DNA from: Halorubrum lacusprofundi ATCC 49239
GTDB taxonomy: Archaea > Halobacteriota > Halobacteria > Halobacteriales > Haloferacaceae
Direction: 5' to 3'
Length of the DNA stretch: 64,000 nucleotides
Assembly (NCBI RefSeq): GCF_000022205.1
Contig: NC_012028.1
Location: 372,001 to 436,000, forward strand
Shown here: positions 1-64,000 of the stretch, in pieces
Layout of the letters: each line of letters starts with the position of its first letter
Position numbering within the stretch: the stretch's first letter is position 1
Translations under genes and position numbers: made by a program
The notes under the pieces: model-generated
The model's database searches: none
What the model saw: only the letters and a program-made list of their open reading frames with translations
Told to the model about the DNA's origin: nothing

Positions 1-420
1 CCTGAGGTTCGACAGACGACGGAACTCCAGGAGTACACCTACCCCTACGAGTACTACGCGGCAGGGCCGTCCAGAGTAACAGACGAGGACGGCATCCATC
101 GGTGCGTCCACTGTGACACGAGCGGCGTCGATGAGACGTACACCTACTGTCCGAACTGCGGGGCCATCGCCTGCAACAGCCACACCAAAACGGAACGGTT
201 GGAAGGCGAGCCGGTTTGTACTGGTTGTGCGGTCACCGAACGGTTCGCGCTGAAGATGAAGTACTTCTACGACGAGGACAACCTCGAGGCGTTCCGCGAG
301 GAATACGCCGCAATGCCACTCCACGAGAAGGCGATGGAGAACAAGTTACTCGCTGGAGGGAGCGTGGTCGCGACGCTGCTGCTCGTCGTCGGCCTGCTCG
401 TCATCGGCGGCATCATTTAG
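1..420 (+). CDS. Zinc-ribbon protein with C-terminal membrane helix (5' end outside window)
   Basis: The reading frame is open from base 1, so the N-terminus lies outside the window and 139 residues are visible. Two adjacent zinc-binding knuckles are seen: CVHC (about residue 36) with CPNC (residue 52), then a further Cys/His cluster CNSH and CTGC. The last 22 residues are strongly hydrophobic (LLAGGSVVATLLLVVGLLVI) and should anchor the protein in the membrane with a very short tail. Similar zinc-ribbon plus membrane-tail ends occur on haloarchaeal proteins annotated as restriction-endonuclease-like, but no catalytic domain is visible here, so I assign no function. Confidence 0.6.
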   Translation, partial: PEVRQTTELQEYTYPYEYYAAGPSRVTDEDGIHRCVHCDTSGVDETYTYCPNCGAIACNSHTKTERLEGEPVCTGCAVTERFALKMKYFYDEDNLEAFREEYAAMPLHEKAMENKLLAGGSVVATLLLVVGLLVIGGII

Positions 421-433
421 ACCGGTCGCGTTC

Positions 434-744
434 TCACGCCGGCTTAGCGACCAGCTCTTCGAGCGCGTGCTCTAGGGCTGTGGAACTGCCAAGTGGCTCG
501 CTCGAAGGCCTCGTCGGTGGGGCCTCGAGAGCTTGTCGAGGAACACGAACGCTGCTGCCGTGTAGGCCGGTTCTCTCTCGGCGTGGGTCGCATCGAGCAG
601 TTCCTTCAGCCGGATGAGATCCTGCAGGACGCTCGTCGGGTAGCCGTCCGAGCGTCGGTATACCTGTGCGACCCGGTCCGAATCGTTTGGTTCGTCATCC
701 TGGTCGCCTCGTTGGACGAATCTGAGTTGACTTCGTGTCGACAT
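434..744 (-). pseudogene. Conserved haloarchaeal small protein, frameshifted near its 3' end
   Basis: Translation from the ATG at 744 begins MSTRSQLRFVQRGDQDDE and contains RRSDGYPTSVLQDLIRLKEL and TAAAFVFLDKL, a pattern I know from a haloarchaeal family of unknown function. After FVFLDKL the frame runs into an arginine/histidine-rich tail unlike the rest and stops near 472. A one-base shift near position 529 opens a normal acidic tail (LEHALEELVAKPA) ending at 434. The span of 311 bases is not a multiple of three, which agrees with a frameshift. Family members I recall are longer, so the end may also be truncated. An upstream in-frame start at 804 is possible but less likely. Confidence 0.5.
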
Positions 745-775
745 CAAATACCGCCGGCGCAACAACAACCAGTCC

Positions 776-1846
776 TCAGAGAGGGTGTCGTGTGATGCCG
801 TCAACGCCGCTCTCAGTCACACGGAGGAGCCACGTTGACGGGTTGTTGTCTTCTTTCCCACTATTGATTGGTGCTGGTGCTCCGGTAACAAGGACGGGCG
901 TTTGGAACTCATCAAGCGTGCCCTGTTGACCGACGTGCATGTGTCCGGAGACGATGAGATCAATTTCAACGGAGGTTTGTTCAATAGCCTTCCGAAAATC
1001 TGCTCCCCTCTTTTGATGTATGTGGTACCCGTTTTCATTCCGGACGGGGTATGGAGTATCGTGGACGACCAATACATTCGCGTTTGAAAGTACTGATTGA
1101 ACCGAGGCTTCGAGCGGTTCGCCCGGGAAGCTATCGTGACTGTAGTCGATTCCGAATAGCGTAACGTCTGTTTCCCCTACTGATTCTCCATTCTTCAAGA
1201 GACGCTCAATCTCTGACGTATCATTAGTTGCTCCATCAACTGTTCGACGGCTAGCAGGCTCATCGTGGTTCCCGTAGATGTAGTAGAACGGAATATTGAG
1301 CTCTGAGTTGAGAGCGTCTATCACAAAGGACCGGTCTGCCCCGATGGCAACGTGATCGAAAATGTCCCCGGCGTGGACAATGGCATCAGCGTCTAGGGTG
1401 TTGGCCTGATCCATTACCGCTTGGAAGCGATCACGAGCGTCGAGATCTTTAGCACCTTTTGCTTTCTTATCACGGCGACGATGCCGATAACCGACGTGAG
1501 TGTCGCCGACAATCAAGAGTCGCGTCGCGGTGTCATCGGCCGGACCGAGTTCAGTTACTGTCAGATCCTTCGTACTGTCGAGCTGGTAGTGTCGACTTCC
1601 ACCCTGTGACCAGTACCTTCCTCGGACGTCTTCCAGTTCGTACCGGTGACCTTCGGTAAGCGAAAGGGAGAGAGAATGCGTCGACCAGATTTTAAGAGAG
1701 ATTGTATGTCCGTCTGCATCCTCGACTGTAACTTCAAAATCGAGTTTGTTACTGCTGGAGGGCGAGACCTCTCGAACGAGGACTGTGATCGGATTAGAAA
1801 GACGGTCATTACGAGGGAGATCATCTCGAGTAAACATTAACTTCAT
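776..1846 (-). CDS. Calcineurin-like metallophosphoesterase with N-terminal OB-like domain
   Basis: The metallophosphoesterase signature is complete and in order: DTHVG, HAGDIFD, GNHDE, VVHD and SGHMHVG, ligands for a two-metal phosphoesterase centre. About 100 residues ahead of it (IKIWSTHSLSL.. GHRYELEDVRG) look like an OB-type nucleic-acid-binding fold. This suggests a DNA- or RNA-directed phosphoesterase (Mre11/SbcD or YfcE-like); the substrate is not shown by the sequence. I chose the ATG at 1846 (MKLMFTRDDL); an ATG at 1900 adds 18 unconvincing residues and one at 1837 is also possible. The 3' end overlaps the 5' edge of the neighbouring broken gene only if that gene used its upstream start. 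Confidence 0.8.
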   Translation of the reverse strand: MKLMFTRDDLPRNDRLSNPITVLVREVSPSSSNKLDFEVTVEDADGHTISLKIWSTHSLSLSLTEGHRYELEDVRGRYWSQGGSRHYQLDSTKDLTVTELGPADDTATRLLIVGDTHVGYRHRRRDKKAKGAKDLDARDRFQAVMDQANTLDADAIVHAGDIFDHVAIGADRSFVIDALNSELNIPFYYIYGNHDEPASRRTVDGATNDTSEIERLLKNGESVGETDVTLFGIDYSHDSFPGEPLEASVQSVLSNANVLVVHDTPYPVRNENGYHIHQKRGADFRKAIEQTSVEIDLIVSGHMHVGQQGTLDEFQTPVLVTGAPAPINSGKEDNNPSTWLLRVTESGVDGITRHPL

Positions 1847-1924
1847 AGACAGATGGCAGGACCGAGTACTTAATCGATGCGAGTATTCTCTGTGACTCAA
1901 TTTTAGATTTGTAGCAGTGCTTCG

Positions 1925-2320
1925 CTAAGCCAAACGAGAGACCTCCGAAGGTTCCTCGACGTCGTCGAACTCACCACGTTCGACCGGCTCCCAGTCCTCA
2001 TCTGGCTTCGGACTCCACCAGTCGACTTCATAGTCGCCTGGGGCACCGAGGACCTTCACCCGCGCCGACCCATCCGGAAGATCACGACGGAGTTTCTCGT
2101 CGACGTGGAGGTTCCACGTCGAATCGGTGTCGAAGCAGGCGAGGACGGCCTCCTCGTAGCCGCGTGTCTCCCGTGACTCTCGCAGTTTAACCTGCGTATT
2201 GCAGTTCTTGCAGAACATCCCCTCGAAGGGGATGTGACTGAATATCTCGTGCCCGCAGACCGGACACCAGAGGAACTCAAACAGTGCTTCGCTGTGGCGG
2301 TCGATGACTTCCAGACTCAT
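1925..2320 (-). CDS. Small zinc-ribbon protein (resembles DUF7567)
   Basis: The protein starts MSLEVIDRHSEALFEFLWCP at the ATG at 2320 and is 131 residues long. A zinc ribbon is formed by CPVCGHE and CKNCNTQ (residues about 19-43). The C-terminal half is acidic and tryptophan-rich (YEVDWWSPKPDEDWEPVERGEF). I recognise it as a conserved haloarchaeal plasmid protein, probably the one catalogued as DUF7567; its function is unknown. It is the last gene of a minus-strand run (4974 to 1925) of small accessory genes. Confidence 0.75.
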   Translation of the reverse strand: MSLEVIDRHSEALFEFLWCPVCGHEIFSHIPFEGMFCKNCNTQVKLRESRETRGYEEAVLACFDTDSTWNLHVDEKLRRDLPDGSARVKVLGAPGDYEVDWWSPKPDEDWEPVERGEFDDVEEPSEVSRLA

Positions 2321-2397
2321 CTGTGGATCTGGCCCGATTGAGACGGGCCATCCATTCCGGCCCAAAATAAACGTCACCGCAGATACGCTCACATCAA

Positions 2398-2763
2398 TCA
2401 GCGCTCAGCGCCGTACACGATTCTCGAGGATGCTTCGTACCCACAGTTCCGGCACTCGAACCAGCGCTGAATCTTCGCACCGTCAGCCGTTTTCCCCCCG
2501 ATTGCCACGTCGCTGTTCGGACACTCGGGACAACTCAGTTCGGGCGCTGGCCGTTTCCGGAGCTCATCACGGAACGATTTCGCGTCCTTCGTCTCGTACC
2601 CCCGCGACCACACTGGGTAGCCGTCGACGAGGATTACGCCACGCCACTTGTAGCGGTACGAATCCGGTGCTCGGTGTAAGACCGCCCGAGCGCCGGTCTC
2701 GGTATTCCGGTATGCGAGTGTGGGCGTGCGGCTCTCACGTCGCCAGTTGGTGATCCGGGGCAT
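2398..2763 (-). CDS. Small zinc-finger protein (resembles DUF7568)
   Basis: 121 residues starting MPRITNWRRESRTPTLAYRN. The C-terminal half has a CPECPNSD...CRNCGY zinc ribbon (residues about 82-110) followed by ASSRIVYGAER, typical of a conserved haloarchaeal family that I associate with DUF7568. A single-stranded nucleic-acid or protein-binding role is possible, but nothing here proves it. It begins only 3 bases after the stop of the 2767-3258 gene, so the two are probably co-transcribed. Confidence 0.75.
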   Translation of the reverse strand: MPRITNWRRESRTPTLAYRNTETGARAVLHRAPDSYRYKWRGVILVDGYPVWSRGYETKDAKSFRDELRKRPAPELSCPECPNSDVAIGGKTADGAKIQRWFECRNCGYEASSRIVYGAER

Positions 2764-2766
2764 CTG

Positions 2767-3258
2767 TTAGAAGTGGACGTCGGCGGGCACGATCCAGAGC
2801 TCTTCACTCTCTTCAAGGAGTCGGTCCAGCTGTCCACGGTGGCGAATGCCGGTTCCGTGTTCGGTGTACAGAAAGATCGCCGGGCCGTCGTACGCGCCGA
2901 CCTGGTGGAAGGCGTGCCGCGCGAGGTCCTCGTCGCGCATGATCTCCTCGTCGGAGAGCTCGTCGATGGCTTCCTTCACCCGGTCGAGATTTCGCTCGAA
3001 CTCCTCTTTCGTCGCCTTCCAGCCACGCTCAAGCAGGTCTTGGCCGTCATCGGAGTTGACGGGGGCTGCAGTCGGCAACTCACCCCATCGCGCCTTCCCC
3101 GCAACGGACGTATCCTCCTCGTCGAACGTCACGTGGTAGTCGAAGACGGCGCCAGCGTGTGGGTCCGCGCCGACCAGGCGGTCGAACACCGTCTTTCCGG
3201 TGGATAGTGCTTCGTCTTCTGTCGATGCTTCTACCAGACTGTAAATGACCATGTGCAT
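2767..3258 (-). CDS. Conserved haloarchaeal protein of unknown function
   Basis: 163 residues from the ATG at 3258 (MHMVIYSLVEASTEDEALST). It opens with a beta-alpha pattern and has a long charged helix (WKATKEEFERNLDRVKEAID) in the middle, ending in GRYxx-free acidic text WIVPADVHF. No catalytic motif is visible. An upstream start at 3327 would add an unlikely alanine/arginine segment that lies over a promoter-like palindrome, so I prefer 3258. It heads a probable two-gene unit with 2398-2763. Confidence 0.7.
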   Translation of the reverse strand: MHMVIYSLVEASTEDEALSTGKTVFDRLVGADPHAGAVFDYHVTFDEEDTSVAGKARWGELPTAAPVNSDDGQDLLERGWKATKEEFERNLDRVKEAIDELSDEEIMRDEDLARHAFHQVGAYDGPAIFLYTEHGTGIRHRGQLDRLLEESEELWIVPADVHF

Positions 3259-3313
3259 CTCGAACACCTCGAAGCGCCGACGCACCGGGAGTCGTTGCTC
3301 GCTCGCTCCTGCT

Positions 3314-3346
3314 GCGCCGGCACCCATCGCCGGCGCTCGAAAAACC
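3314..3346 (-). promoter_or_regulatory. TATA-like box plus GC palindrome ahead of the 3258 gene
   Basis: Read on the minus strand, GGTTTTTCGA is followed directly by the perfect inverted repeat GCGCCGGC-GATGGGT-GCCGGCGC. It is one of several elements of this layout in the window. It may be an operator over the transcription start, or a 5' UTR hairpin. Confidence 0.5.
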
Positions 3347-3365
3347 CTAATCTAGCGGTCGATTC

Positions 3366-3788
3366 TTAGGACACGTTCGCTCGGTCGACTGTGATGGTCA
3401 GGTTTCCGGACTCGTAGTCAGCTTCGAAGTCGATGGTGAACGCATCCGAGTCGTACGCGGCGTGGTAGGCGCGGTGACGTTTGAGCGAGCCGGTCGCCTT
3501 GAAGTGGAAGAACGCAGCCGCCGTGTAGGGCTTGCTCTGCGTCTCGACTTGCGTTTCGACTGACGCCGGAAGTGCGATCTGTGGCGTGTCCGTGTCAATA
3601 CTCGCAGCGAACTCCTTCGCTTCCTCGACGGTCGCTTGCGAATGTGCCGGTGTCTCGCCGGTCAACACGTTTACCGGTGTTTCCGTGCCGTCGGTAAACA
3701 GGACGTCTTTGAAGATGTGTGTCCCGAGGATCGCGTCGGGGTCTAACTCGCAATCGTCGAATGGATCGTCGTCTGGTTTCTCGGACAT
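3366..3788 (-). CDS. Hypothetical acidic protein
   Basis: 140 residues from MSEKPDDDPFDDCELDPDAI (ATG at 3788; the ATG at 3791 would add one Met). The middle has a conserved-looking stretch PYTAAAFFHFKATGSLKRHR, and the C-terminus is a strand-rich segment (AFTIDFEADYESGNLTITVD). I do not recognise the family. It is preceded by its own TATA-like box and inverted repeat, so it may be transcribed separately from its neighbours. Confidence 0.6.
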   Translation of the reverse strand: MSEKPDDDPFDDCELDPDAILGTHIFKDVLFTDGTETPVNVLTGETPAHSQATVEEAKEFAASIDTDTPQIALPASVETQVETQSKPYTAAAFFHFKATGSLKRHRAYHAAYDSDAFTIDFEADYESGNLTITVDRANVS

Positions 3789-3806
3789 CAAATCACGAGC
3801 CTACAG

Positions 3807-3837
3807 AGGGGCTCGGTTCTCTCCGCCCCTGAAAAAC
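3807..3837 (-). promoter_or_regulatory. TATA-like box and AGGGGC/GCCCCT inverted repeat ahead of the 3788 gene
   Basis: On the minus strand GTTTTTC is followed by AGGGGC-N12-GCCCCT, about 20-45 bases before the ATG at 3788. The arms are in the opposite order to most other elements of this class, so it is a weaker member. Confidence 0.4.
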
Positions 3838-3862
3838 AGCAACTGGTCGACGCAGTCCTGAT

Positions 3863-4525
3863 CTATGAACGGTTCAGACTCGCCTTCTCGAAGGGTGATT
3901 CCCCGGTCGGAATGCGCAGCTCCTGTCGGTCTCCGACCCGCTCGGCGAGCTTCCGCTTCAGATACTGTCTCGCCGTCGACGGTGTGAAGACGCCTTTGTC
4001 GAGCATGTCTCCGACGACATCTTTGAAGGCCGCGAACTGCCCCTGCAGGTGGCCGTCGCCGACCGGCTCGCCGTCGTACCAGCGCACCGTCGCGAGCGCG
4101 CCATTCCCGACCGTCTCCCCCTGTTTGACTGTCTCCGATTCGTACTGTAGGCCGAACCACAGCGTCCGGTAGGCGGTCACCTCGAACGTCGTCGACACCA
4201 CGAAGAACGCCTCGTGGTGGAGGTAGTCGAGGTGGTCAGCGACGATCTCGTCGAGGGTAAGCCCGGTGGCACGGGGCTTCGGCTCGACGACCGTCGACGG
4301 TCGATCCTCGTCGGCGAGGTAGCCGTCGACGGCGTCTGCCTCAAGGCCATCGGCTAGTTCAGCCAGCAGCTGTTTCGCCCACTTGGAGTCGGTGTCGTCG
4401 CCACCGAACGGCGACTCAGCAGAGATTCGGTGCTTGAGCTTCAGGTTCGCTGCGCCCCACTGGCTGTAGTGGAGCGTGTACTGTCCGTCTGTACGTTCGT
4501 ACGCAACAAGTGCGCGGTGGCCCAT
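3863..4525 (-). CDS. DUF6735-like conserved haloarchaeal protein
   Basis: 220 residues from the ATG at 4525; the opening MGHRALVAYERTDGQYTLHY and SQWGAANLKLKHRISAESPFGG are characteristic of a haloarchaeal family I associate with DUF6735. The C-terminus (GVFTPSTARQYLKRKLAERV) looks helical and basic. Function unknown; it is common on haloarchaeal plasmids. A start at 4591 would run through the GC palindrome upstream and is rejected. Confidence 0.75.
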   Translation of the reverse strand: MGHRALVAYERTDGQYTLHYSQWGAANLKLKHRISAESPFGGDDTDSKWAKQLLAELADGLEADAVDGYLADEDRPSTVVEPKPRATGLTLDEIVADHLDYLHHEAFFVVSTTFEVTAYRTLWFGLQYESETVKQGETVGNGALATVRWYDGEPVGDGHLQGQFAAFKDVVGDMLDKGVFTPSTARQYLKRKLAERVGDRQELRIPTGESPFEKASLNRS

Positions 4526-4570
4526 TGAACAATCACCTCGTAGGACGACCCACGACTGGATCGCCCCGCA

Positions 4571-4590
4571 CCCCTCCCGGGGGATGAACA
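4571..4590 (-). promoter_or_regulatory. GC palindrome in the promoter of the 4525 gene
   Basis: Minus-strand reading: GTTCATCCCCCGGGAGGGGT followed by GCGGGGCGA. It has the same layout as the elements at 5003, 15702 and 31204: a TATA-like or A/T tract, then a CCCC..GGGG palindrome, then a GTGCGGG tract, roughly 50 bases ahead of the ATG. Confidence 0.5.
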
Positions 4591-4593
4591 ACG

Positions 4594-4974
4594 CTACTCG
4601 TCGATCGGCTCGGGGGAACTGAGGTCAGCGTGGAGGACTTCGCCGTCGCGAACGACGTACCGCTTTGCGAGGACCGGGAATCGACACTTCGTATACCCGG
4701 TCGTTTGGATGTCGAACTCTTCGTCAGCTTCGAGGTGGTCGGCGAGTTCTCGCAAGAACTCGTGGGTCACGATACCGCCCTCGTAGTCCGGGAGGCCGTT
4801 CTCCCGCGCCTCGTACACCTCGAAGTCATCGTACCCCCAGATGGTGAGCTCTCCCTCTTCGGTAACCTCCCAATCGAGCGTCCCGAAGCAGTAGCTCTCA
4901 CAGAGCTCGCGGACTGCCTGCGGATCCGATACGATCGCGCCGGTCGACGTCGTCGCAGCTTGCAGTGTCGCCAT
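4594..4974 (-). CDS. Conserved haloarchaeal hypothetical protein
   Basis: 126 residues starting MATLQAATTSTGAIVSDPQA. The sequence alternates strands and acidic loops (DWEVTEEGELTIWGYDDFEVYEA) and ends with CRFPVLAKRYVVRDGEVLHADL. No recognisable enzyme motif. It sits first in the minus-strand run leading to 1925 and has its own palindromic promoter element. I recognise the type from haloarchaeal plasmids but cannot name a function. Confidence 0.65.
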   Translation of the reverse strand: MATLQAATTSTGAIVSDPQAVRELCESYCFGTLDWEVTEEGELTIWGYDDFEVYEARENGLPDYEGGIVTHEFLRELADHLEADEEFDIQTTGYTKCRFPVLAKRYVVRDGEVLHADLSSPEPIDE

Positions 4975-5002
4975 ATCTGGACTTCACGGGGTCGCCCCCG
5001 CA

Positions 5003-5023
5003 CCCCTGTCGGGGGCGAAAAAC
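5003..5023 (-). promoter_or_regulatory. TATA-like box plus GC palindrome ahead of the 4974 gene
   Basis: Minus strand: GTTTTTCGCCCCCGACAGGG continuing into GTGCGGGGGCGACC, with CCCCCGACAGGGG as the palindrome, about 30-50 bases before the ATG. It is one of the clearest examples of the recurrent promoter layout in this window. Confidence 0.55.
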
Positions 5024-5065
5024 AGACGCGAGAGGTGCCTCCTGAGGCGTGGCCGGCGCCTCCAG

Positions 5066-5254
5066 TTAGGAGTCTGCCTGGGCGCCCGCCCCGGCTCCGT
5101 CGCCCGGCCTCGTGAGAAGGCTCACCTCCTCTAGGAGGTCTCTCGCGGTCTCGACTCGCTCTCGATCCGCGGCGTCCAATCGGTCGACGTCGAGTCGGTT
5201 GAGATTGCTGAGTATACGATGCATCCGGTACCCTTGTTTGAACTCTTGCTCCAT
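5066..5254 (-). CDS. Small hypothetical protein
   Basis: 62 residues from the ATG at 5254 (MEQEFKQGYRMHRILSNLNR). Predicted to be almost all helix (LDAADRERVETARDLLEEVSLL), with a glycine/alanine tail. The length and composition fit a real small haloarchaeal gene, but there is no family recognition. A start at 5296 is possible. Confidence 0.45.
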   Translation of the reverse strand: MEQEFKQGYRMHRILSNLNRLDVDRLDAADRERVETARDLLEEVSLLTRPGDGAGAGAQADS

Positions 5255-5331
5255 CGGAAGCGCCTCACCGCTCGCCGGCGCGGAACGACTTCCCATCGGG
5301 ACTGCCGTCGGGCTTGCAGGAGATCACGGTA

Positions 5332-5373
5332 TTAACCAACGAATCTCGACGCTACTCGCAGGGTGTTGGTTAA
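5332..5373. repeat. 42-bp inverted repeat TTAACCAAC-N24-GTTGGTTAA, copy 1
   Basis: The left arm TTAACCAAC (5332-5340) and right arm GTTGGTTAA (5365-5373) are perfect inverted copies separated by exactly 24 bases. Three more copies lie at 30688, 46634 and 49782. This copy lies between two minus-strand genes, at the border between the small zinc-protein run and the regulator block. Confidence 0.75.
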
Positions 5374-5392
5374 TCGACGGCCAGCACTGGCC

Positions 5393-6286
5393 CTACGCGA
5401 GACTGGGGCCGTAGCGAGCCGAGCCACACACCCGGCACTCCCAGATCGGTTGTCCCGTCCACGCCGCATCCGGGACCGACTCGTGGGTCTTGAACCGATG
5501 GTCGGTCGCCCGTCCACAGTTTTGACAGTCGAGTTCCTGCGTCGTCGGTACCGACGAATCCTGTCGATCAGCCGCAGCCTCGCCAGTAGATTCGGTCAGC
5601 GCCATCGCTGGAACCAGCCACACCGCGTCGTCGGCGTCGTCGAGGATCGCGTCAAGACGCGACGCGTCGCGGATGCCGTCCCCACGTTGGTCGTAGAGCC
5701 GCGTTGGGGCCTGCTCCTGACGCTCCGACGCTTCCTGCCCGTGCCACCCAGTCCGGTCACGGGCGGCACTGAGAAGCCCCTCTCCCTCCGCTGACGACAC
5801 CTGTACCGCGTCGGGAAGTGAGGGCCATTGCTCGGCCAGCTGGCGCGCCGGCGCCTCGTCGAGGTCGTAGATGAGCGTGTAGTCGTCGACGGCGGGCTCC
5901 GCCTGGTTGGCAGAGAGGAGGTTCGCCGCGGCGCCGCCCTTCGCCACGGCGCCGTAGAACGTAGTCGACTCGACGATTAGGTGGATGATGCCGAGGAACG
6001 TCGTCGACGCTGACTCGTTCGTACTAGCGGCGTCACTCTCGAGATGGTTAGTGAGACAGAACCGGCATTTCGTCTGCCCGTCTGGGACTGACGCCCCACA
6101 GGACCGACACTCCGTGTTTGATTCAGTCGCGTCGTTCGGATACCCTTTCTCGGTTGTGGCAACGCGCTGCCGATGGGCTGCACTGTCACCGCATTCGCTA
6201 AGTTTCTCATCCGGAATATGCGATGCTTCGCCGATTGGTCGGAGTTCTTCGAAGTCAGTGTAGTAGTCGTTCATCGATTGGCTCAT
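5393..6286 (-). CDS. Zinc-ribbon protein of the so-called biosurfactant protein 1 family
   Basis: 297 residues (an alternative start at 6274, MNDYYTDFEELRPI, is equally good). Two zinc ribbons flank the protein: CRSCGASVPDGQTKCRFC (residues about 61-78) and CQNCGRATDHRF..CRVCGSARYGP near the end. Between them lies a conserved block (GIIHLIVESTTFYGAVAKGG). The family is widespread in haloarchaeal plasmids, where it has been annotated biosurfactant protein 1; that label is not supported by anything visible here. The protein is cytoplasmic, with no signal peptide. Confidence 0.75.
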   Translation of the reverse strand: MSQSMNDYYTDFEELRPIGEASHIPDEKLSECGDSAAHRQRVATTEKGYPNDATESNTECRSCGASVPDGQTKCRFCLTNHLESDAASTNESASTTFLGIIHLIVESTTFYGAVAKGGAAANLLSANQAEPAVDDYTLIYDLDEAPARQLAEQWPSLPDAVQVSSAEGEGLLSAARDRTGWHGQEASERQEQAPTRLYDQRGDGIRDASRLDAILDDADDAVWLVPAMALTESTGEAAADRQDSSVPTTQELDCQNCGRATDHRFKTHESVPDAAWTGQPIWECRVCGSARYGPSLA

Positions 6287-6419
6287 AGATTCGTCCGTAA
6301 TGGTACTTCAACCTGAGGGGTGGCAATCCTCCTTGACCGGTGTTGTATTCAGGGATGTCACTTCCGCTGAAGGTAACTAGCCCCTCGCACGGCAATTGGG
6401 GAAAATTGGTGGTAGTCCT

Positions 6420-7283
6420 CTATTGCACGCACATCGACCACGTTCCGTCTTCGTCAACTTCGAGAACGGCATCGAATAACGGTCGGAGGGTCTCAATCGT
6501 CTTCTCGTCACACGTTTCGGGATCTAGATGGAAGTGCGCTATCGCTCCTGCCAACGAGAGACGCCTCGTAAGGAGATGGAGGAATCTGAAGGCCCGATTA
6601 AGGTCTGTGGCTTCGAGAAGTTCTGTGAGTGAATGGAAGCAGACAACGGGTTGCTCATCGGTACTTCCCCACTCCGAAAGTTGTTCACTAATTCGTATTC
6701 CGAGTGTCGTCAGATCCGCGGGGTCGAGAACGGCGTCAACCTCTAGCCGTTCAGGTGGAAGCGCCCTCTTGGATGGCTGTGAGGCAGATGATCGTGCAAA
6801 GTCTCCAACATTGATGAGTGAGATGTGTGCAGGGGTCTCTTCCTCGAATTCCCATATGTTGAGGCGGTTCGTGCCTGGAGACTCGTACGTTACCCCGAGC
6901 AAGTTTGCGCGACTGGACGGGACGGCGGACAACAAGTCGTTGCATCCTTCATCTTCGGGGTGACTGCTGCTTGGCGCGAGAAACAGCACGTTTGTCTCTT
7001 GGTCAAGTTCTCTTGACCCAGCGTCCGATGCTCCTCGAATCGTTATCGTGCCATCGTTAGTAACTTCCACTACACACTCATCGTATTCGAACGACACCGA
7101 GAGATCTGTCTCCTCTGGCTTGTCGAACAGGGCGTTCAATGCGTCTACATCGATTACGCCTTGTAATGGCGTGAGTGCGGTCGGTTCAACACCTTTGAAC
7201 CATGCCACTGCTCGAATCACTCCTGTACTCGGACGATCTCCGTAATTGAAGGATGGGGGGTTGGTCTCGTTGTTTGGTCCCAT
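6420..7283 (-). CDS. HalOD1 output-domain protein with DUF7504-like C-terminus
   Basis: 287 residues. Residues about 14-85 (RPSTGVIRAVAWFKGVEPTA ... VSFEYDECVVEVTNDGTITI) match the HalOD1 output domain of haloarchaeal signal-transduction proteins. The remainder (NVLFLAPSSS..LLGVTYESPGTNRL..VVCFHSLTELLEATDLNRAF) resembles the RecA-like DUF7504 domain often found with it. A signalling or regulatory role is inferred. It is divergent from the winged-helix gene at 7473; the shared intergenic region carries two palindromic sites that might control both genes. Confidence 0.75.
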   Translation of the reverse strand: MGPNNETNPPSFNYGDRPSTGVIRAVAWFKGVEPTALTPLQGVIDVDALNALFDKPEETDLSVSFEYDECVVEVTNDGTITIRGASDAGSRELDQETNVLFLAPSSSHPEDEGCNDLLSAVPSSRANLLGVTYESPGTNRLNIWEFEEETPAHISLINVGDFARSSASQPSKRALPPERLEVDAVLDPADLTTLGIRISEQLSEWGSTDEQPVVCFHSLTELLEATDLNRAFRFLHLLTRRLSLAGAIAHFHLDPETCDEKTIETLRPLFDAVLEVDEDGTWSMCVQ

Positions 7284-7410
7284 TGATAGTTACACCGTTG
7301 AGTACGATTCTCCCGCCGGGGCCTGTTCGGTGGACCGGAAACGTAATTTGGGGTAGTACATAGATTCCAATTCTCCCGGTTCAATAGGTCTTTTGACTTG
7401 TTTGCTTTTT

Positions 7411-7460
7411 CTGACCGGTCAGAGATTTCTATTCTATGAGTTTCCCCAGACCGGTCAGAA
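7411..7460. promoter_or_regulatory. Two palindromic operator-like sites, TGACCGGTCAGA
   Basis: CTGACCGGTCAG (7411-7422) is a perfect 12-bp palindrome. A second copy, AGACCGGTCAGA (7448-7459), lies 36 bases further on and about 15 bases before the start of the winged-helix gene. Both are just upstream of that regulator, as expected for an autoregulatory operator. Confidence 0.6.
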
Positions 7461-7472
7461 TACCCTGTGGTA

Positions 7473-7706
7473 ATGGGCGGTCTCATCAGCGATACCAAAT
7501 TGGATATCCTCCGACAGCTACGTTCTGAACCACTTCACGGCTATGGGCTTGCCGCTGAACTGAACCTGAGCCATGGGTATATCTACACACATCTCGGCGA
7601 ACTACAGGAGGCAGGGATGATCGAAGTAGCGGAGGAACGCGACGGGAAGAAGATCTATCGACTTACCCAGAACGGTCAGTATTTGGTGAAAGCCTTCGAC
7701 GATTAA
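7473..7706 (+). CDS. PadR/ArsR-like winged-helix regulator
   Basis: 77 residues (MGGLISDTKLDILRQLRSEP). The whole protein is one winged helix: helix pair LDILRQLRSEPLHGYGLAAE, recognition helix HGYIYTHLGELQEAGMIEVA, and wing ERDGKKIYRLTQNGQYLVKA. The GYGLA motif points to the PadR type. No ligand domain is present. The two GACCGGTC palindromes just upstream are the obvious candidate binding sites. I chose the ATG at 7473 over the GTG at 7467. Confidence 0.8.
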   Translation: MGGLISDTKLDILRQLRSEPLHGYGLAAELNLSHGYIYTHLGELQEAGMIEVAEERDGKKIYRLTQNGQYLVKAFDD

Positions 7707-7728
7707 CCAAGGTTTCAGAGCCTCCGCG

Positions 7729-8673
7729 CTACGCGGGGGCTGACTTCGAATCGTCGACCTCCTCTAGTTCGTTCCATCGTGTGCGTATCGTTACCGGCGT
7801 TGTCTCCGCCACCTCTGCGAGATCTGTTTGCGTGAAAAATTGTCCCTGCTCCCGAGCAGCCTTATAGAGGCAGGCCGCTGCGACACCTGTCGGTTGGCAT
7901 CCGTTCGAGATAATCGTCGCTTCAGCGCCCTTTGCGAGTTCAAACGCCCGCTGTCGGACCGTGTCAGCGACGTCCAATTCTGACGCGAAGCGCGGAATGA
8001 ACGACTGCGGCCTTCTCGGTGGGGTAGGGAGTCCTAATTCTGTATTCAGCGTTTTGTACGCGTTTCTCACTCGAGACAGTTCGACGCGTGCTGAATCAGC
8101 GACCTCGTCGAGTATCACTGGTCGATCGTTACAGCGGCAGGCCCCGTACACGCTAGCCGTGGCGATGGCCTCGATGGATCTGCCCCGAAGCAGGTCCTCG
8201 TTCTGGGCACTCCGGAAGAGCTGACACGCCTGGTCGCGGATCGAATCGGAGAGCTCGAGGGTACTCGCCAGACGGCGAACCTCGCCCAGCCCGTATGCGA
8301 GGTTGCGTTCAGCTTTCGACTGAAACCGCCCGCGCGTCTGTTCACGCCGCATCCGGGCGAGCCGGCGTCGCTTCTTTCCGGAGAGTTCATTCCCGTTCGT
8401 ATCGGTCCCGCGCCCGATCTCCGTCGACAACCCCCGATCGTGCCGCGCTGCCGTCAACGGAGCGCCAGTCCGTTCACGCTCGTCTTCGTCGAACCCTCGC
8501 CACTCTGGTCCGTGGTCGATCCGCTGCTCGTCGACGACGAGCCCACACTCCTCGCAGACGGTTTCGACTGTATTAGTGGTGACTCGGCCGTCGCACTCGG
8601 GACACTGATTCGACCTCGTGTCGGTCTGGACGTCTTCGTCGAACGTCGTCTCGTAGATGTCTCTAGTTGCCAT
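7729..8673 (-). CDS. tfb: Transcription initiation factor TFB (TFIIB homologue)
   Basis: 314 residues from the ATG at 8673. The N-terminal zinc ribbon CPECDGR..CEECGLV (Cys 24, 27, 41, 44) is followed by the B-finger/linker (ERTGAPLTAARHDRGLSTEIGR) and two cyclin-like repeats (about residues 120-210 and 220-310). TFB recruits RNA polymerase to TBP-bound promoters. Haloarchaea carry several TFB genes and plasmid copies are common, so this may redirect transcription to accessory genes. A start at 8766 would cross the palindromic promoter and is rejected. Confidence 0.9.
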   Translation of the reverse strand: MATRDIYETTFDEDVQTDTRSNQCPECDGRVTTNTVETVCEECGLVVDEQRIDHGPEWRGFDEDERERTGAPLTAARHDRGLSTEIGRGTDTNGNELSGKKRRRLARMRREQTRGRFQSKAERNLAYGLGEVRRLASTLELSDSIRDQACQLFRSAQNEDLLRGRSIEAIATASVYGACRCNDRPVILDEVADSARVELSRVRNAYKTLNTELGLPTPPRRPQSFIPRFASELDVADTVRQRAFELAKGAEATIISNGCQPTGVAAACLYKAAREQGQFFTQTDLAEVAETTPVTIRTRWNELEEVDDSKSAPA

Positions 8674-8712
8674 CGTTCTCACCGTGTTTCGGGAACTCGC
8701 CAGTACAGTGAG

Positions 8713-8744
8713 CCCCTCACCCATTGAGGGGACAATAAACTCAA
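8713..8744 (-). promoter_or_regulatory. TATA-like box plus palindrome ahead of the TFB gene
   Basis: Minus strand: GTTTATTGT is followed by CCCCTCA-ATGGG-TGAGGGG, a perfect 7-bp inverted repeat with a 5-base loop, about 40-58 bases before the ATG. It shares layout, and the ATGGGTG text, with the element ahead of the 3258 gene. Confidence 0.55.
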
Positions 8745-8916
8745 CGCAGGGTTGAGGTGCTGACACCGGCAGTAAGAGAGATCCTCAAATCAGATCGCTG
8801 TCTACAGTAAGAATTTGCTACTCAGGACATATGCCACTTTATTGTTTCAAGCCATTCGAGTCACCGAAGCAAATCCCAACATAATCGACTCGTGAAGTGT
8901 GTTCAGACAAGTGATA

Positions 8917-9474
8917 CTAATCAGACGAGATCTCAAAGGCACTTTCAAGTGCTGCATCATTGGGTAGCCCGAAGTAGACAAATCGGTACTTGCCGGATTT
9001 TAATTCTTTGCAGACATAATATGGGCCGATTGAAAAACCGATTGGAGACACAGTGAACTCCCAAGTGAATCCATCACTTGGGTCGTGATCGACTGCTTGG
9101 GCATCTAGAAGCACATTACCTTTGGTCGAAAAAATGTGATCCCACTCACCATTATCTTTCTTTTGAATTGCGTAATGATCACGAGATCCAGTCCTCTGCG
9201 ACTCGGAGGATATATTTTTCAAATGGATCGAGATATCCTGACCAAGATTGACTGATGCAGGCTCTATTTCCAATGAGAACTTTTCGGTCGTTCCTTTCTT
9301 GATTGTATATTTTTGATCCAGATCGGTAGTAAGCAGCGCCAAGTCACTATCACATTCTGGGGGTGTCTGTTGGGTCATGGTCTTCGTTTTCTGATTTGCT
9401 AACTGTTCCGCTTGGCTGAGACAGCCACCGAGTGTCGTGGCTCCGAGTGCAGTGAGAACTGTTCTGCGGCGCAT
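8917..9474 (-). CDS. Tat-exported lipoprotein of unknown function
   Basis: 185 residues from MRRRTVLTALGATTLGGCLS. The twin-arginine motif and the lipobox LGGC mark a Tat-exported haloarchaeal lipoprotein, with Cys18 as the likely lipid anchor. The mature part is strand-rich with an Ig-like feel (EKFSLEIEPASVNLGQDISI, FTWEFTVSPIGFSIGPYYVC). It is divergent from the ArsR-type regulator gene at 9595. The base composition is lower in GC than neighbouring genes, which suggests a different origin. Confidence 0.7.
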   Translation of the reverse strand: MRRRTVLTALGATTLGGCLSQAEQLANQKTKTMTQQTPPECDSDLALLTTDLDQKYTIKKGTTEKFSLEIEPASVNLGQDISIHLKNISSESQRTGSRDHYAIQKKDNGEWDHIFSTKGNVLLDAQAVDHDPSDGFTWEFTVSPIGFSIGPYYVCKELKSGKYRFVYFGLPNDAALESAFEISSD

Positions 9475-10086
9475 AGGTACCGATACGAGCGTCACATACT
9501 TATGACTCGTCCAGGTTCAAACAACCGCTTTAGCTTGGCCAACACTGATTTTAGTTCGTATCGTGGATCTCAAATAAGGAGTGTTGAGCACAATATGCCA
9601 GGTGTATTTCCTTATCGGCCTTCGACACGGGTAGACGACCAAAATCCGAAACTAGTCGAAATTAATGACGATTCTGCCGAAAAAATATTCAAATCGTTAT
9701 CTTCTGAATCGGCTCGTTCAATGTTTGATTTGCTCTATGAGGAACCGCAGACCGCGAGCGATATCGCAAAATCACTCGATATGTCGGTCCAAAACGCAAA
9801 GTATCACCTTGATAAGCTTGAGGAGGCTGGACTCATAGAAATTATTGATATCTGGTATTCAGATAGAGGGCGTGAAATGAATGTGTACGCACCGACTAGT
9901 AGTTCGATTATATTATTTGCCGGCAATTCGAACGAGAAGCGGTCTCTGCGCAAGATTCTCAAACAATCACTTGGAATCACTGGCATCCTTGGTATTGCGA
10001 GTTTCCTCTTTGGTTGGGTACTTAGTAACCTTAGGCCAGAAACAATCGTTGATACGGATACGGATCCCTCAAATCCTGTCTTGGTT

Positions 10087-10410
10087 GAGGGTGTCATACA
10101 ACAGTTCACACACGTAGTTCTCCGCGGTTCGGAATCGGTCAGTACAGGTGACCTACTGACCGCGAGCGAACGTAGTGAGCGAGCGGGCCAAGGAGGCCCC
10201 GAAGGGGCCGACGCCGGCTTTTGTCGCCAGAAATCAGAGATTTCTGGCTGCTAACCAGAAGCCTCCAGCTTCTGGTGATGGTCGAGCTTTTGCCAGGGAG
10301 GCGCCGAAGGCGCCGACCGCAGCAAAAGGTCGGTGTGCAGACCTATTCACCGGTAAATTCGATGCGTCCCGGTTGAAATTATGTCCTGTGAATAGTTCTA
10401 TGACACCCTC
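10087..10410. mobile_element. 324-bp MITE related to the IS at 10908, with hairpin-rich interior
   Basis: The ends are inverted: left GAGGGTGTCATACAACAGTT, right (reverse complement) GAGGGTGTCATAGAACTATT. The outermost 12 bases match the ends of the full IS in this window. There is no transposase inside. The interior holds several hairpins, two of which (10195-10209 and 10300-10314) differ by compensatory changes: GGCCCC-GAA-GGGGCC versus GGCGCC-GAA-GGCGCC. Two more are GAAATC-AGA-GATTTC and CCAGAAG..CTTCTGG. No matching target duplication is seen around this element alone. Confidence 0.7.
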
Positions 10411-10501
10411 CACGAGTAAAGAGAGTTGCCGATTACTGTCACCCGTCGCGGATCTCTCGGTATCAGTCCGCACCCTTATCTGAGACTCCCACATCTCACC
10501 C

Positions 10502-10907
10502 ATGATGATCGATAGAGAGTCGTCCCCCGCGGTCGCCGATGAGTACATCGAGCGGCTGTTCCGGGACAGTCGAACGAACGCCCTGCTGGGTTGGGCTGTT
10601 GTCGGAGTCCTCCTCGTTGCCTTCGCGGAGAGTGCGCTCGACGCCGACCTGCAGTGGATGGTGTTCATCGGTGTGGTTTCCGTAATCGTGCTCGTTCCGG
10701 CCATCGCGTATCGGTCGTGGGAAGTGATGCTTCCGTGGGAACTGATTGGACTCGCGACCTTTCCGATTTTGGTTAGAGGGGTAATCGGCGGTACGGTGGG
10801 GACGTTCGCGACCTATCTCGCCCTCGCGGGACTCGCGCTGGTCGTGGTCGTCGAACTCCACATGTTCACCGAACTTAATGTGACCCACTGGTTTGCCGTC
10901 GTGCTGG
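10502..10907 (+). pseudogene. Multi-pass membrane protein, 3' end cut off by the IS
   Basis: MMIDRESSPAVADEYIERLF opens a protein with about four hydrophobic helices (TNALLGWAVVGVLLVAFAES, WMVFIGVVSVIVLVPAIAYR, LIGLATFPILV, LALAGLALVVVVELHMF). The natural text runs to HWFAVVL at the IS boundary (10908) and then continues into IS DNA. It has its own promoter-like CTTATC just upstream (about 10473). What follows the IS on the right is not its missing end but the tail of the ArsR-type gene, so the 3' part has been lost by deletion or was never carried. Confidence 0.65.
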
Positions 10908-11976
10908 GAGGGTGTCATAGAAAGCGTCACACACGAAGACGCAGGATGTTGGAACTGTGTCTACGAGCGCCAGCATCCTGCAAGAGGAGACTTCTATCGA
11001 CGAGTTCTTCAATGTAATGGCGACCGAGACGCTCGCGTTGTTCGAGCATCTTGAGTTCGACTTTCTCGAAGAATTCGATGTGTTCGCCCCCGCTCGCCGG
11101 GGGCGAACACGAGATCATCACCCACCAGCACTCTTCCGAGCGTTCCTGCACTGCTACTACAAGAACGTCTACGGCATCCGTCCAGTCACGCGAGAACTCC
11201 AGAACACGGTCGTCTGGCTCAGCTGTGGCTTCGATCGACCGCCGTCGAGAGACGCGGTCGATCGCTTCCTCACCGACCTCGAACACGTCGTCGACGAGGT
11301 CTTCGACCGCCTCGTCGAGCAGGCCGCCTGCCGCGGCCTGCTCGACTTGACCTACTCCATCGATTCCACCGACGTGAGGACGATGCCCGCCGACCAAGAC
11401 GCGTCGAAAGGCTACGATCCAACCGCCGAAGAGTACTACCACGGCTACGGCTGTACGATCGTCTCGACCGGGCAAAAGATCCCGATTGCCGCGGAGTTCA
11501 CCGAGAGCAAGCAAGCGCCAGAGGAGACGGCGATGCGCGTCACGTGTGACGCGCTCGCCGTCGAGAAACCGATCTGGATGCTTGGAGACAGCGCCTACGA
11601 CACGCTCGGCTGGCACGACCACCTGCTGGCCGCAGGGGTCGTGCCAGTCGCTCCGTACAACGCACGAAACACCGACGATCCGAAAGACATCGAGTACAGG
11701 GTCGAAGCCCGCATCGACGAACACAGCGAGGACGTTCAGCTGAAGCAATCGACGCTAGACGAGACGTACAACCGCCGGAGTGGAGTCGAACGAACCAACG
11801 ACGCCGTCAAGGACTGCGGCCTCGGGCACGTTCGCGCCCGAGGCCGCGTCCACGCACGAGCACAAGTGTTCCTCGCGCTGTGCCTTCGTCTCGTTATTGC
11901 GATCACCAACGACGAACGCGGAGACAATCCAGGAAGCACCGTCATCACGCTATGAGAACTATTCTATGACACCCTC
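10908..11976 (+). mobile_element. Insertion sequence, 1069 bp, copy 1
   Basis: It is bounded by inverted ends GAGGGTGTCATAGAA and, on the right, the reverse complement of GAGGGTGTCATAGAATAG. It encodes one DDE transposase. The second copy at 58379-59447 has the same length and the same protein, so both moved recently. The flanks (tcgtgctgg left, ttggttatg right) are not duplicated, which suggests a rearrangement or composite movement with the MITE at 10087. Confidence 0.9.
10957..11955 (+). CDS. DDE transposase of the IS4/IS5 superfamily (copy 1)
   Basis: 332 residues. The catalytic triad can be placed at the D in SIDSTDVRT (about 133), the D in MLGDSAYDTLG (about 206) and the E in RSGVERTNDAVKD (about 277), the last in a Y-x-x-R-x-x-x-E style context (YNRRSGVE). 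The enzyme moves the surrounding 1069-bp element. The protein is identical to that at 58428-59426. The family assignment is by motif only; it is not the ISH6-type whose remnant lies at 45.4 kb. Confidence 0.85.
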   Translation: MSTSASILQEETSIDEFFNVMATETLALFEHLEFDFLEEFDVFAPARRGRTRDHHPPALFRAFLHCYYKNVYGIRPVTRELQNTVVWLSCGFDRPPSRDAVDRFLTDLEHVVDEVFDRLVEQAACRGLLDLTYSIDSTDVRTMPADQDASKGYDPTAEEYYHGYGCTIVSTGQKIPIAAEFTESKQAPEETAMRVTCDALAVEKPIWMLGDSAYDTLGWHDHLLAAGVVPVAPYNARNTDDPKDIEYRVEARIDEHSEDVQLKQSTLDETYNRRSGVERTNDAVKDCGLGHVRARGRVHARAQVFLALCLRLVIAITNDERGDNPGSTVITL

Positions 11977-12096
11977 TTGGTTATGAAAAATCTTGTTCAG
12001 TTTCTCGCACTCCCCGAGATCGCATTCCTGCTTGGCGGGATCTTTGTCATATTACTCACTCTTGGAGGGTGGTACTTAACCACCCTTCCGGATTAA

Positions 12097-13224
12097 CTAC
12101 CGAGTCCTCCACTGAATCCCAAGGTTGTTTGCCATTGAATGGGCTGTTGAGCCGACAGCCTCTGAGGCTCCCGTTGCTTGGGTGGCGAGAGAAACCATGA
12201 AGAGGTAGTAATTTCCTTCAAAGTAGTCACGGTCGTACACTGGCCCACCAGAATCTCCGGATTGTTGCTCGTTGGATACATGCAGAAGACTGCGTCTCGT
12301 GACGCTCGTGCTGCAGTAATTGTCCAAGTATTCTTCGATTACGCCCGTGGTTGGACCGGTAGTGATGCCGCGCTTACGGACTTCGAGATTATTCGCCATC
12401 ATATCGTCAATACCGTTACTATCCACATATCCCTCGATATAGCCGTTTTCGTCGACAATCGTGTCAGTAAAACCATCGCGCTGCGGTTGTCCTTCCTGAT
12501 CATCAGCCTCAATATTTGTGAGAGCGGCGTCGTAGTCCTGGAAGTGGTGTTTTACGTGTCCGTAGTAGTCGTCACTTTGATAGGCGTTTTCACCTGTTGG
12601 ATCTTGGGTAGAGCAGCTATCCTGTACATTCGGATCATCGACCCACAGGTGACGCGCGCCCATTAGATAGAGATTGCCACCGTAGTCCACTCTCGCAGTC
12701 GAGGTGGCAGTACCCGTCGAACTATTCTGTTCAACGCCTCCTGGAACCGGATCGTAGTTTCCGTTGTAGTAGGTGTCTTGGTATTCTTCCCGGCGTGTAA
12801 TGGCAACTGGCACTCCATCGACCTCCTCTGGAATGTCCGCATTAGTTCCCTCAGAACGGTCGACATGAACTCTGACTTCGAAAAATCGATAATTGTCGAC
12901 AGCTGCGTTGCTCGGACCGTAACCTACTCCCAGGACTCCGGATGACTCTTCTAGGCGGTTGAAGAGTAACTGCTGTCCTCGACGTGCTCGCTCTTTCTGT
13001 TCAAACCATTCTTTTGGAACCTGTTTAGTCCGAACAGGTTCTCCCTTCGACCGATGAGTGACGATTCGAACACGATCCCTGCTAGGAGTGGCTCGAGCTT
13101 TCCCGATGGCCGTGTTGAGCCCTGCTCCAGAGATGCCGATGGCTCCGAGTGATTTCATGAACTTTCGCCGGTCTATTCCCCTGTTTGCTCGGACTGATCC
13201 GAGCCGAGATTGGTCTTCTGTCAT
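12097..13224 (-). CDS. Tat-exported trypsin-like serine protease
   Basis: 375 residues. A twin-arginine signal (RRKFMKSLGAIGISGAGL, residues 19-36) predicts export through Tat. The chymotrypsin-type triad is in order: His in ARHLW (about 192), Asp in DYDAAL (about 230), Ser in QQSGDSGGPVY (about 325). The HTIG-like region and mature domain have paired cysteines (DSCSTQ, NYCSTS). Likely an extracellular protease. Its stop abuts, tail to tail, the stop of the disrupted regulator at 12096. Confidence 0.8.
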   Translation of the reverse strand: MTEDQSRLGSVRANRGIDRRKFMKSLGAIGISGAGLNTAIGKARATPSRDRVRIVTHRSKGEPVRTKQVPKEWFEQKERARRGQQLLFNRLEESSGVLGVGYGPSNAAVDNYRFFEVRVHVDRSEGTNADIPEEVDGVPVAITRREEYQDTYYNGNYDPVPGGVEQNSSTGTATSTARVDYGGNLYLMGARHLWVDDPNVQDSCSTQDPTGENAYQSDDYYGHVKHHFQDYDAALTNIEADDQEGQPQRDGFTDTIVDENGYIEGYVDSNGIDDMMANNLEVRKRGITTGPTTGVIEEYLDNYCSTSVTRRSLLHVSNEQQSGDSGGPVYDRDYFEGNYYLFMVSLATQATGASEAVGSTAHSMANNLGIQWRTR

Positions 13225-13435
13225 GGGTTAACACCCACCAAATAGAAAGTATGGAGACATTATTTCGCTAACTATTTATCCAAACCAAAACGATGAGTGG
13301 AGGCGAATTTGTTCATAAGCGCTACAATATTGCTAATACGCATCCGGTAATTATATCCAACCACTCTATTGGATAATACAAAATTCGATTCGAAGAGGGG
13401 AGAGATTTATCCAGTTTCAATATAAACTTCCGGTT

Positions 13436-14227
13436 ATGTCCGGTCCCCGAGTAGCGGAGCTGTTAAATCACCTTGCACACAGAGGAGATGTCCTGAAGAG
13501 TCTAGAAGAAGGACACTCTGACAGCCGTGAAATTGCAAATAAAGCCGATAAATCTCGGTCTTCGGTTGATCGAGATATTCGTCTTCTCAAAGATGATGGT
13601 TACGTAAAAGAGTATGTCGGTGATTATCAGCTAACGCAGTTTGGTAGATTTGCCCTCCAGGTATACCAATTGGCTGAACGCCTGGCCTATGCTGAACCTA
13701 TTGGTCAGTATCTCCCGCCTGAGGCTCCGTTTGCTCTTCTGAAGGATGCTGAAGTCCGGGAAGCAAGCGGGACGCTTCCACAACGACCTATCGACCATGT
13801 AGCTGAACTCATTAGAGAAGCACAGGTAGTCAAAATCGTTGCGCCTGTTGTCTATCCCTCTATCACTACCGAACTTGTCTCACGGCTCCAAGATGGAGGA
13901 ATAACTGTAGAGATTCTTATGACCGAGGACGTGCAAAATGAACTTTGGACCACATTCCCTGATGAGATGAAAGCGTGCATGAAGAGTGATTCCTGTACGC
14001 TTCAACGAACTAATAATGAATTGCCGTTTGGGATGGTAATCCTCGAGGACAAAACCCTGTGTCTGGGCGTATATGATGATTCTATGCGATTGCTTGGGAC
14101 AATTACGACCCGTTCAGAGGATGCTGTAGAATGGGGAATCAGCACCTATCGCAAGCACCGAAAAGAGAGTGAGGAGATATTCTATCGCGGAGGAAGCCAC
14201 AATTCGAGTAAAATATCTACTAGATAA
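13436..14227 (+). CDS. HTH regulator of the FilR1/DUF1724 type
   Basis: 263 residues. The N-terminal winged helix (RGDVLKSLEEGHSDSREIAN, KSRSSVDRDIRLLKDDGYVK) is followed by a C-terminal domain with VVKIVAPVVYPSITTELVSR, GGITVEILMTEDV and DKTLCLGVYDDSMRLLGTI, the layout of archaeal methanogenesis-regulator FilR1 middle domains, which are common in haloarchaeal regulators. A paralogue with a frameshift lies at 26489, beside the halocin cluster. The target genes are unknown. It is transcribed away from the protease gene at 13224, with 211 bp between them. Confidence 0.8.
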   Translation: MSGPRVAELLNHLAHRGDVLKSLEEGHSDSREIANKADKSRSSVDRDIRLLKDDGYVKEYVGDYQLTQFGRFALQVYQLAERLAYAEPIGQYLPPEAPFALLKDAEVREASGTLPQRPIDHVAELIREAQVVKIVAPVVYPSITTELVSRLQDGGITVEILMTEDVQNELWTTFPDEMKACMKSDSCTLQRTNNELPFGMVILEDKTLCLGVYDDSMRLLGTITTRSEDAVEWGISTYRKHRKESEEIFYRGGSHNSSKISTR

Positions 14228-14233
14228 TATTGC

Positions 14234-14443
14234 TCAATCACAATCATGTTGCTGAATCCGCTCTGGGAGTCCGACTTTCCCACAGACGGGACACTCCCGC
14301 AGTGGTGTCGGCGGCAGGTCGTTCCAGGCATCCAGAGCAGCCGTTAACTGTGCTTCGACGATTGGTGAGTCGGTCGTGCGGCGGGCTTCGCGGAGGTGAA
14401 TGCGAAGCCGTTCACGGGCCGTGAGGGTACGTTCTCCGGACAT
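14234..14443 (-). CDS. Small zinc-finger protein
   Basis: 69 residues from MSGERTLTARERLRIHLREA. An amphipathic N-terminal half is followed by a C-terminal finger, CPVCGKVGLPERIQQHDCD, with two Cys, a His and a Cys as ligands. Such mini zinc-finger proteins are very common in haloarchaea, and some have been shown to be regulatory. An alternative start at 14458 adds five residues. The promoter has a GC palindrome at 14476. Confidence 0.7.
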   Translation of the reverse strand: MSGERTLTARERLRIHLREARRTTDSPIVEAQLTAALDAWNDLPPTPLRECPVCGKVGLPERIQQHDCD

Positions 14444-14475
14444 GGGTCTCGGGGGCACGTCTTGGTGTGCCCTCC

Positions 14476-14498
14476 GCCCCTCTGGGGGCAGACAAACA
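14476..14498 (-). promoter_or_regulatory. TATA-like box plus GCCCCC/GGGGC palindrome ahead of the 14443 gene
   Basis: Minus strand: GTTTGTCTGCCCCCAGAGGG continuing into GCGGAGGGCACACC. This is the same A/T box, palindrome and GC tract order as at 5003 and 15702, about 35-50 bases before the ATG. Confidence 0.5.
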
Positions 14499-14589
14499 CA
14501 CTGTCTCGCGACAGCGGGCTTGCCCCTCGGGACACCACCTCCAAAGCTGTGGTCCCGGTTGTGGCTGCCGGCCGACCGCAGGGAGGCCG

Positions 14590-14630
14590 GGAGCGGAGGG
14601 TGGGGCGGTGGGGCTTGGGCTGGTCTGGCA
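14590..14630. repeat. GC-rich 41-bp repeat, copy 1 (3' side of the HNH gene)
   Basis: GGAGCGGAGGGTGGGGCGGT, then GGGGCTTGGGCTGGTCTGGCA, is repeated with about 85 percent identity at 15816-15855 on the other side of the HNH endonuclease gene. Both copies are preceded, about 35 bases earlier, by GTGGCTGC. On the minus strand the shared text is a C-rich CCCCACCCTCCGCTCC tract. Confidence 0.6.
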
Positions 14631-14707
14631 GTAGAATATCAACTGGTCGCTACCTACCCTATCGGTATTCAGTCAGCTACACGTTCGACGGCCGTCTGAT
14701 ACGAAAT

Positions 14708-15670
14708 TCACCGTGTATCAAGGCGAAGCGGTGAGGCCCGCTCCCAGAGATGATGATGCTCGACACACACCGTAATGAGGTTGTCCAGACGGTTGGCCCG
14801 CTCGAAGTTGACCTCATTCTCGACATCGCCGAACGCACTTAGTGGCCGAATGTGGTGCACGTGAAGCCCTCTCGTGAACTCCTCTCGGTGCGCCTCTTGC
14901 GTCCACTCACAATCCGGCGTCTGGCAGGTGTAGTTATCGCGTTCGAGTGCTTTCTGTCGTTGCTCCTCCCAGTTGTCCCCGTATTCCCGCCACTCGTGGG
15001 CTGGCTGTTCCTTCCAGTTGTAGTTATCTGGGCCAGATGGGCGACCAACCGGCTCGTACCCAGCCGCCCGAATTGCAGCTTGCCAGCCCTCCCAGCGGTT
15101 AAAATAGGGCCGACGCGAAAACTCACCGTGGTCATTCATCTCCTGCGCTGTGGGGGCCTTCCCTAACTCGTCGACAAGCCGGTGAATCTCTTCGAGTAAC
15201 GCTTCATCAGTAATGCGATGGCGCTTGTGAGGGTCGTATCCAGCTGCCTCCAACGCCTCGTTCCAACTTCCAAAGCGATCCTGCGCGATTGTGACCGTGA
15301 ATTTCCCCTTCGAGCGCATTTCGGACGCCGTTGGCGGGGTACCGGTCTCCGTTGCAAGCCGACTGATTTCGTCAAGGATTGCGTCCTCGGAAATCCGGTG
15401 TTGCTTTACCGGCTCATATCCCGCGGACTGGAGCGCCTCCGTCCAGCTGCCAAACCGGTTTTCGTACGTCCCAGCTGAATACGCTCCAACTGTATCCATT
15501 TCTGTGGTCGTCGGTGAACGACCGAACTCGTCTACTAGACGATCTATTTCAGCCAATAATTGTGCTTCGGAGATTCGACGACTATGGCTACTGCTGTGGC
15601 CACCTAGCACGTCCTTGGTGTCAAAGGACTCACCACAGACATCGCAGGTTAGATCACGATTACCCGTCAT
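14708..15670 (-). CDS. HNH endonuclease with three homing-endonuclease-associated repeats
   Basis: 320 residues. An N-terminal C2H2-like finger (CDVCGESFDTKDVLGGHSSS) is followed by three repeats of about 55 residues, each with the pattern LLEEIxRLVDExGxxPTxxEM...GxxFNRFGSWxEALxxAGYEP (about residues 32-85, 93-146, 150-203), a DNA-recognition repeat seen with homing endonucleases. The C-terminal HNH nuclease has CQTPDCEW, HVHHIRPLSAFGD, NLITVCVEHHHLWE. It is a probable selfish or defence nuclease. No intron or intein is visible around it; instead two copies of a GC-rich repeat flank it. Confidence 0.85.
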   Translation of the reverse strand: MTGNRDLTCDVCGESFDTKDVLGGHSSSHSRRISEAQLLAEIDRLVDEFGRSPTTTEMDTVGAYSAGTYENRFGSWTEALQSAGYEPVKQHRISEDAILDEISRLATETGTPPTASEMRSKGKFTVTIAQDRFGSWNEALEAAGYDPHKRHRITDEALLEEIHRLVDELGKAPTAQEMNDHGEFSRRPYFNRWEGWQAAIRAAGYEPVGRPSGPDNYNWKEQPAHEWREYGDNWEEQRQKALERDNYTCQTPDCEWTQEAHREEFTRGLHVHHIRPLSAFGDVENEVNFERANRLDNLITVCVEHHHLWERASPLRLDTR

Positions 15671-15701
15671 TTGTACTACCCGGAGCGCTCGTGCGCCCGC
15701 A

Positions 15702-15724
15702 CCCCTCTAGGGGCCCGATAAACC
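15702..15724 (-). promoter_or_regulatory. TATA box plus CCCCTAGAGGGG palindrome ahead of the HNH gene
   Basis: Minus strand: GGTTTATCGGGCCCCTAGAG continuing into GGGTGCGGGCGC. TTTATC is a good haloarchaeal TATA box. The perfect palindrome CCCCTAGAGGGG starts a few bases later and would cover the region just before the transcription start, as an operator would. Confidence 0.6.
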
Positions 15725-15815
15725 CGCTTGGATCGCGCCCCCATTCCCCCGCTTTGTCGGATGAATGTTGGACCGGTGAATGAGGTCGTGGCTGCGCGCG
15801 CAGCGAAGCGAGCAC

Positions 15816-15855
15816 GGAGCGGAGGGTGGGGCGGCGGGGTCTGGGTCGGTCCGGC
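15816..15855. repeat. GC-rich 41-bp repeat, copy 2 (5' side of the HNH gene)
   Basis: GGAGCGGAGGGTGGGGCGGC, then GGGGTCTGGGTCGGTCCGGCA, is the partner of 14590-14630 and in the same orientation. The two copies bracket the HNH gene and its palindromic promoter. An A-rich tract (AGCAAAAAAGAAGG) follows this copy. Confidence 0.6.
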
Positions 15856-15886
15856 ACGTAGCAAAAAAGAAGGCCGCGCACGCTGG

Positions 15887-16786
15887 CTACGCTTCCCACC
15901 ACCGACCGCGCTCGGGGAAGTGAACGGTGCTCCACCCGGTTAGAGCCACGGAGACGCGCCCATTGTACCAGTTCTTCGCCGCTCCGTGAATCCGCACGCG
16001 CTCGCCCTCTTCGATCCAGGGTTGGTCACTCGCAACCCATGACGTCACCTTCGTTTTCCCACTGTCGTCCGCGATTAGCCCGACTTGCGCGATGGCCGGC
16101 GAGTCCGCATCCCAGAGCACCTCGACTCGGCCCTCGATGCTCACCTCTTTGCGATTGACGTTCTCGAGCTTCCCAATGGGAATCACCGTCCCAGGTGCCG
16201 TCTGCAACTCCTCGAACACCCCGACGACCGCACTCGTCAGGTCTTTCCCACCGACGACGGCTTCACCCAGCCGCCGACCAATCGCTGCTCGCGACCAGCC
16301 ATCCAGTTTCTTCGCCAGCCGCATCGACTGCTTGTTCACCGCCGCTAACTGCTCCTGCGTGAGTTCTGCACGAGGATCGCCTCGCTCCGGGTCAGCCATC
16401 GGATTCACGCTCGCCGCCCGCTTCTGGAACTCCACACGCCGCTCAGCGCTCCGCTTCGCTGCGATATCTCGCGTCCGCTTCGCGCGTCCCTCCTGCTGAC
16501 TGAGTTCAGCCTGGGCACTGATGTGCTCCAACTCGGCCTCCCGCGCCTCGATGCGTTCCTCCTGTTCGAGGGTCTTCCCGAACATGTGATCCGGGCCTTC
16601 CTCGACCCGCGCGTCAGGATGGTTGGAATCGACTTTCGCCTGCACTTCCATGTCGACCGTTGCCCGGAACTCCGGCGTCTCGTCGACGACCGGGAACCCG
16701 TCTTCATCGACCGTCTGACCGCCCGCTTTCTCGAATGCCTGTTCATCCACCGTAACGACCTTGCTACTAGAGCTGTTACTTGACAT
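15887..16786 (-). CDS. RPA-like OB-fold DNA-binding protein
   Basis: 299 residues from MSSNSSSSKVVTVDEQAFEK (ATG at 16786). The middle is highly charged and helical (EQEERIEAREAELEHISAQA and KRTRDIAAKRSAERRVEFQK), and the C-terminal 90 residues read like an OB fold (VSIEGRVEVLWDADSPAIAQ, GLIADDSGKTKVTSWVASDQ, GERVRIHGAAKNWYNGRVSV), as in RPA/SSB-type proteins. This family is frequent on haloarchaeal plasmids, probably binding single-stranded DNA. A start at 16960 would run through two strong palindromes and is rejected. Confidence 0.75.
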   Translation of the reverse strand: MSSNSSSSKVVTVDEQAFEKAGGQTVDEDGFPVVDETPEFRATVDMEVQAKVDSNHPDARVEEGPDHMFGKTLEQEERIEAREAELEHISAQAELSQQEGRAKRTRDIAAKRSAERRVEFQKRAASVNPMADPERGDPRAELTQEQLAAVNKQSMRLAKKLDGWSRAAIGRRLGEAVVGGKDLTSAVVGVFEELQTAPGTVIPIGKLENVNRKEVSIEGRVEVLWDADSPAIAQVGLIADDSGKTKVTSWVASDQPWIEEGERVRIHGAAKNWYNGRVSVALTGWSTVHFPERGRWWEA

Positions 16787-16806
16787 TGGTCTCACCAAAG
16801 ACCGAA

Positions 16807-16846
16807 GGCGCGTACGCGCCGACACCGCGATGCTGCTACATCGCGG
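16807..16846 (-). promoter_or_regulatory. Two palindromes between promoter and start of the OB-fold gene
   Basis: GGCGCGTACGCGCC (16807-16820) is a perfect 14-bp palindrome. Next to it CCGCGATG-N6-CATCGCGG (16825-16846) is a perfect inverted repeat, preceded on the minus strand by GGAAAACC. They lie 20-60 bases ahead of the ATG at 16786. They may be operators or leader hairpins, in the same position as the GC palindromes of other genes here. Confidence 0.55.
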
Positions 16847-17156
16847 TTTTCCGACGACACCGACCGACAGAACCATCTGCGCGCTCTCGCTCGCGCCTTC
16901 GCGAGCGCCCCCTTGGGCGCGAGCGAGAGCGCGCCTGCATGAGGTGGCCCCAACCAGCACCGCGCGCCGACCCGCCCGGAGCGAGCGGCCAGCGCATTCC
17001 CCGTTCGCCGCGACGCAACCACGTCCGTCGCGGTCGGCGCAGCCGAGGTCCGGAGGACCCGAACGGGTGAAGCGCTGGCGTCGAGACCAGATTCATTTTA
17101 GCCCGGAACGGGCGCGGGCGGTGCGGAGAGCGCCCGCACGCCCGGAATGGTCGGTC
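16847..17156. other. GC-rich intergenic stretch without a supported gene
   Basis: Very GC-rich, with many GCGC tracts. Open frames exist on both strands but all encode Arg/Pro/Ala-rich text without any conserved pattern, so I regard them as chance. It leads into the repeated element at 17157. Confidence 0.5.
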
Positions 17157-17359
17157 GCGAGCGACGCGGAGGGCGGAACGCGGCGAGCGGTGCGAGCCGG
17201 GACGTACACACCAGCCAACCGATGGAGAGCGCTTACCCAGCAACAGAACCGGGGCGGGACTGAAAGGGGCCGACCGCTCGTCGTGCCCCGGCGACGCAAG
17301 CACCGCAGGGACGAGGCGCGCAGCGAGTCGCGACCGGCGAGCGGTCGGGGGCTTTCGAG
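17157..17359 (+). repeat. Repeated GC-rich element A, candidate structured RNA
   Basis: It shares an ordered series of conserved blocks with 27377-27634: GCGAGCGACGCGGAGGGCGG, GCGGCGAGCGG, ACGTACACACC, a GAAAGGG hairpin closed by CCCC, GCAAGCACCGCAGG, ACGAGGCGCGCAGCG, and the end GAGCGGTCG.GGGCTTTCGAG. The segments between blocks differ in length and sequence, as expected when structure rather than protein is conserved. No plausible protein is encoded. I recall similar text scattered in other haloarchaeal genomes but cannot name it. Confidence 0.55.
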
Positions 17360-17522
17360 GTGACCGCACCTGTCGCTAGAAGCTGGTTGTCCTTCTAGAG
17401 GACCTATGACGGGACCTTCGGGACGTCACTGCGACTCCCCGAAACGTATGATGGTTCCAGCACCATTAAGCAGCGTATCCGTACTGCCCTCCACTGCTGT
17501 GGCGATCACTACGACGGTGGTG

Positions 17523-18053
17523 CTATTCCTCGAAGTCCTCAGGCAGGGCTGCAGTCACGCTGTCGACCGGCGCGTAGTAATTCCGCTCCTCAATCCACGT
17601 CGTAAGCCACTCATCCGCCGTCTCGACGGTCAGTTCCTTGAGAACAACGCCGCGAACCAGCAAGCCGATCGACCCGGTGAGCGCTATGTCGTACTCGGCC
17701 GCGAGCGCTCGGGCGGGCCCGTCATCCGTCACGAGCGTCCCATCAGCCGTGTGCGCAGCCACCAGGGCTTCGGCTTCGCCGGGATCGAGACGGGTCTGCA
17801 CCGTCGGATAGTCCTGCTGGAGCTGCTCCGGTGCCGTCTCCACAATCCCGATCCGCCCCGACTCAAGACCATCGAGGGCGTGCTCTAGATACGCGTAGCC
17901 GACCTCACGGCCCTGCTCCAGTTCGGTTCGGACCGCGGGAACTGTCCAGAGGTCATCAAGCGTCGTCGTGAGCCAGGTGACGGAATCAGTGCTCGCGTAG
18001 TTACTGAGCACTGTTGCGTCGAGGACAACAGGCCGCGAAACCGGCTCGCTCAT
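17523..18053 (-). CDS. PIN-domain ribonuclease toxin
   Basis: 176 residues. PIN-type acidic residues are visible: VVLDATVLSNYA (Asp12), the LDPGEAEALVAAH block with two acidic residues near 92-95, and TLVTDDGPARALA (Asp pair near 109). PIN proteins are Mg-dependent ribonucleases used as toxins. Its ATG overlaps the stop of the UPF0175-type gene by 4 bases (18050-18053), the classic coupling of antitoxin and toxin. Confidence 0.8.
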   Translation of the reverse strand: MSEPVSRPVVLDATVLSNYASTDSVTWLTTTLDDLWTVPAVRTELEQGREVGYAYLEHALDGLESGRIGIVETAPEQLQQDYPTVQTRLDPGEAEALVAAHTADGTLVTDDGPARALAAEYDIALTGSIGLLVRGVVLKELTVETADEWLTTWIEERNYYAPVDSVTAALPEDFEE

Positions 18054-18280
18054 TCAAGGTCGAGCGCCACATCGACTTCGTCTTCGAGTTCGTCCATGGA
18101 CTGCGGGCCGAGCTGCAGCTCAACACCGGCCTCCTGAAGGAGTTCCTCCATCTCCCAGCGAGTCACGCCGGTCCGCTCGGCGGCCTTGCCGAGCGAGATC
18201 TCGCTGAGGACGTAGAGCCCGATCGTGGTCGCGAGCTCCTGTTTGTCCTCGACAGCGTTACGGCGGCGATCAGTAGCCAT
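18050..18280 (-). CDS. UPF0175-type antitoxin
   Basis: 76 residues starting MATDRRRNAVEDKQELATTI. The core LYVLSEISLGKAAERTGVTRWEMEELL is a helix-turn-helix of the UPF0175 family, regularly paired with PIN toxins. The C-terminal acidic tail (DELEDEVDVALDLE) may wrap the toxin. It is the first gene of the pair, so it probably also binds the promoter around 18281-18310 (CCTTTATTC box on the minus strand). Confidence 0.8.
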   Translation of the reverse strand: MATDRRRNAVEDKQELATTIGLYVLSEISLGKAAERTGVTRWEMEELLQEAGVELQLGPQSMDELEDEVDVALDLE

Positions 18281-18440
18281 GGGGTCTACCTGAATAAAGG
18301 GGCGGTGGACTCATTAATGTGTCTCCAAGGAGGAGTCGGTCGCGAGCGACGCGGAGATCTGGATGGACCGTCCTAATGTGGTTGAAAAAGGAGGGATGGT
18401 CAGTACAACGCCGGGTCTTGTTTTCCGCGTTACCACGGGA

Positions 18441-18809
18441 TTATTTGCGTTCTGACGCTTGGATGCGTCCGACCACGACCTTTCCCATTGGCCACGACCA
18501 GATGACCACGAGCAGGCCGATCTCCGCTGCCGTCGGCAACCCACGTGGAAGCAACACGAGCCCGATGAGTATGATGCCCGCCATAATGATGAAAAACCGC
18601 ATATCGTTCTCCACCAGCTCTTGGGCTACGCGGGTCTGCTTTATCACCAGACCCACAATGGTTACAATAGCGCCTCCAATGACCCCAATTATTAATATAG
18701 TTCCATCGAGACTGGCGGGGAGACGGCCTCCCCAGAACTCGAACCACACCAGTAGAGTGAGGAGGGCTGAAACGAGGAGATCTGGTGCGATAGATCGGTT
18801 CAATTTCAT
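18441..18809 (-). CDS. Four-helix membrane protein of unknown function
   Basis: 122 residues. Four hydrophobic helices are clear (DLLVSALLTLLVWFEFW, GTILIIGVIGGAIVTIVGLV, FFIIMAGIILIGLVLL, EIGLLVVIWSWPMGKVVV). Its ATG overlaps the stop of the truncated transposase reading frame (ATGA at 18806-18809), an accident of the junction near 18835. No family recognised. Proximity to the peptide-export cluster might suggest immunity, but this is only a guess. Confidence 0.55.
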   Translation of the reverse strand: MKLNRSIAPDLLVSALLTLLVWFEFWGGRLPASLDGTILIIGVIGGAIVTIVGLVIKQTRVAQELVENDMRFFIIMAGIILIGLVLLPRGLPTAAEIGLLVVIWSWPMGKVVVGRIQASERK

Positions 18810-18835
18810 CGGTCCATCAGCGCCCGGATCATTTC

Positions 18836-19692
18836 CTCCATTTGTTCAAGTACATCCCGTTCGGAGCTGGAGACCCGCTTAGGTATGAGGTAGTTCACAT
18901 CGAGGTTTGAGAGTGTCTGGAACACTTGTATCGAGTCAAACTCTCGATCACACAGCACTGTCTCGATTGGAACATGCTCTTTCGCTCGTCGAACGAGCCG
19001 TCGCACAGTACGATGGATCTGATTCGACGGGTTCTCATCCCACTCAGAGCTCTCTCGAACCGGCTCGACAGCCAAAATCAGCGGGATGTTCTGCCCGATG
19101 ATCGACAGCGTCGCAAATTTGAACGCTCGACCGTCCCTGTCTTTCGTCCCGCTGACCATCGACATCTCCTCGACATCTCCATAATAGGGAATGGTGGTGA
19201 TGTCGATCGCCGCAGTGACTGGACGGCGGAATGAGGATTCAGAAGCAATCACGGAAAGCAAGCGATCCGTTGTCTCGTAGAAGCCGTCGACAAGCTCGTC
19301 AGGATCGAACTGCTTGACAGTGCGAAGGTGGGTATCGCCATGTGGGCCGTAGTCCTCGCCACGCCGGTACTGAAAGCGAGTAGCTCCCTGCGTGGCTCCG
19401 CACCGAACCATTCCCATGAATGTCTGTAACTCGAAAAATTGCGTGTCCTCGTACGAGGCGTTCGACGCCCGACCAGAGTCGAAGTGTCCGAAGGCGTGAT
19501 CACGCGCGAGGCGCGTTGTCTGAACAATCTCCTCCTGTGAGAAGGATTCGTCTTCTACTGAGTCTGCGGCTTCCTCAGTATCGTTGAGGATCTCTGACTT
19601 TGGCCGAACCTCGGGCGCTGAAATGTCGCGATCGTGGACTTCCTTGATGACGAAGTGGGCGGCAGCGTGGATGTATTCGTGAACGGCGTTGT
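18836..19692 (-). pseudogene. Transposase, C-terminal part of a split and truncated IS gene
   Basis: Translation gives HEYIHAAAHFVIKEVHDRDI, TRLARDHAFGHFDSGRASNA, FFELQTFMGMVRCGATQGAT, AAIDITTIPYYGDVEEMSMV (catalytic Asp), and ETVLCDREFDSIQVFQTLSN (second Asp), then YLIPKRVSSSERDVLEQMEE, where the family text ends. The final glutamate region and the rest are missing beyond 18836. The N-terminal part of the same gene lies at 21543-21896, in the right order and orientation; a foreign segment of about 1.84 kb lies between them. Confidence 0.75.
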
Positions 19693-19696
19693 CGGC

Positions 19697-21184
19697 TTGA
19701 TCGTGTGGGATCGTGGCGAAAAATCCTACCGGCGAGCAGTTGTGACCGACGTGAGAGAGCGTAAACGCCTTCAAGTTCGCTTCGGCGATAAGATGGCTGA
19801 AACGCGGCTCGATGGAGGTCCGAGCGCACTGACGAAAAAGCACGTTGTTGCGTATGAAAACCGCGATCTCCTGTCGGACGACGAAAAATGGGATATTGCT
19901 GATGAGCAGTTCGATCTGATTCCCAAGGGCAATTATCTCGATGAAACCGCGAAAGACGAGATCAATCAGGTGTGGCGCGAATATACCGCGGCGATAACCA
20001 ATCCTGACGAAGCCATCGAACTGGCAAACAACATCAAGAACTTCCGACAGACAGCACCGGATGAAAACCCGATGACACGACACAGCCGTGACGACCGGAC
20101 CGTTCGAATCAAGCTCCACAATCCTGACAGCTGGTCCCCGAGTGATCGTAGCGAGGGTAAAATCAAAACTATCCGCCACGAAATGATGCACGCGTATCTC
20201 TTAACGAATGGGTACGACCACCATCGAGATGCTCGTCGTGGTGATTATTGGGGTAAGGTTAAGGTGTATCGACAATTCGACGAGCTTGATTTCGATTATG
20301 TCGAACGCGGCGGTGTCTCCGAGATAACCAAGTACGATATAAATGCTGGCAGCGCACAGCCAACGGCGTACATGATGCTGAATGAAAATCAGCGTGATGA
20401 TTACGACGACAGAAATATCGAAAGTCCCGAGTGGCTTCAACACATCTACGACAACACCGTAGCCGAAGCCCAAGACGCTGGTAAGATTGAATACGACGGC
20501 AAGTATGATTCCCGCGGTGACTTGGTTTTTGGACCCAACCCCGATCTTGAAGAAGGCGGCTACGTCAAAGTAGCACTCCTCGACCACGATGGTAGTGAAA
20601 TCGAACTCCGGGTAGTCAAAGGAATACACGAATACAAAAATCAACAGGTGTTCGCCGTTGATAGGGACGGGCTTACAAAACGGATTCCGGTAGACAGAGA
20701 TACCGGCCAGATCATCGACGACACGATGGAGTTTCGGCAGTATGCTCCTGAAAGCAATGTCAAAGTCGATTACGGGGTTGACCCCGATGATATTGCCCCC
20801 GATCCCGGCTTTCAGCGAACTGACGAAGGTTCGTTAGCCGTGTTCGCCGAGGCTCTTTCTCGAAGCCACTTCCGAATGGCAATCTCATCCGAGGTGTTCT
20901 TCGGAGCAGACCGCAGTGACCGCTACATATATAGCCCATACAGTGCGACAAACTCGCAGGAAACTGCGGCAAAGTTCGCCGCGGTGCTATTCGATGGTGA
21001 TCTTAGTCAACTGTATTCACAAGAGGAAATCGAAAATCTCTACGAACACCACGAAGACCTTATATGGGCAGCAAACCAACACTTCGTCATTCCGGCCTAT
21101 ATCCGAAACGAACTGTCAGTCGCGGTTGAACGGGACTGGGAAGACATCATCGAAGACCTCAATCGGAGATACGGAGAACTGTGA
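19697..21184 (+). CDS. HExxH metallopeptidase-like protein, possibly a toxin, 5' end probably lost
   Basis: The frame is open from the insert border at 19697 (an ATG at 19634 lies in the transposase remnant; the first ATG inside the insert is at 19793). KTIRHEMMHAYLLTNGYDHH contains HExxH (20177-20191), a zinc-peptidase signature. The rest is acidic, with long strand-rich regions (GGYVKVALLDHDGSEIELRV). The frame ends RRYGEL at 21184 and overlaps the next gene by 4 bases. The start is likely truncated at the border. A metallopeptidase effector with a small acidic partner would fit a toxin/immunity pair; this is inference. Confidence 0.6.
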   Translation: MIVWDRGEKSYRRAVVTDVRERKRLQVRFGDKMAETRLDGGPSALTKKHVVAYENRDLLSDDEKWDIADEQFDLIPKGNYLDETAKDEINQVWREYTAAITNPDEAIELANNIKNFRQTAPDENPMTRHSRDDRTVRIKLHNPDSWSPSDRSEGKIKTIRHEMMHAYLLTNGYDHHRDARRGDYWGKVKVYRQFDELDFDYVERGGVSEITKYDINAGSAQPTAYMMLNENQRDDYDDRNIESPEWLQHIYDNTVAEAQDAGKIEYDGKYDSRGDLVFGPNPDLEEGGYVKVALLDHDGSEIELRVVKGIHEYKNQQVFAVDRDGLTKRIPVDRDTGQIIDDTMEFRQYAPESNVKVDYGVDPDDIAPDPGFQRTDEGSLAVFAEALSRSHFRMAISSEVFFGADRSDRYIYSPYSATNSQETAAKFAAVLFDGDLSQLYSQEEIENLYEHHEDLIWAANQHFVIPAYIRNELSVAVERDWEDIIEDLNRRYGEL

Positions 21185-21465
21185 TCCACCTAACCATACT
21201 TTCCGATGAGTTCGAGGAAATGGGAAGTGCAACAATCGATGGCCATGATGTCACCATCGACCTTTTCGGTGATGATCTTGAGGATGGATTAGCCGAGGTG
21301 GCAGCCTATTTCAACGAGTCGAAGATCGACTTGATGATTGATCCAGAAGTGTGGGAAGATCCGTCTACACCGGAATATTTCACCGAAGATCAAATCGAAA
21401 TCCGAGTCAACTGGTGGTTTCGGGAGTTCGACTCGTTTTTCGGAACCATTCGCACTGATCAATAA
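21181..21465 (+). CDS. Small acidic partner of the metallopeptidase-like protein (possible immunity protein)
   Basis: 94 residues with a GTG start at 21181 inside the stop of the upstream gene (overlap GTGA). Very acidic: MIHLTILSDEFEEMGSATID, then IDLFGDDLEDGLAEVAAYFN and a WWFREFDSFF patch. Size, charge and tight coupling are typical of immunity proteins encoded after toxins, but there is no sequence match that I recognise. A following ATG at 21475 opens a third frame (MQDSNPEIDALVARYGEDTV) cut off at the insert border near 21538. Confidence 0.6.
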   Translation: MIHLTILSDEFEEMGSATIDGHDVTIDLFGDDLEDGLAEVAAYFNESKIDLMIDPEVWEDPSTPEYFTEDQIEIRVNWWFREFDSFFGTIRTDQ

Positions 21466-21474
21466 CTGATTTTT

Positions 21475-21538
21475 ATGCAAGATAGCAACCCCGAGATAGA
21501 CGCATTAGTAGCCCGCTATGGCGAGGACACGGTTCGTG
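21475..21538 (+). pseudogene. Start of a third cassette gene, cut at the insert border
   Basis: MQDSNPEIDALVARYGEDTV reads as a plausible helical N-terminus 9 bases after the previous stop. From 21539 the DNA is antisense transposase, so the gene is truncated after about 21 codons. It supports the view that the 19697-21538 segment is a fragment of a larger operon. Confidence 0.45.
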
Positions 21539-21542
21539 CGGC

Positions 21543-21896
21543 AAATCGATTTCGCCACGCCCGCGAGAAGGCTGATTCGTCGGGCACCCGGCTGAAGCCG
21601 AGAATAGTGGCGACTTCCGGTTGTCGGGTAAGTCGTCGACTGAAGTCGGCGTATGAGTCACCCGTTATCTCCACGAACACGAACGAGAACACCATCGCGC
21701 GAAAGGAAAGTGGCGCAGGATGCCACGCTGGATACCCGTCTTCAATCGAGTCTATCGAGTGATCGAGGTTCTCGAATGCGGTGACGAGATTGGTTTCTCT
21801 GAGTTTGTTTCGGATGATGATCCCGAGCTGGTACGCTTCGCACAGGGAGCGCATTTGAAGACTCTCAATGGGAGATGAATCGTTAGAGGTGGTCAT
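21543..21896 (-). pseudogene. Transposase, N-terminal part of the same split IS gene
   Basis: Starts MTTSNDSSPIESLQMRSLCE and runs through HPAPLSFRAMVFSFVFVEIT to VPDESAFSRAWRNRFA, the N-terminal domain of the transposase whose C-terminal half is at 18836-19692. The junction is at CGGC (21539-21542), which is also found at the other border (19693-19696). Confidence 0.75.
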
Positions 21897-21977
21897 ACGA
21901 TAGATGAGAAAAATGATGAAACCAACGCTTTGATTTAGACTTATTTGAGGGATCCAATCCAGGTTAAGCCCGAACGT

Positions 21978-23720
21978 TCACGAGATCTGGTAAGACTCGA
22001 ACCGACTGATGACATACCAATAGGACGTTACACCGAGAAGGACGAGTCCCCCGATCGCGCCACCGTAGCCACCCAACTGAATAACCCCCGGCGCGAGGTT
22101 CCCAACTCCTGATCCAATTGTGCGTACAGTCGTGAGCACTGGCTCGACGAGACCGACACCACGTTCAGCTACCCACACCAAGGGGAGCGAGAGAACCGTC
22201 GAAAAGAATCCAGCGATGATAGACCGTGTTCCTTCGGGAAGGAACCACGACAGCGCACCGAACAGCCCGAAACCGAACACGATAATTCCGTGGAGTGTAC
22301 TCGCCGTCAAGCTCGGCGGGAGGATGTTTTGAGCCCGACCAGCGGAGACTGTACTAAACCGGGGAAACCGAACTCCGGCTGCAGGTGCAAGCAATACAGA
22401 ACACCACAGGAGGGCAGCTGCCAACAGCAGTGCTGCCGTGAGATCAGTCGTGTTGAAGGGACTGAACAGCCCAAAAACGAGTCCTGTAAGAAGTAGGAGC
22501 ATGCTGCCGACAGAGAAGCCGAGGATTGCCAAGCCCCGCACAAACGTCCGACCGGAGACCGTTGTCGTGAGTGTCACGGGTAGTACATCACCTTCGTCGC
22601 CGAGCGGATTCAACCCGAAGGCGACGCCACTAAACCAGGGAATACCGACAAAACATACCGCCAAGAGGATTTCCCAGCCGATCCCGGAACCGAAAGCATT
22701 CACGATTGTCGGTGCTGCCACGATGGCCGGTAGGAGGACGAACGATAGTTTTCCAGGGTTCCGGAGCGTCTGGATGAGTGCTCTGGCTGCGACGGTCCGG
22801 CTCGGTGTCTTCGAGAGAACGAGCGACAACGGGATGGGCCGCAGTGCCGCTTCAAGTGGCGAAACGGCCTCCGGCGGGGAAGTCGATTCCACCCCAGTTA
22901 TGGTACCTGTGATCGGATCGCTGTACCAGTAGATTCCTGCGAGGCGATCAACGGCCGCCCCAGCGAGACCAACAAGTGCGATCGTCACCCCAATCGCCCC
23001 GAGTGCTCTAAGCAGTGATGGCTGAATCGGTGATCCGACAACGAGGAGGTCAGTATACCAAGCGATAGGAACCGACGCAAGGACGGCGAAATCGATCCGG
23101 CCAGAACTCAGCGCGAAGATGGGACCCATGAGAAGCACTGCGAGACCAATTCCAAGAGGGGTTTTATATCGAGCGATGAACGGTGAGGTCGAAACGAGCG
23201 TCGCGCCGGCGAGACCAAGCGTGTACCCGACGATACCAGCACTCGCGAGGAGTGTAGTGACCGCGAGTGGGATACAGAGCACCGAGAGTGGTGCCCCGAC
23301 CGTCGCAGCGAACGCCCCTGCGAGAATGATCGTCGGTAGGGCGAGATAGGTTGCCCCACGGAGGAGTTCGGCGATAACGAGACCAGTTACGACTGCCCGC
23401 GTTGATGTCGTCGTAAGCATGAGTGATTCTGCGTCGATCCGTCCCGTCCGGGAGAGCGCTCTAGCGGCATATAAATAAACGATCGTCCCCCAGAACGGGA
23501 CAGTAAGTCCAGCAAGCATCGCAGGCAGCGGTGTTGGTTCCAAATCAGCCAGAAAGAGGCGCATGAGCAGTACCAGAAAGGCCGTTACCGCCAGAACGGC
23601 CAGTACTGCTCCACCAACCAGGAACAGTCGGAGGGAGTCCTGACGAAGCCCACGGAGCGTCCGCCGATACTCAGTTGTCCCGATTCGTACGCCGTGTCTG
23701 AGCCAGCGGCGGTCACTCAT
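21978..23720 (-). CDS. ABC-2 type permease, probable halocin exporter or immunity pump
   Basis: 580 residues with at least twelve hydrophobic segments, beginning with a cytoplasmic basic N-terminus (MSDRRWLRHGVRIGTTEYRR). Overlaps the upstream ATPase gene by 8 bases (23713-23720), so the two subunits are translationally coupled. Long ABC-2 permeases of this kind move peptides, drugs or lipids across the membrane. Its place downstream of the halocin-like precursor suggests export of the peptide or self-protection. Confidence 0.75.
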   Translation of the reverse strand: MSDRRWLRHGVRIGTTEYRRTLRGLRQDSLRLFLVGGAVLAVLAVTAFLVLLMRLFLADLEPTPLPAMLAGLTVPFWGTIVYLYAARALSRTGRIDAESLMLTTTSTRAVVTGLVIAELLRGATYLALPTIILAGAFAATVGAPLSVLCIPLAVTTLLASAGIVGYTLGLAGATLVSTSPFIARYKTPLGIGLAVLLMGPIFALSSGRIDFAVLASVPIAWYTDLLVVGSPIQPSLLRALGAIGVTIALVGLAGAAVDRLAGIYWYSDPITGTITGVESTSPPEAVSPLEAALRPIPLSLVLSKTPSRTVAARALIQTLRNPGKLSFVLLPAIVAAPTIVNAFGSGIGWEILLAVCFVGIPWFSGVAFGLNPLGDEGDVLPVTLTTTVSGRTFVRGLAILGFSVGSMLLLLTGLVFGLFSPFNTTDLTAALLLAAALLWCSVLLAPAAGVRFPRFSTVSAGRAQNILPPSLTASTLHGIIVFGFGLFGALSWFLPEGTRSIIAGFFSTVLSLPLVWVAERGVGLVEPVLTTVRTIGSGVGNLAPGVIQLGGYGGAIGGLVLLGVTSYWYVISRFESYQIS

Positions 23721-24492
23721 CGTGGTTTCCCGATTCGTCTTCGGGCCCCTGCGTCGCGTCTGGGAGTTCCTGCGTTACCTCGAGGAAGACGTCCTCGAGC
23801 GAGCGTTTTTTTCCGGTTTCGGCGCGGCGCTGAAGCTCGGAAGGCGCTCCTTCGGCGACGAGTTGGCCATTCGAGATGACACCGACGATATCAGCGTGTT
23901 CTTCGACGATCGGCAGGATGTGTGACGACAGGATGATCGTTGTTCCCTCGTCGGCGAGATCGTCGATCATGGTTCGGAGGGTGCGGGCCGCTCGTGGATC
24001 GAGGCCCTCTGTCGGTTCATCGAGAAAAAGCACGTCGGGGCCGTGTAACAGGATCTGGACGAAGGCGAGTTTCTGACGGGTCCCCTTCGAGTATGTAGCA
24101 ATACGGCGGTCGATGTAATCCTCGAGGTCAAGTGCGTCGACGAGGCTCTCAATGCGCTCTTGCGTTGGCTCCAGCGGGAGATCACGCAGGCCGCGGATAT
24201 AGTCCAACTGCTCGTGTCCGGAGAGTTCATCGAACAGGGGTGGTTCTTCGGGAAGGTAACCGATATGTTCGACGAGGGCGAGACGATCCGTGATGGGATC
24301 GCCCATCACCCTCGCGGAACCACTGGTTGGTTTCGTGAGCGTGGTCAACATCCGCATCATGGTCGTTTTGCCGGCACCGTTCGGGCCAAGCACACCGTAG
24401 ACGACACCTTCCGGAATGGACAGCGAGAGGTCGTCGACGGCGAGGACAGTTCCGTATTGTTTCGTCAGGTCGTGAGTTTCGATTGCAACCAT
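23713..24492 (-). CDS. ABC transporter ATPase subunit
   Basis: 259 residues with all ABC motifs: Walker A GPNGAGKTTMMR (about 36-47), Q-loop near LPEEPPLF, signature YSKGTRQKL (about 133), Walker B DVLFLDEPTEGLD (about 153-165) and the H-loop SSHILP. It pairs with the permease at 21978. The upstream gap carries a 17-bp inverted repeat pair (24518 and 24711) and a TATA-like TTATAAAT, so the transporter genes may have their own promoter. Confidence 0.9.
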   Translation of the reverse strand: MVAIETHDLTKQYGTVLAVDDLSLSIPEGVVYGVLGPNGAGKTTMMRMLTTLTKPTSGSARVMGDPITDRLALVEHIGYLPEEPPLFDELSGHEQLDYIRGLRDLPLEPTQERIESLVDALDLEDYIDRRIATYSKGTRQKLAFVQILLHGPDVLFLDEPTEGLDPRAARTLRTMIDDLADEGTTIILSSHILPIVEEHADIVGVISNGQLVAEGAPSELQRRAETGKKRSLEDVFLEVTQELPDATQGPEDESGNHDE

Positions 24493-24517
24493 TGTGAGGG
24501 CGTCGTTTCGATATTTT

Positions 24518-24727
24518 GTATCTGTTTACCCCCACAGAGAGGGTTCTCAATCCCCTGAAACGCCCGAAAATAAGGGGCAAAATAGCATTTATAAGTGATC
24601 CTGTTTGGCGGTGAATTCAAAAATCGACAGACGGCGCTGGTGTTAGTGACGTTACGCCGTTGAGCGGTGAAGCTGGGCGCTAGCAAAAGCCTCTTCTGTC
24701 TTGCGATTTCTGGGGGTAAACACATAC
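24518..24727. mobile_element. MITE-like segment with 17-bp inverted ends inside the halocin cluster
   Basis: GTATCTGTTTACCCCCA (24518-24534) faces TGGGGGTAAACACATAC (24711-24727): 16 of 17 bases are inverted matches, and the interval is 210 bp without a convincing gene. The interior holds CTTATAAATGC on the minus strand, pointing at the ABC genes. No target duplication could be confirmed. Two operator half-sites in opposite orientation would be an alternative reading. Confidence 0.45.
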
Positions 24728-24734
24728 GATATTT

Positions 24735-25067
24735 TTATACGGTGTTGAGGCGTGGCCCGAGCAGGTAGACGACGACACCTGCCACAACTGCTGCACCGCC
24801 GATAAACCGGAGGTCGACGGGAATTTCTCCGACAAGCGGGAATATGCCGAGGATACCGATTCCAACTCCGACGGTGTACGATCGGGAGACTATCCATTCA
24901 CCGAGGACAGCTACTGCGCCAAGCGCAATCAGGACGCTCGCTGCATTAAACGATGAACTGACCGACACGACACCAATAAGGATGAGGCCGCCAACCGTGG
25001 CACCGACGCCAAGTCGCTGAATTTGCGTTGACTCATCAAGGGTTGTATTCGAATCGCGGCCATTCAT
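24735..25067 (-). CDS. Four-helix membrane protein, candidate halocin immunity or maturation factor
   Basis: 110 residues: a 25-residue polar N-terminus (MNGRDSNTTLDESTQIQRLG) and four short hydrophobic helices (GATVGGLILIGVVSVSSS, ASVLIALGAVAVLGEWIV, VGVGIGILGIFPLVGEI, FIGGAAVVAGVVVYLLG). Its start overlaps the stop of the 58-residue gene upstream by 4 bases. It lies between the precursor and the ABC genes in the same orientation. Function inferred from position only. Confidence 0.65.
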   Translation of the reverse strand: MNGRDSNTTLDESTQIQRLGVGATVGGLILIGVVSVSSSFNAASVLIALGAVAVLGEWIVSRSYTVGVGIGILGIFPLVGEIPVDLRFIGGAAVVAGVVVYLLGPRLNTV

Positions 25068-25240
25068 AACACATCAGCTCGTTTCGCAACCAGATACGCT
25101 ACCGGTAACATAAGTAAAAAGATTAGTCCCAACGCGTAATTCAAGATTTGATCTGAGTCTGTTGACACACCATATAGTAAAATGATGAGTACAATCGCAT
25201 GGAGGGCTGCTAATACCCAGATATACTGATTTTGTTTCAT
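25064..25240 (-). CDS. 58-residue membrane protein, candidate halocin accessory or immunity protein
   Basis: ATG at 25240; the product begins MKQNQYIWVLAALHAIVLII and has two membrane helices, the second NYALGLIFLLMLPVAYLVAK, with a basic tail. The stop TGA (25064-25066) overlaps the ATG of the following gene (ATGA). It lies 37 bases after the stop of the halocin-like precursor. Small two-helix proteins next to bacteriocin genes are often immunity proteins; that is the inference here. Confidence 0.65.
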   Translation of the reverse strand: MKQNQYIWVLAALHAIVLIILLYGVSTDSDQILNYALGLIFLLMLPVAYLVAKRADVL

Positions 25241-25277
25241 ATTGATGTAGATGACCAGAAATTATATAATTGTTCGG

Positions 25278-26315
25278 TTAGGTCCCACAATCAAGACACT
25301 GGCCACAAAAGACCGGGAGAGTAATCCCACAAACACTCGTGAAACAGATAATAAACGCTACTGCGCCCGGGACGCCAAAAGTTAAGAAAGCCAAACATGC
25401 TGGACAGGCTCCTCCAATGATTCCGATACACGTAGTACAGGTATTCAAACAAGACTGTTGTGCTATAGCTACTTCTCCAACTTCAATATCATCCGAGCTC
25501 GGTTCGTCGTCTTCGAATAATTCTTGTACTTCGTACTGAATCTCACGATCCTCTAAGAGCACCTCATACACTTGGAGATCCAAGTCCGAATCTGGATCCT
25601 GTTGAGATGATTGTTCTGACGAATCTTCGAAGCCTTTGAAGAGGCGAAATCCGTTCATTTCTGAGGTTTTGACAATCCTCAAATCTTCTTTATTATCGAA
25701 TCGGGTAGCATTGAGGATGACATCTATTTCATGTTTCGTAGCGCCCCTGACGATCGTGATATCTTCACCATCTGATATGAGACCAGAGGATACATTATCA
25801 GGGAGATCGTTGTACTTTCCAGGTCTGGTTCCCTTCCCTTTGAATCTGAAGATGACTGGTGAACCTTCCTCTTGATCAATAAGTGGATAAATAATGTCGC
25901 CGATTTTCGTAGGGAGTTTAAGAATTGAAAGGAGCTCGTCCGTATCTAATTCTTCGTCCTCATCAGCATTTTGAATCTTCGGTTTGATTTTTTTAGCCGC
26001 ATTCTTACGGACATCTGGATAATGAAGCTCTTCAAGCAGAGCTTGTACCGCATCTGAGTTTAGTGCTACTTCAATCTCTTCATTGCCCGGCTTCTCTTTC
26101 GCAGTAGCAACCCCGAGACTGCTGACACCAACCGCAGAGGCTCCTAACGCACCGACTCCCTTGAGAACAGACCGTCTATCGGGCGTAAACTTGTCACGTG
26201 CCTCCGAGAGCGTCTCCCACGTTTCTGCGCAACCGCCACCATCGTCAACAGCGTCGTTGAGTTCATTCTGATACTGTTCCTCGTCAAAGTCGGGGGCGGG
26301 GTCTGGTTCCACCAT
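25278..26315 (-). CDS. Halocin C8-like preproprotein (antimicrobial peptide precursor)
   Basis: 345 residues. A Tat signal (DRRSVLKGVGALGASAVGVS, about 46-65) follows a 45-residue acidic leader. A long central domain of about 200 residues precedes the C-terminal 60 residues, which carry exactly ten cysteines: SCLNTCTTC, GACPAC, IICFTSVC, FCGQCLDC. Halocin C8 precursors have this architecture: Tat signal, an N-terminal domain that acts as immunity protein, and a C-terminal ten-cysteine hydrophobic peptide released by cleavage. Downstream genes give two small membrane proteins and an ABC exporter. The cleavage site is not evident; the region before VAIAQQSC is a candidate. Confidence 0.75.
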   Translation of the reverse strand: MVEPDPAPDFDEEQYQNELNDAVDDGGGCAETWETLSEARDKFTPDRRSVLKGVGALGASAVGVSSLGVATAKEKPGNEEIEVALNSDAVQALLEELHYPDVRKNAAKKIKPKIQNADEDEELDTDELLSILKLPTKIGDIIYPLIDQEEGSPVIFRFKGKGTRPGKYNDLPDNVSSGLISDGEDITIVRGATKHEIDVILNATRFDNKEDLRIVKTSEMNGFRLFKGFEDSSEQSSQQDPDSDLDLQVYEVLLEDREIQYEVQELFEDDEPSSDDIEVGEVAIAQQSCLNTCTTCIGIIGGACPACLAFLTFGVPGAVAFIICFTSVCGITLPVFCGQCLDCGT

Positions 26316-26369
26316 GGTAACACACCACTTACCATTCGCTCGCGGCTTGTATTCACGTTAATTGATGAT

Positions 26370-26420
26370 TACCCTTGGTAAGACAAGAGTACCTCCCTCA
26401 TGCAGTGAGTACCCCCCTCA
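26370..26420. promoter_or_regulatory. Direct repeat GAGTACCTCCCTCA at 20-bp spacing, upstream of halocin gene and regulator
   Basis: GAGTACCTCCCTCA (26387-26400) and GAGTACCCCCCTCA (26407-26420) match at 13 of 14 positions and are exactly 20 bases apart, so they face the same side of the helix. Beside them TACC-CTT-GGTA (26370-26380) is palindromic. The site lies between the divergent halocin precursor (26315) and the FilR1-type regulator (26489). Confidence 0.6.
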
Positions 26421-26488
26421 ATCTGTAACAGTAGCTCTCACCCGGACCTCCACAGAACTGAATACGCTCACCCTACTAGTACTCGCTA

Positions 26489-27287
26489 ATGGACCAACCC
26501 GATCCTGCCGAGTTGGAAGCGCTAATCGCAGACCGGTCGGGATTTCTGCGTCTCCTCACCGCAGCCCCACGTTCAAAACGTGAGCTTACCGAACTGTTGG
26601 ACTGTTCGCGCTCGACGATTGATCGAGTACTGCGCTCGCTCGCTGACGCATACCTCGTTGAGTATCGAGACGGGGAATGGCACGCAACCGCGGCCGGGGT
26701 GTGTGCATATCGCAAACACGACGAGTACGCATCGTTTCTCAGTGATCTCGCCGACGCAGCGCCAATTCTCGCTGCGCTGCCCACCGAAACGTCTATCGAC
26801 GACGCGTTTCTCGAGGGATCAACGGCGCATATTGCGGAGGAGAACGTCCCGGATGCAGTTCTTGACCCAATGCTTCAGTCAGTCCGTGAGGCCTCCCTCG
26901 TTCGAGGATTCGCGCCTAAGGCCCTTATCGGCTCAGCGATGGACTTCTACGACGCTGCCGTTAGGTGATGGATACGAACTGGAATTAGTGCTCGATGGGG
27001 ACGTATTTGACCGGTTGTACGAACTCCAGCCTCAAGAAACGAGAGAAGCTGTCGAGGATCCAGACGTCATGCTGCTTCGTGGGGCAATCCCATACGTGTA
27101 TGGACTGTGGATCGTCGATGACACGGCAGTGGGTATCGTCGTCTACACCGAAAAAGGAATTCAGGGCTGTATACTGAACGATACTGAGACCGCTGTCGGC
27201 TGGGGGGTTGAGCAGTTAGAGTCGGTGAAAGACACTGCCGAACCGATTATATTTCGGGGCGGTCGAAACCCCGTCTTACACAAGTGA
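26489..27287 (+). pseudogene. FilR1/DUF1724-type regulator with a +1 frameshift
   Basis: The first frame (26489-26968) encodes a winged helix (SGFLRLLTAAPRSKRELTEL, CSRSTIDRVLRSLADAYLVE) and the start of the ligand domain, ending DFYDAAVR at a TGA at 26966. The next frame continues the family text without a gap (DGYELELVLDGDVFDRLYEL ... VGIVVYTEKGIQGCILNDTE, WGVEQLESVKDTAEPIIFRG) to 27287. Dropping one T near 26966 restores AVR-DGYELEL. It is a paralogue of the 13436 gene. It is either a recent mutation or a sequencing error; I see no slippery site. Confidence 0.75.
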
Positions 27288-27376
27288 CAGCAGTACTCAG
27301 TCAAACGACGATATCTGACCAGCCATTGTGATCAGAAGATAGCGTTTTCTACACCACGTACTGAAAAGGTGTAACT
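27288..27376. other. Short intergenic stretch ahead of element B
   Basis: Nothing recognisable apart from two in-frame stops after the regulator and an A/T-rich run near 27340. Confidence 0.4.
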
Positions 27377-27634
27377 GCGAGCGACGCGGAGGGCGGCAGC
27401 GGCGAGCGGGGCGGGCCGGTACGTACACACCTGTCCAGCCGACCACGTCGCTCGATGGGGAATCGACAGTCCTGGTGGACTCAGAAAGGGCGAGGCCGCC
27501 TCGGCCGTCCCCCGACCCCGCAAGCACCGCAGGCACGAGGCGCGCAGCGGCGTTCTCGTGAGCGAAGCGAACGAGGGCCAGCGAGACGCAGTCTCGCGCG
27601 GTCGCGGGACGTCGAGCGGTCGAGGGCTTTCGAG
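27377..27634 (+). repeat. Repeated GC-rich element B, candidate structured RNA
   Basis: Shares the ordered blocks of element A (17157-17359): GCGAGCGACGCGGAGGGCGG, GCGGCGAGCGG, ACGTACACACC, a GAAAGGGCGAGG..CCTCGGCCGTCCCC hairpin, CCGCAAGCACCGCAGGCACG, AGGCGCGCAGCG, and the end GAGCGGTCGAGGGCTTTCGAG. It is 55 bases longer, mainly between the last blocks. It lies between the halocin-side regulator and a HalOD1 gene. Confidence 0.55.
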
Positions 27635-27663
27635 AACATTCCCTGTCTCCGCAACGAACGTCG

Positions 27664-27924
27664 TTATTCGTCGACGCACTCGGACTCGTCCTCGACGATG
27701 ACGTCGACACCGTCCAGTGAGACCTCGAGCGGAATTCCTTCGACGGTAAACTGGACGGTGATGTCCCCATCGGATGAGGAAACCAACTGTTCGAGCGCAT
27801 CGACATCCACGTAATCGTGGAGCTGATAGGCGTCGTCTTCGAGCCCACATGTCTCCAGTGTCTCGATGATTTCGACGACGAGGTCATTCGGTCCGCCCGA
27901 ACTGTCCGTTGGAGGAGAATGCAT
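27664..27924 (-). CDS. Small HalOD1 output-domain protein
   Basis: 86 residues from MHSPPTDSSGGPNDLVVEII (ATG at 27924). The text VVEIIETLETCGLEDDAYQL, DVDALEQLVSSSDGDITVQF and IPLEVSLDGVDVIVEDE is a stand-alone HalOD1 domain, as in many haloarchaeal signalling proteins. A longer start at 28200 gives an arginine/serine-rich extension that overlaps the divergent winged-helix gene and is rejected. Confidence 0.75.
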   Translation of the reverse strand: MHSPPTDSSGGPNDLVVEIIETLETCGLEDDAYQLHDYVDVDALEQLVSSSDGDITVQFTVEGIPLEVSLDGVDVIVEDESECVDE

Positions 27925-28045
27925 CTGAACACTCGGGGCTTTGGATGACAGACGTTTAAAACGTTGGGGGTCAACCACAGAAGCGTAACGCTTTGCTACT
28001 TGACTTAGCGCATTTGGGATAGCGTCGGCGCAACCACAGGCGATT

Positions 28046-28306
28046 ATGCGCTTTGACGCCGACTGGATGTCACGCGCCGATGATCGCATTCTGGAGCATC
28101 TTGCTGAAGAGGGCCCCGATACCCCGAAGGAAATGGCTGACAGTGACCGCGTCCGGTTCTCTCGACAGCACATCAACGCCCGCTGTAAAACACTCGTCAC
28201 CTACGGTCTCCTCGTTCATCTCGGAAACGGTGTCTATGATATCACTCAGAAAGGGAAACAGTATCTCGCCGGCGAACTCGACGCTCGTGACCTCGAGGGC
28301 GAATGA
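28046..28306 (+). CDS. Winged-helix DNA-binding protein (phage-repressor-like)
   Basis: 86 residues, MRFDADWMSRADDRILEHLA. The winged helix (EEGPDTPKEMADSDRVRFSR, QHINARCKTLVTYGLLVHLG, NGVYDITQKGKQYLAGELDA) matches the short PhiH1-repressor-like regulators frequent in haloarchaeal proviruses and plasmids. It is divergent from the HalOD1 gene at 27924. Its stop lies 2 bases from the stop of the PIN gene on the other strand. Confidence 0.75.
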   Translation: MRFDADWMSRADDRILEHLAEEGPDTPKEMADSDRVRFSRQHINARCKTLVTYGLLVHLGNGVYDITQKGKQYLAGELDARDLEGE

Positions 28307-28308
28307 AC

Positions 28309-28878
28309 CTACTCCTCTAGAAGTGCTACCAACTGGGCGACGTATGGGCTGTTGTCCCAGCTCCGGTGGGGGCTGATCACGCTCAGTAGCGTTCGCGCCT
28401 CCTCGTGGGTCATATGGCCGTTCCGGGCGTAGTCGCAGATGAGCCGCGGTGTCGGGACGATCCGCGGGCCCTGTAGCACGGCGTGGATGAGCGGGAAGTT
28501 CGTTCCACCAAACTCGTCGGTGAGAAAGCCGTCGACGTCGAGCGCGTTCGAGAGGACGATGCCATCAGTTTCGCCGTCATCGAGGCCGAACGTCGGTCGC
28601 GCGTCCGGGGTGTCGTCGCGCGCATATGGATCTTCGACCGTGTAGTGGCCACGGGCCGCGAGGACGTTACTCGCGGCTGCGGCGTGGATGTCCTGATACT
28701 GCGTGATGTCGCGGAGTTCTGCGACTACTTCCGGAGGGACGACCACGTCACAGGAGGTGAGCAGGTATTGGAACGGGTCGGGAACATCGGTACCGATGGC
28801 TGCATCCGCACGGGGCACCGCGAGACTGACGAGCGCACTCGTGTCGGCGACGACTGTTCGCAGTCGTGGACCGCTCAT
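28309..28878 (-). CDS. PIN-domain toxin
   Basis: 189 residues. PIN-like acidic residues: VVADTSALVSLA (Asp near 11), the LDDGETDGIVLSNAL block (about 101-115) and DVDGFLTDEFGG (about 117-128). Its ATG overlaps the stop of the RHH-type antitoxin gene by 4 bases (28875-28878). The C-terminal 40 residues (GHMTHEEARTLLSVISPHRS) are an extension beyond the minimal PIN fold. Confidence 0.75.
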   Translation of the reverse strand: MSGPRLRTVVADTSALVSLAVPRADAAIGTDVPDPFQYLLTSCDVVVPPEVVAELRDITQYQDIHAAAASNVLAARGHYTVEDPYARDDTPDARPTFGLDDGETDGIVLSNALDVDGFLTDEFGGTNFPLIHAVLQGPRIVPTPRLICDYARNGHMTHEEARTLLSVISPHRSWDNSPYVAQLVALLEE

Positions 28879-29243
28879 CGATCGTCGTCGACCGCGGTGT
28901 CGACCGTCGTCACATCCCCATCGTAGACGTCGACGTCATTGGGGGTAGCGAGATCGAGTGGTTCGTCCTCGAGATCTGCTTTGAGGAGGCGGAGTCGCTG
29001 GGCGGTCTCGGCGCCCACCAGTTGTTTCACCGTCTCGAACTCGAGTTGGTCGTCATAGTACTTCGTCGCAACTAATTCCTGGAACGTCTCGCTGTCGGCA
29101 GTGTCTTCGATGTACTCCCGGATAGCATCGACGAGGAGGTCCGTCCGGTCTTTGTCGAAGAGATCGGCGATGGCATCGAGCCGGTCGACGAGATACTCCG
29201 GCGACTGGAAGTGAACCCGTCGGGGATCGTCGCTTGCGCTCAT
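28875..29243 (-). CDS. RHH-like antitoxin paired with the PIN toxin
   Basis: 122 residues. The N-terminal RRVHFQSPEYLVDRLDAIAD and LFDKDRTDLLVDAIREYIED is a ribbon-helix-helix layout (strand, helix, turn, helix). A long acidic C-terminal region likely neutralises the toxin. The perfect palindrome TGTGCAA-GTT-TTGCACA starts 5 bases upstream of its ATG and is the evident operator for autoregulation. Confidence 0.75.
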   Translation of the reverse strand: MSASDDPRRVHFQSPEYLVDRLDAIADLFDKDRTDLLVDAIREYIEDTADSETFQELVATKYYDDQLEFETVKQLVGAETAQRLRLLKADLEDEPLDLATPNDVDVYDGDVTTVDTAVDDDR

Positions 29244-29247
29244 TGTA

Positions 29248-29305
29248 TGTGCAAGTTTTGCACACAGCCGGATAACGGTTTCGGCGTATGCACAGAGCTT
29301 GCACA
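29248..29305. promoter_or_regulatory. Operator TGTGCAAGTTTTGCACA with a second degenerate site
   Basis: 29248-29264 is an inverted repeat with perfect 7-bp arms and a 3-base centre. 29289-29305 (TGCACAGAGCTTGCACA) repeats one half-site exactly, 41 bases away. Both lie just upstream of the antitoxin ATG at 29243. Confidence 0.7.
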
Positions 29306-29339
29306 GTAACGCCCATGGAACAGGAAGGGTTTACGCCGC

Positions 29340-29669
29340 TCAGCCGTCGTCCTGTGCGTTCAGTTCGTCGAGGAACTGGCCAGCGGTCGTCCCGATACGA
29401 ACACCGTCGACGTTGCGTACCTCGAGGTCCTGAGTGGCGGTCCGGAAGGGCGTGCCGTCGACAAGGACGCGGTGAATGACGGTCCGGACAGGGGCGGTAC
29501 CGTACCTGTCGACGACAGTCGCCATCTGTTCGTCGAGATGCCCGTCGTGGTGATCCGTACGGGGATGCTGCGCGCGCTCGAATACGAGTTCGACCACATC
29601 GTCGACGGATGCGTGCTCGGGATTCCCGGTTCGTTCACGAACGTCGTAGAGGCCCTTGGAATCAGACAT
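29340..29669 (-). CDS. Conserved haloarchaeal hypothetical protein
   Basis: 109 residues from MSDSKGLYDVRERTGNPEHA (ATG at 29669; an ATG at 29675 is also possible). It is mainly helical and acidic, with EQMATVVDRYGTAPVRTVIH and RIGTTAGQFLDELNAQ. I know similar proteins from haloarchaeal plasmids but not a function. The 230 bp upstream (29676-29899) show no supported gene. Confidence 0.6.
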   Translation of the reverse strand: MSDSKGLYDVRERTGNPEHASVDDVVELVFERAQHPRTDHHDGHLDEQMATVVDRYGTAPVRTVIHRVLVDGTPFRTATQDLEVRNVDGVRIGTTAGQFLDELNAQDDG

Positions 29670-29899
29670 CAGCACTCACCCTGGGGTGTCCGCCCCAGTG
29701 TCAGTCGTCGATGGCTCCAGTCGTCGCTGCTGGCGAATCCCAGCAAGGGAATCTTCGAGCGTAATCGAGGACCTGCAGCGGGGAAGTCCATATCATTCTG
29801 GATGTCGTCCCCGGTGTTCAACGTACTGGGACTGCGTAAGTCCGTTACATCCGAGAGTGTAGGACGCGATCACAGGTAGTGCTACGCTAAAACAGTGCC

Positions 29900-30229
29900 T
29901 CAACAGTCGGCAACGAGATGTTCCTCGAGGTCGCGCGTCCAGTACGTCGCGAGGCCACCAGGGCTACACCGCTCGCACAGCTGCAATGGGCCTTCGAGAT
30001 GACCGAGTTCGACGCGGAAGCGCGTCAGCGCCGCGAGGGCGTCGACGACGAGCCCACAGCCGTCGCAGGCGTAGTGATTGCGTTCGTCGGGATCCAGTTC
30101 CGTCTGGATCGCACAGTCGACACAGATGGGGTGAGTGACCCGCTCGTCTTCGCCCCAGGTATGCGCCTCGCCACTCTCGGTACCGGGCGGGGCGTCACAG
30201 AACGCACACCCTGTGAGCGTCTGCTGCAT
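29900..30229 (-). CDS. Zinc-binding small protein (resembles DUF7558)
   Basis: 109 residues from MQQTLTGCAFCDAPPGTESG. Four cysteine pairs (CAFC, CVDC, CDGC, CERC) suggest two zinc sites. The pattern GHLEGPLQLCERCSPGGLATYWTRDLEEHL is conserved in a haloarchaeal family I associate with DUF7558. The ATG at 30229 overlaps the stop of the upstream gene (TGATG), so translation is coupled; a GTG at 30232 is less likely. Confidence 0.75.
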   Translation of the reverse strand: MQQTLTGCAFCDAPPGTESGEAHTWGEDERVTHPICVDCAIQTELDPDERNHYACDGCGLVVDALAALTRFRVELGHLEGPLQLCERCSPGGLATYWTRDLEEHLVADC

Positions 30230-30519
30230 CACTCGCCCTCCACGTCGGCGTCGCGACCGGCTGTCCAGCCACGGTGGAAGACGGCCAACTGCCTCGCCGA
30301 GTCGAAGCTAGTGCCACTCGGCTCGTGAACGAGGACGCGATCCTCGGGAACGGGTGTGACGACGTCCGCGTCGATGAGGTCGTCAACCAGGCTGCGGGCT
30401 GTCGCGTCGTCGACGTCCGCGGTCGCGACGCTCGCGGCGTCACGGTCCTGGGCGAGCAGTGCTTTCTCGAACAGTTCGTAGTCGGCACTCGTGTCGTCGT
30501 GAGGGTCGGGACCAGCCAT
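30229..30519 (-). CDS. Hypothetical acidic protein upstream of the zinc-binding gene
   Basis: 96 residues, MAGPDPHDDTSADYELFEKA. Helix-rich, with VDDATARSLVDDLIDADVVT resembling a degenerate winged helix, then VLVHEPSGTSFDSARQLAVF. It forms an operon with 29900-30229. A TTTATC box lies about 55 bases upstream on the minus strand, followed by an imperfect GC repeat. Confidence 0.6.
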   Translation of the reverse strand: MAGPDPHDDTSADYELFEKALLAQDRDAASVATADVDDATARSLVDDLIDADVVTPVPEDRVLVHEPSGTSFDSARQLAVFHRGWTAGRDADVEGE

Positions 30520-30687
30520 GATGGGTCACGCAGCACTCATGGTCGCGCGCTGCACGGCTTGCGGCGCTGATAAACAGCTACAGCCGGCAGTGTCAGTCCG
30601 GTCGCGGATCGCGATAGCCGATAACGGTAACGTCGTGGAGGAACAGGGCGGTGGGCGGGGGTTGAGGACATGAATTCTGGAACGTCG

Positions 30688-30729
30688 TTAACCAACACTG
30701 CGCCAGGACTGGCCCTGAATGTTGGTTAA
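30688..30729. repeat. 42-bp inverted repeat TTAACCAAC-N24-GTTGGTTAA, copy 2
   Basis: Perfect arms at 30688-30696 and 30721-30729 with a 24-base spacer whose centre is itself palindromic (GCCAGGACTGGC). It lies just beyond the stop of the 30739 gene, at the end of the conjugation module. Confidence 0.75.
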
Positions 30730-30738
30730 GGGTGTCGG

Positions 30739-31179
30739 TTATGGAGTCTGGAGTTCCCGAACTGGCTTCACGGTGAACGTGTTTGGCTCGCTGGCTGCTG
30801 CTTCTCGTGTGCGCTCCGGCGGTGAGACTGCCGACCGAGTGACTTTGGTGATGAGCTCGTCGCGAACGGTCTCTCGAGGAACGGTAGTCTCGTGCCAGCC
30901 AAGCCGGCTGTCGAAGTGCCGCTTCTGAAACTGCTCGCCGACGTCGTCGACGGCGACGTACTGCGTACGTTTCGTCCCCCACACCTGCTGGGCGACGACG
31001 ACGGCCCCCACCTGTTCGTGAGTCAGTTCGACGAGGACACACTCCACGAGCGCGACGAGCGACGCGTGATTCCGGTCGCTCGGGATCGCCACCTCGAGGT
31101 CCGCCCACGGAGCCTCCCCGTCGGAGTTGGTTGCTGCTTGCTGTACCGTCTGCGTCTGGGTCGTACGTTCCGAAGCCAT
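30739..31179 (-). CDS. Conserved haloarchaeal hypothetical protein
   Basis: 146 residues, MASERTTQTQTVQQAATNSD. The core SLVALVECVLVELTHEQVGA and RTQYVAVDDVGEQFQKRHFD is unlike any enzyme I recognise. It lies downstream of the PrimPol-like gene in the same orientation but has its own palindromic promoter element. Confidence 0.6.
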   Translation of the reverse strand: MASERTTQTQTVQQAATNSDGEAPWADLEVAIPSDRNHASLVALVECVLVELTHEQVGAVVVAQQVWGTKRTQYVAVDDVGEQFQKRHFDSRLGWHETTVPRETVRDELITKVTRSAVSPPERTREAAASEPNTFTVKPVRELQTP

Positions 31180-31203
31180 CGTTTATCGGGGGCACGTGAT
31201 GCG

Positions 31204-31235
31204 CCCCGCCACCCCCTGGCGGGGGCGACAGACGT
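31204..31235 (-). promoter_or_regulatory. CCCCGCC/GGCGGGG palindrome ahead of the 31179 gene
   Basis: Minus strand: TCTGTCGCCCCCGCCAGGGG continuing into GTGGCGGGGCGC. CCCCGCC-N7-GGCGGGG has perfect arms. It has the same position and layout as the elements at 5003 and 15702. Confidence 0.5.
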
Positions 31236-31253
31236 GCCGTTGCGGTCGCGTCG

Positions 31254-32507
31254 CTACTCGAACCGACCGCCGAATAATCGACTCAACATAGAGGATGACT
31301 CTGACTCAGCACCGTTCTCATTCGCAGTAGAGACGTGCTCGCCCTGGGACTCTTCTTCCCGGCCACGGGTAGCGAGTTCGTCAGTGAGTCGCTCGATCTC
31401 CGCTTCGAGAGCGTCGATGCGCTCGGTTTTCTCCGTGAGTGTCGCCTCGAGTTCGTCGACGCGCTCGCTCAATAGCCGATTCTTCTCGGCTAGATACGCG
31501 CGACTCCGTTCCGAGTCAGCAGCGCCGACGTCTGGAGACGATCCGCCGGGGGTGTCGTCCGCGGTATCGTCGCCGGCGTCCGGGTCGTAGAACTCCGACG
31601 TGGTCGCAATCGCTCGCTCGATGGTCTTCTCCCCGTACGTCGACCCGTCAGCGTAGTGGACCTCGTCCCACTTCTCCCGAAGCAATCCCGACTGCCGGAA
31701 CAGCTGCTTCATCTGCGTCCGGTCGCCACCGGTCCAGAACGCCAGCAGACAACACAGGGCCATATCGGCCTCGGACTGACTGTCGTAGCCGACCGTATTC
31801 CCGTTCCAGAGCCGCTCGAACTTCTCGCCGTTCGACGCGTTTCGCGCTTTCTCGAGGAGGTCCTCATCCTCGAGATCAACGTCGACGTCGGCTGTCCCGG
31901 TCGCCGTTGACTGGTCGTCAGTGCCATTCCCCGGCTCGGACTCGGATGCTGTGTCACGCTCGGTGTCCTGGACGTACTCGCGGTGAATCGCTGTGAGCGC
32001 GTCCTGTCGACGTGCAACGCGACCGAGAGTCTCATCGACGTGGTCGCCAGTGACGGTGAAAAAACGTGCCGTGTCGTACAGTTCGACGCTCCCGCGACGG
32101 TTCCGTCCTTCGGGAAGTTCGCCGGTGATCAGGACGTGATAGCCGGTACCGGACGGCGATACCTCCGTATAGGAGTCGAGTCGCTTGATGATGTCTTGTG
32201 CGGCGTCGTCGACGTCGCCCGTTTCGGGATCGCGGCAGTCGTCCAGGTCAACGCCGACGATGGGATCGTCGTCAGTGAATACGAACCCGACACCATCAGC
32301 GTGCTCCGTCTCGGTGTATTCGAGTGCTGTCTCGAAGGCATCCCACGTCTCGGGGTCTGTCGACGACGCGAATCCTCCTGTCCCTGGCGTCACCGGTACT
32401 TTCGTCGGTTTACCGTCGCGTGTTTCTTCCCGCCAGCACACCCACTGCTCGCGTTCGCGTAACGTCTCCGGGCACTCCGAGACAGCAAGTGGTGGCTCAT
32501 ATTCCAT
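31254..32507 (-). CDS. PrimPol-like primase-polymerase with C-terminal coiled coil
   Basis: 417 residues from MEYEPPLAVSECPETLRERE. The N-terminal half carries AEP-type primase motifs: GVDLDDCRDP (metal-binding acidic residues, about 92) and SPSGTGYHVLI (about 130). The middle (GEKFERLWNGNTVGYDSQSE, LLAFWTGGDRTQMKQLFRQS) resembles the helix-bundle domain of NrS-1-type phage polymerases. The end (about 330-395) is a heptad-rich coiled coil. It probably primes or initiates plasmid or element replication. Iteron-like repeats lie directly upstream, and it follows the conjugation genes. Confidence 0.75.
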   Translation of the reverse strand: MEYEPPLAVSECPETLREREQWVCWREETRDGKPTKVPVTPGTGGFASSTDPETWDAFETALEYTETEHADGVGFVFTDDDPIVGVDLDDCRDPETGDVDDAAQDIIKRLDSYTEVSPSGTGYHVLITGELPEGRNRRGSVELYDTARFFTVTGDHVDETLGRVARRQDALTAIHREYVQDTERDTASESEPGNGTDDQSTATGTADVDVDLEDEDLLEKARNASNGEKFERLWNGNTVGYDSQSEADMALCCLLAFWTGGDRTQMKQLFRQSGLLREKWDEVHYADGSTYGEKTIERAIATTSEFYDPDAGDDTADDTPGGSSPDVGAADSERSRAYLAEKNRLLSERVDELEATLTEKTERIDALEAEIERLTDELATRGREEESQGEHVSTANENGAESESSSMLSRLFGGRFE

Positions 32508-32650
32508 CCTCTTCCCTCCCAATGAGCACCCAGTGAGTCACCTCACTCTCTACATCACTATCCTGATAGAAGTCCTCGCGACCGGTGGGCTGTCCAGTAC
32601 TCTGTCCAACGGGTGCTACCCGTTGTATACTAGTTGGTTTTGACCCGTGG

Positions 32651-32735
32651 TTTGCCCTGAACACTACTCCAGTCTTGCGATTTTCCCCTGAACATTCATC
32701 AATTCTTTGACCTGAACGCTTACTTTGCCCTGAAC
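32651..32735. repeat. Four iteron-like repeats, consensus TTTGCCCTGAAC
   Basis: TTTGCCCTGAAC (32651), TTTCCCCTGAAC (32682), TTTGACCTGAAC (32706) and TTTGCCCTGAAC (32724) are direct repeats with at most two differences, at spacings of 31, 24 and 18 bases. They lie in an A/T-richer gap ahead of the PrimPol-like gene (start 32507). They could be a replication-origin iteron set or operator sites for the same gene. Confidence 0.6.
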
Positions 32736-32864
32736 AAATCATGCTACAATCCCGGAATCGGGGGTTAGGGTGGTTATAGCGGGGTGATTGGGATATCGGT
32801 GATTGTTCAGAGTTGATCTGTGTGCCACCCCATTGAATTTTACCCATAATTCTGATAGTTCTCA

Positions 32865-35800
32865 TTATTCAAGGAACTGTGATCCCGCTGGCGTCAGGTC
32901 GACACCGGTGTAGACAGTCACCAGATCGTCGCCGTCTCTGACCCGATCATTCTCATACTCGACGACGTTCGCGAGCTTTCGACCGAACCAACTCGCATTT
33001 GTCCCCTCAATATCGTGCTGGTCAGTCCAGGCCGAGTACGCCTGAAACAGCGTTTCCTTTGGCACCTGGGCTCCCTCAGCTTCTCTGATGTACATCGCTG
33101 CGAACGCCTCGATGCCGTCACCACTCGGATCGATCTCCACCGACCCATCTGAAGGTGCGGTAGACTCCGTCGATGGAGTCTCCTCACCGGAATCCATCGA
33201 TATTGTGGCCTGTGCGTGCTCACTGGTGGGGGCGTCCGGCCACAAGTCCTCCTCGTCTGGGCTCTCGGAGAGTGTATACGATTCTCCCTGTTGGAATACC
33301 GTAGGAGCACCGTCCTCCGGAAGCAGCAACACGACGTAGCTGTCACGCGAATAGTCCGCATCTGGGAGTTCGACATCGGGAATGAACGGTCGCTTGATCG
33401 GCGTCCACTCGGCCTTGAACTCGTCTTTCGAGTCAAAGACGCGGGTCTCTCCGGGTTTATGGACGGTGTACTGCCCGGTTTCGTGGTCGTAACTGTAGTA
33501 GGCCGGGACGCCGTCTTTCGAGAGCGCCCCCTCATCTGGAACGCGGGCGAATTCCGTCTCGCCGTCTGACAGCACACGCTCACCATCGTCGCGCGTCCAG
33601 ACTGTCCGATTTGTGTCGGCCGTCCGGGGCCGAACGGCGGTTACCCCACCGTGGGCGGTCGCCCCACCGCCGAAGGTCACGATCTCATCGCAGTTGTAGA
33701 ACTGCTCGGTGCCGTCCGCCCGCTCTCGCAGCGGCGGCGAGAGAATATTCTCGAGTCGCGTCGCCCACTCGGTCTCAGGATCGCCAGGGCGGACGACGAA
33801 GAGCGGGACGCGATCTGCGTCGTGCGCTCGTTTGAGGTTCTGCAAGACTTTCGCGGGTCGGTCAGGCGTCGTCGTCTCGGCCTCGATGTTGAACACCACG
33901 TCGTGGTCTGGGTGCGTCGCGGTGGCGTCGGGTTGCTCGCTCCCGTCCTGTTCGAGAATATCAACACTGAACCCACGCTCGGTGAGCGCCGTCTCAGTAT
34001 CCATGAGTACAGCATCGTGGCTCATTCCTCCTGCCGATCTAGCAGTCCCCGTTTCGGGCTGCACCTCCGTTTCCCCGTCGTCGGAGAGCCGCGCCACAAT
34101 CTCGCCGTCCTGTAACTCGACATCGATTAACCGCGACGCGTCACGCACGTCCGGTAAGTCCTCGTACTCGTAGTCGATCTCAGCCTGACTATTCTCGAGG
34201 CGTGTCGAGAGTTCCTCGTCGATGGCGACGATGTCCACCCAGCCGTTTGCCTCGCGGGCGTTCTCTCGGATTTGAACGGCACGAATCGCCTCGGCCATCG
34301 TCTTGTCCAGAATCTGTGTCGGATTCGCTGCCTCGTTGGCGTCGCTGTAGATGAGGTTCTGCATGATCTCCGCGTCGGTAAGCGGGTCGGTTCCATACCG
34401 GTCTAAACTCGCCTCGATGATGTCGTCGACCGAATCGGCCGACCGCAGTGGTGGATACGGCGGGAACGTTCGGAGGAGCACTGGCTCGGAGTACCGACCA
34501 CCCTCCAGTGGGAGTTTCGTCCAGGCCTGGTACTGGTCGGTCGAGATGAGGTCTTCGGCCGTGTAGTCGCGAAAGCGCTTCATCAAGAGCTGGGCGTCGT
34601 CGACGTCGTTCACGGAGAAGGCGATGAGGTTGTCGCAGTTGTTCTGCATCGCCTTGCGCGTGTCCTCACCGAACTGTGAGGGATACTGCGACGACAACGT
34701 CACGGAGAGGCGCATCGACCGGGCACGAGCGAGCATCGACTCGATGTCGAGGTTGTCGCTCGCGATGTCGTCGAACTCGTCACAGAGCACGAAGTACGGA
34801 TCTGGATCGGTATCGCGTTCGTACGACCGTTGTTGGATGGCGCTCCAGAGGTTTCGCATCACGCCGAGTGTGACCATCTTCTTGATGTCCGTGTTCTCGA
34901 CGGGCGTACGGACGATGACGATCCGGTCGTTGTCGATGATATCACGGAAGTCGATGGTACTCTCGCGGTGGGCAATGATCCGCCGGATGACCGAGTTTTC
35001 GACCCACGACTTGATGCGTTTGAGCAGCGGCCGGACGGTTTCGTCGTCCATCCGCGCGATTTCGAGACAGAACTCCCTAACGTAGGGATCGTCGACGTCG
35101 AGGGCGAACTCTTCGCGGCGCTCAGCGTGCAACAGCGTGAAGTACATATCGATCACCGAGAACGGCTGGTCGGACTGCATCATTGCCCGGCCCATCGACT
35201 CGGTGATCGACTCCATGTTGATCCCCCAGTACTCGTCCGTATCGAAGATCGCTTTGAGGTTCTCGATGCGATTCTCGATCTCGTTTTCACGCTCTTCTTC
35301 GGTTTCGCAGTCGGGAACTTCGAGGAAGTTCAGCCCGACCGTCTTGTCGTGTTCGGATGAGCCGGGTTCGATCCAGACAACATCGTCGAGCCGGTCTTCA
35401 GGGAGCATCCGCAGGAGTTCCCGAGAGTCACGGCCCTTCGGGTCGAAGTAGACGAATCCGTACCCTGAATACGCCCACTGGACCATCATGTTCAATAGTT
35501 CCGTCGTTTTCCCGTAGCCGGTGGTGCCGGTGATCCAGATGTGCCGGAAGAGCGACTCAAACTGGAGCGGTGCTTCACGGAACCCTCGTTGGGCGTCCTC
35601 GTCGTAGCCGATCCACAGCGGCGATGGTGCTGTATCGACGCCCGATTCGAGCATCTCGCGGATGTATGAGCCGGCGACAGTGCCCTCATTTTGCGTCTCG
35701 GTGATGACGGGCTTGCTCCCGACGTAGTCCGTGTTCTGTTCGGTGATGTCGTACGTTTCGCCAAGCAGTGACTGCGGGCCCGGACTGGTCTCAGCCATCG

Positions 35801-35894
35801 GGCCTGCGTCACTCTCTGCTGACTCGTCCGAGGCAGCGTCTGCATTCGACGCAGCGTCTTGGTCGTCGTCGCGACCGAAGAAGCGATCAAACAC
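32865..35894 (-). CDS. VirD4/TraG-like coupling ATPase for conjugation
   Basis: 1009 residues from a GTG at 35894 that overlaps the stop of the upstream gene by 8 bases. Walker A GTTGYGKTTELL (about 122), Walker B YFVLCDEFDD (about 370), and the TraD/VirD4-type text SMRLSVTLSSQYPSQFGEDT are visible. The coupling protein is a hexameric pump that brings DNA to the secretion channel. Unusually, about 500 C-terminal residues follow the ATPase core, with a possible nuclease- or restriction-like segment (DVVFNIEAETTTPDRPAKVL) and an acidic end. No N-terminal membrane helix is seen after this start, so it may be recruited by partners. Confidence 0.8.
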   Translation of the reverse strand: MFDRFFGRDDDQDAASNADAASDESAESDAGPMAETSPGPQSLLGETYDITEQNTDYVGSKPVITETQNEGTVAGSYIREMLESGVDTAPSPLWIGYDEDAQRGFREAPLQFESLFRHIWITGTTGYGKTTELLNMMVQWAYSGYGFVYFDPKGRDSRELLRMLPEDRLDDVVWIEPGSSEHDKTVGLNFLEVPDCETEEERENEIENRIENLKAIFDTDEYWGINMESITESMGRAMMQSDQPFSVIDMYFTLLHAERREEFALDVDDPYVREFCLEIARMDDETVRPLLKRIKSWVENSVIRRIIAHRESTIDFRDIIDNDRIVIVRTPVENTDIKKMVTLGVMRNLWSAIQQRSYERDTDPDPYFVLCDEFDDIASDNLDIESMLARARSMRLSVTLSSQYPSQFGEDTRKAMQNNCDNLIAFSVNDVDDAQLLMKRFRDYTAEDLISTDQYQAWTKLPLEGGRYSEPVLLRTFPPYPPLRSADSVDDIIEASLDRYGTDPLTDAEIMQNLIYSDANEAANPTQILDKTMAEAIRAVQIRENAREANGWVDIVAIDEELSTRLENSQAEIDYEYEDLPDVRDASRLIDVELQDGEIVARLSDDGETEVQPETGTARSAGGMSHDAVLMDTETALTERGFSVDILEQDGSEQPDATATHPDHDVVFNIEAETTTPDRPAKVLQNLKRAHDADRVPLFVVRPGDPETEWATRLENILSPPLRERADGTEQFYNCDEIVTFGGGATAHGGVTAVRPRTADTNRTVWTRDDGERVLSDGETEFARVPDEGALSKDGVPAYYSYDHETGQYTVHKPGETRVFDSKDEFKAEWTPIKRPFIPDVELPDADYSRDSYVVLLLPEDGAPTVFQQGESYTLSESPDEEDLWPDAPTSEHAQATISMDSGEETPSTESTAPSDGSVEIDPSGDGIEAFAAMYIREAEGAQVPKETLFQAYSAWTDQHDIEGTNASWFGRKLANVVEYENDRVRDGDDLVTVYTGVDLTPAGSQFLE

Positions 35895-37014
35895 GATCCT
35901 TCCCTCCTTGTCTAGCCGATCGATCGCCAGAACGGTGTCTGGCTGCTGTGTCGTCGTACTGATCCGTATCAGCAGGAACCCGATCGCCACGCTGGGTGTA
36001 GCGCCAGTCGATGTTCGGCGTCTCGATCTCGTTGTTCGGGATGTGGGCGACGCCGGCGAGTTCGTCGACGGTCATGATCATCCGGCGGTCGGTCCACTCG
36101 CGGTCGGCCATCCGGGCGACGTGCTGGCGGAGTTGGCTCGCACGCTTGCTCTCTTTCCGATGCCACACTGGTGTATCGTCGAGGCCCTGTTCGGTCATGG
36201 CGTTGTAGTACTTTCTGAACATCCCGGCGACCCCACGGGCACGCGCTTCGGCTTCGTTCTTGTCCGTGGAGGCTGCGAGGACGCGGATGTTGACGTGGAA
36301 CGCTTGCTGGCCACGCTGCTGTTCGATGGTTTTGGCGGCCTGCTTGTCCTTCTGGCTCGCTGGCCGCGTTTGGGGATCGAGCCATCCAACTGATGTTCCT
36401 TGCCGGAGTGCGTGGGCGAGGTCGTCGACGCTGTTGTGCTTGAACCGGTCGCCGTCCGTCCAGGACTGTTTTGCGGGCCGGAAGACGACTTGCGTGACGA
36501 CCGTGCTGTCGTCGAGTGAGAGCATCTCGCTCGTGATTTCGCCGTAGGGGTCCGTCGCCCATTCGTCGCTGTTGTGGTGACGAATCGGGTAGTACGGGAG
36601 CTTCTCCATCTCCAGCCACGCACCAGCGACGTACTCGTCGGGGTCGATAACGGGGAAGGCAGCTCCACCGTCGACGGGGAACACTTCGCTGTTGGCGTAG
36701 TTGTTGCCGACGCGGCGGCGGAACTTGTCGGCGGCCGCCTCGGTCGCGGCGTGCATGAAGAATTTGACCTTCCCCTCGTCGAACCAGACCTCGAAGGAGT
36801 GGTGGTCGCTCGTGTTCTTCCCTCGGAAGTTCGTCGTCACGTCGTGGACTGACTGGAGCAGGCCGGCGCCGTCGACGACGCCCTGATTCTCCTTGAACGG
36901 CCGAATCCGAAGCAGAATCCCCGGCGCGCTCTCAGGAGGCTGGACGAGTGGCTCGTCGATCGGGAGCTGTGTGGCGTCGTACTGCGGGTCGCCACCCAAT
37001 AACCCATCAAGCAT
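35887..37014 (-). CDS. Conserved conjugation-module protein of unknown function
   Basis: 375 residues (MLDGLLGGDPQYDATQLPID). It has a folded alpha/beta look (FEVWFDEGKVKFFMHAATEA, FHVNIRVLAASTDKNEAEAR) and a disordered C-terminus. It sits between the VirB4-like and VirD4-like ATPase genes with 8-base overlaps on both sides (37007-37014 and 35887-35894), so it is almost certainly a component of the transfer machine. I recognise it as co-conserved with haloarchaeal TraC-type genes. Confidence 0.7.
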   Translation of the reverse strand: MLDGLLGGDPQYDATQLPIDEPLVQPPESAPGILLRIRPFKENQGVVDGAGLLQSVHDVTTNFRGKNTSDHHSFEVWFDEGKVKFFMHAATEAAADKFRRRVGNNYANSEVFPVDGGAAFPVIDPDEYVAGAWLEMEKLPYYPIRHHNSDEWATDPYGEITSEMLSLDDSTVVTQVVFRPAKQSWTDGDRFKHNSVDDLAHALRQGTSVGWLDPQTRPASQKDKQAAKTIEQQRGQQAFHVNIRVLAASTDKNEAEARARGVAGMFRKYYNAMTEQGLDDTPVWHRKESKRASQLRQHVARMADREWTDRRMIMTVDELAGVAHIPNNEIETPNIDWRYTQRGDRVPADTDQYDDTAARHRSGDRSARQGGKDRV

Positions 37015-40000
37015 CGTCGCTCACCTCGTCGTCGGACTGGCGTGCGTCCTCGCCGCTGTCAGCGAGCGCAGACGACTCCGCCGTGCCGTTTCGCTGTGCG
37101 TTCGCAACAACTGCGTCGACGATCTCCGCCTCGGAGAGTTCTCCGTCAAGCAGTCGCGTGGCTTCTTGCTCGCAGAGGTCGTAGCGGCTGGTCAGCGCGT
37201 TCATCTGCGCTTCGTTCTCCACGAACGCGTCGAAGTCGACCAATTCCTCAGACTGCTCGCTGATGGCCTGCTGGATGAACTCCTGATCTGCTGGTTCGTA
37301 GTCAATGACGCGCTTCTCGAACGGATCCGCAACGATGTGCAGTGGGTAGGTCCCGTGTTCTTCGACACGGACGAGTGCCTGACTGTAGCCGAGGTCCTCC
37401 TTCCCAGCGTCGGCACCACGGACGTACTGTCGCTGCTCGCGCGTCAGTCCGATCTTGTCGGCCGTCTCGTCGTCCAGGTCCGGCAGTTTGTGGAAGACCT
37501 TGATCGGGCACATCCCGAGAATCTTCTCAGCCTGGTCGGTCTCGTAGAACTCTTGGGCCGTCTGGGAGAGCAAGACCATCCGGAGGCCAGCGTGGCGCTG
37601 GTGGCGAAACGCCGTTTCGAGGAAATCGAGATTCGCCTGGTCCTCGAAGAGATAGTGCGCCTCGTCGATGGCGAGTTCGACGTTCCGGTCGGTCTTCTTC
37701 GCCTGCTGGTAGACCGTCGAGAGGAGCAGTTGCATCAGGAACGTCTGGCGGTCGATCCCTGACGCACTGCCTTCGATCTGTCCGAGGTCGATGTAGACGA
37801 CTTTGTTATCGCCCTCGAGGATGTCGACCTCCGAGCGCTCCGCGAGGTTGTCGTACGACCCACCCTCACGGAACGGCTGGAACGCAATTGCGAGTTCATC
37901 GGCGTACGCTGCGGCGCGTTCGCGAGCGGATTCGGACGCGGCGATGTTGTGCTCGTCGGGGTTCTCCGCGATATCGGCGAGAATCCGATGGATGTCGGTC
38001 ATCGTCGGCGAGTTTTCTGGGGTGTGCGTCGTGACGTCGTCCTCGACGACGCCTGCCTGGCGGTACGTCTCGTCGATAACGTAGGAAAGAACGCCCGTTT
38101 CGGTCCCGAGGTCGATGTCGCGAGCGGTCAGGAAATTCTCCAGAACGGCGTACACTTCGTCTTTCTTCGCCGACAGCGGCGAGATGCCATCATCGGCGTC
38201 GAGGACTTCCTGCGGCGTTTCACGGATCTCCAGCGGATTCAGCTGTGTGTCGCCACCCACGGAGATCGTCTTCGCGTTCAGCGCGTCGGCGATGCCTTTG
38301 AATCCGCCGACCGGATCGATCATCACGAGCATCGTGTCCTGCTGGCGTTTCATCATCCGGAGGTGGCGCATGATGTCGCCGAACGTCTTCCCGGCGCCGG
38401 GCATCCCGACGACGAGTTCGCTGTGGCCGGTTTCGAGGTCCCACGGGTTGATCTGGACGGGTGAGCCGTTGTGGCCATGGTAGCCGTATTCGACGCCCTC
38501 GTCCATCATCATGTAGTTCGAACTGAAGGGGAACATCGCACCCACCGCTTGATTCGTCAGCGTCGACATTCGGTCGCGACCGAGTTCGTTCGCGCCGAGC
38601 GGTGAGACAGTCGCCAACCCCTTCTCCTGCCAGCGATTTGCGACCTTCAGTGTGCAGTTCGCTGGGGCGTCCTTGACGATGGAGCGGAGACGCGTCGTCT
38701 GGGTATCGAGTTCCTGCTTGCTCTCGGCAGAGAGGCGGATGAAGACGCCGCCACGGTAGAACGACGCCTTGTTCGCGCGGACGAGCGACCGCATGAACTT
38801 CCCACGGTCGATATCTTTCTGGAGGTCCTCGGCTTTCAGGCTGTTCGAGTCGTGCTGATTGACCTTCAGATCCGAAATCCAGTCGGCCATCATGTCTTCG
38901 GCCGATTGACTGTCGAAGGGGTCGAGATGGATGCTGATGTCCGTGTTTAGGTCGGTCTCTAGCAGGAGGCGCTCGAATATCCCGTCAGCTGGCTCTTCGG
39001 GGAACTGCTCGATCCAGAACGTCCGGACGTACGTGTCGTCGTTGATGACGGCATGGGTCGCCTCCCAATCGACCGTCGACGGTGCGATCACCGACTGGTG
39101 GAGCGTCGACGTATCGTCGAGCCGATCTGCAGCGGACACATCGGCCGTGTCGTCTGAACCTGTCTCTTCACCGCTGTCGTCCATCGCGTCGACGACGTCG
39201 TCCGGGTCGGGGGTTGTCGGTACGTCGTCGCTGATGCCGTGGGCGACGACCGGGAACGTGCCGATTGCGTCAGTGATCTCGCCGTACTCTTCGGTGTGTC
39301 CCGTCCAGTATTCCTTCGTCACGCGGGTGAGGTCGTAAGCGTCGACTGGGCTCATCGAGCAGCGATAGAGCGACGACCCACCGCGGCGGAGCTGTCCCAG
39401 CCGTGATTCCAGCTTGTCTTCTTTGAGGCGGTCGCGTTCGGCGTCCGAGAGGCCGTCTGATTGGAACCGCCCAAACACACGACCCAGGACAGGGATGTCG
39501 GCGAGGTAGGCCAGGACGCTATCGCCGGTTTCGTTGAGTTGCTCGACGTCAGCGTCACGAACGGCGGTGATGATGTAGTATTCGCGGATGGTCGTAGCCT
39601 CGGAGTCGATGTCGCCGTTCTGATCCGTGTTGGTCGTAATGTACTCGTCGAGCAGGCGCTTGAGGACGGGCCGTGATCTGACGTCGGCGTCGCCGAGACG
39701 CCGCTGGTGGTCGCGGACAACGTCGTCCTGGTCGACCTCGCGGCTGGTGATGTAGAACTTCACCGGGAAATCGATGGTCGCGTTGACGAACTCGGAGAGT
39801 GAATCCACGGCTTTCGCCCACGCGTCGTCGTCTTCGAGGGCCATGTTCGCTGGCTCGACTTTCATCGCCCCAACAAGCGCGCCGTCTGACCGCTCGATGG
39901 CGTGCGGGAAGACCTGACCAACACGGGTTAGGTAGCGGACCTCGCTGTTGTCTTCGCCGTGGGTGTACTCCTTGTTCTTGACTGCCCAGCCGAGCCGTGC

Positions 40001-40264
40001 AGCCAACCACTCGGTAAGCCATAGGTAGGACGGTTTGACCTTGTGGAGGACGCCGAGGACGAGCCCGAGCATGAGGCCGAACCCGAGGACAGGAATCGTG
40101 AAGGTGGCTGGAACCAGTGCTGCGCCGATGAGCGTGACGAACGCCACGCCGACGAACAGCATGATCTCGCCAATCGTGTACCCCTGGAAGAAGGCGGTCG
40201 TGCCGCCGAGTGACTGATGGATGCGTCGGGCGCTGTACTCCTGGTCGTCAGTGTTTGTACTCAT
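37007..40264 (-). CDS. VirB4/TraC-like ATPase with fused N-terminal membrane domain
   Basis: 1085 residues. Two membrane helices near the start (IGEIMLFVGVAFVTLIGAAL, TIPVLGFGLMLGLVLGVL) and following text resemble a PrgI/VirB3-like domain fused to VirB4. Walker A VVGMPGAGKTFGD is near residue 618 and Walker B NVELAIDEAHYLFED near 860. LRMVLLSQTAQEFYETDQAE is typical of the family. It powers assembly and transfer in type IV secretion. It overlaps the next gene by 8 bases; the previous gene ends 6 bases upstream. Confidence 0.85.
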   Translation of the reverse strand: MSTNTDDQEYSARRIHQSLGGTTAFFQGYTIGEIMLFVGVAFVTLIGAALVPATFTIPVLGFGLMLGLVLGVLHKVKPSYLWLTEWLAARLGWAVKNKEYTHGEDNSEVRYLTRVGQVFPHAIERSDGALVGAMKVEPANMALEDDDAWAKAVDSLSEFVNATIDFPVKFYITSREVDQDDVVRDHQRRLGDADVRSRPVLKRLLDEYITTNTDQNGDIDSEATTIREYYIITAVRDADVEQLNETGDSVLAYLADIPVLGRVFGRFQSDGLSDAERDRLKEDKLESRLGQLRRGGSSLYRCSMSPVDAYDLTRVTKEYWTGHTEEYGEITDAIGTFPVVAHGISDDVPTTPDPDDVVDAMDDSGEETGSDDTADVSAADRLDDTSTLHQSVIAPSTVDWEATHAVINDDTYVRTFWIEQFPEEPADGIFERLLLETDLNTDISIHLDPFDSQSAEDMMADWISDLKVNQHDSNSLKAEDLQKDIDRGKFMRSLVRANKASFYRGGVFIRLSAESKQELDTQTTRLRSIVKDAPANCTLKVANRWQEKGLATVSPLGANELGRDRMSTLTNQAVGAMFPFSSNYMMMDEGVEYGYHGHNGSPVQINPWDLETGHSELVVGMPGAGKTFGDIMRHLRMMKRQQDTMLVMIDPVGGFKGIADALNAKTISVGGDTQLNPLEIRETPQEVLDADDGISPLSAKKDEVYAVLENFLTARDIDLGTETGVLSYVIDETYRQAGVVEDDVTTHTPENSPTMTDIHRILADIAENPDEHNIAASESARERAAAYADELAIAFQPFREGGSYDNLAERSEVDILEGDNKVVYIDLGQIEGSASGIDRQTFLMQLLLSTVYQQAKKTDRNVELAIDEAHYLFEDQANLDFLETAFRHQRHAGLRMVLLSQTAQEFYETDQAEKILGMCPIKVFHKLPDLDDETADKIGLTREQRQYVRGADAGKEDLGYSQALVRVEEHGTYPLHIVADPFEKRVIDYEPADQEFIQQAISEQSEELVDFDAFVENEAQMNALTSRYDLCEQEATRLLDGELSEAEIVDAVVANAQRNGTAESSALADSGEDARQSDDEVSDDA

Positions 40265-40270
40265 GAATAG

Positions 40271-41467
40271 TCACCACCGTGAGACCGTCTCTTTTGTGTT
40301 CTTGAACGCCTGTTTCGACCGAGCTTTCGCCGCCTGTGACGTCCGACGAGCATCTTCTTTCGCCTTGTCGCGCATTCGGCCTGTTTTGGACTGCCGCAGG
40401 TTGTTGTAGCGACCTGCGTGGCCTTTCGCGGACTGGGCAGAGGACCCAAGTGTGTATGCGTTCGAGTCGCCACTCCCAAGTTGGGACTGTCCGCTTTTCG
40501 TCACCGGGCCAGCTTTGTTCTGGGCGTATCCCCGATGCACGTTCCGGGCACCACGAACAGATTTTCCCGTGCCTGATTTCGCTGCTGAGGCGGCAGCCAC
40601 CGGATTCGTTTTGCGCGCTCCCTGCCGAGCAATTGTCTGAACCGCAGGGGCAGACCAGTAGACGGTCATAATCGAGGCGAGACACGCCGCTGGGATGAGC
40701 ACGAGTCCAAGGAACAGGGAGAAGAGGCCATCTGCACTCGCTGTGAGATTCATCTGCCAGCCGATTCTGAAAAGGACTGCAGCAGGAAGTCCCGCAAGCA
40801 CGAGTCCTGGATAGATGCCGGCTGCGCGGCGTGCGATCTCCGAGGCCGGACTGAGTGGCCACACGTCGAGTGCCCAGAAGACGCCGAGTAACGGCATCAA
40901 TGGCGTTAGCACGAGGATGCCCAGCCAGCGGAGACCGTAGACGAGGGCAGCGACGATAAGTAGGAAGTTCGAAACGAGAGCCATGGCGAGAACGACGAAG
41001 AGGCCACCGACACCAGACTCGATGAGACTCCCGAACCCCGCCGACATATCGTTGATTGGAGCAAGTGTGAGTCCGATCGCATCGACGAACTGGAGCGGGA
41101 TCGATACGAGTGGGAACCAGACGAACGAACCCATGAACACGAGCCCGATGCGCCTGAGGAGCCGCTTTCGCCGATAGGGACTGATCGAACCGGACCGGAG
41201 ACCGATGTACGCGAACCCGACGATGAGTAACATTATCGTCAACGGCAGGATATACTGGAGATAGAAATCCGCGTAGAGGCTCTGCCATGGTGCATTCTCG
41301 GGAGTGCCGACGACGATGTATCGGGAGTTGGATTCCGGTGCAGGGACGCCGACAATTGGGTTGAGAAGCGCCTCGAAAATGTCGTTCGCGAACCCGAGGA
41401 GCGCCTCTTTGATGTCCGTGAGGATGTTCCTGATGGCGTCCTCGACCTGCTTTCCGAACCATCCCAT
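40271..41467 (-). CDS. VirB6/TrbL-like multi-pass membrane channel protein
   Basis: 398 residues. Seven or so hydrophobic helices between about residues 70 and 280 (YILPLTIMLLIVGFAYIGL, LFVVLAMALVSNFLLIVAAL, LLGVFWALDVWPL, LFSLFLGLVLIPAACLASIM), then a basic, glycine/serine-rich cytoplasmic tail of 110 residues. This is the layout of VirB6/TrbL channel proteins. The start ATG overlaps the stop of the lipoprotein gene by one base (TGATG). Confidence 0.75.
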   Translation of the reverse strand: MGWFGKQVEDAIRNILTDIKEALLGFANDIFEALLNPIVGVPAPESNSRYIVVGTPENAPWQSLYADFYLQYILPLTIMLLIVGFAYIGLRSGSISPYRRKRLLRRIGLVFMGSFVWFPLVSIPLQFVDAIGLTLAPINDMSAGFGSLIESGVGGLFVVLAMALVSNFLLIVAALVYGLRWLGILVLTPLMPLLGVFWALDVWPLSPASEIARRAAGIYPGLVLAGLPAAVLFRIGWQMNLTASADGLFSLFLGLVLIPAACLASIMTVYWSAPAVQTIARQGARKTNPVAAASAAKSGTGKSVRGARNVHRGYAQNKAGPVTKSGQSQLGSGDSNAYTLGSSAQSAKGHAGRYNNLRQSKTGRMRDKAKEDARRTSQAAKARSKQAFKNTKETVSRW

Positions 41468-42354
41468 CAGGAATCACTCCCGTTCGACGCCGTTTGAGCC
41501 GAATCAGTTGGGCCGCCGTCGATGATGGTTAGATCACATGCGTATTTCTCTCCACCATACTCGATCGTCTGTGAGTACGACGGATTCGCTCCAGCTTGGA
41601 GGGTTCCCGTGACGGTGAGCGTATCCGTCTCCAACTCACTGCACTCAATAGCTCCGTAAACACCGGTCGGGTCTTCTGTCTGATAGACAGGCGTCGTCGT
41701 GTAGATGGTCGTCTCTCCGGGTGACAGAAGCCGGTTCAGGTTGGTCGTCACTGTCTCCGACGCAGATACCTTTGCCTGCGGTGAATTGCGCCACTCTACT
41801 GCCGTGAGATACGTTGGTGCATTGCCCGTATTCTTGACAGTGAGAGCGGCGAATTGTTGCCAAGCTGAACCGCTCTTCTCCCAGTCCATGTCCGGGTTAT
41901 TCTGTGCCCAGATGACATCCGTGATCGTGACCTGGGGCTCCAAGGAGATCGTCGTTTCACCGATAGTTTTGTCGCCAGCGACGGCGACGACATGGTACTC
42001 TCCGGGGGTGTACCCGTCTTCGGTTTCCCCGAGTAGCTGAAATGTTACCTGTGTCGCTCCTTCTTGGACCCGCTGGAGTGAGTTCATCTCGCCGTTCGGG
42101 TTGATGAGATTGACCGAATCAGCATCAGTATCGCTGGCGAGTTCGACGACGAGAGCAGTCTCGGTCATCGCAACTCGCTCGAAAGCGTCGCTCTCACTTC
42201 CAGGCGGTGGCGATGTCTCGGAGCTCGGGCTCTTTGTCTCGGATGGCGATGAAGAACAGCCAGCGAGTGCGACGAGGGTCCCGGTGAGCCCACTGAGAAC
42301 TGTTCGACGGCCAATACGCCTGTCGTGGCTGGATGCGTCTGTCGTGTCGTTCAT
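41467..42354 (-). CDS. Tat lipoprotein of the conjugation operon
   Basis: 295 residues from MNDTTDASSHDRRIGRRTVL. The twin-arginine motif and lipobox ALAGC place it on the outside of the membrane. The mature part is built of two beta domains (TALVVELASDTDADSVNLIN, PQVTITDVIWAQNNPDMDWE, GNAPTYLTAVEWRN) like Ig-fold surface proteins. Its ATG overlaps the stop of the preceding gene (ATGA, 42351-42354). It may help contact recipient cells or stabilise the channel. A far upstream start (42543) lies inside the previous gene and is rejected. Confidence 0.75.
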   Translation of the reverse strand: MNDTTDASSHDRRIGRRTVLSGLTGTLVALAGCSSSPSETKSPSSETSPPPGSESDAFERVAMTETALVVELASDTDADSVNLINPNGEMNSLQRVQEGATQVTFQLLGETEDGYTPGEYHVVAVAGDKTIGETTISLEPQVTITDVIWAQNNPDMDWEKSGSAWQQFAALTVKNTGNAPTYLTAVEWRNSPQAKVSASETVTTNLNRLLSPGETTIYTTTPVYQTEDPTGVYGAIECSELETDTLTVTGTLQAGANPSYSQTIEYGGEKYACDLTIIDGGPTDSAQTASNGSDS

Positions 42355-44111
42355 GTTCGATTTGAGAGACCGAGTAGTGCGCCATCGGACATATAGTCGA
42401 ATCCGAAGACCAGGACTGCGAGCGGGATGAACCAGAGAATCGTCACGACGACGACCTGGATGAGCGTCTGGAAATCGGGATAGTTCCCCGGCGTCTTTGC
42501 GACATCCGTTGCCGTTGCGTAGGGACGATCTGTCCGCCACCACTCGGATGGCTGGTACTCCCCTCGTACGAGCGCCCCTGGATTCGAGAGCGTGAGGGTG
42601 GCTATCCCGCTGCTGTTCAGCGCCGCAGTCTGGTTGCCGGCCGTAACACGACCGCTGGTGACAGCCGCGCCGGTCGCCGTCTCCGTGACCGTTGCGCGGA
42701 CGACCGCGTGCGTCGCGTTGGCGTTGGTGGCCGTGAGAGTGAGGTTCGTCTCGCGGACGGTCTGCTGGTCGGATAGGCTGACCGTCCGCGATTGTCCGCG
42801 AACGATTCCGTGTACGGTGACCTCGCGGAAGGCGCTCTCATCGAGGGTTGTGGACGTCACCGCAATCGAGTCGGCATTCACGTAGGGGCTAGCAGACTCC
42901 AGGTCGATGTTCAGTGGCAGTGATGGGCCGGTCTGCTCCGTCCCCCACGTTTCCTCGATAGCGAGTGGGCGCTCACCATCGTCAGTCAGGTCGGTGGGGA
43001 CGTACGGCGCTTGCCGACTCGGGAACGCGTGAGTCTGGACGGGGCGCACCGACGATATCGCCCGCGACGTGTTGGTCGCGGTGTTCGTGACCATCGTCTG
43101 CCAGCCGGCTCGACTCGCTGTGTAGAACCACCAGTTGCTCCGGGCTCGAACGTCGCCGTCGACCGAGATCGTCGACCACTCGGTGTTCGGGTGGACAACC
43201 GCGCCGACACGATCCTCGGTGGCTTCGAACTGGACGCGCTTGCCTGCGATATCCGAGAGCCGGTTGACGACGACGCGCTGTGACGTCGATACCGTTCTCG
43301 ATGCTTCCGGTGTTTCGACGTCACGATTCCAGTCGCCATCACAGCCGGCTGTCGACGAATTCCAGTCGGGGCAGTCCAGCGTGACGTGACGCAGCGTCAC
43401 CGTGATCGTGGCGTCGACGGTCAGCTGCGGCGAACCCGAAAGACCGGTGTACTGGAGCGTGGCCTGATGCCCGCTTGCGCTGTCGAGCAGTCGGCCGTCT
43501 GCAGAAAGGTCGACCGACTCGATCTGTGTTTGGTCGATTGACCAGCGTTCACGCTGCGACCCATTTCGATCGTCCTGGGGAACGGCAATCCGGTAATCAC
43601 TGATCGTGCGGACCTGACCGTCCGGCGCAACGTACTGGGTCGTTCCGTTCGCGTGGTGAAGTATCGTCGAGGGCTGTGTGGCGAAGATGCTGACGTACGC
43701 ATCTTTGATGTACACGCCGTCTTCGAGGGACGCACCGGTCGGGTGGACTGACTCCCTACGACCACCAGGACTGTAATCGCCGAAATCGCCGCTATTCCAG
43801 TTCGACGTAGCCTGTGGTGGGCGAGCGAACGGGACATCTGTCGAGCGGGCGAGTCGATGCGCGAATTCGGCGCGCGATGAGACGTTGGCGTCGTCGAAAT
43901 CGTCGACCGAGAGGTTACCGTTGTCGACGTCGTCCGACCAGAGTCGCTGGAAGGTGCTGTTGTTCACACCGTAGGCGGGCCCATCGGCAGGCACAGCGTC
44001 ACCTGAGTCCGGTGGGGTGACGGCACTAAGACCTTCTGCAGCGACAATCCCGGCGGTACCACTCACGAGGAGAAGGGCAAGCACCGTGGCCATGGAGCGG
44101 CGGGCAGACAT
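42351..44111 (-). CDS. Secreted surface protein with C-terminal membrane anchor (conjugation operon)
   Basis: 586 residues. A Sec signal (SMATVLALLLVSGTAGIVAA, about 6-25) and a single C-terminal helix (LIQVVVVTILWFIPLAVLVF) frame a large extracellular domain with many Asn-x-Ser/Thr sites and beta repeats. It contains one cysteine pair (LDCPDWNSSTAGCDGDW). It likely forms part of the cell-surface structure of the transfer apparatus. Recognised as haloarchaeal conjugation-associated by context only. Confidence 0.7.
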   Translation of the reverse strand: MSARRSMATVLALLLVSGTAGIVAAEGLSAVTPPDSGDAVPADGPAYGVNNSTFQRLWSDDVDNGNLSVDDFDDANVSSRAEFAHRLARSTDVPFARPPQATSNWNSGDFGDYSPGGRRESVHPTGASLEDGVYIKDAYVSIFATQPSTILHHANGTTQYVAPDGQVRTISDYRIAVPQDDRNGSQRERWSIDQTQIESVDLSADGRLLDSASGHQATLQYTGLSGSPQLTVDATITVTLRHVTLDCPDWNSSTAGCDGDWNRDVETPEASRTVSTSQRVVVNRLSDIAGKRVQFEATEDRVGAVVHPNTEWSTISVDGDVRARSNWWFYTASRAGWQTMVTNTATNTSRAISSVRPVQTHAFPSRQAPYVPTDLTDDGERPLAIEETWGTEQTGPSLPLNIDLESASPYVNADSIAVTSTTLDESAFREVTVHGIVRGQSRTVSLSDQQTVRETNLTLTATNANATHAVVRATVTETATGAAVTSGRVTAGNQTAALNSSGIATLTLSNPGALVRGEYQPSEWWRTDRPYATATDVAKTPGNYPDFQTLIQVVVVTILWFIPLAVLVFGFDYMSDGALLGLSNRT

Positions 44112-44163
44112 GATCTATCGAGCGGGGGTTTCAGGGACGGTTCGTTGACGATGCTATATGGGC

Positions 44164-44649
44164 CTAAAATGGTTTGACACAGTCTGAGAAGCCGAATCCC
44201 ATCTGGCTGCCGACCTTATCGATGAGTTCGGGTGAGACGAGTGCAAGGACGACGATGCCGAAGCCGATGCCGGACATAACGAGTTTCTCCTTGGCATCGT
44301 TCTTCTTCTCGGGATTGCCGCCAGCCCGCATGTACGAGAGGCCAGCCGTCCCGATGTAAAAGGCAGTTGCAGGAAGCCCGAGGCCAGCAATCGCGCCGAA
44401 CACCAGGTCGATGCCGGTCGCGACGCCTGTGTTGCAGTAGACATCGCCGACCTGGTTCTGTGCCGCGGCCGGGCCGACAGCTACCACGAGGAACGCAATC
44501 CCCATCGAAAGCGAGATCACTCGTGGGGGTGCACGAGTGAGCGTCGCTTTGAGACGACGGCTGAACAGGAATTCGGAGGGCTGGCTGTCAGTGGCGGTCG
44601 GTTCAGTTGCCGGTGCATCGCTCGCCGAATCGGAAGGTGGATCGTTCAT
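44164..44649 (-). CDS. VirB2/TrbC-like pilin candidate
   Basis: 161 residues. After a disordered N-terminus comes a signal-like helix (VISLSMGIAFLVVAVGPAAAQ), then two membrane helices (LVFGAIAGLGLPATAFYIGTAG and IGFGIVVLALVSPELIDKVG) separated by a short basic loop (RAGGNPEKKNDAKEK). This helix, charged loop, helix layout after a cleaved signal is that of VirB2/TrbC pilins. It is near the head of the conjugation operon, as pilins usually are. Two cysteines (VYCNTG, SDCVKPF) could be bridged. Confidence 0.65.
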   Translation of the reverse strand: MNDPPSDSASDAPATEPTATDSQPSEFLFSRRLKATLTRAPPRVISLSMGIAFLVVAVGPAAAQNQVGDVYCNTGVATGIDLVFGAIAGLGLPATAFYIGTAGLSYMRAGGNPEKKNDAKEKLVMSGIGFGIVVLALVSPELIDKVGSQMGFGFSDCVKPF

Positions 44650-44663
44650 GCGGTGTTTGGCTG

Positions 44664-44933
44664 CTAGTCGTTGGAGGGGTCTGATTCGAGCAGGGCGTTC
44701 AGGTCCTCGATGCTGGAGGTTTGGTCGAGGAGGTCGTCGAGGTCGCGGTTGGTGTCGGTGAGCGCCTCCTCGATGAGGATCGAGAGCTCGTCGCGGTCGA
44801 TGTCTCGATAGGCCATCTGCTCGGCCAGTGCTTCGCGGAAGAGTCCGGATGCATTGATGCCGCTCGCCCAGCTGAGGAACAACGCATCAGGAGGTTCGAT
44901 CGACACAGTGGTGTTGACAGTGTTCCGTGCCAT
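44664..44933 (-). CDS. Small protein at the head of the conjugation operon
   Basis: 89 residues, MARNTVNTTVSIEPPDALFL. The N-terminal strand plus two helices (LFREALAEQMAYRDIDRDEL) could form a ribbon-helix-helix fold, which would fit a regulator of the operon; this is tentative. It is 14 bases ahead of the pilin-like gene. Confidence 0.55.
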   Translation of the reverse strand: MARNTVNTTVSIEPPDALFLSWASGINASGLFREALAEQMAYRDIDRDELSILIEEALTDTNRDLDDLLDQTSSIEDLNALLESDPSND

Positions 44934-45173
44934 TCGTGTGTTGAGTATGTACGATTAAACGCCATCCTGTAGTATTGCGTGCTGTCATATATGTCTTTTG
45001 TGAGGCCCGAGAACTAGCGCATTAATATAGGTGTTCTTATATAATAATCATTTACTGTGACACCGCTGTACTGTCGAAACTGGCACACTGCACTATGAAA
45101 TATTGGGCTTCAACTCATCTACAGCCCTTCTATACAGTGCTGGTAAGAAGCCACCAGAGAAATATGTCATCCG
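44934..45173. promoter_or_regulatory. AT-rich divergent promoter region of the conjugation operon
   Basis: 240 bp between the first conjugation gene (minus) and the zinc-ribbon gene (plus). The stretch 45019-45060 (CATTAATATAGG, TTCTTATATAATAATCATTT) is far richer in A/T than its surroundings and carries TATA-like boxes for both directions. Confidence 0.5.
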
Positions 45174-45347
45174 ATGGATAACTGCGGTGACTGTGGTGGT
45201 GGCGTACTCGATGGCTATCGCTGCGACAACTGCGGCAACTACACCTGCAAGAACTGTTTCGAACATCTGCCCTCGAAAGGCCTCATCGTAACCAAGCACA
45301 AATGTCCACACTGCAACGAGTGGGTAGTACTTAATCAATACGCATAA
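45174..45347 (+). CDS. 57-residue zinc-ribbon protein
   Basis: ATG at 45174: MDNCGDCGGGVLDGYRCDNC, then YTCKNCFEHLP and KHKCPHCNEWVVLNQYA. Eight cysteines arranged as four CxxC-type pairs, plus histidines, can hold two zinc ions, RING- or rubredoxin-like. The cysteine spacing makes this strand and frame far more convincing than the membrane-like frame on the other strand. Function unknown; it is divergent from the conjugation operon. Confidence 0.7.
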   Translation: MDNCGDCGGGVLDGYRCDNCGNYTCKNCFEHLPSKGLIVTKHKCPHCNEWVVLNQYA

Positions 45348-45858
45348 CACGGACAGGCGAACTCTGATTGTGAATCATCCCGATCCGTCCCTGAGACGAA
45401 GCCCTCGCCGTGATCAGCGGCATCACGATAGCTGAGCGAAATAATGAGATTGACGTTTTTGGCTGAGATGTCCCGTTGATAGCGGTTCTGGCCGTCAAAG
45501 TCGAGGACATCTTCGACGGGCCGGAAGTAACTGTATTCGTCCTGTTAAGCGGCTGTGTCTTCGACGTAGTGGAGGTAAACTCGTGTTCACCAGCGGTTGT
45601 GACGGCTGTGCGGGTATCGGTGCTAGCGCGTTGGAAGCGCTGGTCACCGTTGCCGTGAGCGTGTTTCTGGCCACAGAGCGCCTCGACGGGAGCCGCGTCG
45701 AGGCTCTCGACGGGAGCCGCGTCGAGGCTCTCGACCAGTTCTTCGAGGAGGACCGATTCGATATTCTGGTCGGTGACAAACTCGGCAAGCGTGGCGAGTG
45801 GTATCGTTTTGTCGTCGTCGATACTCAGTTCGAACCGCACGTCGATTGTGGCGTGCAT
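45348..45858 (-). pseudogene. ISH6-type transposase remnant, frameshifted and truncated
   Basis: From the ATG at 45858, MHATIDVRFELSIDDDKTIP and LATLAEFVTDQNIESVLLEE, then CGQKHAHGNGDQRFQRASTD and AVTTAGEHEF, match the N-terminus of ISH6-type transposases. After GEHEF the frame shifts, and the family text SLHYVEDTA appears only in another frame. The catalytic domain is missing. A 24-base tandem duplication (SLDAAPVE twice) lies at about 45685-45732. Confidence 0.7.
45685..45732. repeat. 24-bp tandem duplication inside the transposase remnant
   Basis: CGACGGGAGCCGCGTCGAGG plus CTCT is repeated twice without a gap, duplicating eight residues (ESLDAAPV) in the remnant. Confidence 0.7.
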
Positions 45859-45965
45859 GGTACCTCTTAGATGGATACCAGTAGGTGACCTCGTCCTCAC
45901 GGGAGCCAGTTTCTACTGGACTCTAGAGGACTTTGCAACACGACCAAAATGTCGCGGGGCATGGC

Positions 45966-46529
45966 TTACTGGTCGTCGTCCAGATCGCGGTACTGAGGCG
46001 GTGCTTCTCCCTGTTCGTTGACGACAGCGGGGCCACCATCCAGCGATCCCTCACGGGCTTCCTGAAGGTCGATGGAGTGTTCCCAACCGTCCCCCATATC
46101 GAACGTGTAGGAGAGCGCGCCCAGTTGTTCGGGGTCGAGTTCCTCGACCGTCGTGTCCGCGGCGTTGCCTTCCGTCGGGGGGTTCCTCTGAAGGTCTCTG
46201 AATCGCTCTTTGGCCTCGGCCGCGGCATCGTCCGGCACAGCCCGGTCGATGAAGCGGCCGATTTCCCCGTCGTCCATCGGTGGCCAGCTCACTCCGCCGT
46301 CGTAGAGGTGTGGGTGGACGTAACTCCGGAGTGCGATACCCTCCTTGTCGCGTGTGATGAACTCGTAGGCGTGGGAGTCCCACCGCTTGAACGCGTCGAA
46401 AATAGCCTCGTGGAACGCCGCTAACGTGTGCGAGCCGTTGATTTCGATATCTCGCCAGACCTCCTCGTCAGGCTCAAAGCCCAGCAGCGGATTCGGCTGG
46501 AGCCAGACGCGAAACACGTAGATCGTCAT
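45966..46529 (-). CDS. Plasmid pRiA4b ORF-3-like protein
   Basis: 187 residues from MTIYVFRVWLQPNPLLGFEP. The family features are clear: an RVWLxPNPLLGFxP start, WRDIEINGSHTLAAFHEAIF, HAYEF, and YTFDMGDGWEHSIDLQE near the C-terminus (the GDxWEH motif). Function unknown, but these proteins are frequent on plasmids and in accessory regions. A start at 46610 adds an unlikely extension. Confidence 0.85.
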   Translation of the reverse strand: MTIYVFRVWLQPNPLLGFEPDEEVWRDIEINGSHTLAAFHEAIFDAFKRWDSHAYEFITRDKEGIALRSYVHPHLYDGGVSWPPMDDGEIGRFIDRAVPDDAAAEAKERFRDLQRNPPTEGNAADTTVEELDPEQLGALSYTFDMGDGWEHSIDLQEAREGSLDGGPAVVNEQGEAPPQYRDLDDDQ

Positions 46530-46633
46530 AGGTAGCACTTCCAGAGCAGGGCTTGTAGGCGTTCCTCCACGACGCTGCTCGTCATACCTCTGCAACCCGA
46601 GTTCGCCCAATCACCACACAACCGTCCAGCGGA

Positions 46634-46675
46634 TTAACCAACAGTGAACGCCTTTGGCGTACATACGTTGGTTAA
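46634..46675. repeat. 42-bp inverted repeat TTAACCAAC-N24-GTTGGTTAA, copy 3
   Basis: Perfect arms at 46634-46642 and 46667-46675 with a 24-base spacer that has its own central palindrome (ACGCC-TTT-GGCGT). It lies between divergent genes, at the border between the conjugation block and the XPB/Bax1 pair. Confidence 0.75.
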
Positions 46676-46761
46676 GACTGTTCAGCGACAGAGACGCCAC
46701 TCACCGGAACGCGGAGAACCCACATATTGAATCCGTCCGGGAACATCCGTCTCCATACTGA

Positions 46762-48162
46762 ATGCGAATCGAGTTCGACGACGGAACCCTCCTGCTCCGC
46801 GATGCACCGGATAACGTCCCTTACGCGGAGTGGGACGACCGCGTCGACGAGTACCGCACCCAAGCGTATCGATATCGAGCGCTCCTCGAATGGGCCGGTG
46901 CATGGTCGGACGGAGACGAACAAGCAACGCTGCACGACGGCTTCGCTCCCGCGCTCGAAGACGCCGCTCGGGCCTACCCCGATCTCGACCTCACGCCAGC
47001 GCTCCACATCGAACCACGAGACTACCAGCAGGCCGCCCTCGACGCCTGGATCGACCACGACCGCCGGGGCAGCGTCGTCCTCCCCACGGGCAGCGGGAAG
47101 ACGTTCCTCGGCCTCCAAGCCATCGCTGACGCCGGCGTCAGCGCGCTCGTCGTCACGCCGACGATCGATCTGATGAATCAGTGGCACGCCACGCTCACCA
47201 ACGCCTTTGGTGAGCAGCTCCCGGAGCCGGTCGGCGTCCTCGGCGGTGGCAGCCACAACGTCACCGCGATCACCGTCACCACCTACGACAGCGCCTATCG
47301 GTACATCAACGAGTATGGCGACCAGTTCGGGCTACTCGTCGTCGATGAGGAACACCACCTGCCAGCGCCGACCTACCGTCAAATCCCTGAGATGACCATC
47401 GCGCCCTATAGGTTGGGACTGACCGCGACCTACGAGCGCCCCGACGGGAAACACGAACTGCTCGAAGAGCTCCTCGGGCCAGTTGTCTACCGCGAAAACG
47501 TCGACGAACTCGCCGGGGAGTATCTCAGCGAGTACGAGACGATCCACATGTCGGTCGACCTCACGGCCGACGAGGGCGAGACGTACGACGAGGAGTACCA
47601 GCTCTACCGCGATTACGTTGACAGCCACGAGTTCGACCTCTGGAAGGAGGACGGCTATGCGGAGTTCCTCAAACGCACGTCCTACGACCCGCAAGGGCGG
47701 CGGGCGCTCATCGCCAAGCAACGTGCCGAGCGAATCGCCCGAACCGCCGAAAAGAAACTCGACACGCTCGACAATCTCATCAAACGGCATCACGATGACC
47801 GCGCCATCATCTTCACCGCGAACAACGACTTCGCCTACGACATCTCTCAAGAATTCATCGTCCCCTGCATCACCCACCAGACCAAGACTGACGAACGCAC
47901 CGAGATTCTGGAACGGTTCCGGACGGGGGAGTACTCGATGCTGGTGACTTCGCAGGTGCTTGACGAGGGGATCGACGTGCCTGCGGCGAACGTCGGGATC
48001 ATCCTCTCGGGGAGTGCCTCGAAACGCCAGTACGCCCAGCGGCTCGGCCGGATATTGCGGCCCACGGATGATCGCCAACCGGCACGCCTCTACGAAATCA
48101 TCACGGACGAGACGATGGAGACCTATGTTTCCCAGCGCCGCCGTGAGGGGGTGAGTGCGTAG
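46762..48162 (+). CDS. xpb: XPB/Rad25-type DNA helicase
   Basis: 466 residues. The N-terminal damage-recognition-like region is followed by superfamily-2 motifs: PTGSGKTFLGLQAI (about 110), LLVVDEEHHLP (about 194), RLGLTATYERPDG (III), IIFTANNDFAYDIS, TSQVLDEGIDVPAA and QYAQRLGRILRP (VI). Archaeal XPB works with the nuclease Bax1 to open and cut damaged DNA. Its stop overlaps the GTG of the next gene by one base (TAGTG), so the pair is coupled. Confidence 0.9.
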   Translation: MRIEFDDGTLLLRDAPDNVPYAEWDDRVDEYRTQAYRYRALLEWAGAWSDGDEQATLHDGFAPALEDAARAYPDLDLTPALHIEPRDYQQAALDAWIDHDRRGSVVLPTGSGKTFLGLQAIADAGVSALVVTPTIDLMNQWHATLTNAFGEQLPEPVGVLGGGSHNVTAITVTTYDSAYRYINEYGDQFGLLVVDEEHHLPAPTYRQIPEMTIAPYRLGLTATYERPDGKHELLEELLGPVVYRENVDELAGEYLSEYETIHMSVDLTADEGETYDEEYQLYRDYVDSHEFDLWKEDGYAEFLKRTSYDPQGRRALIAKQRAERIARTAEKKLDTLDNLIKRHHDDRAIIFTANNDFAYDISQEFIVPCITHQTKTDERTEILERFRTGEYSMLVTSQVLDEGIDVPAANVGIILSGSASKRQYAQRLGRILRPTDDRQPARLYEIITDETMETYVSQRRREGVSA

Positions 48163-49520
48163 TGCTGACCGCGAACCTCGCCCGGTCACGCACGACCGAC
48201 GAAGAAGTCAAACCGTTGTTCATCGATCCGACTGATGGACGCTATCGTGAGACGGCACGGGAGCTCATCCAACTGTTCGATGATCATCTCGGCGAGCCGA
48301 AAGGCGACCTCGAGGACTCAATTGACGAGTTGACCGTCGCAGATACCGACTACAAAATCGTCCAGGGACTCGCGAAACTCCTGAAAGACGAGTGCGAGTT
48401 CGAGGTCATCGCCTCGGTCGAACCGCGTGAGATCCGCCAGCGCCTGTTCGAGAAAGCCAACAAGCGGTATCCGATCGTCCGCCAACCGACGCTTGGCGAG
48501 GACACACAGAAACTGGAAGTATACAGCTGGGTTGCAGATGAGTTGGGGATCTCACTCGAAGACTGCTATCGGGGAATGTACGCCGACCTGGAGGCCAACA
48601 AGCGACTTGTCCGAATCGGGACGCGGACCGCCGAGCAATACGCCAGTGACGGCGATTCATCGACGGCGACGACGACGCTGACCGGCAGTAGTGCCGGAGA
48701 ATACGAACACACGGACCTCACCGTGGACTGGCTCCTGACCCGGTACAATCTCGCACTTGCCCAAGCAGTCCTCTACGACGCGACGGAGATGCGGATTCGC
48801 GTCTGGGACCACTTTGGGACGGTGTTCAGCTACGTGAAGCTGTTCGGGCTGATGCACCGTATCTACCCGATCGACGCCGACGGCGAGCGCGTTGGAAGTA
48901 CGGATCAGGCTGCCGGCTACGAAGCCGTGCTGGACGGCCCAGCATCGCTGTTCTCCCAATCGCAGAAGTATGGGATCCGGATGGCGAACTTCCTCCCAGC
49001 GTTACCGCTCTGTGACCGGTGGGAGATGGCTGCCACGATTCTGATCGACGAAACGACCGGCGAGACGCGGCAATTCACGCACGACCACACCGAAAACCTT
49101 GATTCGCACTACAGTGCTGGCGAGCACTTCGATAGCGACATCGAGCGGACGCTCGCGCAGAAATGGGAGCGCTCGAACACGGACTGGGAACTCGTGCGCG
49201 AGGACGACATCTTTGACCTGGGTGCCCAAGTGATGATCCCCGACTTCGCGATCGAACATCCAGACGGTCGGCGGGCAATCCTCGAAATCGTCGGCTTCTG
49301 GACGCCCGAGTATCTGGAGTCAAAGATATCGAAGATCCGGCAGGTGGAGGCTGACAATTTCGTGTTGGCTGTCTCAGAGCAATTGGATTGTGCGAGTGAG
49401 GAGTTCGGAGGGGTCGCTGATCGAGTATTGTGGTTCAAAACCGGGATTCACGTCTACGACGTAGTCGAACTGGCCGACACAGTTGCTATCCCGTCCGAGA
49501 CAGCGTCTGCTTCCGAGTAG
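48162..49520 (+). CDS. bax1: Bax1-like nuclease, DUF790 family
   Basis: 452 residues with a GTG start at 48162. Family text includes LTANLARSRTTDEEVKPLFI at the start, RYNLALAQAVLYDATEMRIR and FSYVKLFGLMHRIYPID in the middle, and a C-terminal PD-(D/E)xK-like nuclease core (MIPDFAIEHPDGRRAILEIV followed by GFWTPEYLESKISKIR). Bax1 binds XPB and cleaves DNA at bubbles. The pair is flanked by 42-bp inverted repeats (46634 and 49781), as if it were a mobile unit. Confidence 0.85.
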   Translation: MLTANLARSRTTDEEVKPLFIDPTDGRYRETARELIQLFDDHLGEPKGDLEDSIDELTVADTDYKIVQGLAKLLKDECEFEVIASVEPREIRQRLFEKANKRYPIVRQPTLGEDTQKLEVYSWVADELGISLEDCYRGMYADLEANKRLVRIGTRTAEQYASDGDSSTATTTLTGSSAGEYEHTDLTVDWLLTRYNLALAQAVLYDATEMRIRVWDHFGTVFSYVKLFGLMHRIYPIDADGERVGSTDQAAGYEAVLDGPASLFSQSQKYGIRMANFLPALPLCDRWEMAATILIDETTGETRQFTHDHTENLDSHYSAGEHFDSDIERTLAQKWERSNTDWELVREDDIFDLGAQVMIPDFAIEHPDGRRAILEIVGFWTPEYLESKISKIRQVEADNFVLAVSEQLDCASEEFGGVADRVLWFKTGIHVYDVVELADTVAIPSETASASE

Positions 49521-49601
49521 GGTTTCTGGCTGGACGACCGATGTCTACATCGTATCGTTGAACTTGCTGCGGGGTCGGTGGCGAGTTCACTCATAACGAG
49601 G

Positions 49602-49761
49602 GTATTCACGAGGGGGCCATAGAATAGTTCACATACCCGTCGTACGGCGGTTTTGGTTAAGAGTAGTGCCAGTTTTTGACCCAATTTTCGGCACTCAAAC
49701 AGGTAATCGCTCCTCTCGACCGACCATGAGAATCATTCTATGCCATCTTCAGAGTATTCAC
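49602..49761. mobile_element. Degenerate MITE related to the 1069-bp IS
   Basis: The left end GAGGGGGCCATAGAATAGTT (49610) and the right end, reverse complement GATGGCATAGAATGATTCTC, resemble the IS end GAGGGTGTCATAGAATAGTT. The flanks GTATTCAC (49602-49609) and GTATTCAC (49754-49761) are an 8-bp direct repeat, a likely target duplication (9 bp with one mismatch). The interior, about 140 bp, has no gene. It is older than the other copies because its ends have diverged. Confidence 0.6.
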
Positions 49762-49780
49762 TGGAAATTGTGGTGTGTCA

Positions 49781-49821
49781 GTAACCAACAAATGGGAGCG
49801 ATCGGCGATTATGTTGGTTAA
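49781..49821. repeat. Inverted repeat TAACCAAC-N23-GTTGGTTAA, copy 4
   Basis: Arms at 49782-49789 (TAACCAAC, preceded by G instead of T) and 49813-49821. The spacer is 23 bases, one shorter than in the other copies, with CGATCG at its centre. It lies between the convergent ends of the Bax1 and brxHII genes. Confidence 0.7.
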
Positions 49822-49880
49822 TACGGTCGTTTCGCAACTCTACGCAAGAGCGTGACTGATTGGTTCCCGGCGAAAAGCGT

Positions 49881-52790
49881 CTATATCGGGAGCGTGAGAC
49901 AAACATTCTCGACTTCTGGTGCCAAGGAGATGACCTGCGCCTTCCGTCGTAGTTCACGACGGCGTTTCTCGATTCGCTCTTCCAGCTTCGAGAGCCGATC
50001 CCGCTGTCTTCGAATGGCGATGTCCATGTCAGTACCGGCCTCAGCCTTGCGTTCGTAGTCGGCAATGAACGTCTCGATACGCTCGCGTTCGGCTTCCGCG
50101 TAGGCTTCGAGGTCATCCAGTTCCTGCTGCGTCTCCTCGCGCCGTCGCTGCTGGAGTTCGTCTCTGAGTGACTCAACGCGCTGGCTAATATATCGATCAG
50201 CGGAGGTTCGTATCTCTCGCTCGTGCTCGAGGAGCGGCCGGACGCGACCCTCCTCGGGCGAGCCTATGATGCTGTCTCCCCCGATGACTCGCTGGCCGAG
50301 TCGTTGTTGGGGGTCTCGGTGTGCCGCGTCGACGAACACCGGAAGGATCTCCTCGCGAATCACCTCGCCCGTCCCGTCCTCGAACCTGACTCGATAGTTG
50401 TAGGTGATACCGGGGTCATCAACGAACGGGAGCAGTTTGATCCCAACAGTACCCTGCTCGCTGTCCAGCACTTGCTGCATAAGCTCTTGGACCAGTTCCG
50501 CATCTGGGGAGATGTACTCGATTCCCTCGTGGTCCATCGCGAACTCCCGATTGAAGGTGAAGGGGCCGTAGGGGTCACCGTCCCGCGAGCGGCGGAGCGA
50601 CTCGGGCAACTCAGCTCGGAAGAGGTTGTTCCCTGCCTTCTCGACGTCGCCACCGAGTGCCGAGATACCCCGCTCAAAGAACTCCCGGAGATCTGCTTCG
50701 CTGCCGTAGACATCCTCGGACTGGTCCATCACGTCCTGAATCTTGCGCCGGCTCTCCTCATCGAACGTCGTTGTATCGATCAGACTCCGCTCGTACCACT
50801 CCGCGAGCGTCCGCTGGCGTTCGTCGATGAGTTCTTCCAGCTCTTCTTTCGTCGCACTCGCCGGTTCGTCGTTCCGGATGGATTCCATGATGAGCGAGTC
50901 GACGTTGATGTCGTCGAGCATCCCCAAGACGTCGGCTGTGTTCCCCAGCTGCCCACGGATGCTCTCGACCTTGTCTTGGAGCATCTCGAAGACCTTACTC
51001 TCACGAGTATCCTCGAACGAGAAGTTCCACACCGTGACCTCTTTCTCCTGGCCGTAGCGGTGGAGGCGACCGATGCGCTGTTCGAGACGGTTCGGGTTCC
51101 ACGGCAATTCGTAGTTGACCATGATGTGGCAGCTGTGCTGGAGGTCGATCCCCTCGCTGGCTGCGTCGGTCGCGAAGAGCAATCGGGACTGGCCGTGATT
51201 GAACTCGTCCTCGATGCGAGTGCGGTCTTCCTTGTCGACACCACCGTGGATGACGAGGATCTCGTCGGCCCACGGCTCGTCCTTCACGAGATCGAGGATA
51301 TAGTCGAGCGTATCCCGGTATTCCGTGAACAGCAGTATCTTCTCGTTGGGCTGTTCTTCGAGCAGTTGCTGGATGTATCGACGTACTTTCTGGGCCTTCG
51401 AGTCGACCGGGATTCCCTCAGCGAGTGAGACGAGGTCCCTGAGCGTCTCGATTTCCTCTTCAAGTTGTGCGTCACTCTCTGTGATAGTGAGCCCGGAGAG
51501 CTCTTCTTCGGCCTTCTGCTGATCCTGTTCGTCGAGGTCTTCACCTTCGAGATAGGCCGACGCTTCTTCGGACAGATTGGTTGTGGTGGATTGCTGGTCG
51601 ACGAGGTTCGCGAGCCGACGACTGAGCGTCGCCTTGATCGCCCCGATACTGCTGACGAGGCGTTTCTGCATCAGCGCCATCGCGAAGCCGACAGCGGGCT
51701 CGTTGAGCTGTTCAGAGCGGTTGTAAACATTCTTGACGTAGTCGGTGACCGCTCGGTAGAACTGGCGCTCCTCGTGGGTCATCTCGACCGGGATGGTTCC
51801 GACATCACGGTTCGGGAAGATGCGCTCGCCGTCGTCGTCATAGATAGTCTGCTTGCCGCGGCGCATCATCACGCGGTCGACTGCTTCCTTCGAGAGGTCC
51901 TGGTCTTCGGCGACGAGGAACGGGTCGATGTACTCGATGAGCGACCGGAACGCTTCGCCCTTGCCGTCGTGTGGCGTCGCGCTGAGCAGGAGCAACGAAT
52001 CGGAGTTGTCAGCCACTCGTTCGACCATCTTCGACGTTTTGCTCGGGGACTCGCCGCGCTTGGCTGCCTTGTGTGCCTCGTCGACGACCACGACGTCCCA
52101 GAACGCGTCGTCGAGTTCCTCGCGGAATTCTTCCTGGCGGAGGAACGCCATGCTCGTGACCATCTGTTGGTGGTCCTGGTCCCAGATGTTCGTCTCCTCG
52201 CCGAGGCGGCGGCGTTCGCCCTCGACCCACTGCCGATCAGCTGGTGTAGGGCTGATGTCGAAGAAGCGGTCCATATCGCGAATCCACTTCTTCTGGAGGT
52301 GGGCTGGGACGACGAACAGGACGCGGTCGGCGCGGTTGCGTGCGGTGAGCTCTTTGAGGATGAGTCCCGCCTCGATGGTTTTCCCCAGCCCGACGTCGTC
52401 CGCAATGAGCGCTCGCTGGCGGAGTTTCTGCATCACCCAGTTCACGCAGGCGAGTTGGTACGGTTCGAGGCGGACGAGCGAGTTCGAGATACTCAGGAGT
52501 TGCCCCTGTTCGTGGGCGATCTGGAGCTGGAGCGCCTGTGAGCGGAGGTCGAACCATTCGGCGGACACTGCGTCGTGGTCGGGATGGAGCTGGTCGGCCG
52601 TCATGGGTTCGAGGGCACCGAGTTGCTCGCGTTGGGGCTCGATGTCGACGTCGGCGATACAGACGGTCTTGACGCCGACGTCCTCGACGTAGGCCCTGAG
52701 GTAGTCGAGGTTGCCGACGGAGTACGTCTTGATGACCTCTGCAGGGTTGTCGTTGAGAAGAATCGTGTCTCCGGGTGCGAGGTCCTGCAT
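49881..52790 (-). CDS. brxHII: BREX helicase BrxHII (SNF2-type)
   Basis: 969 residues. SNF2 motifs: DDVGLGKTIEAGLILKEL (about 133), VVVVDEAHKAAKRG (about 237), LLLLSATPHDG (III), LLFATDAASEGIDLQ (V) and WNPNRLEQRIGRLHRYGQ (VI). The C-terminal third is a long charged coiled coil (EERIEKRRRELRRKAQVISL). It lies 6 bases downstream of pglZ. Large SNF2 helicases in this position are BrxHII; the related DISARM DrmD is excluded by the PglZ, PglX and BrxC neighbours. Confidence 0.85.
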   Translation of the reverse strand: MQDLAPGDTILLNDNPAEVIKTYSVGNLDYLRAYVEDVGVKTVCIADVDIEPQREQLGALEPMTADQLHPDHDAVSAEWFDLRSQALQLQIAHEQGQLLSISNSLVRLEPYQLACVNWVMQKLRQRALIADDVGLGKTIEAGLILKELTARNRADRVLFVVPAHLQKKWIRDMDRFFDISPTPADRQWVEGERRRLGEETNIWDQDHQQMVTSMAFLRQEEFREELDDAFWDVVVVDEAHKAAKRGESPSKTSKMVERVADNSDSLLLLSATPHDGKGEAFRSLIEYIDPFLVAEDQDLSKEAVDRVMMRRGKQTIYDDDGERIFPNRDVGTIPVEMTHEERQFYRAVTDYVKNVYNRSEQLNEPAVGFAMALMQKRLVSSIGAIKATLSRRLANLVDQQSTTTNLSEEASAYLEGEDLDEQDQQKAEEELSGLTITESDAQLEEEIETLRDLVSLAEGIPVDSKAQKVRRYIQQLLEEQPNEKILLFTEYRDTLDYILDLVKDEPWADEILVIHGGVDKEDRTRIEDEFNHGQSRLLFATDAASEGIDLQHSCHIMVNYELPWNPNRLEQRIGRLHRYGQEKEVTVWNFSFEDTRESKVFEMLQDKVESIRGQLGNTADVLGMLDDINVDSLIMESIRNDEPASATKEELEELIDERQRTLAEWYERSLIDTTTFDEESRRKIQDVMDQSEDVYGSEADLREFFERGISALGGDVEKAGNNLFRAELPESLRRSRDGDPYGPFTFNREFAMDHEGIEYISPDAELVQELMQQVLDSEQGTVGIKLLPFVDDPGITYNYRVRFEDGTGEVIREEILPVFVDAAHRDPQQRLGQRVIGGDSIIGSPEEGRVRPLLEHEREIRTSADRYISQRVESLRDELQQRRREETQQELDDLEAYAEAERERIETFIADYERKAEAGTDMDIAIRRQRDRLSKLEERIEKRRRELRRKAQVISLAPEVENVCLTLPI

Positions 52791-52796
52791 GGGTAG

Positions 52797-54995
52797 TTAT
52801 TCCTGCGTGATGGTGACGAAGTTCAGCACGAACTCCTGCGGGAGAATGCCACCGTGGTAGAACCGGGCATCCGGGAGTCCCTGGTTCCGGAACCGCTGGA
52901 TTGGATCGGCGAGGATACTGACCCTCGCATCATCGTCGAGGTAGCCCAGGTGGGTATCCTCGTCGAGCAACACGCCTGGTGCGTCGTCATCGAGACCTGT
53001 TCCGGCAACCCACCGTCGGGTCACCTGTTCGGCGTTATCCGGCGGATGGAGGTCGTCGATGTCGACGTGCTTGGGAAGCGAGACGAAGCCGTGGTCCGAG
53101 AGGATGTACGCTCGGTCCCACTCGCCTTTCCGTAACTTCTCGCAGATAATGCGTGAGATCGCTTCGATGCGGTCACTGAACAACTCCTCGAAGTCCGTCA
53201 GCTCCTTCTCTCCGGTTTCGTCGATGTCGTTCCAGTAGTAGGCGACGCGGGTGTTGCTCCAGCCTACCTCGTCCTCGGCGTCCTGCATGATGTAGCTCCA
53301 GCCGTCGTTCTCGAGGAGTGTCTGGCGACGGTGGTTCGTGATTTTGCGGTCGCTGCGCTCGGGGACGAGCTCCCCGTCCTGGAGTTCGATATTGAAGCTG
53401 AACTTGCTACCGGGCGTGAGCGCGGCCTTTCCGAATTCGGTATCGGAGGGAAGGGTCCCGACCCACGTGCTCTCGTCGACTTCGAGCTGGGGAAGCTCGC
53501 GACGGATCGAGTCGGCGAGTTCGTGAGCGAGGTCGAAGCGCAGCGCGTCGACGATGAACAGCGCAACACTCTGGCCGCTCTGGAGGTGTTCCTGTTCCTC
53601 GGCGAAGAACTGGTGGGCGTGTTTCTCGCCGACGAAGGGCGAGCCCGCTTCGATCTGGTCGACGACGAGGTCGCCGAGGTCAGTGAGGTACTCGAGATAT
53701 CGCGATTCGGTCAACGAGGAACGGAGCCTATCGAGTGTCGCCGTAGCTGGGTGCTCCTCAGGAAGCCCGGCCTCCGGCTCGCCGGAGATGATGAGGTTGA
53801 AGACGGCGTTGTCAATCTGCCAAGTACCGTCCTCGACGTCGCCGTAGAGATCGACGACGTCGCTAGTGTCGCCGCGCTCCTCCCAGGTCTCCAGCTCGGC
53901 TGCGAGCGTCGCGACGTCGATTGCCTGTTCCCAGACCTGTGTCCAGGGAACGTCGCCATACGTCGCGTCGAGGCGGTCGTGTCGCTGTGTCGCCTGCGAC
54001 GCGCACGTCTCGTACTCGCCGGCGTTGAACGACTGGGTCCACTCGTCCCAGAGGCGGTGTTCAAGCGAGGCGTCGACGGGACAGTCGACGAGTTCCCATG
54101 GGTCGTCGTAGCTGCGGAGGACGTCGTGCCAGAACCGCTGGTCGGGGTCGAGATAGACGTTCGCCAGCTCGCCTTTTCGTTCGGTCTTGCTCAGCATCGA
54201 CCGGAGTTCGGGCCTGGAGACACCGAACCCTGTGCTCGGTTCTGGCTGGTACTCCTGCGGGAGCAGGGCCTTGTCCAGTCCTTCGTCGACGAACCACTCA
54301 GCGACCGCCCAGCGGCGTGTTCGTTCGACGATGGTCCGAGCGTCGGACTCACCCTCGACGGCCGTGACGCCATCGTCGACGAGCAGGTCACGGATCTTCA
54401 GCAGGCCCTCGCCATCGGGGAGGTTTCGTGTTCCATGTTCGAGGACGAACTGCACGGGGTCGTCGTGGCCGTTCAGCACGATCTTCGTCTGGAGGCCCTG
54501 GAGCGACGGCAGGCCGCCCTCGCCATCGAGTTCCTCGTAGAGCGTCTGGGCGACCTTCTCGCGGGCGTCGGCGTCCCCGCGAGCGTGCGAGTGGGGACTC
54601 GCGGAGCTCTGCTCCGCGGCGTCCTCGTAGGCTGTGCGAATCGTCGCGGCCTGGAGGCGGTCGTTTTCGAAGCAGCGGGCGGCGAGTTTGCCGATGTGCT
54701 GCTCGACAACTCCTCCGGTGTGCTCGACGTCCTTGAACCAGTCTACGTCGTCGCTACTGGGCTGGGGAACGTACCAGACGGTTCGGTCGCGTGGCGCGTC
54801 TGCACGGAGTTCTAAGGGTGTCTGCTCGGCTGCTCGGAACTCACAGCGGAGTTGTGTGCTCGCGTGTTCGACGATATCTCGGAGGTAGCCACCGTCGTCC
54901 CACCAGAGGATGACTGGGTCGTCGTCGGCCGCCTCGTCGATGGCACTCTCGATGGTGTCGTGAGCGCACTGGGGGAGGGTCTTGGTTGCAGGCAT
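52797..54995 (-). CDS. pglZ: BREX alkaline-phosphatase-fold protein PglZ
   Basis: 732 residues. The PglZ domain shows VALFIVDALRFDLAHELADS (metal-binding Asp, about 485), an ILSDHGFVSLPKH motif (about 635) and the terminal RFYHGGILPQEFVLNFVTI. PglZ is the marker protein of BREX phage defence. The start lies 2 bases after the pglX stop and the stop 6 bases before brxHII, so these genes form one operon. Confidence 0.9.
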   Translation of the reverse strand: MPATKTLPQCAHDTIESAIDEAADDDPVILWWDDGGYLRDIVEHASTQLRCEFRAAEQTPLELRADAPRDRTVWYVPQPSSDDVDWFKDVEHTGGVVEQHIGKLAARCFENDRLQAATIRTAYEDAAEQSSASPHSHARGDADAREKVAQTLYEELDGEGGLPSLQGLQTKIVLNGHDDPVQFVLEHGTRNLPDGEGLLKIRDLLVDDGVTAVEGESDARTIVERTRRWAVAEWFVDEGLDKALLPQEYQPEPSTGFGVSRPELRSMLSKTERKGELANVYLDPDQRFWHDVLRSYDDPWELVDCPVDASLEHRLWDEWTQSFNAGEYETCASQATQRHDRLDATYGDVPWTQVWEQAIDVATLAAELETWEERGDTSDVVDLYGDVEDGTWQIDNAVFNLIISGEPEAGLPEEHPATATLDRLRSSLTESRYLEYLTDLGDLVVDQIEAGSPFVGEKHAHQFFAEEQEHLQSGQSVALFIVDALRFDLAHELADSIRRELPQLEVDESTWVGTLPSDTEFGKAALTPGSKFSFNIELQDGELVPERSDRKITNHRRQTLLENDGWSYIMQDAEDEVGWSNTRVAYYWNDIDETGEKELTDFEELFSDRIEAISRIICEKLRKGEWDRAYILSDHGFVSLPKHVDIDDLHPPDNAEQVTRRWVAGTGLDDDAPGVLLDEDTHLGYLDDDARVSILADPIQRFRNQGLPDARFYHGGILPQEFVLNFVTITQE

Positions 54996-57900
54996 AGTCA
55001 GAGAACGTCGTCTTCCACCGTCTTCGGGACGATTTTCGCTTCGGCGAGCGGCCGAATGTTGATCTCGACACCGTGCTTTCGATTCGGTCGGTACCCCGAA
55101 GTCGTTATCTCGGAGAGCGCTCGATCCTCCCAGTCGGAAGAAACGTCACTCGCGAGGGTATCACAGGTTTCGGAGACCTCGTTCGCGAGCTTCTCGTACG
55201 AATCGAGGCCAGTGGCTAACTCTGAGAGGAGACGCTGGCGCTCCGACACCCCTGTGTCCCCGATCTGGGACTGTCCGGCGTCTTCGAACTTCCCGAAGTA
55301 ATACGTCATGAACAGGATGCCATTGCTCGCGTAGTGCGTGGACCCGACGAGATCGTCGTAATACTCGAAAAGATCGTAGAGATGGGCTTCGACTGGCTCG
55401 GAACCATCGGCCGCATACGCCTCGAAAGCAGACTCGAGGTCGTCAAGCGCATCCAACCACTCGTCCTGGTTTTTCTGAACCGTTTCGTAGAACGACGGGC
55501 TGAAGAGATCGCCCATATCGACGTCGTCGATTGCAGCCAACTCTTCGAGTGTTTCCAGACGAGATGCCGTCTCTTCGCGGAAGTCAGCTACCGTCTCTAC
55601 CGCCTCTTCAGCAGTCTGCTGGTTCGCTTCGGGCCACTCACGCGGCGACGACTGTGCCAACTCGGACAGTCGTTCCTCGAATACGTCAATCTGTTCGAGG
55701 CCGCTCTCGGATCGTGCATACTCCTCTGCAGCGGCTGCTTTCTCCGACGCGGACAGCGAGTCGTCGCCACGTCGGCGGTTCGCTGCGCTACGCCGTTCCC
55801 GGAGGAGGGCTTTCCGCGGTTCGAGGTACCGGTTCTGAAGACGGTCGAAGACACCAGCATCAAGCTGATGGTAGTCCACAAGACAGGCGAAGCCTTCACC
55901 CTCTGGGTCGGAGACGAGCCGTTCGGTCGTTAGTCGCCACAGAATCGGTGTCCGGTCGAACGTGGAGACGTGGTAGTCGAACAGGTCGTCTTCGAGCCAT
56001 TCGCGAAGGTTCGGGTACGCTTCTTCGTCGGCGGTCCGACTCCCGAGAATCTGGTCGACCTCGGCGAGGCGTGCCGAAGCGTGCTCGCTAAAGAGCCGAT
56101 CGAACTCGTCTTCAATCCGGGAGAGGAGACCATCTTCACCGTCCACATCGGAAAGTGGGACGATGCCATCATCGTCCTCGTGAACGGTACGGATTGCGAG
56201 GTGGAGAAGGAGATCCTTCACCATCTCAGGGAAGTCGTCACCGGGTTCCGTTATGGACTCCGGATCGTATTCCTCGCGCTCACGCGGATCCTCGATAGTC
56301 CGGAGGGCGATCTCTTGGAGTACGGTCTCACGCTGGTAATCGGTGATATCAAAGCAGTCGAAGACTGCCTCATCGATTGCGTCTGCACAGGATTGGAGAT
56401 CTGCCTCTATCCGTTCGAGGTGTTTTGCCGCTGCGGTACCAATATCGGTGAGCGAGGAATTTGCCGAGGCAGTGCTTTCTGGTTCGTTGACAATGAGCCT
56501 CTCGCGTAGTTCACGGTGGGGGTGATCGTACTGCGGGAGTGGGTCATCTACGCCGAGTACATCCAAGAGAATCGGCCCGTCGTAATGGGGTGAGACGAAG
56601 TCGTACTGACGCTTTGAGATGAGATGCCCGACCGCTTCTTGTGAGAGTGCCTCGAGTTCGTCAATAGCTTCGAGTTCCTCTCGCCACGGGACCTTTGAAA
56701 CGAATCCAACCTCCCACATCCGTTCAGAGGTTTGAGTGAGCATCAGATAGGTGAACAGGTGGCTGTTCGTGTATGAAAGAGCGTTCCAGATGGCGCGGTC
56801 AGGAACTAGTACGGATCCCTTATGGCCGAAGATAGATGATTCATGCAAGTACCCAAATCGCCTTCCACTTCGCTTAGCTACGGTATACGTGAGTGATTCG
56901 TTAAAGTAATATTCCGTATTTTGTGGACGCGAGCCGTAATACCGTTTTATTTCCGCACCCTGGTTCCCCCACCAAACTGTCCGCTTAACTCGCGGAAGAA
57001 TCCAAGAGTCTGCGCCTCCCTTTGCAAATGGTGCCCAAGCAGGTGTGTCTGTGTTCTCCCAGAACTGATGGACAAACCGAGAATCGTCAGCTGTTGCAAT
57101 CCCTTGTTTGATATCTCCTAGTGTCTCTCGTTCTTTTAGACCTGCGTTATCTGCGTCAAGCACGGTTTCTGACTCGTATAGCTCACGCAACTCAACGGGA
57201 ACCCAATACGAGAGTGGAGTTCCTGGAACCATGTCGAACTCGGAGAGGTTACGCTGATACAGTCGTTGGACCTCCGATTCGGACTCTACGAAAGACGATT
57301 CGAGGAACTTCTGCTCTTTTTCAGCTTTCGACACATCTGGAAGACGGATAAATGTCCCAGTTTGTTCGCTCTCGGAGGGAGATCGGACGGCGCTCTCAGT
57401 CTCAGATCGGACGACAGTCCCAACAGTCCCAACAGTCGCGTTGTCGAGGATGTCATAGCCGAATTCCGAGAAGAAATCAAACGATCCACGCCCGCCGACG
57501 AAGTCTTCGCGGAAGTCCTGGAAGGACTTGTTGAACATGAACGACCACGGAACGAGCATCCCGATACGCCCGTCAGGTTTCACCAGCCGATCACACGCTT
57601 CGAAGAAGTTGATGTAGTATTCGGTCGTGTACTCGTAGTGGTCTTCCACGTAATCCTGGACAGGATTCGGCATTCGACCGCCCGACCCGTACGGTGGATT
57701 CATCAGGGAGACATCGTAGTCCTGCGTCAGCACCACTAGCAGATTCAGGAAACTCCGGAGATTCTGTTCGCCGAAGGAATCGGATGTACGCTCGTCAACG
57801 GCCTCCCGTAGCTGTCTCAGGAACCCGTTCAACGTATGCGGCCCCTCACCGCCCCAATCCATAATGTCCGTCTGCTCCTCCATGAACTCCTCTGAAAGCG

Positions 57901-58378
57901 TGCTCTGAACGTCTAGCAGGCTCCCCAGCGCCTCGGTCGTCTGGAACTCTTCGATGATTTCGTCGAGCGCCTCGCGAACGTCCGTTCCTTCGCCTGTAAT
58001 CTGGTCAAGGACATCGACGGCCTCCTCGACCTCGGCGACGCGAGCGTCGGCACAGACGATACCAACGTTGGGCATCTCGAAGTTCCCGTTCTCTTCTTCT
58101 GCACGGGTCCGGGCTTTCAGGTAGAGATTGAACGCGGAGAGCTGGCAGGAGCGTAAGTCGATGTCGACGCCGTAGAGGTTGTGCTCGAGAATTTTCGCGG
58201 GAATCTCGCTGCGGTCGAGGTCAGTCTCGGCCCACCAGATTCGCTCGAGGATGTCGAAAGCGTAGAGCAGGAAGTGTCCACTCCCACAGGCAGGGTCGAT
58301 GACGCGGAGTTCCGAGGGATGGTCGAACGAGGAGGCGTCTTGGTCGTCCTCGTCGGGGATGAGATAGGTACAGAGTTC

Positions 58379-59447
58379 GAGGGTGTCATAGAAAGCGTCA
58401 CACACGAAGACGCAGGATGTTGGAACTGTGTCTACGAGCGCCAGCATCCTGCAAGAGGAGACTTCTATCGACGAGTTCTTCAATGTAATGGCGACCGAGA
58501 CGCTCGCGTTGTTCGAGCATCTTGAGTTCGACTTTCTCGAAGAATTCGATGTGTTCGCCCCCGCTCGCCGGGGGCGAACACGAGATCATCACCCACCAGC
58601 ACTCTTCCGAGCGTTCCTGCACTGCTACTACAAGAACGTCTACGGCATCCGTCCAGTCACGCGAGAACTCCAGAACACGGTCGTCTGGCTCAGCTGTGGC
58701 TTCGATCGACCGCCGTCGAGAGACGCGGTCGATCGCTTCCTCACCGACCTCGAACACGTCGTCGACGAGGTCTTCGACCGCCTCGTCGAGCAGGCCGCCT
58801 GCCGCGGCCTGCTCGACTTGACCTACTCCATCGATTCCACCGACGTGAGGACGATGCCCGCCGACCAAGACGCGTCGAAAGGCTACGATCCAACCGCCGA
58901 AGAGTACTACCACGGCTACGGCTGTACGATCGTCTCGACCGGGCAAAAGATCCCGATTGCCGCGGAGTTCACCGAGAGCAAGCAAGCGCCAGAGGAGACG
59001 GCGATGCGCGTCACGTGTGACGCGCTCGCCGTCGAGAAACCGATCTGGATGCTTGGAGACAGCGCCTACGACACGCTCGGCTGGCACGACCACCTGCTGG
59101 CCGCAGGGGTCGTGCCAGTCGCTCCGTACAACGCACGAAACACCGACGATCCGAAAGACATCGAGTACAGGGTCGAAGCCCGCATCGACGAACACAGCGA
59201 GGACGTTCAGCTGAAGCAATCGACGCTAGACGAGACGTACAACCGCCGGAGTGGAGTCGAACGAACCAACGACGCCGTCAAGGACTGCGGCCTCGGGCAC
59301 GTTCGCGCCCGAGGCCGCGTCCACGCACGAGCACAAGTGTTCCTCGCGCTGTGCCTTCGTCTCGTTATTGCGATCACCAACGACGAACGCGGAGACAATC
59401 CAGGAAGCACCGTCATCACGCTATGAGAACTATTCTATGACACCCTC
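58379..59447 (+). mobile_element. Insertion sequence, 1069 bp, copy 2, in pglX
   Basis: Same length, ends (GAGGGTGTCATAGAA) and encoded protein as copy 1 at 10908-11976. The 9-bp duplication ACAGAGTTC on both sides shows a simple transposition event and fixes the outer ends of the element. It is inserted antisense to pglX. Confidence 0.95.
58428..59426 (+). CDS. DDE transposase of the IS4/IS5 superfamily (copy 2)
   Basis: 332 residues, identical to the protein at 10957-11955, with DSTDVRT, GDSAYDT and GVERTND as the D, D and E sites. Intact, so the element is probably still mobile and can supply transposase for the related MITEs at 10087 and 49602. Confidence 0.9.
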   Translation: MSTSASILQEETSIDEFFNVMATETLALFEHLEFDFLEEFDVFAPARRGRTRDHHPPALFRAFLHCYYKNVYGIRPVTRELQNTVVWLSCGFDRPPSRDAVDRFLTDLEHVVDEVFDRLVEQAACRGLLDLTYSIDSTDVRTMPADQDASKGYDPTAEEYYHGYGCTIVSTGQKIPIAAEFTESKQAPEETAMRVTCDALAVEKPIWMLGDSAYDTLGWHDHLLAAGVVPVAPYNARNTDDPKDIEYRVEARIDEHSEDVQLKQSTLDETYNRRSGVERTNDAVKDCGLGHVRARGRVHARAQVFLALCLRLVIAITNDERGDNPGSTVITL

Positions 59448-60505
59448 ACAGAGTTCGGGAACGCCTGGTGCGTCTTCGGGCGTGACGAGGCGCTCTTTTC
59501 TTTCCTCAATGGAGAGTTCTTCAGCCGCGGGAACTGACGACTCTTGTTCGGTCGCTTCGAGATAGAGCTTCCCCAGACTGTTGTCAGCGAGCATCCGCAC
59601 AACCCAGTGGGGCGTGTAGAACTGATTTGCCGGGCCGACGTCGTCAGGTTCGAGCGTGTTCTTCGCGTCAAGCGCCTCGACGACAGGGCGGTTGTAGTAT
59701 TCATAGACCCACCCGAGCACGTCGTCCGCTCGCCACACTTCGTCTGGAACGTCATCGAGCATCCCGCAGAGTGCCTCGAACGTGTCGTCGTCCGGGTCCA
59801 CCAGACTGTACGACGATGACCGGTCGAAGAGGATCTCGATCTCCTCGGCCAACTCATCACAGGCGTTGTGGTAGGCTTCCAGAATCGCCTCGTCCTCTAA
59901 GAGGAACTCCTCGTGAACGAGCGTCTCAGCGGCCGGCGTCAGGCCGTTCTCCTTGAAGACCGTAACCTCTTCGTCGATGAAGTCACGCACCTCCATACAG
60001 CGCAGTGCGGCGAGGCGGTTGACGATGGTGTAGCCGACGCCGGTGACGTACTGCTCGAACGCCTCGTCCCACGTGTGGCCGTCGACGCCTTCGAGTTCGA
60101 TTGCTTCGACAAGCTGCTCGATGTCCTCGTCCAGCGTATCCGGACCCTCCGGCTCGTCGTCAAGGCCTTTCTGCGTGAGTTGATATCGGACGTTGTCCTC
60201 GACGCGCTCGCGGAGCTCTTCGACGACGTCCTCGAGATGTTCGCGTTCGGCTTTGTCCAGTTGCGCCTTCCGTTGAGAGAGTGAATCGTCAGTCATAGAA
60301 CGTAACCCAGTATGCTAACACCTACTGACAGGAGCGCCTTTAATGTTGCCGAAGCGTTGGAAATTCTGTCGGAGGACTGGGCCGTACTCCGATACCGAGG
60401 CGACTATCCCCCAGCTTCTGATACGGATTGTGCGAGTCTTTCGTACAGCACAGCGTAGTGTGGCGGCACACTAGGTTTTTCACGGTCGGTCACGTACCGG
60501 GAGAT

Positions 60506-60757
60506 ATGAGCAGCGACAGGATTGACGCCGAAAGCAAGGTATCTGGGAATCAAGCAAACATCCCCGCCCGAATACGGCGGGAGCTTGATATCGACGACGG
60601 TGATCAGCTCCGCTGGCATCTCGAAGACGACGGGAGCATCCGAGTTCACGTTATCCAACAGCAAACGGGCACGTTCGCCGACTTCGACGGCTACGCCGGT
60701 GAGGAGACGACCGATGTGACGAGCGACCACGACGCCTGGGGCGTCGACGTCGAGTAA
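60506..60757 (+). CDS. vapB: AbrB/SpoVT-type antitoxin
   Basis: 83 residues from MSSDRIDAESKVSGNQANIP. The swapped-hairpin AbrB fold is clear (KVSGNQANIPARIRRELDID and DGDQLRWHLEDDGSIRVHVI). The C-terminal region (GTFADFDGYAGEETTDVTSD) would bind the toxin. The stop TAA is followed at once by the ATG of the PIN gene. It lies between brxC and pglX on the opposite strand to both. An upstream start (60428) adds an unlikely Cys/His-rich lead. Confidence 0.8.
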   Translation: MSSDRIDAESKVSGNQANIPARIRRELDIDDGDQLRWHLEDDGSIRVHVIQQQTGTFADFDGYAGEETTDVTSDHDAWGVDVE

Positions 60758-61192
60758 ATGCCTCGTGCGCTCATCGATACGACGGTCCTCTTTGCAGCCG
60801 CATACACGCGGGATAGTTCGCACGACGCTGCACTCCCGGTGCTCCGGGGCATCGACGATGGCACGCTTCCGGAGGCAGTTGTCCTTGACTACGTACTCGC
60901 CGAAACGCTCAACGGCCTCACGACCCACGCCGGCCACGACGCAGCCGTCGATCTCCTCGATCGAATCGAAGAAAACGCCCGCTTCCATATCGACTCACTC
61001 AACACCGACGCCTTCGCGACGGGGAAAGCCCTATTCCGCCAACACGAACCCCTCTCCTTCGTCGATGCCTGCATTATCGCGTATATGCAAACCGAGGGGC
61101 TCGGCTATCTGTATGCATTCGACGATGACTTCGACGCAGCCAAGGACGTCTATCGGCTCGACACAGCGACGAATCCCTACGATCCAAACTAG
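60758..61192 (+). CDS. vapC: PIN-domain toxin, VapC type
   Basis: 144 residues. PIN acidic residues: RALIDTTVLFAAA (Asp6), VLDYVLAETLNGL (Glu near 46), LSFVDACIIAYMQ (Asp near 103) and LYAFDDDFDAAKDV (Asp near 121-123). The probable activity is RNA cleavage. It directly abuts the AbrB-type antitoxin gene. The pair interrupts the BREX gene order but not a BREX reading frame. Confidence 0.85.
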   Translation: MPRALIDTTVLFAAAYTRDSSHDAALPVLRGIDDGTLPEAVVLDYVLAETLNGLTTHAGHDAAVDLLDRIEENARFHIDSLNTDAFATGKALFRQHEPLSFVDACIIAYMQTEGLGYLYAFDDDFDAAKDVYRLDTATNPYDPN

Positions 61193-61312
61193 CGCTTGGA
61201 GACGACACGTCTGAAGTCGAAATGAACTCTCAAGATAGCCGCAGTTTGTAGTCAACCGCCAGGTCTTGGAACACGTCCAATAAATCACAGGAGCACACTC
61301 CACTCGTGTTGT

Positions 61313-64000
61313 CTACTCCTCGATCAACACGATACTTCCCTCGTCAACGTCGTCCAGAGCGTCTCTGACTGCACGAATCCTACTCAGCAGTTTCTCTGCT
61401 TCGCCAAGAAGCTCTGTCGCTCGCTCGTCGGTGGGCCGGTCGTCTGCGTCGACTGCCGCCGTCACGTCATCGGTAACGTCGGCGTTCGGAAGCTCCCGCC
61501 TGAGCTCTTCGGCAACGCGCTGTAGTTCTGCCCACGCGTCGTCGTCGGCCCCCGGCAGTTTCGGATTCTTCGCTTCCTCGATCAGCTGCCGAACACGCTG
61601 AATCGACGGGAGCCGCGACGAGCCGAGCACAGTCTCAACTGATTCCGTCGTCGGTGAGTCCGGTTGCTCTGCCTGGAGACCGTCGTATGCCGACTGCAAC
61701 TGCTCCCACGGGTTTTTCTCGCCCCCAAGGAGGTCTCGAACCTTCTCGTACGCTTCGGCCTGCTGACGCACGGCGGCGGCAACGAGTTCACCCTCACCGA
61801 TCTCGCCGTCGTTCCACGCCATCTCGAACACCGCTTCGAGATCATCTAACGAGATGCCGTCGAACGTGGCGGTGGCATCGTCGAGTAGAGCCTGTACCAC
61901 CGACTCGTTCTCGCGGATCCATTCGGTCAGCACCACACAGATTTCCTCGGGGTCAGAGACGTCACACCTCTCTCCGGTCACCCGACGGTACTGCGACGTG
62001 AGTTCGTCGACGCGGTGTCCAGTCGCATCCGCCAGCCGTGAGCTCACTGTCGTCTTTGTCGGTACGGATCCACTCTCCGCGGTCGTCTGCATCCGTGAGG
62101 TAATGGTCGCACTGGGGTAGAGTTCCTCCAGCAGATCGAGGGTATCGGTGAACTGTTCCCAGAGCGCCTTCGCTCCCCCGTCGACAGCAAAGAGTTTGCG
62201 TGCATCTGCGAACGTCTCCGCTTCGGACTGGACGCTGTCCTCCACCAGCTCCGATGTGGTGGTGTCACCGCCGCTGTACGCCGGTTCCAGTACGCCCTCC
62301 AGCGCGTCCAGGGAGACGTCGAACTCTCGGGAGACGCCCTTGAACGTCCGCTTGACCAGCACGCTGTTGTTCTCGACCCACGAGGCAAGCTCGGCCACCC
62401 ACGCGTCAGGGTCGCTACCGTCGGGATCGTGGCCAAGGACCGTCGACACGACCTTTCGAATCTCTTTGGGGTTGACTGTATCGACGCCGAACCGAACCTG
62501 CAGCGACGTGAGGCCTCCCTTCGTCCGTACGTGCCGACCGATTGCCGTCGGGTCGGTCACGTAGTCGGTATCCTGCTTGAGCGCAACCTTCTCGTTGGAC
62601 GTCGCGAGCGTGATGAGCAACGCCGCGATCGATTCTTGCGGGGTGCCTCGGTAGTCCCCATTTGCCGTTCGTGTCTGCTGGAGCAGCGTCTCGACGTCCA
62701 CTGCGGTCTGTGACTCGTACGTGTCGATGAACGCTCGACACCACCCAGTGTCCGCAATCTCTGTGCTCGACGTATCCACACCCAGCATCACTGCGTCACT
62801 GTCTGCAAGCGGCCAGTCACCACTTCCCCGGAAGAATTTCGCCAGCCCCTTCGCGTCGTCGACTTCGACGAGCGGTCGCGAGAGTACCTTCCGCGTCGAA
62901 CCGAAGACGGCCTGGACCTGGTCTTCGACGACGTCCTCGAGGACGCTCGGTCGCTCACCGCGGTAGTCGTGGACCGTGTGGACGGCTGCATTCTTGAGGA
63001 GGTCGCTTACCGACGACTCCAGACGGCGTTTATCCGTCCGTTGTTCCCGTTCGAGTTCATCGTGGCTCTCTGTCTCCGCTTCCAGCACCTGTCCCATCCC
63101 GATGACGTTGCGGATCCTGTCGAGCGTCGTCTCGGGGACGTCGATCGCGATGAGGATATGTTCACCGCCGTCACGCCCATCGTTCACGTCCTGCCACGTC
63201 TCCACCTGGTCGGGGACGGTGTCCGGGTCGTCAGCAAGAACGCGAATTCGGATTGCATCGTACTCGGTCGTGGGTGCTCGGTCAACCGAATCAAGAGTCG
63301 AGTACTCATAGCGGAGCGGAACGAGCCGCTCGTCGCCCACGTCGGCCTCGTGCAGACTGCTGTCGCTCCGGAAGAAGTCGTCGTTCTCGCGGAGCCGCGT
63401 CTCCAGCCACGCAGAGAGCTGGTGCGGGGAGATCTGCTCGGCTTTCGTCTGCGCCCGAGTGAGGATGCTCTCTTGCTCTTCAGAGACCAGCGTGTACACT
63501 TCGTCGCCCTGGTCGTTGGTCTCCGTGAGCACCTTTCGCTTGTCGACGAGCGTGTTGAGCGCCGACTGAACGTCCGCAACGGCCTCGTCGACCGACGCGT
63601 TCACGTCGTCGAGCATCAGCCGTCCCAGATTCTCGGGCGTCGCTGGAACTGCCGGCGTCTGGTTCAACAGGTACAGCGCTTTCGACACGCGCACTTCCCA
63701 CGCATCTTCGTTGCCGTCGAAGGTCGGAATCAGCGTGTTGTCGAGCATCTCCTGAACCCACAGCGGCACGTAGGTCGTCTCCTCGACGAGCAGGTCGAAC
63801 AGCTCGTCCCACGTGACGAGGTCGCCTTCCTCCGCCGACGCCCAGCCGAATTTAGTGAACAACGACCGGACCAGCACGAGCAGTGCTCGTCCCTGTATGT
63901 AATCTCGGTCGGTCGCCCGACCCTGGGTAATCAGCTCCTGCATCACCGTCCGCAACAGGGTCAAGTCGTACTCGCGGAACGGGTATGACTCGACCGGGTC
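61313..64000 (-). CDS. brxC: BREX P-loop protein BrxC/PglY, C-terminal part (start outside window)
   Basis: 896 residues are visible; the frame is open at base 64000 (text before the first internal start reads DPVESYPFREYDLTLLRTVM), so the N-terminal ATPase part lies outside. Visible regions include YIQGRALLVLVRSLFTKFGW, a central DVPETTLDRIRNVIGMGQVL block, and long helical repeats to VDEGSIVLIEE. Length, charge and position upstream of pglX, pglZ and brxHII fit BrxC/PglY, the large ATPase of BREX. The Walker motifs are not in this window, so the name rests mainly on context. Confidence 0.7.
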   Translation of the reverse strand, partial: DPVESYPFREYDLTLLRTVMQELITQGRATDRDYIQGRALLVLVRSLFTKFGWASAEEGDLVTWDELFDLLVEETTYVPLWVQEMLDNTLIPTFDGNEDAWEVRVSKALYLLNQTPAVPATPENLGRLMLDDVNASVDEAVADVQSALNTLVDKRKVLTETNDQGDEVYTLVSEEQESILTRAQTKAEQISPHQLSAWLETRLRENDDFFRSDSSLHEADVGDERLVPLRYEYSTLDSVDRAPTTEYDAIRIRVLADDPDTVPDQVETWQDVNDGRDGGEHILIAIDVPETTLDRIRNVIGMGQVLEAETESHDELEREQRTDKRRLESSVSDLLKNAAVHTVHDYRGERPSVLEDVVEDQVQAVFGSTRKVLSRPLVEVDDAKGLAKFFRGSGDWPLADSDAVMLGVDTSSTEIADTGWCRAFIDTYESQTAVDVETLLQQTRTANGDYRGTPQESIAALLITLATSNEKVALKQDTDYVTDPTAIGRHVRTKGGLTSLQVRFGVDTVNPKEIRKVVSTVLGHDPDGSDPDAWVAELASWVENNSVLVKRTFKGVSREFDVSLDALEGVLEPAYSGGDTTTSELVEDSVQSEAETFADARKLFAVDGGAKALWEQFTDTLDLLEELYPSATITSRMQTTAESGSVPTKTTVSSRLADATGHRVDELTSQYRRVTGERCDVSDPEEICVVLTEWIRENESVVQALLDDATATFDGISLDDLEAVFEMAWNDGEIGEGELVAAAVRQQAEAYEKVRDLLGGEKNPWEQLQSAYDGLQAEQPDSPTTESVETVLGSSRLPSIQRVRQLIEEAKNPKLPGADDDAWAELQRVAEELRRELPNADVTDDVTAAVDADDRPTDERATELLGEAEKLLSRIRAVRDALDDVDEGSIVLIEE

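Follow-up and report, generated by a model that had tools for sequence, protein, structure and literature searches.

The DNA analysed here, a 64-kb stretch referred to as the window, contains a 357-bp gap in which short direct repeats lie between two genes, and the question that it raises is what these repeats mark and which protein reads them. The original prediction regarded them as iterons beside an initiator gene, and the gap as a possible replication origin. The following features were located in the gap:

32508..32864, minus strand: gene-free gap from the stop of the coupling ATPase gene to the start of the PrimPol gene, the proposed cis-acting site
32724..32735, minus strand: iteron 1, GTTCAGGGCAAA on the PrimPol strand
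32706..32717, minus strand: iteron 2, GTTCAGGTCAAA
32682..32693, minus strand: iteron 3, GTTCAGGGGAAA
32651..32662, minus strand: iteron 4, GTTCAGGGCAAA
32804..32815, plus strand: weak fifth iteron copy in opposite orientation, with 2 mismatches in 10

The four direct copies of TTTGCCCTGAAC inside the gap were confirmed; those at 32651-32662 and 32724-32735 are exact, and those at 32682-32693 and 32706-32717 carry one mismatch each. They are spaced by 31, 24 and 18 bp, and all four lie within 85 bp. The bare repeat count over the 64-kb window is unremarkable (6 occurrences of the pattern at up to 2 mismatches against 3.0 expected, a number reached by 15 of 100 shuffles); the clustering of four copies within 85 bp is significant. 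Across 200 dinucleotide shuffles of the gap, the most copies of any 12-mer were three, against the four observed, and when the 12-mer was searched at up to one mismatch in the 3.69-Mb genome, four of the five sites were in the gap. The description of the gap as gene-free and A/T-richer also held: its G+C content is 48.7%, compared with 58.3% for the window, and plasmid phalar01 (strain DL31), to which 89% of a 24-kb query aligns at 98.6%, carries an identical gap in which no gene is annotated. The contig of the window (525,943 bp) is probably a large plasmid, since the largest of the three contigs of the genome is 2.7 Mb.

The genes on both sides of the gap are the following:

30739..31179, minus strand: 146-aa protein that follows PrimPol, present on 7 of the 12 plasmids compared
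31254..32507, minus strand: NrS-1-type PrimPol, 417 aa, with an AEP and a helix-bundle domain
32865..35894, minus strand: coupling-protein (TrwB/TraG-type) ATPase, 1009 aa, start according to the phalar01 annotation
35887..37014, minus strand: 375-aa T4SS operon protein with no Pfam match, conserved with class I coupling ATPases
37007..40264, minus strand: VirB4-type ATPase of the T4SS operon, 1085 aa
40271..44111, minus strand: three more conserved genes of the T4SS operon (398, 358 and 586 aa)

The primase-polymerase gene that had been recognised downstream of the gap by its motifs is an NrS-1-type PrimPol according to both Pfam and PDB matches. Its match to PF22763, the NrS-1 helix-bundle domain, scores 107.6 bits against a cutoff of 27.9, its best PDB matches are NrS-1 primase structures (E about 1e-38), and the AEP motifs DLD, PSGTGYH and YDT are present. 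In the 417-aa protein, which ends in a coiled-coil-like tail, the Pfam search detected no helicase domain. The conjugation genes reported beside the gap are likewise there, in the form of the T4SS genes upstream. The ATPase that adjoins the gap matches Pfam TrwB (PF10412), TraG-D (PF12696) and T4SS-DNA_transf (PF02534), all over their cutoffs. Among the genes searched, none was identified as a relaxase, the enzyme that starts transfer in bacteria.

Several other genes of the window were noted. An OB-fold protein related to replication factor A is encoded at 15887-16960, 14 kb from PrimPol, and all 12 of the plasmids compared encode a homologue at about 3-16 kb from PrimPol. An HNH endonuclease with homing-endonuclease-associated repeats and a zinc finger is encoded at 14708-15670, and two adjoining small genes at 28309-29243 are PIN-type toxin-like and ribbon-helix-helix antitoxin-like by eye, with no family match over cutoff. 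Genes for a helicase (XPB/ResIII type), a DUF790 protein, an SNF2 helicase, PglZ and an Eco57I-type methylase are clustered at 46762-63964, a group that resembles a BREX-type defence cluster.

To place the locus in its family, we combined the window with the best 80 of 104 relatives of the PrimPol, which are recorded as haloarchaeal, and obtained 81 loci. In 64 of these, PrimPol is preceded, at a distance of 271-447 bp, by the stop of an ATPase gene whose product ends in a winged helix; by tblastn, the winged helix is adjacent in four further loci and interrupted by another gene in one, and the other 12 lie at contig edges, are rearranged or belong to a different lineage. When 10-mers were counted at up to one mismatch on both strands, at least four copies were found in 53 of the 64 gaps, three in 7 and two in 4, and ten mononucleotide shuffles per gap never gave more than three. 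Two gaps (L064 and L076) showed no clear repeat despite the winged helix. PrimPol matches were present in 134 plasmid records. In all of 12 complete plasmids, the plasmid's own repeat forms a single cluster, which lies at the ATPase-PrimPol gap, and VirB4, the ATPase core and PrimPol are each encoded on all 12 of the plasmids compared; the T4SS gene order of the window is kept on W08, W11 and W12, the compared plasmids with a class I ATPase. Searching plasmids with the gap of the window returned 20 records, and the three inspected comprised two full loci and one with a decayed PrimPol (L182). Partial PrimPol matches were obtained in 428 phage records, all below 60% identity and none covering 80% of the query. 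Judged by sequence comparison, the gap and its flanks are a widespread haloarchaeal locus, composed of a conjugation ATPase gene, a repeat-bearing gap and a PrimPol gene, and this conservation across haloarchaea makes it likely that the iteron-like sites beside the PrimPol and conjugation genes are functional. A literature search, which covered mainly journals open without subscription, returned no earlier description of such a locus.

The repeats themselves are of several types. Type A, TGTTCAGGGCAA, occurs in the window and in 11 other loci, with a spacing that is nearly always 18/24/31. The consensus of type B is TGTCCACGCA; type C, TGTTCCACCCA, has three direct and two inverted copies; the consensus of type D is TGTTACGGCAA, and several further types exist. 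Among 19 distinct consensuses, position 2 is G in all 19 and position 3 is T in 18.

Which neighbouring protein the repeat sequence follows was analysed in 62 loci with a repeat consensus, for which the consensus seeds were set per type after inspection of the de novo repeats; seven loci with truncated or frameshifted proteins were dropped to give 55, and 48 were left after removal of near-duplicates. In these 48 dereplicated loci, the partial Mantel correlation between repeat and winged helix given PrimPol was 0.72 (p 0.0005, the permutation floor), a value that joint inheritance can inflate, as the winged-helix coding region lies directly beside the repeats; that between repeat and PrimPol given the winged helix was -0.11 (p 0.98). 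Among the type C and D loci, 24 of 28 have a PrimPol that is 80-86% identical to that of the window together with an ATPase of a different class (about 30% identical), while the PrimPols of the 11 other type A loci are only 70-81% identical to it. PrimPol was discarded as the favoured iteron binder, as the repeat type did not follow it once the winged helix was accounted for.

The 17 class I loci separate the parts of the ATPase. The identity of the winged helix is 0.80 within type A, 0.81 within type B and 0.51 between A and B, whereas that of the ATPase core is 0.83, 0.86 and 0.82, and that of PrimPol 0.76, 0.82 and 0.77, respectively; the correlation with the repeat is 0.93 for the winged helix, 0.17 for the core and 0.08 for PrimPol. 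As the identity drops between the two types in the winged helix and not in the core or PrimPol, the winged helix and the repeats appear to act as one exchangeable cassette. We also predicted the repeat from the nearest reference winged helix in 36 further sequences (those of the anchor scan described below and of plasmids with a readable winged helix, many of them near-identical to or the same as reference loci), and in 33 the predicted repeat was present and none was better; the predictions were right in 12 of the 15 sequences with a winged-helix identity below 95%, and the three failures were L190, L192 and L213. Identical repeats were also found with winged helices whose identity goes down to 37%. 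As far as co-variation of sequences can tell, the repeat follows the C-terminal winged helix of the ATPase and not PrimPol or the ATPase core. The idea of iterons beside their initiator therefore stands in part: the repeats do adjoin PrimPol, but their likely binder is the ATPase on the other side, as indicated by the co-variation and by the P4-type fold described below.

The same result bears on the possibility that the array is a parS-like partition site, or serves maintenance in another way that has nothing to do with the adjacent genes. Repeats that are clustered once per plasmid would suit such a site; the repeat sequence, however, follows the winged helix of the neighbouring ATPase, and in the four annotated loci with wide flanks no gene next to the gap is annotated for partition, so that we consider this explanation very improbable.

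The ATPase was next analysed by structure prediction (AlphaFold2), in which the full-length model had a mean pLDDT of 58.6, that is, moderate confidence. Two of its predicted domains are of particular importance for the gap:

33741..34031, minus strand: predicted PD-(D/E)XK nuclease-fold (Hjc-like) domain, ATPase residues about 622-718
32889..33122, minus strand: C-terminal winged helix of the P4 origin-binding/RFX type, about residues 925-1002, the proposed iteron reader

In the model, residues about 91-500 align with coupling proteins, VirB4 and HerA, and the structural matches of the motor include the L. pneumophila T4CC (Z 10.7) and TrwB (Z 8.9). Pfam FtsK_SpoIIIE reached only E 0.11 in the ATPase of L059, the best fold matches being T4CP, VirB4 and HerA. 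Residues 922-1009 match the DNA-binding domains of RFX1 (Z 12.6) and RFX5 (Z 12.2), and the winged helix matches the phage P4 origin-binding domain 1ka8 with Z 9.4 over 80 residues; in Foldseek, the full-length model retrieved RFX1 first (E 8.9e-4) and TrwB next (E 2.7e-3). According to these models, the RFX and P4 origin-binding domains would be the nearest structural analogues of the reader domain. Pox_D5 was over cutoff in the class II ATPases of L005 and L072 and below cutoff in that of the window. A second winged helix-like part, ORC/MarR-like with Z up to 8.9, was noted at residues about 515-613 (window 34056-34352).

A fold comparison was needed for the nuclease-like domain because the sequence searches were unconvincing: in the ATPase of the window it gave no Pfam match and no PDB match below E 0.5, and chance-like Pfam matches were obtained in up to 2 of 16 members (best E 0.015). 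When modelled by itself (mean pLDDT 52.3, with about 60-78 in the core blocks), the domain retrieved Hjc first both in Foldseek (probability 1.00, E 8.5e-3, with no match below 0.001) and in VIA-align (Z 8.9), and most of its high-ranking matches are, judged by their titles, nucleases of the same or a related fold. Within the full-length model, the Hjc match begins at about residue 622 with Z 7.9 and is weak in Foldseek (E 0.41). The secondary-structure order fits an alpha-beta-beta-beta-alpha-beta core in both models, at moderate confidence. P50-D51, E66-x-E68, K77 and N are invariant in 16 of 16 aligned sequences; the putative active site thus has ExE where (D/E)xK is usual, with E at the position of the usual lysine. 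The domain is 50-56% identical between class I and class II ATPases, compared with about 21-28% for the motor cores. From these models we predict that the coupling ATPase carries a nuclease-fold domain. The nuclease part is present on 11 of the 12 plasmids (absent in W07), and the winged helix lies upstream of the anchor on 11 of the 12 (not in W09, and as a truncated remnant in W07).

Between the repeats and PrimPol, three further elements were identified:

32626..32640, minus strand: conserved anchor AAACCAACTAGTATA, a candidate PrimPol priming site or promoter
32607..32625, minus strand: hairpin CAACGGG-tagca-CCCGTTG adjoining the anchor
32633-32637 (CCAAC) and 32606-32610 (GTTGG), read on the minus strand: outer inverted repeat

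The sequence AACCAACTA was found at up to one mismatch on the PrimPol side of the repeats in 60 of 64 gaps; the anchor is absent in L066 and has two changes in L071, L072 and L074. A TATA-like stretch and G-rich/C-rich arms come after it. CCAAC pairs with the downstream GTTGG in most repeat types, and both arms are altered, to CCGAC and GTCGG, in L077/L078 and the L071/L072/L074 group; the type B loci are without the second arm of the inverted repeat. A scan that started from the anchor gave 33 exact AAACCAACTAGNATA sites in 24 of 145 genomes, and the reversed control gave none. From the 32 sites retrieved, which leave out that of the window and include two at contig ends (L197 and L205), 30 have PrimPol within 400 bp, 26 a winged helix and 31 at least three repeats; one extended anchor per plasmid was found in 12 of 12 complete plasmids. 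The reverse strand of the anchor contains TTGGTT, similar to the NrS-1 priming motif TTTGGTTA (PMC8718748), which we regard as a hint only, because recognition by the NrS-1 enzyme is described as flexible and another site as stronger (PMC8718748).

Solitary arrays, composed of an anchor, repeats and the inverted repeat, were observed at L185 (G003:C2 near 185877) and L200 (G136:C2 near 572592). Neither a coupling ATPase nor PrimPol was found beside them, and they could be relics or hitch-hiking transfer tags.

The position of the anchor also allows it to be viewed as a promoter element (AACCAACTA followed by GTATA), with the repeats as operators at which either the ATPase, by its winged helix, or a different regulator acts on the promoter of PrimPol. 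The TATA-like stretch of the anchor, whose distance from the PrimPol start varies little (106-151 bp in most loci), and the location of most repeats upstream of the anchor are consistent with this, but the leader would be about 100 nt long. A leader of about this length is unusual for haloarchaea. The exact anchor is, moreover, no general promoter, with its 33 sites in 145 genomes, 30 of 32 beside PrimPol and one per plasmid in 12 of 12, and simple autoregulation needs no type-specific repeats matched to the winged helix of a DNA pump. Operators as the main role of the array therefore seem improbable to us.

As regards the replication origin that was predicted originally, the alternative has the form of a vegetative origin, at which the iterons recruit the winged helix of the ATPase (or PrimPol) for theta replication and the ATPase motor replaces the SF3 helicase of the P4 and pRN1 initiators. 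The resemblance of the winged helix to the P4 origin-binding domain fits such an origin, and repeats, a hairpin and a primase together recall P4, RSF1010 and pRN1 (PMC4234260). The cumulative GC-skew minimum lies at most 1 kb from the gap in 3 of 12 plasmids (W02, W03 and W13), the site is below the median of the skew curve in 11 of 12, and the skew jump at the site has a mean rank of 0.71-0.78 among all positions. The skew amplitudes are small, however, several of the 12 plasmids share T4SS regions and are hence not independent, the gap and the Orc1 gene are on average about as far from their closest skew extreme (0.13 and 0.12 of plasmid length, respectively), and two plasmids, W04 and W10, have the minimum within 2.2 kb of Orc1 instead.

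Other initiators argue in the same direction. The window was said to have no Orc1/Cdc6 gene, and no match was indeed obtained within it, but several lie elsewhere on the same 525,943-bp contig. Orc1/Cdc6 was over cutoff on all 14 plasmid records tested (of 134) and on the contig of the window, compared with 3 of 14 control genomes. The original prediction had named the lack of a replication peak together with an origin elsewhere on the replicon, with its own initiator, as evidence against it; these genes on the contig weaken the vegetative reading, and the weak skew signal near the gap in some plasmids speaks on the other side. Diverged PrimPols also occur in T4SS operons without such repeats (L080, L081 and L092): the gene lies 27-29 bp after VirB4 in L080 and L081, and about 0.7 kb after VirB4, without a comparable array, in L092, which belongs to the genome of the window (C1:210001-230000). 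Finally, one strain has four type A arrays (L209-L212), two of which share a plasmid; under copy-number control by iterons, such an arrangement would be at a disadvantage. We regard a vegetative origin as doubtful, and as less likely than an origin of conjugative transfer. What remains of the original claim is origin function as such, best read as serving transfer or transfer-coupled replication; its vegetative form is weakened by Orc1/Cdc6, by the repeat-free PrimPol lineage and by the multiple arrays.

Some of these loci deserve separate mention. The four type A modules of genome G090 (L209-L212) are distributed over contigs C2 and C3, two per contig. Besides a TrbL/VirB6 gene, the L092 region encodes a coupling ATPase in convergent orientation; no winged helix or nuclease domain was recognised in this ATPase. 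A gene with a Cas12f1-like TNB domain was noted at 1384-2553 of the region. The PrimPol paralogue in the genome of the window, at C1:218425, was considered as a second iteron origin and rejected, as no comparable array lies beside it. On W07 (NZ_CP095399.1, about 72400-78900), a T4SS motor without nuclease and winged helix is followed by a different gene with primase-like motifs (read by eye), and PrimPol with type A repeats lies apart from the T4SS, beside the truncated winged-helix remnant. This plasmid suggests that T4SS loci can swap primase modules.

The gap is most likely an origin of conjugative transfer at which PrimPol would prime. The co-variation of repeat and winged helix, the P4-type fold, the nuclease-fold domain and the conserved anchor suggest that it is where the coupling ATPase processes the DNA. 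We estimate at roughly 0.6 the probability that the repeats are binding sites of the winged helix of the ATPase and the gap a cis-acting transfer-processing site, in effect an origin of transfer. Binding of the repeats by the winged helix is inferred from the co-variation and the predicted fold, and nicking and the start of transfer may take place at the gap. In the proposed mechanism, several ATPase subunits would dock on the repeats via their winged helices, and the nuclease-fold domain of the same ATPase could nick or cut the nearby DNA. The TrwB/HerA-type motor would then load and, as expected from its family, pump DNA to the VirB4-containing channel, while PrimPol would prime the replacement or complementary strand in the donor, the recipient or both. 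The constant partner of PrimPol would be the conserved anchor and, in most types, the inverted repeat between the iterons and its gene. The repeat sequence, which changes together with the winged helix, would be the address that pairs one pump with one plasmid.

A more far-reaching version, which we consider tentative and somewhat less probable than the site assignment itself, is that this is a start of transfer free of a relaxase: an ATPase with its own DNA-binding domain and nuclease would open a matched array at the 3' end of the gene that encodes it, and PrimPol would prime at the adjacent conserved hairpin. The locus would then be both the transfer origin and the origin of transfer replication, the repeat and winged helix its exchangeable specificity cassette, and L185 and L200 hitch-hiking tags.

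The proposed site can be compared with several known systems. The alpha protein of phage P4 carries an SF3 helicase on the same chain. Its winged helix binds origin repeats before unwinding and priming, and its primase is Toprim-type (PMC4234260). The locus described here is similar in having a winged-helix origin-binding domain of predicted same fold (1ka8, Z 9.4), but its motor is that of a coupling protein, its AEP primase is encoded by a separate gene, and no SF3 helicase was found here. With pRN1 of Sulfolobus and NrS-1 it shares an AEP PrimPol with a helix-bundle domain, whereas the PrimPol of the window is without the helicase and winged-helix parts. The pRN1 protein is described as having a C-terminal winged helix, and its origin as a stem-loop at the 3' end of the replication gene, without iterons in the account given in PMC4234260; the gap, in contrast, has iterons.

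Streptomyces TraB with its clt sites may be the nearest working analogue. TraB is a hexameric conjugative pump that reads 8-bp clt repeats via its C-terminus (PMC12857230, PMC5365140), and the likeness would consist in the pump ATPase of a conjugative element, short cis repeats and a C-terminal DNA-recognition part, which is suggested here by the predicted winged helix and the co-varying repeats. Unlike TraB, which is FtsK/SpoIIIE-type and works without a T4SS, the ATPase here is by its matches TrwB/HerA-type, is encoded in a VirB4-containing operon, has a predicted extra nuclease-fold domain and has a PrimPol partner. In pR1SE-like vesicle plasmids, repeats of 25 bp or more that precede ORF6 or directly follow ORF25 were proposed as possible replication origins, and ORF25 is an ATPase likened to VirB4 and packaging ATPases (PMC10818511); by description alone, those repeats are longer than the ones studied here, and the passages on them describe no PrimPol and no matching to a winged helix. 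The archaeal conjugative plasmids pNOB8 and pT33-3 are reported to encode ATPases that resemble VirB4 and VirD4, and to have no recognised relaxase (PMC12857230), features that they share with the present locus.

According to a 2025 T4SS review, no relaxase has so far been identified on the archaeal conjugative plasmids discussed (PMC12857230), which raises the question of how DNA is chosen and opened for transfer in archaeal plasmids. The locus described here is a concrete, family-wide candidate for the start of archaeal plasmid DNA transfer, and evolution seems already to have made natural specificity swaps in it. If the proposed reading is true, the cassette of repeat and winged helix would decide which plasmid each pump moves, and it would provide a computable tag for mobilisable archaeal DNA as well as a specificity rule for vectors.
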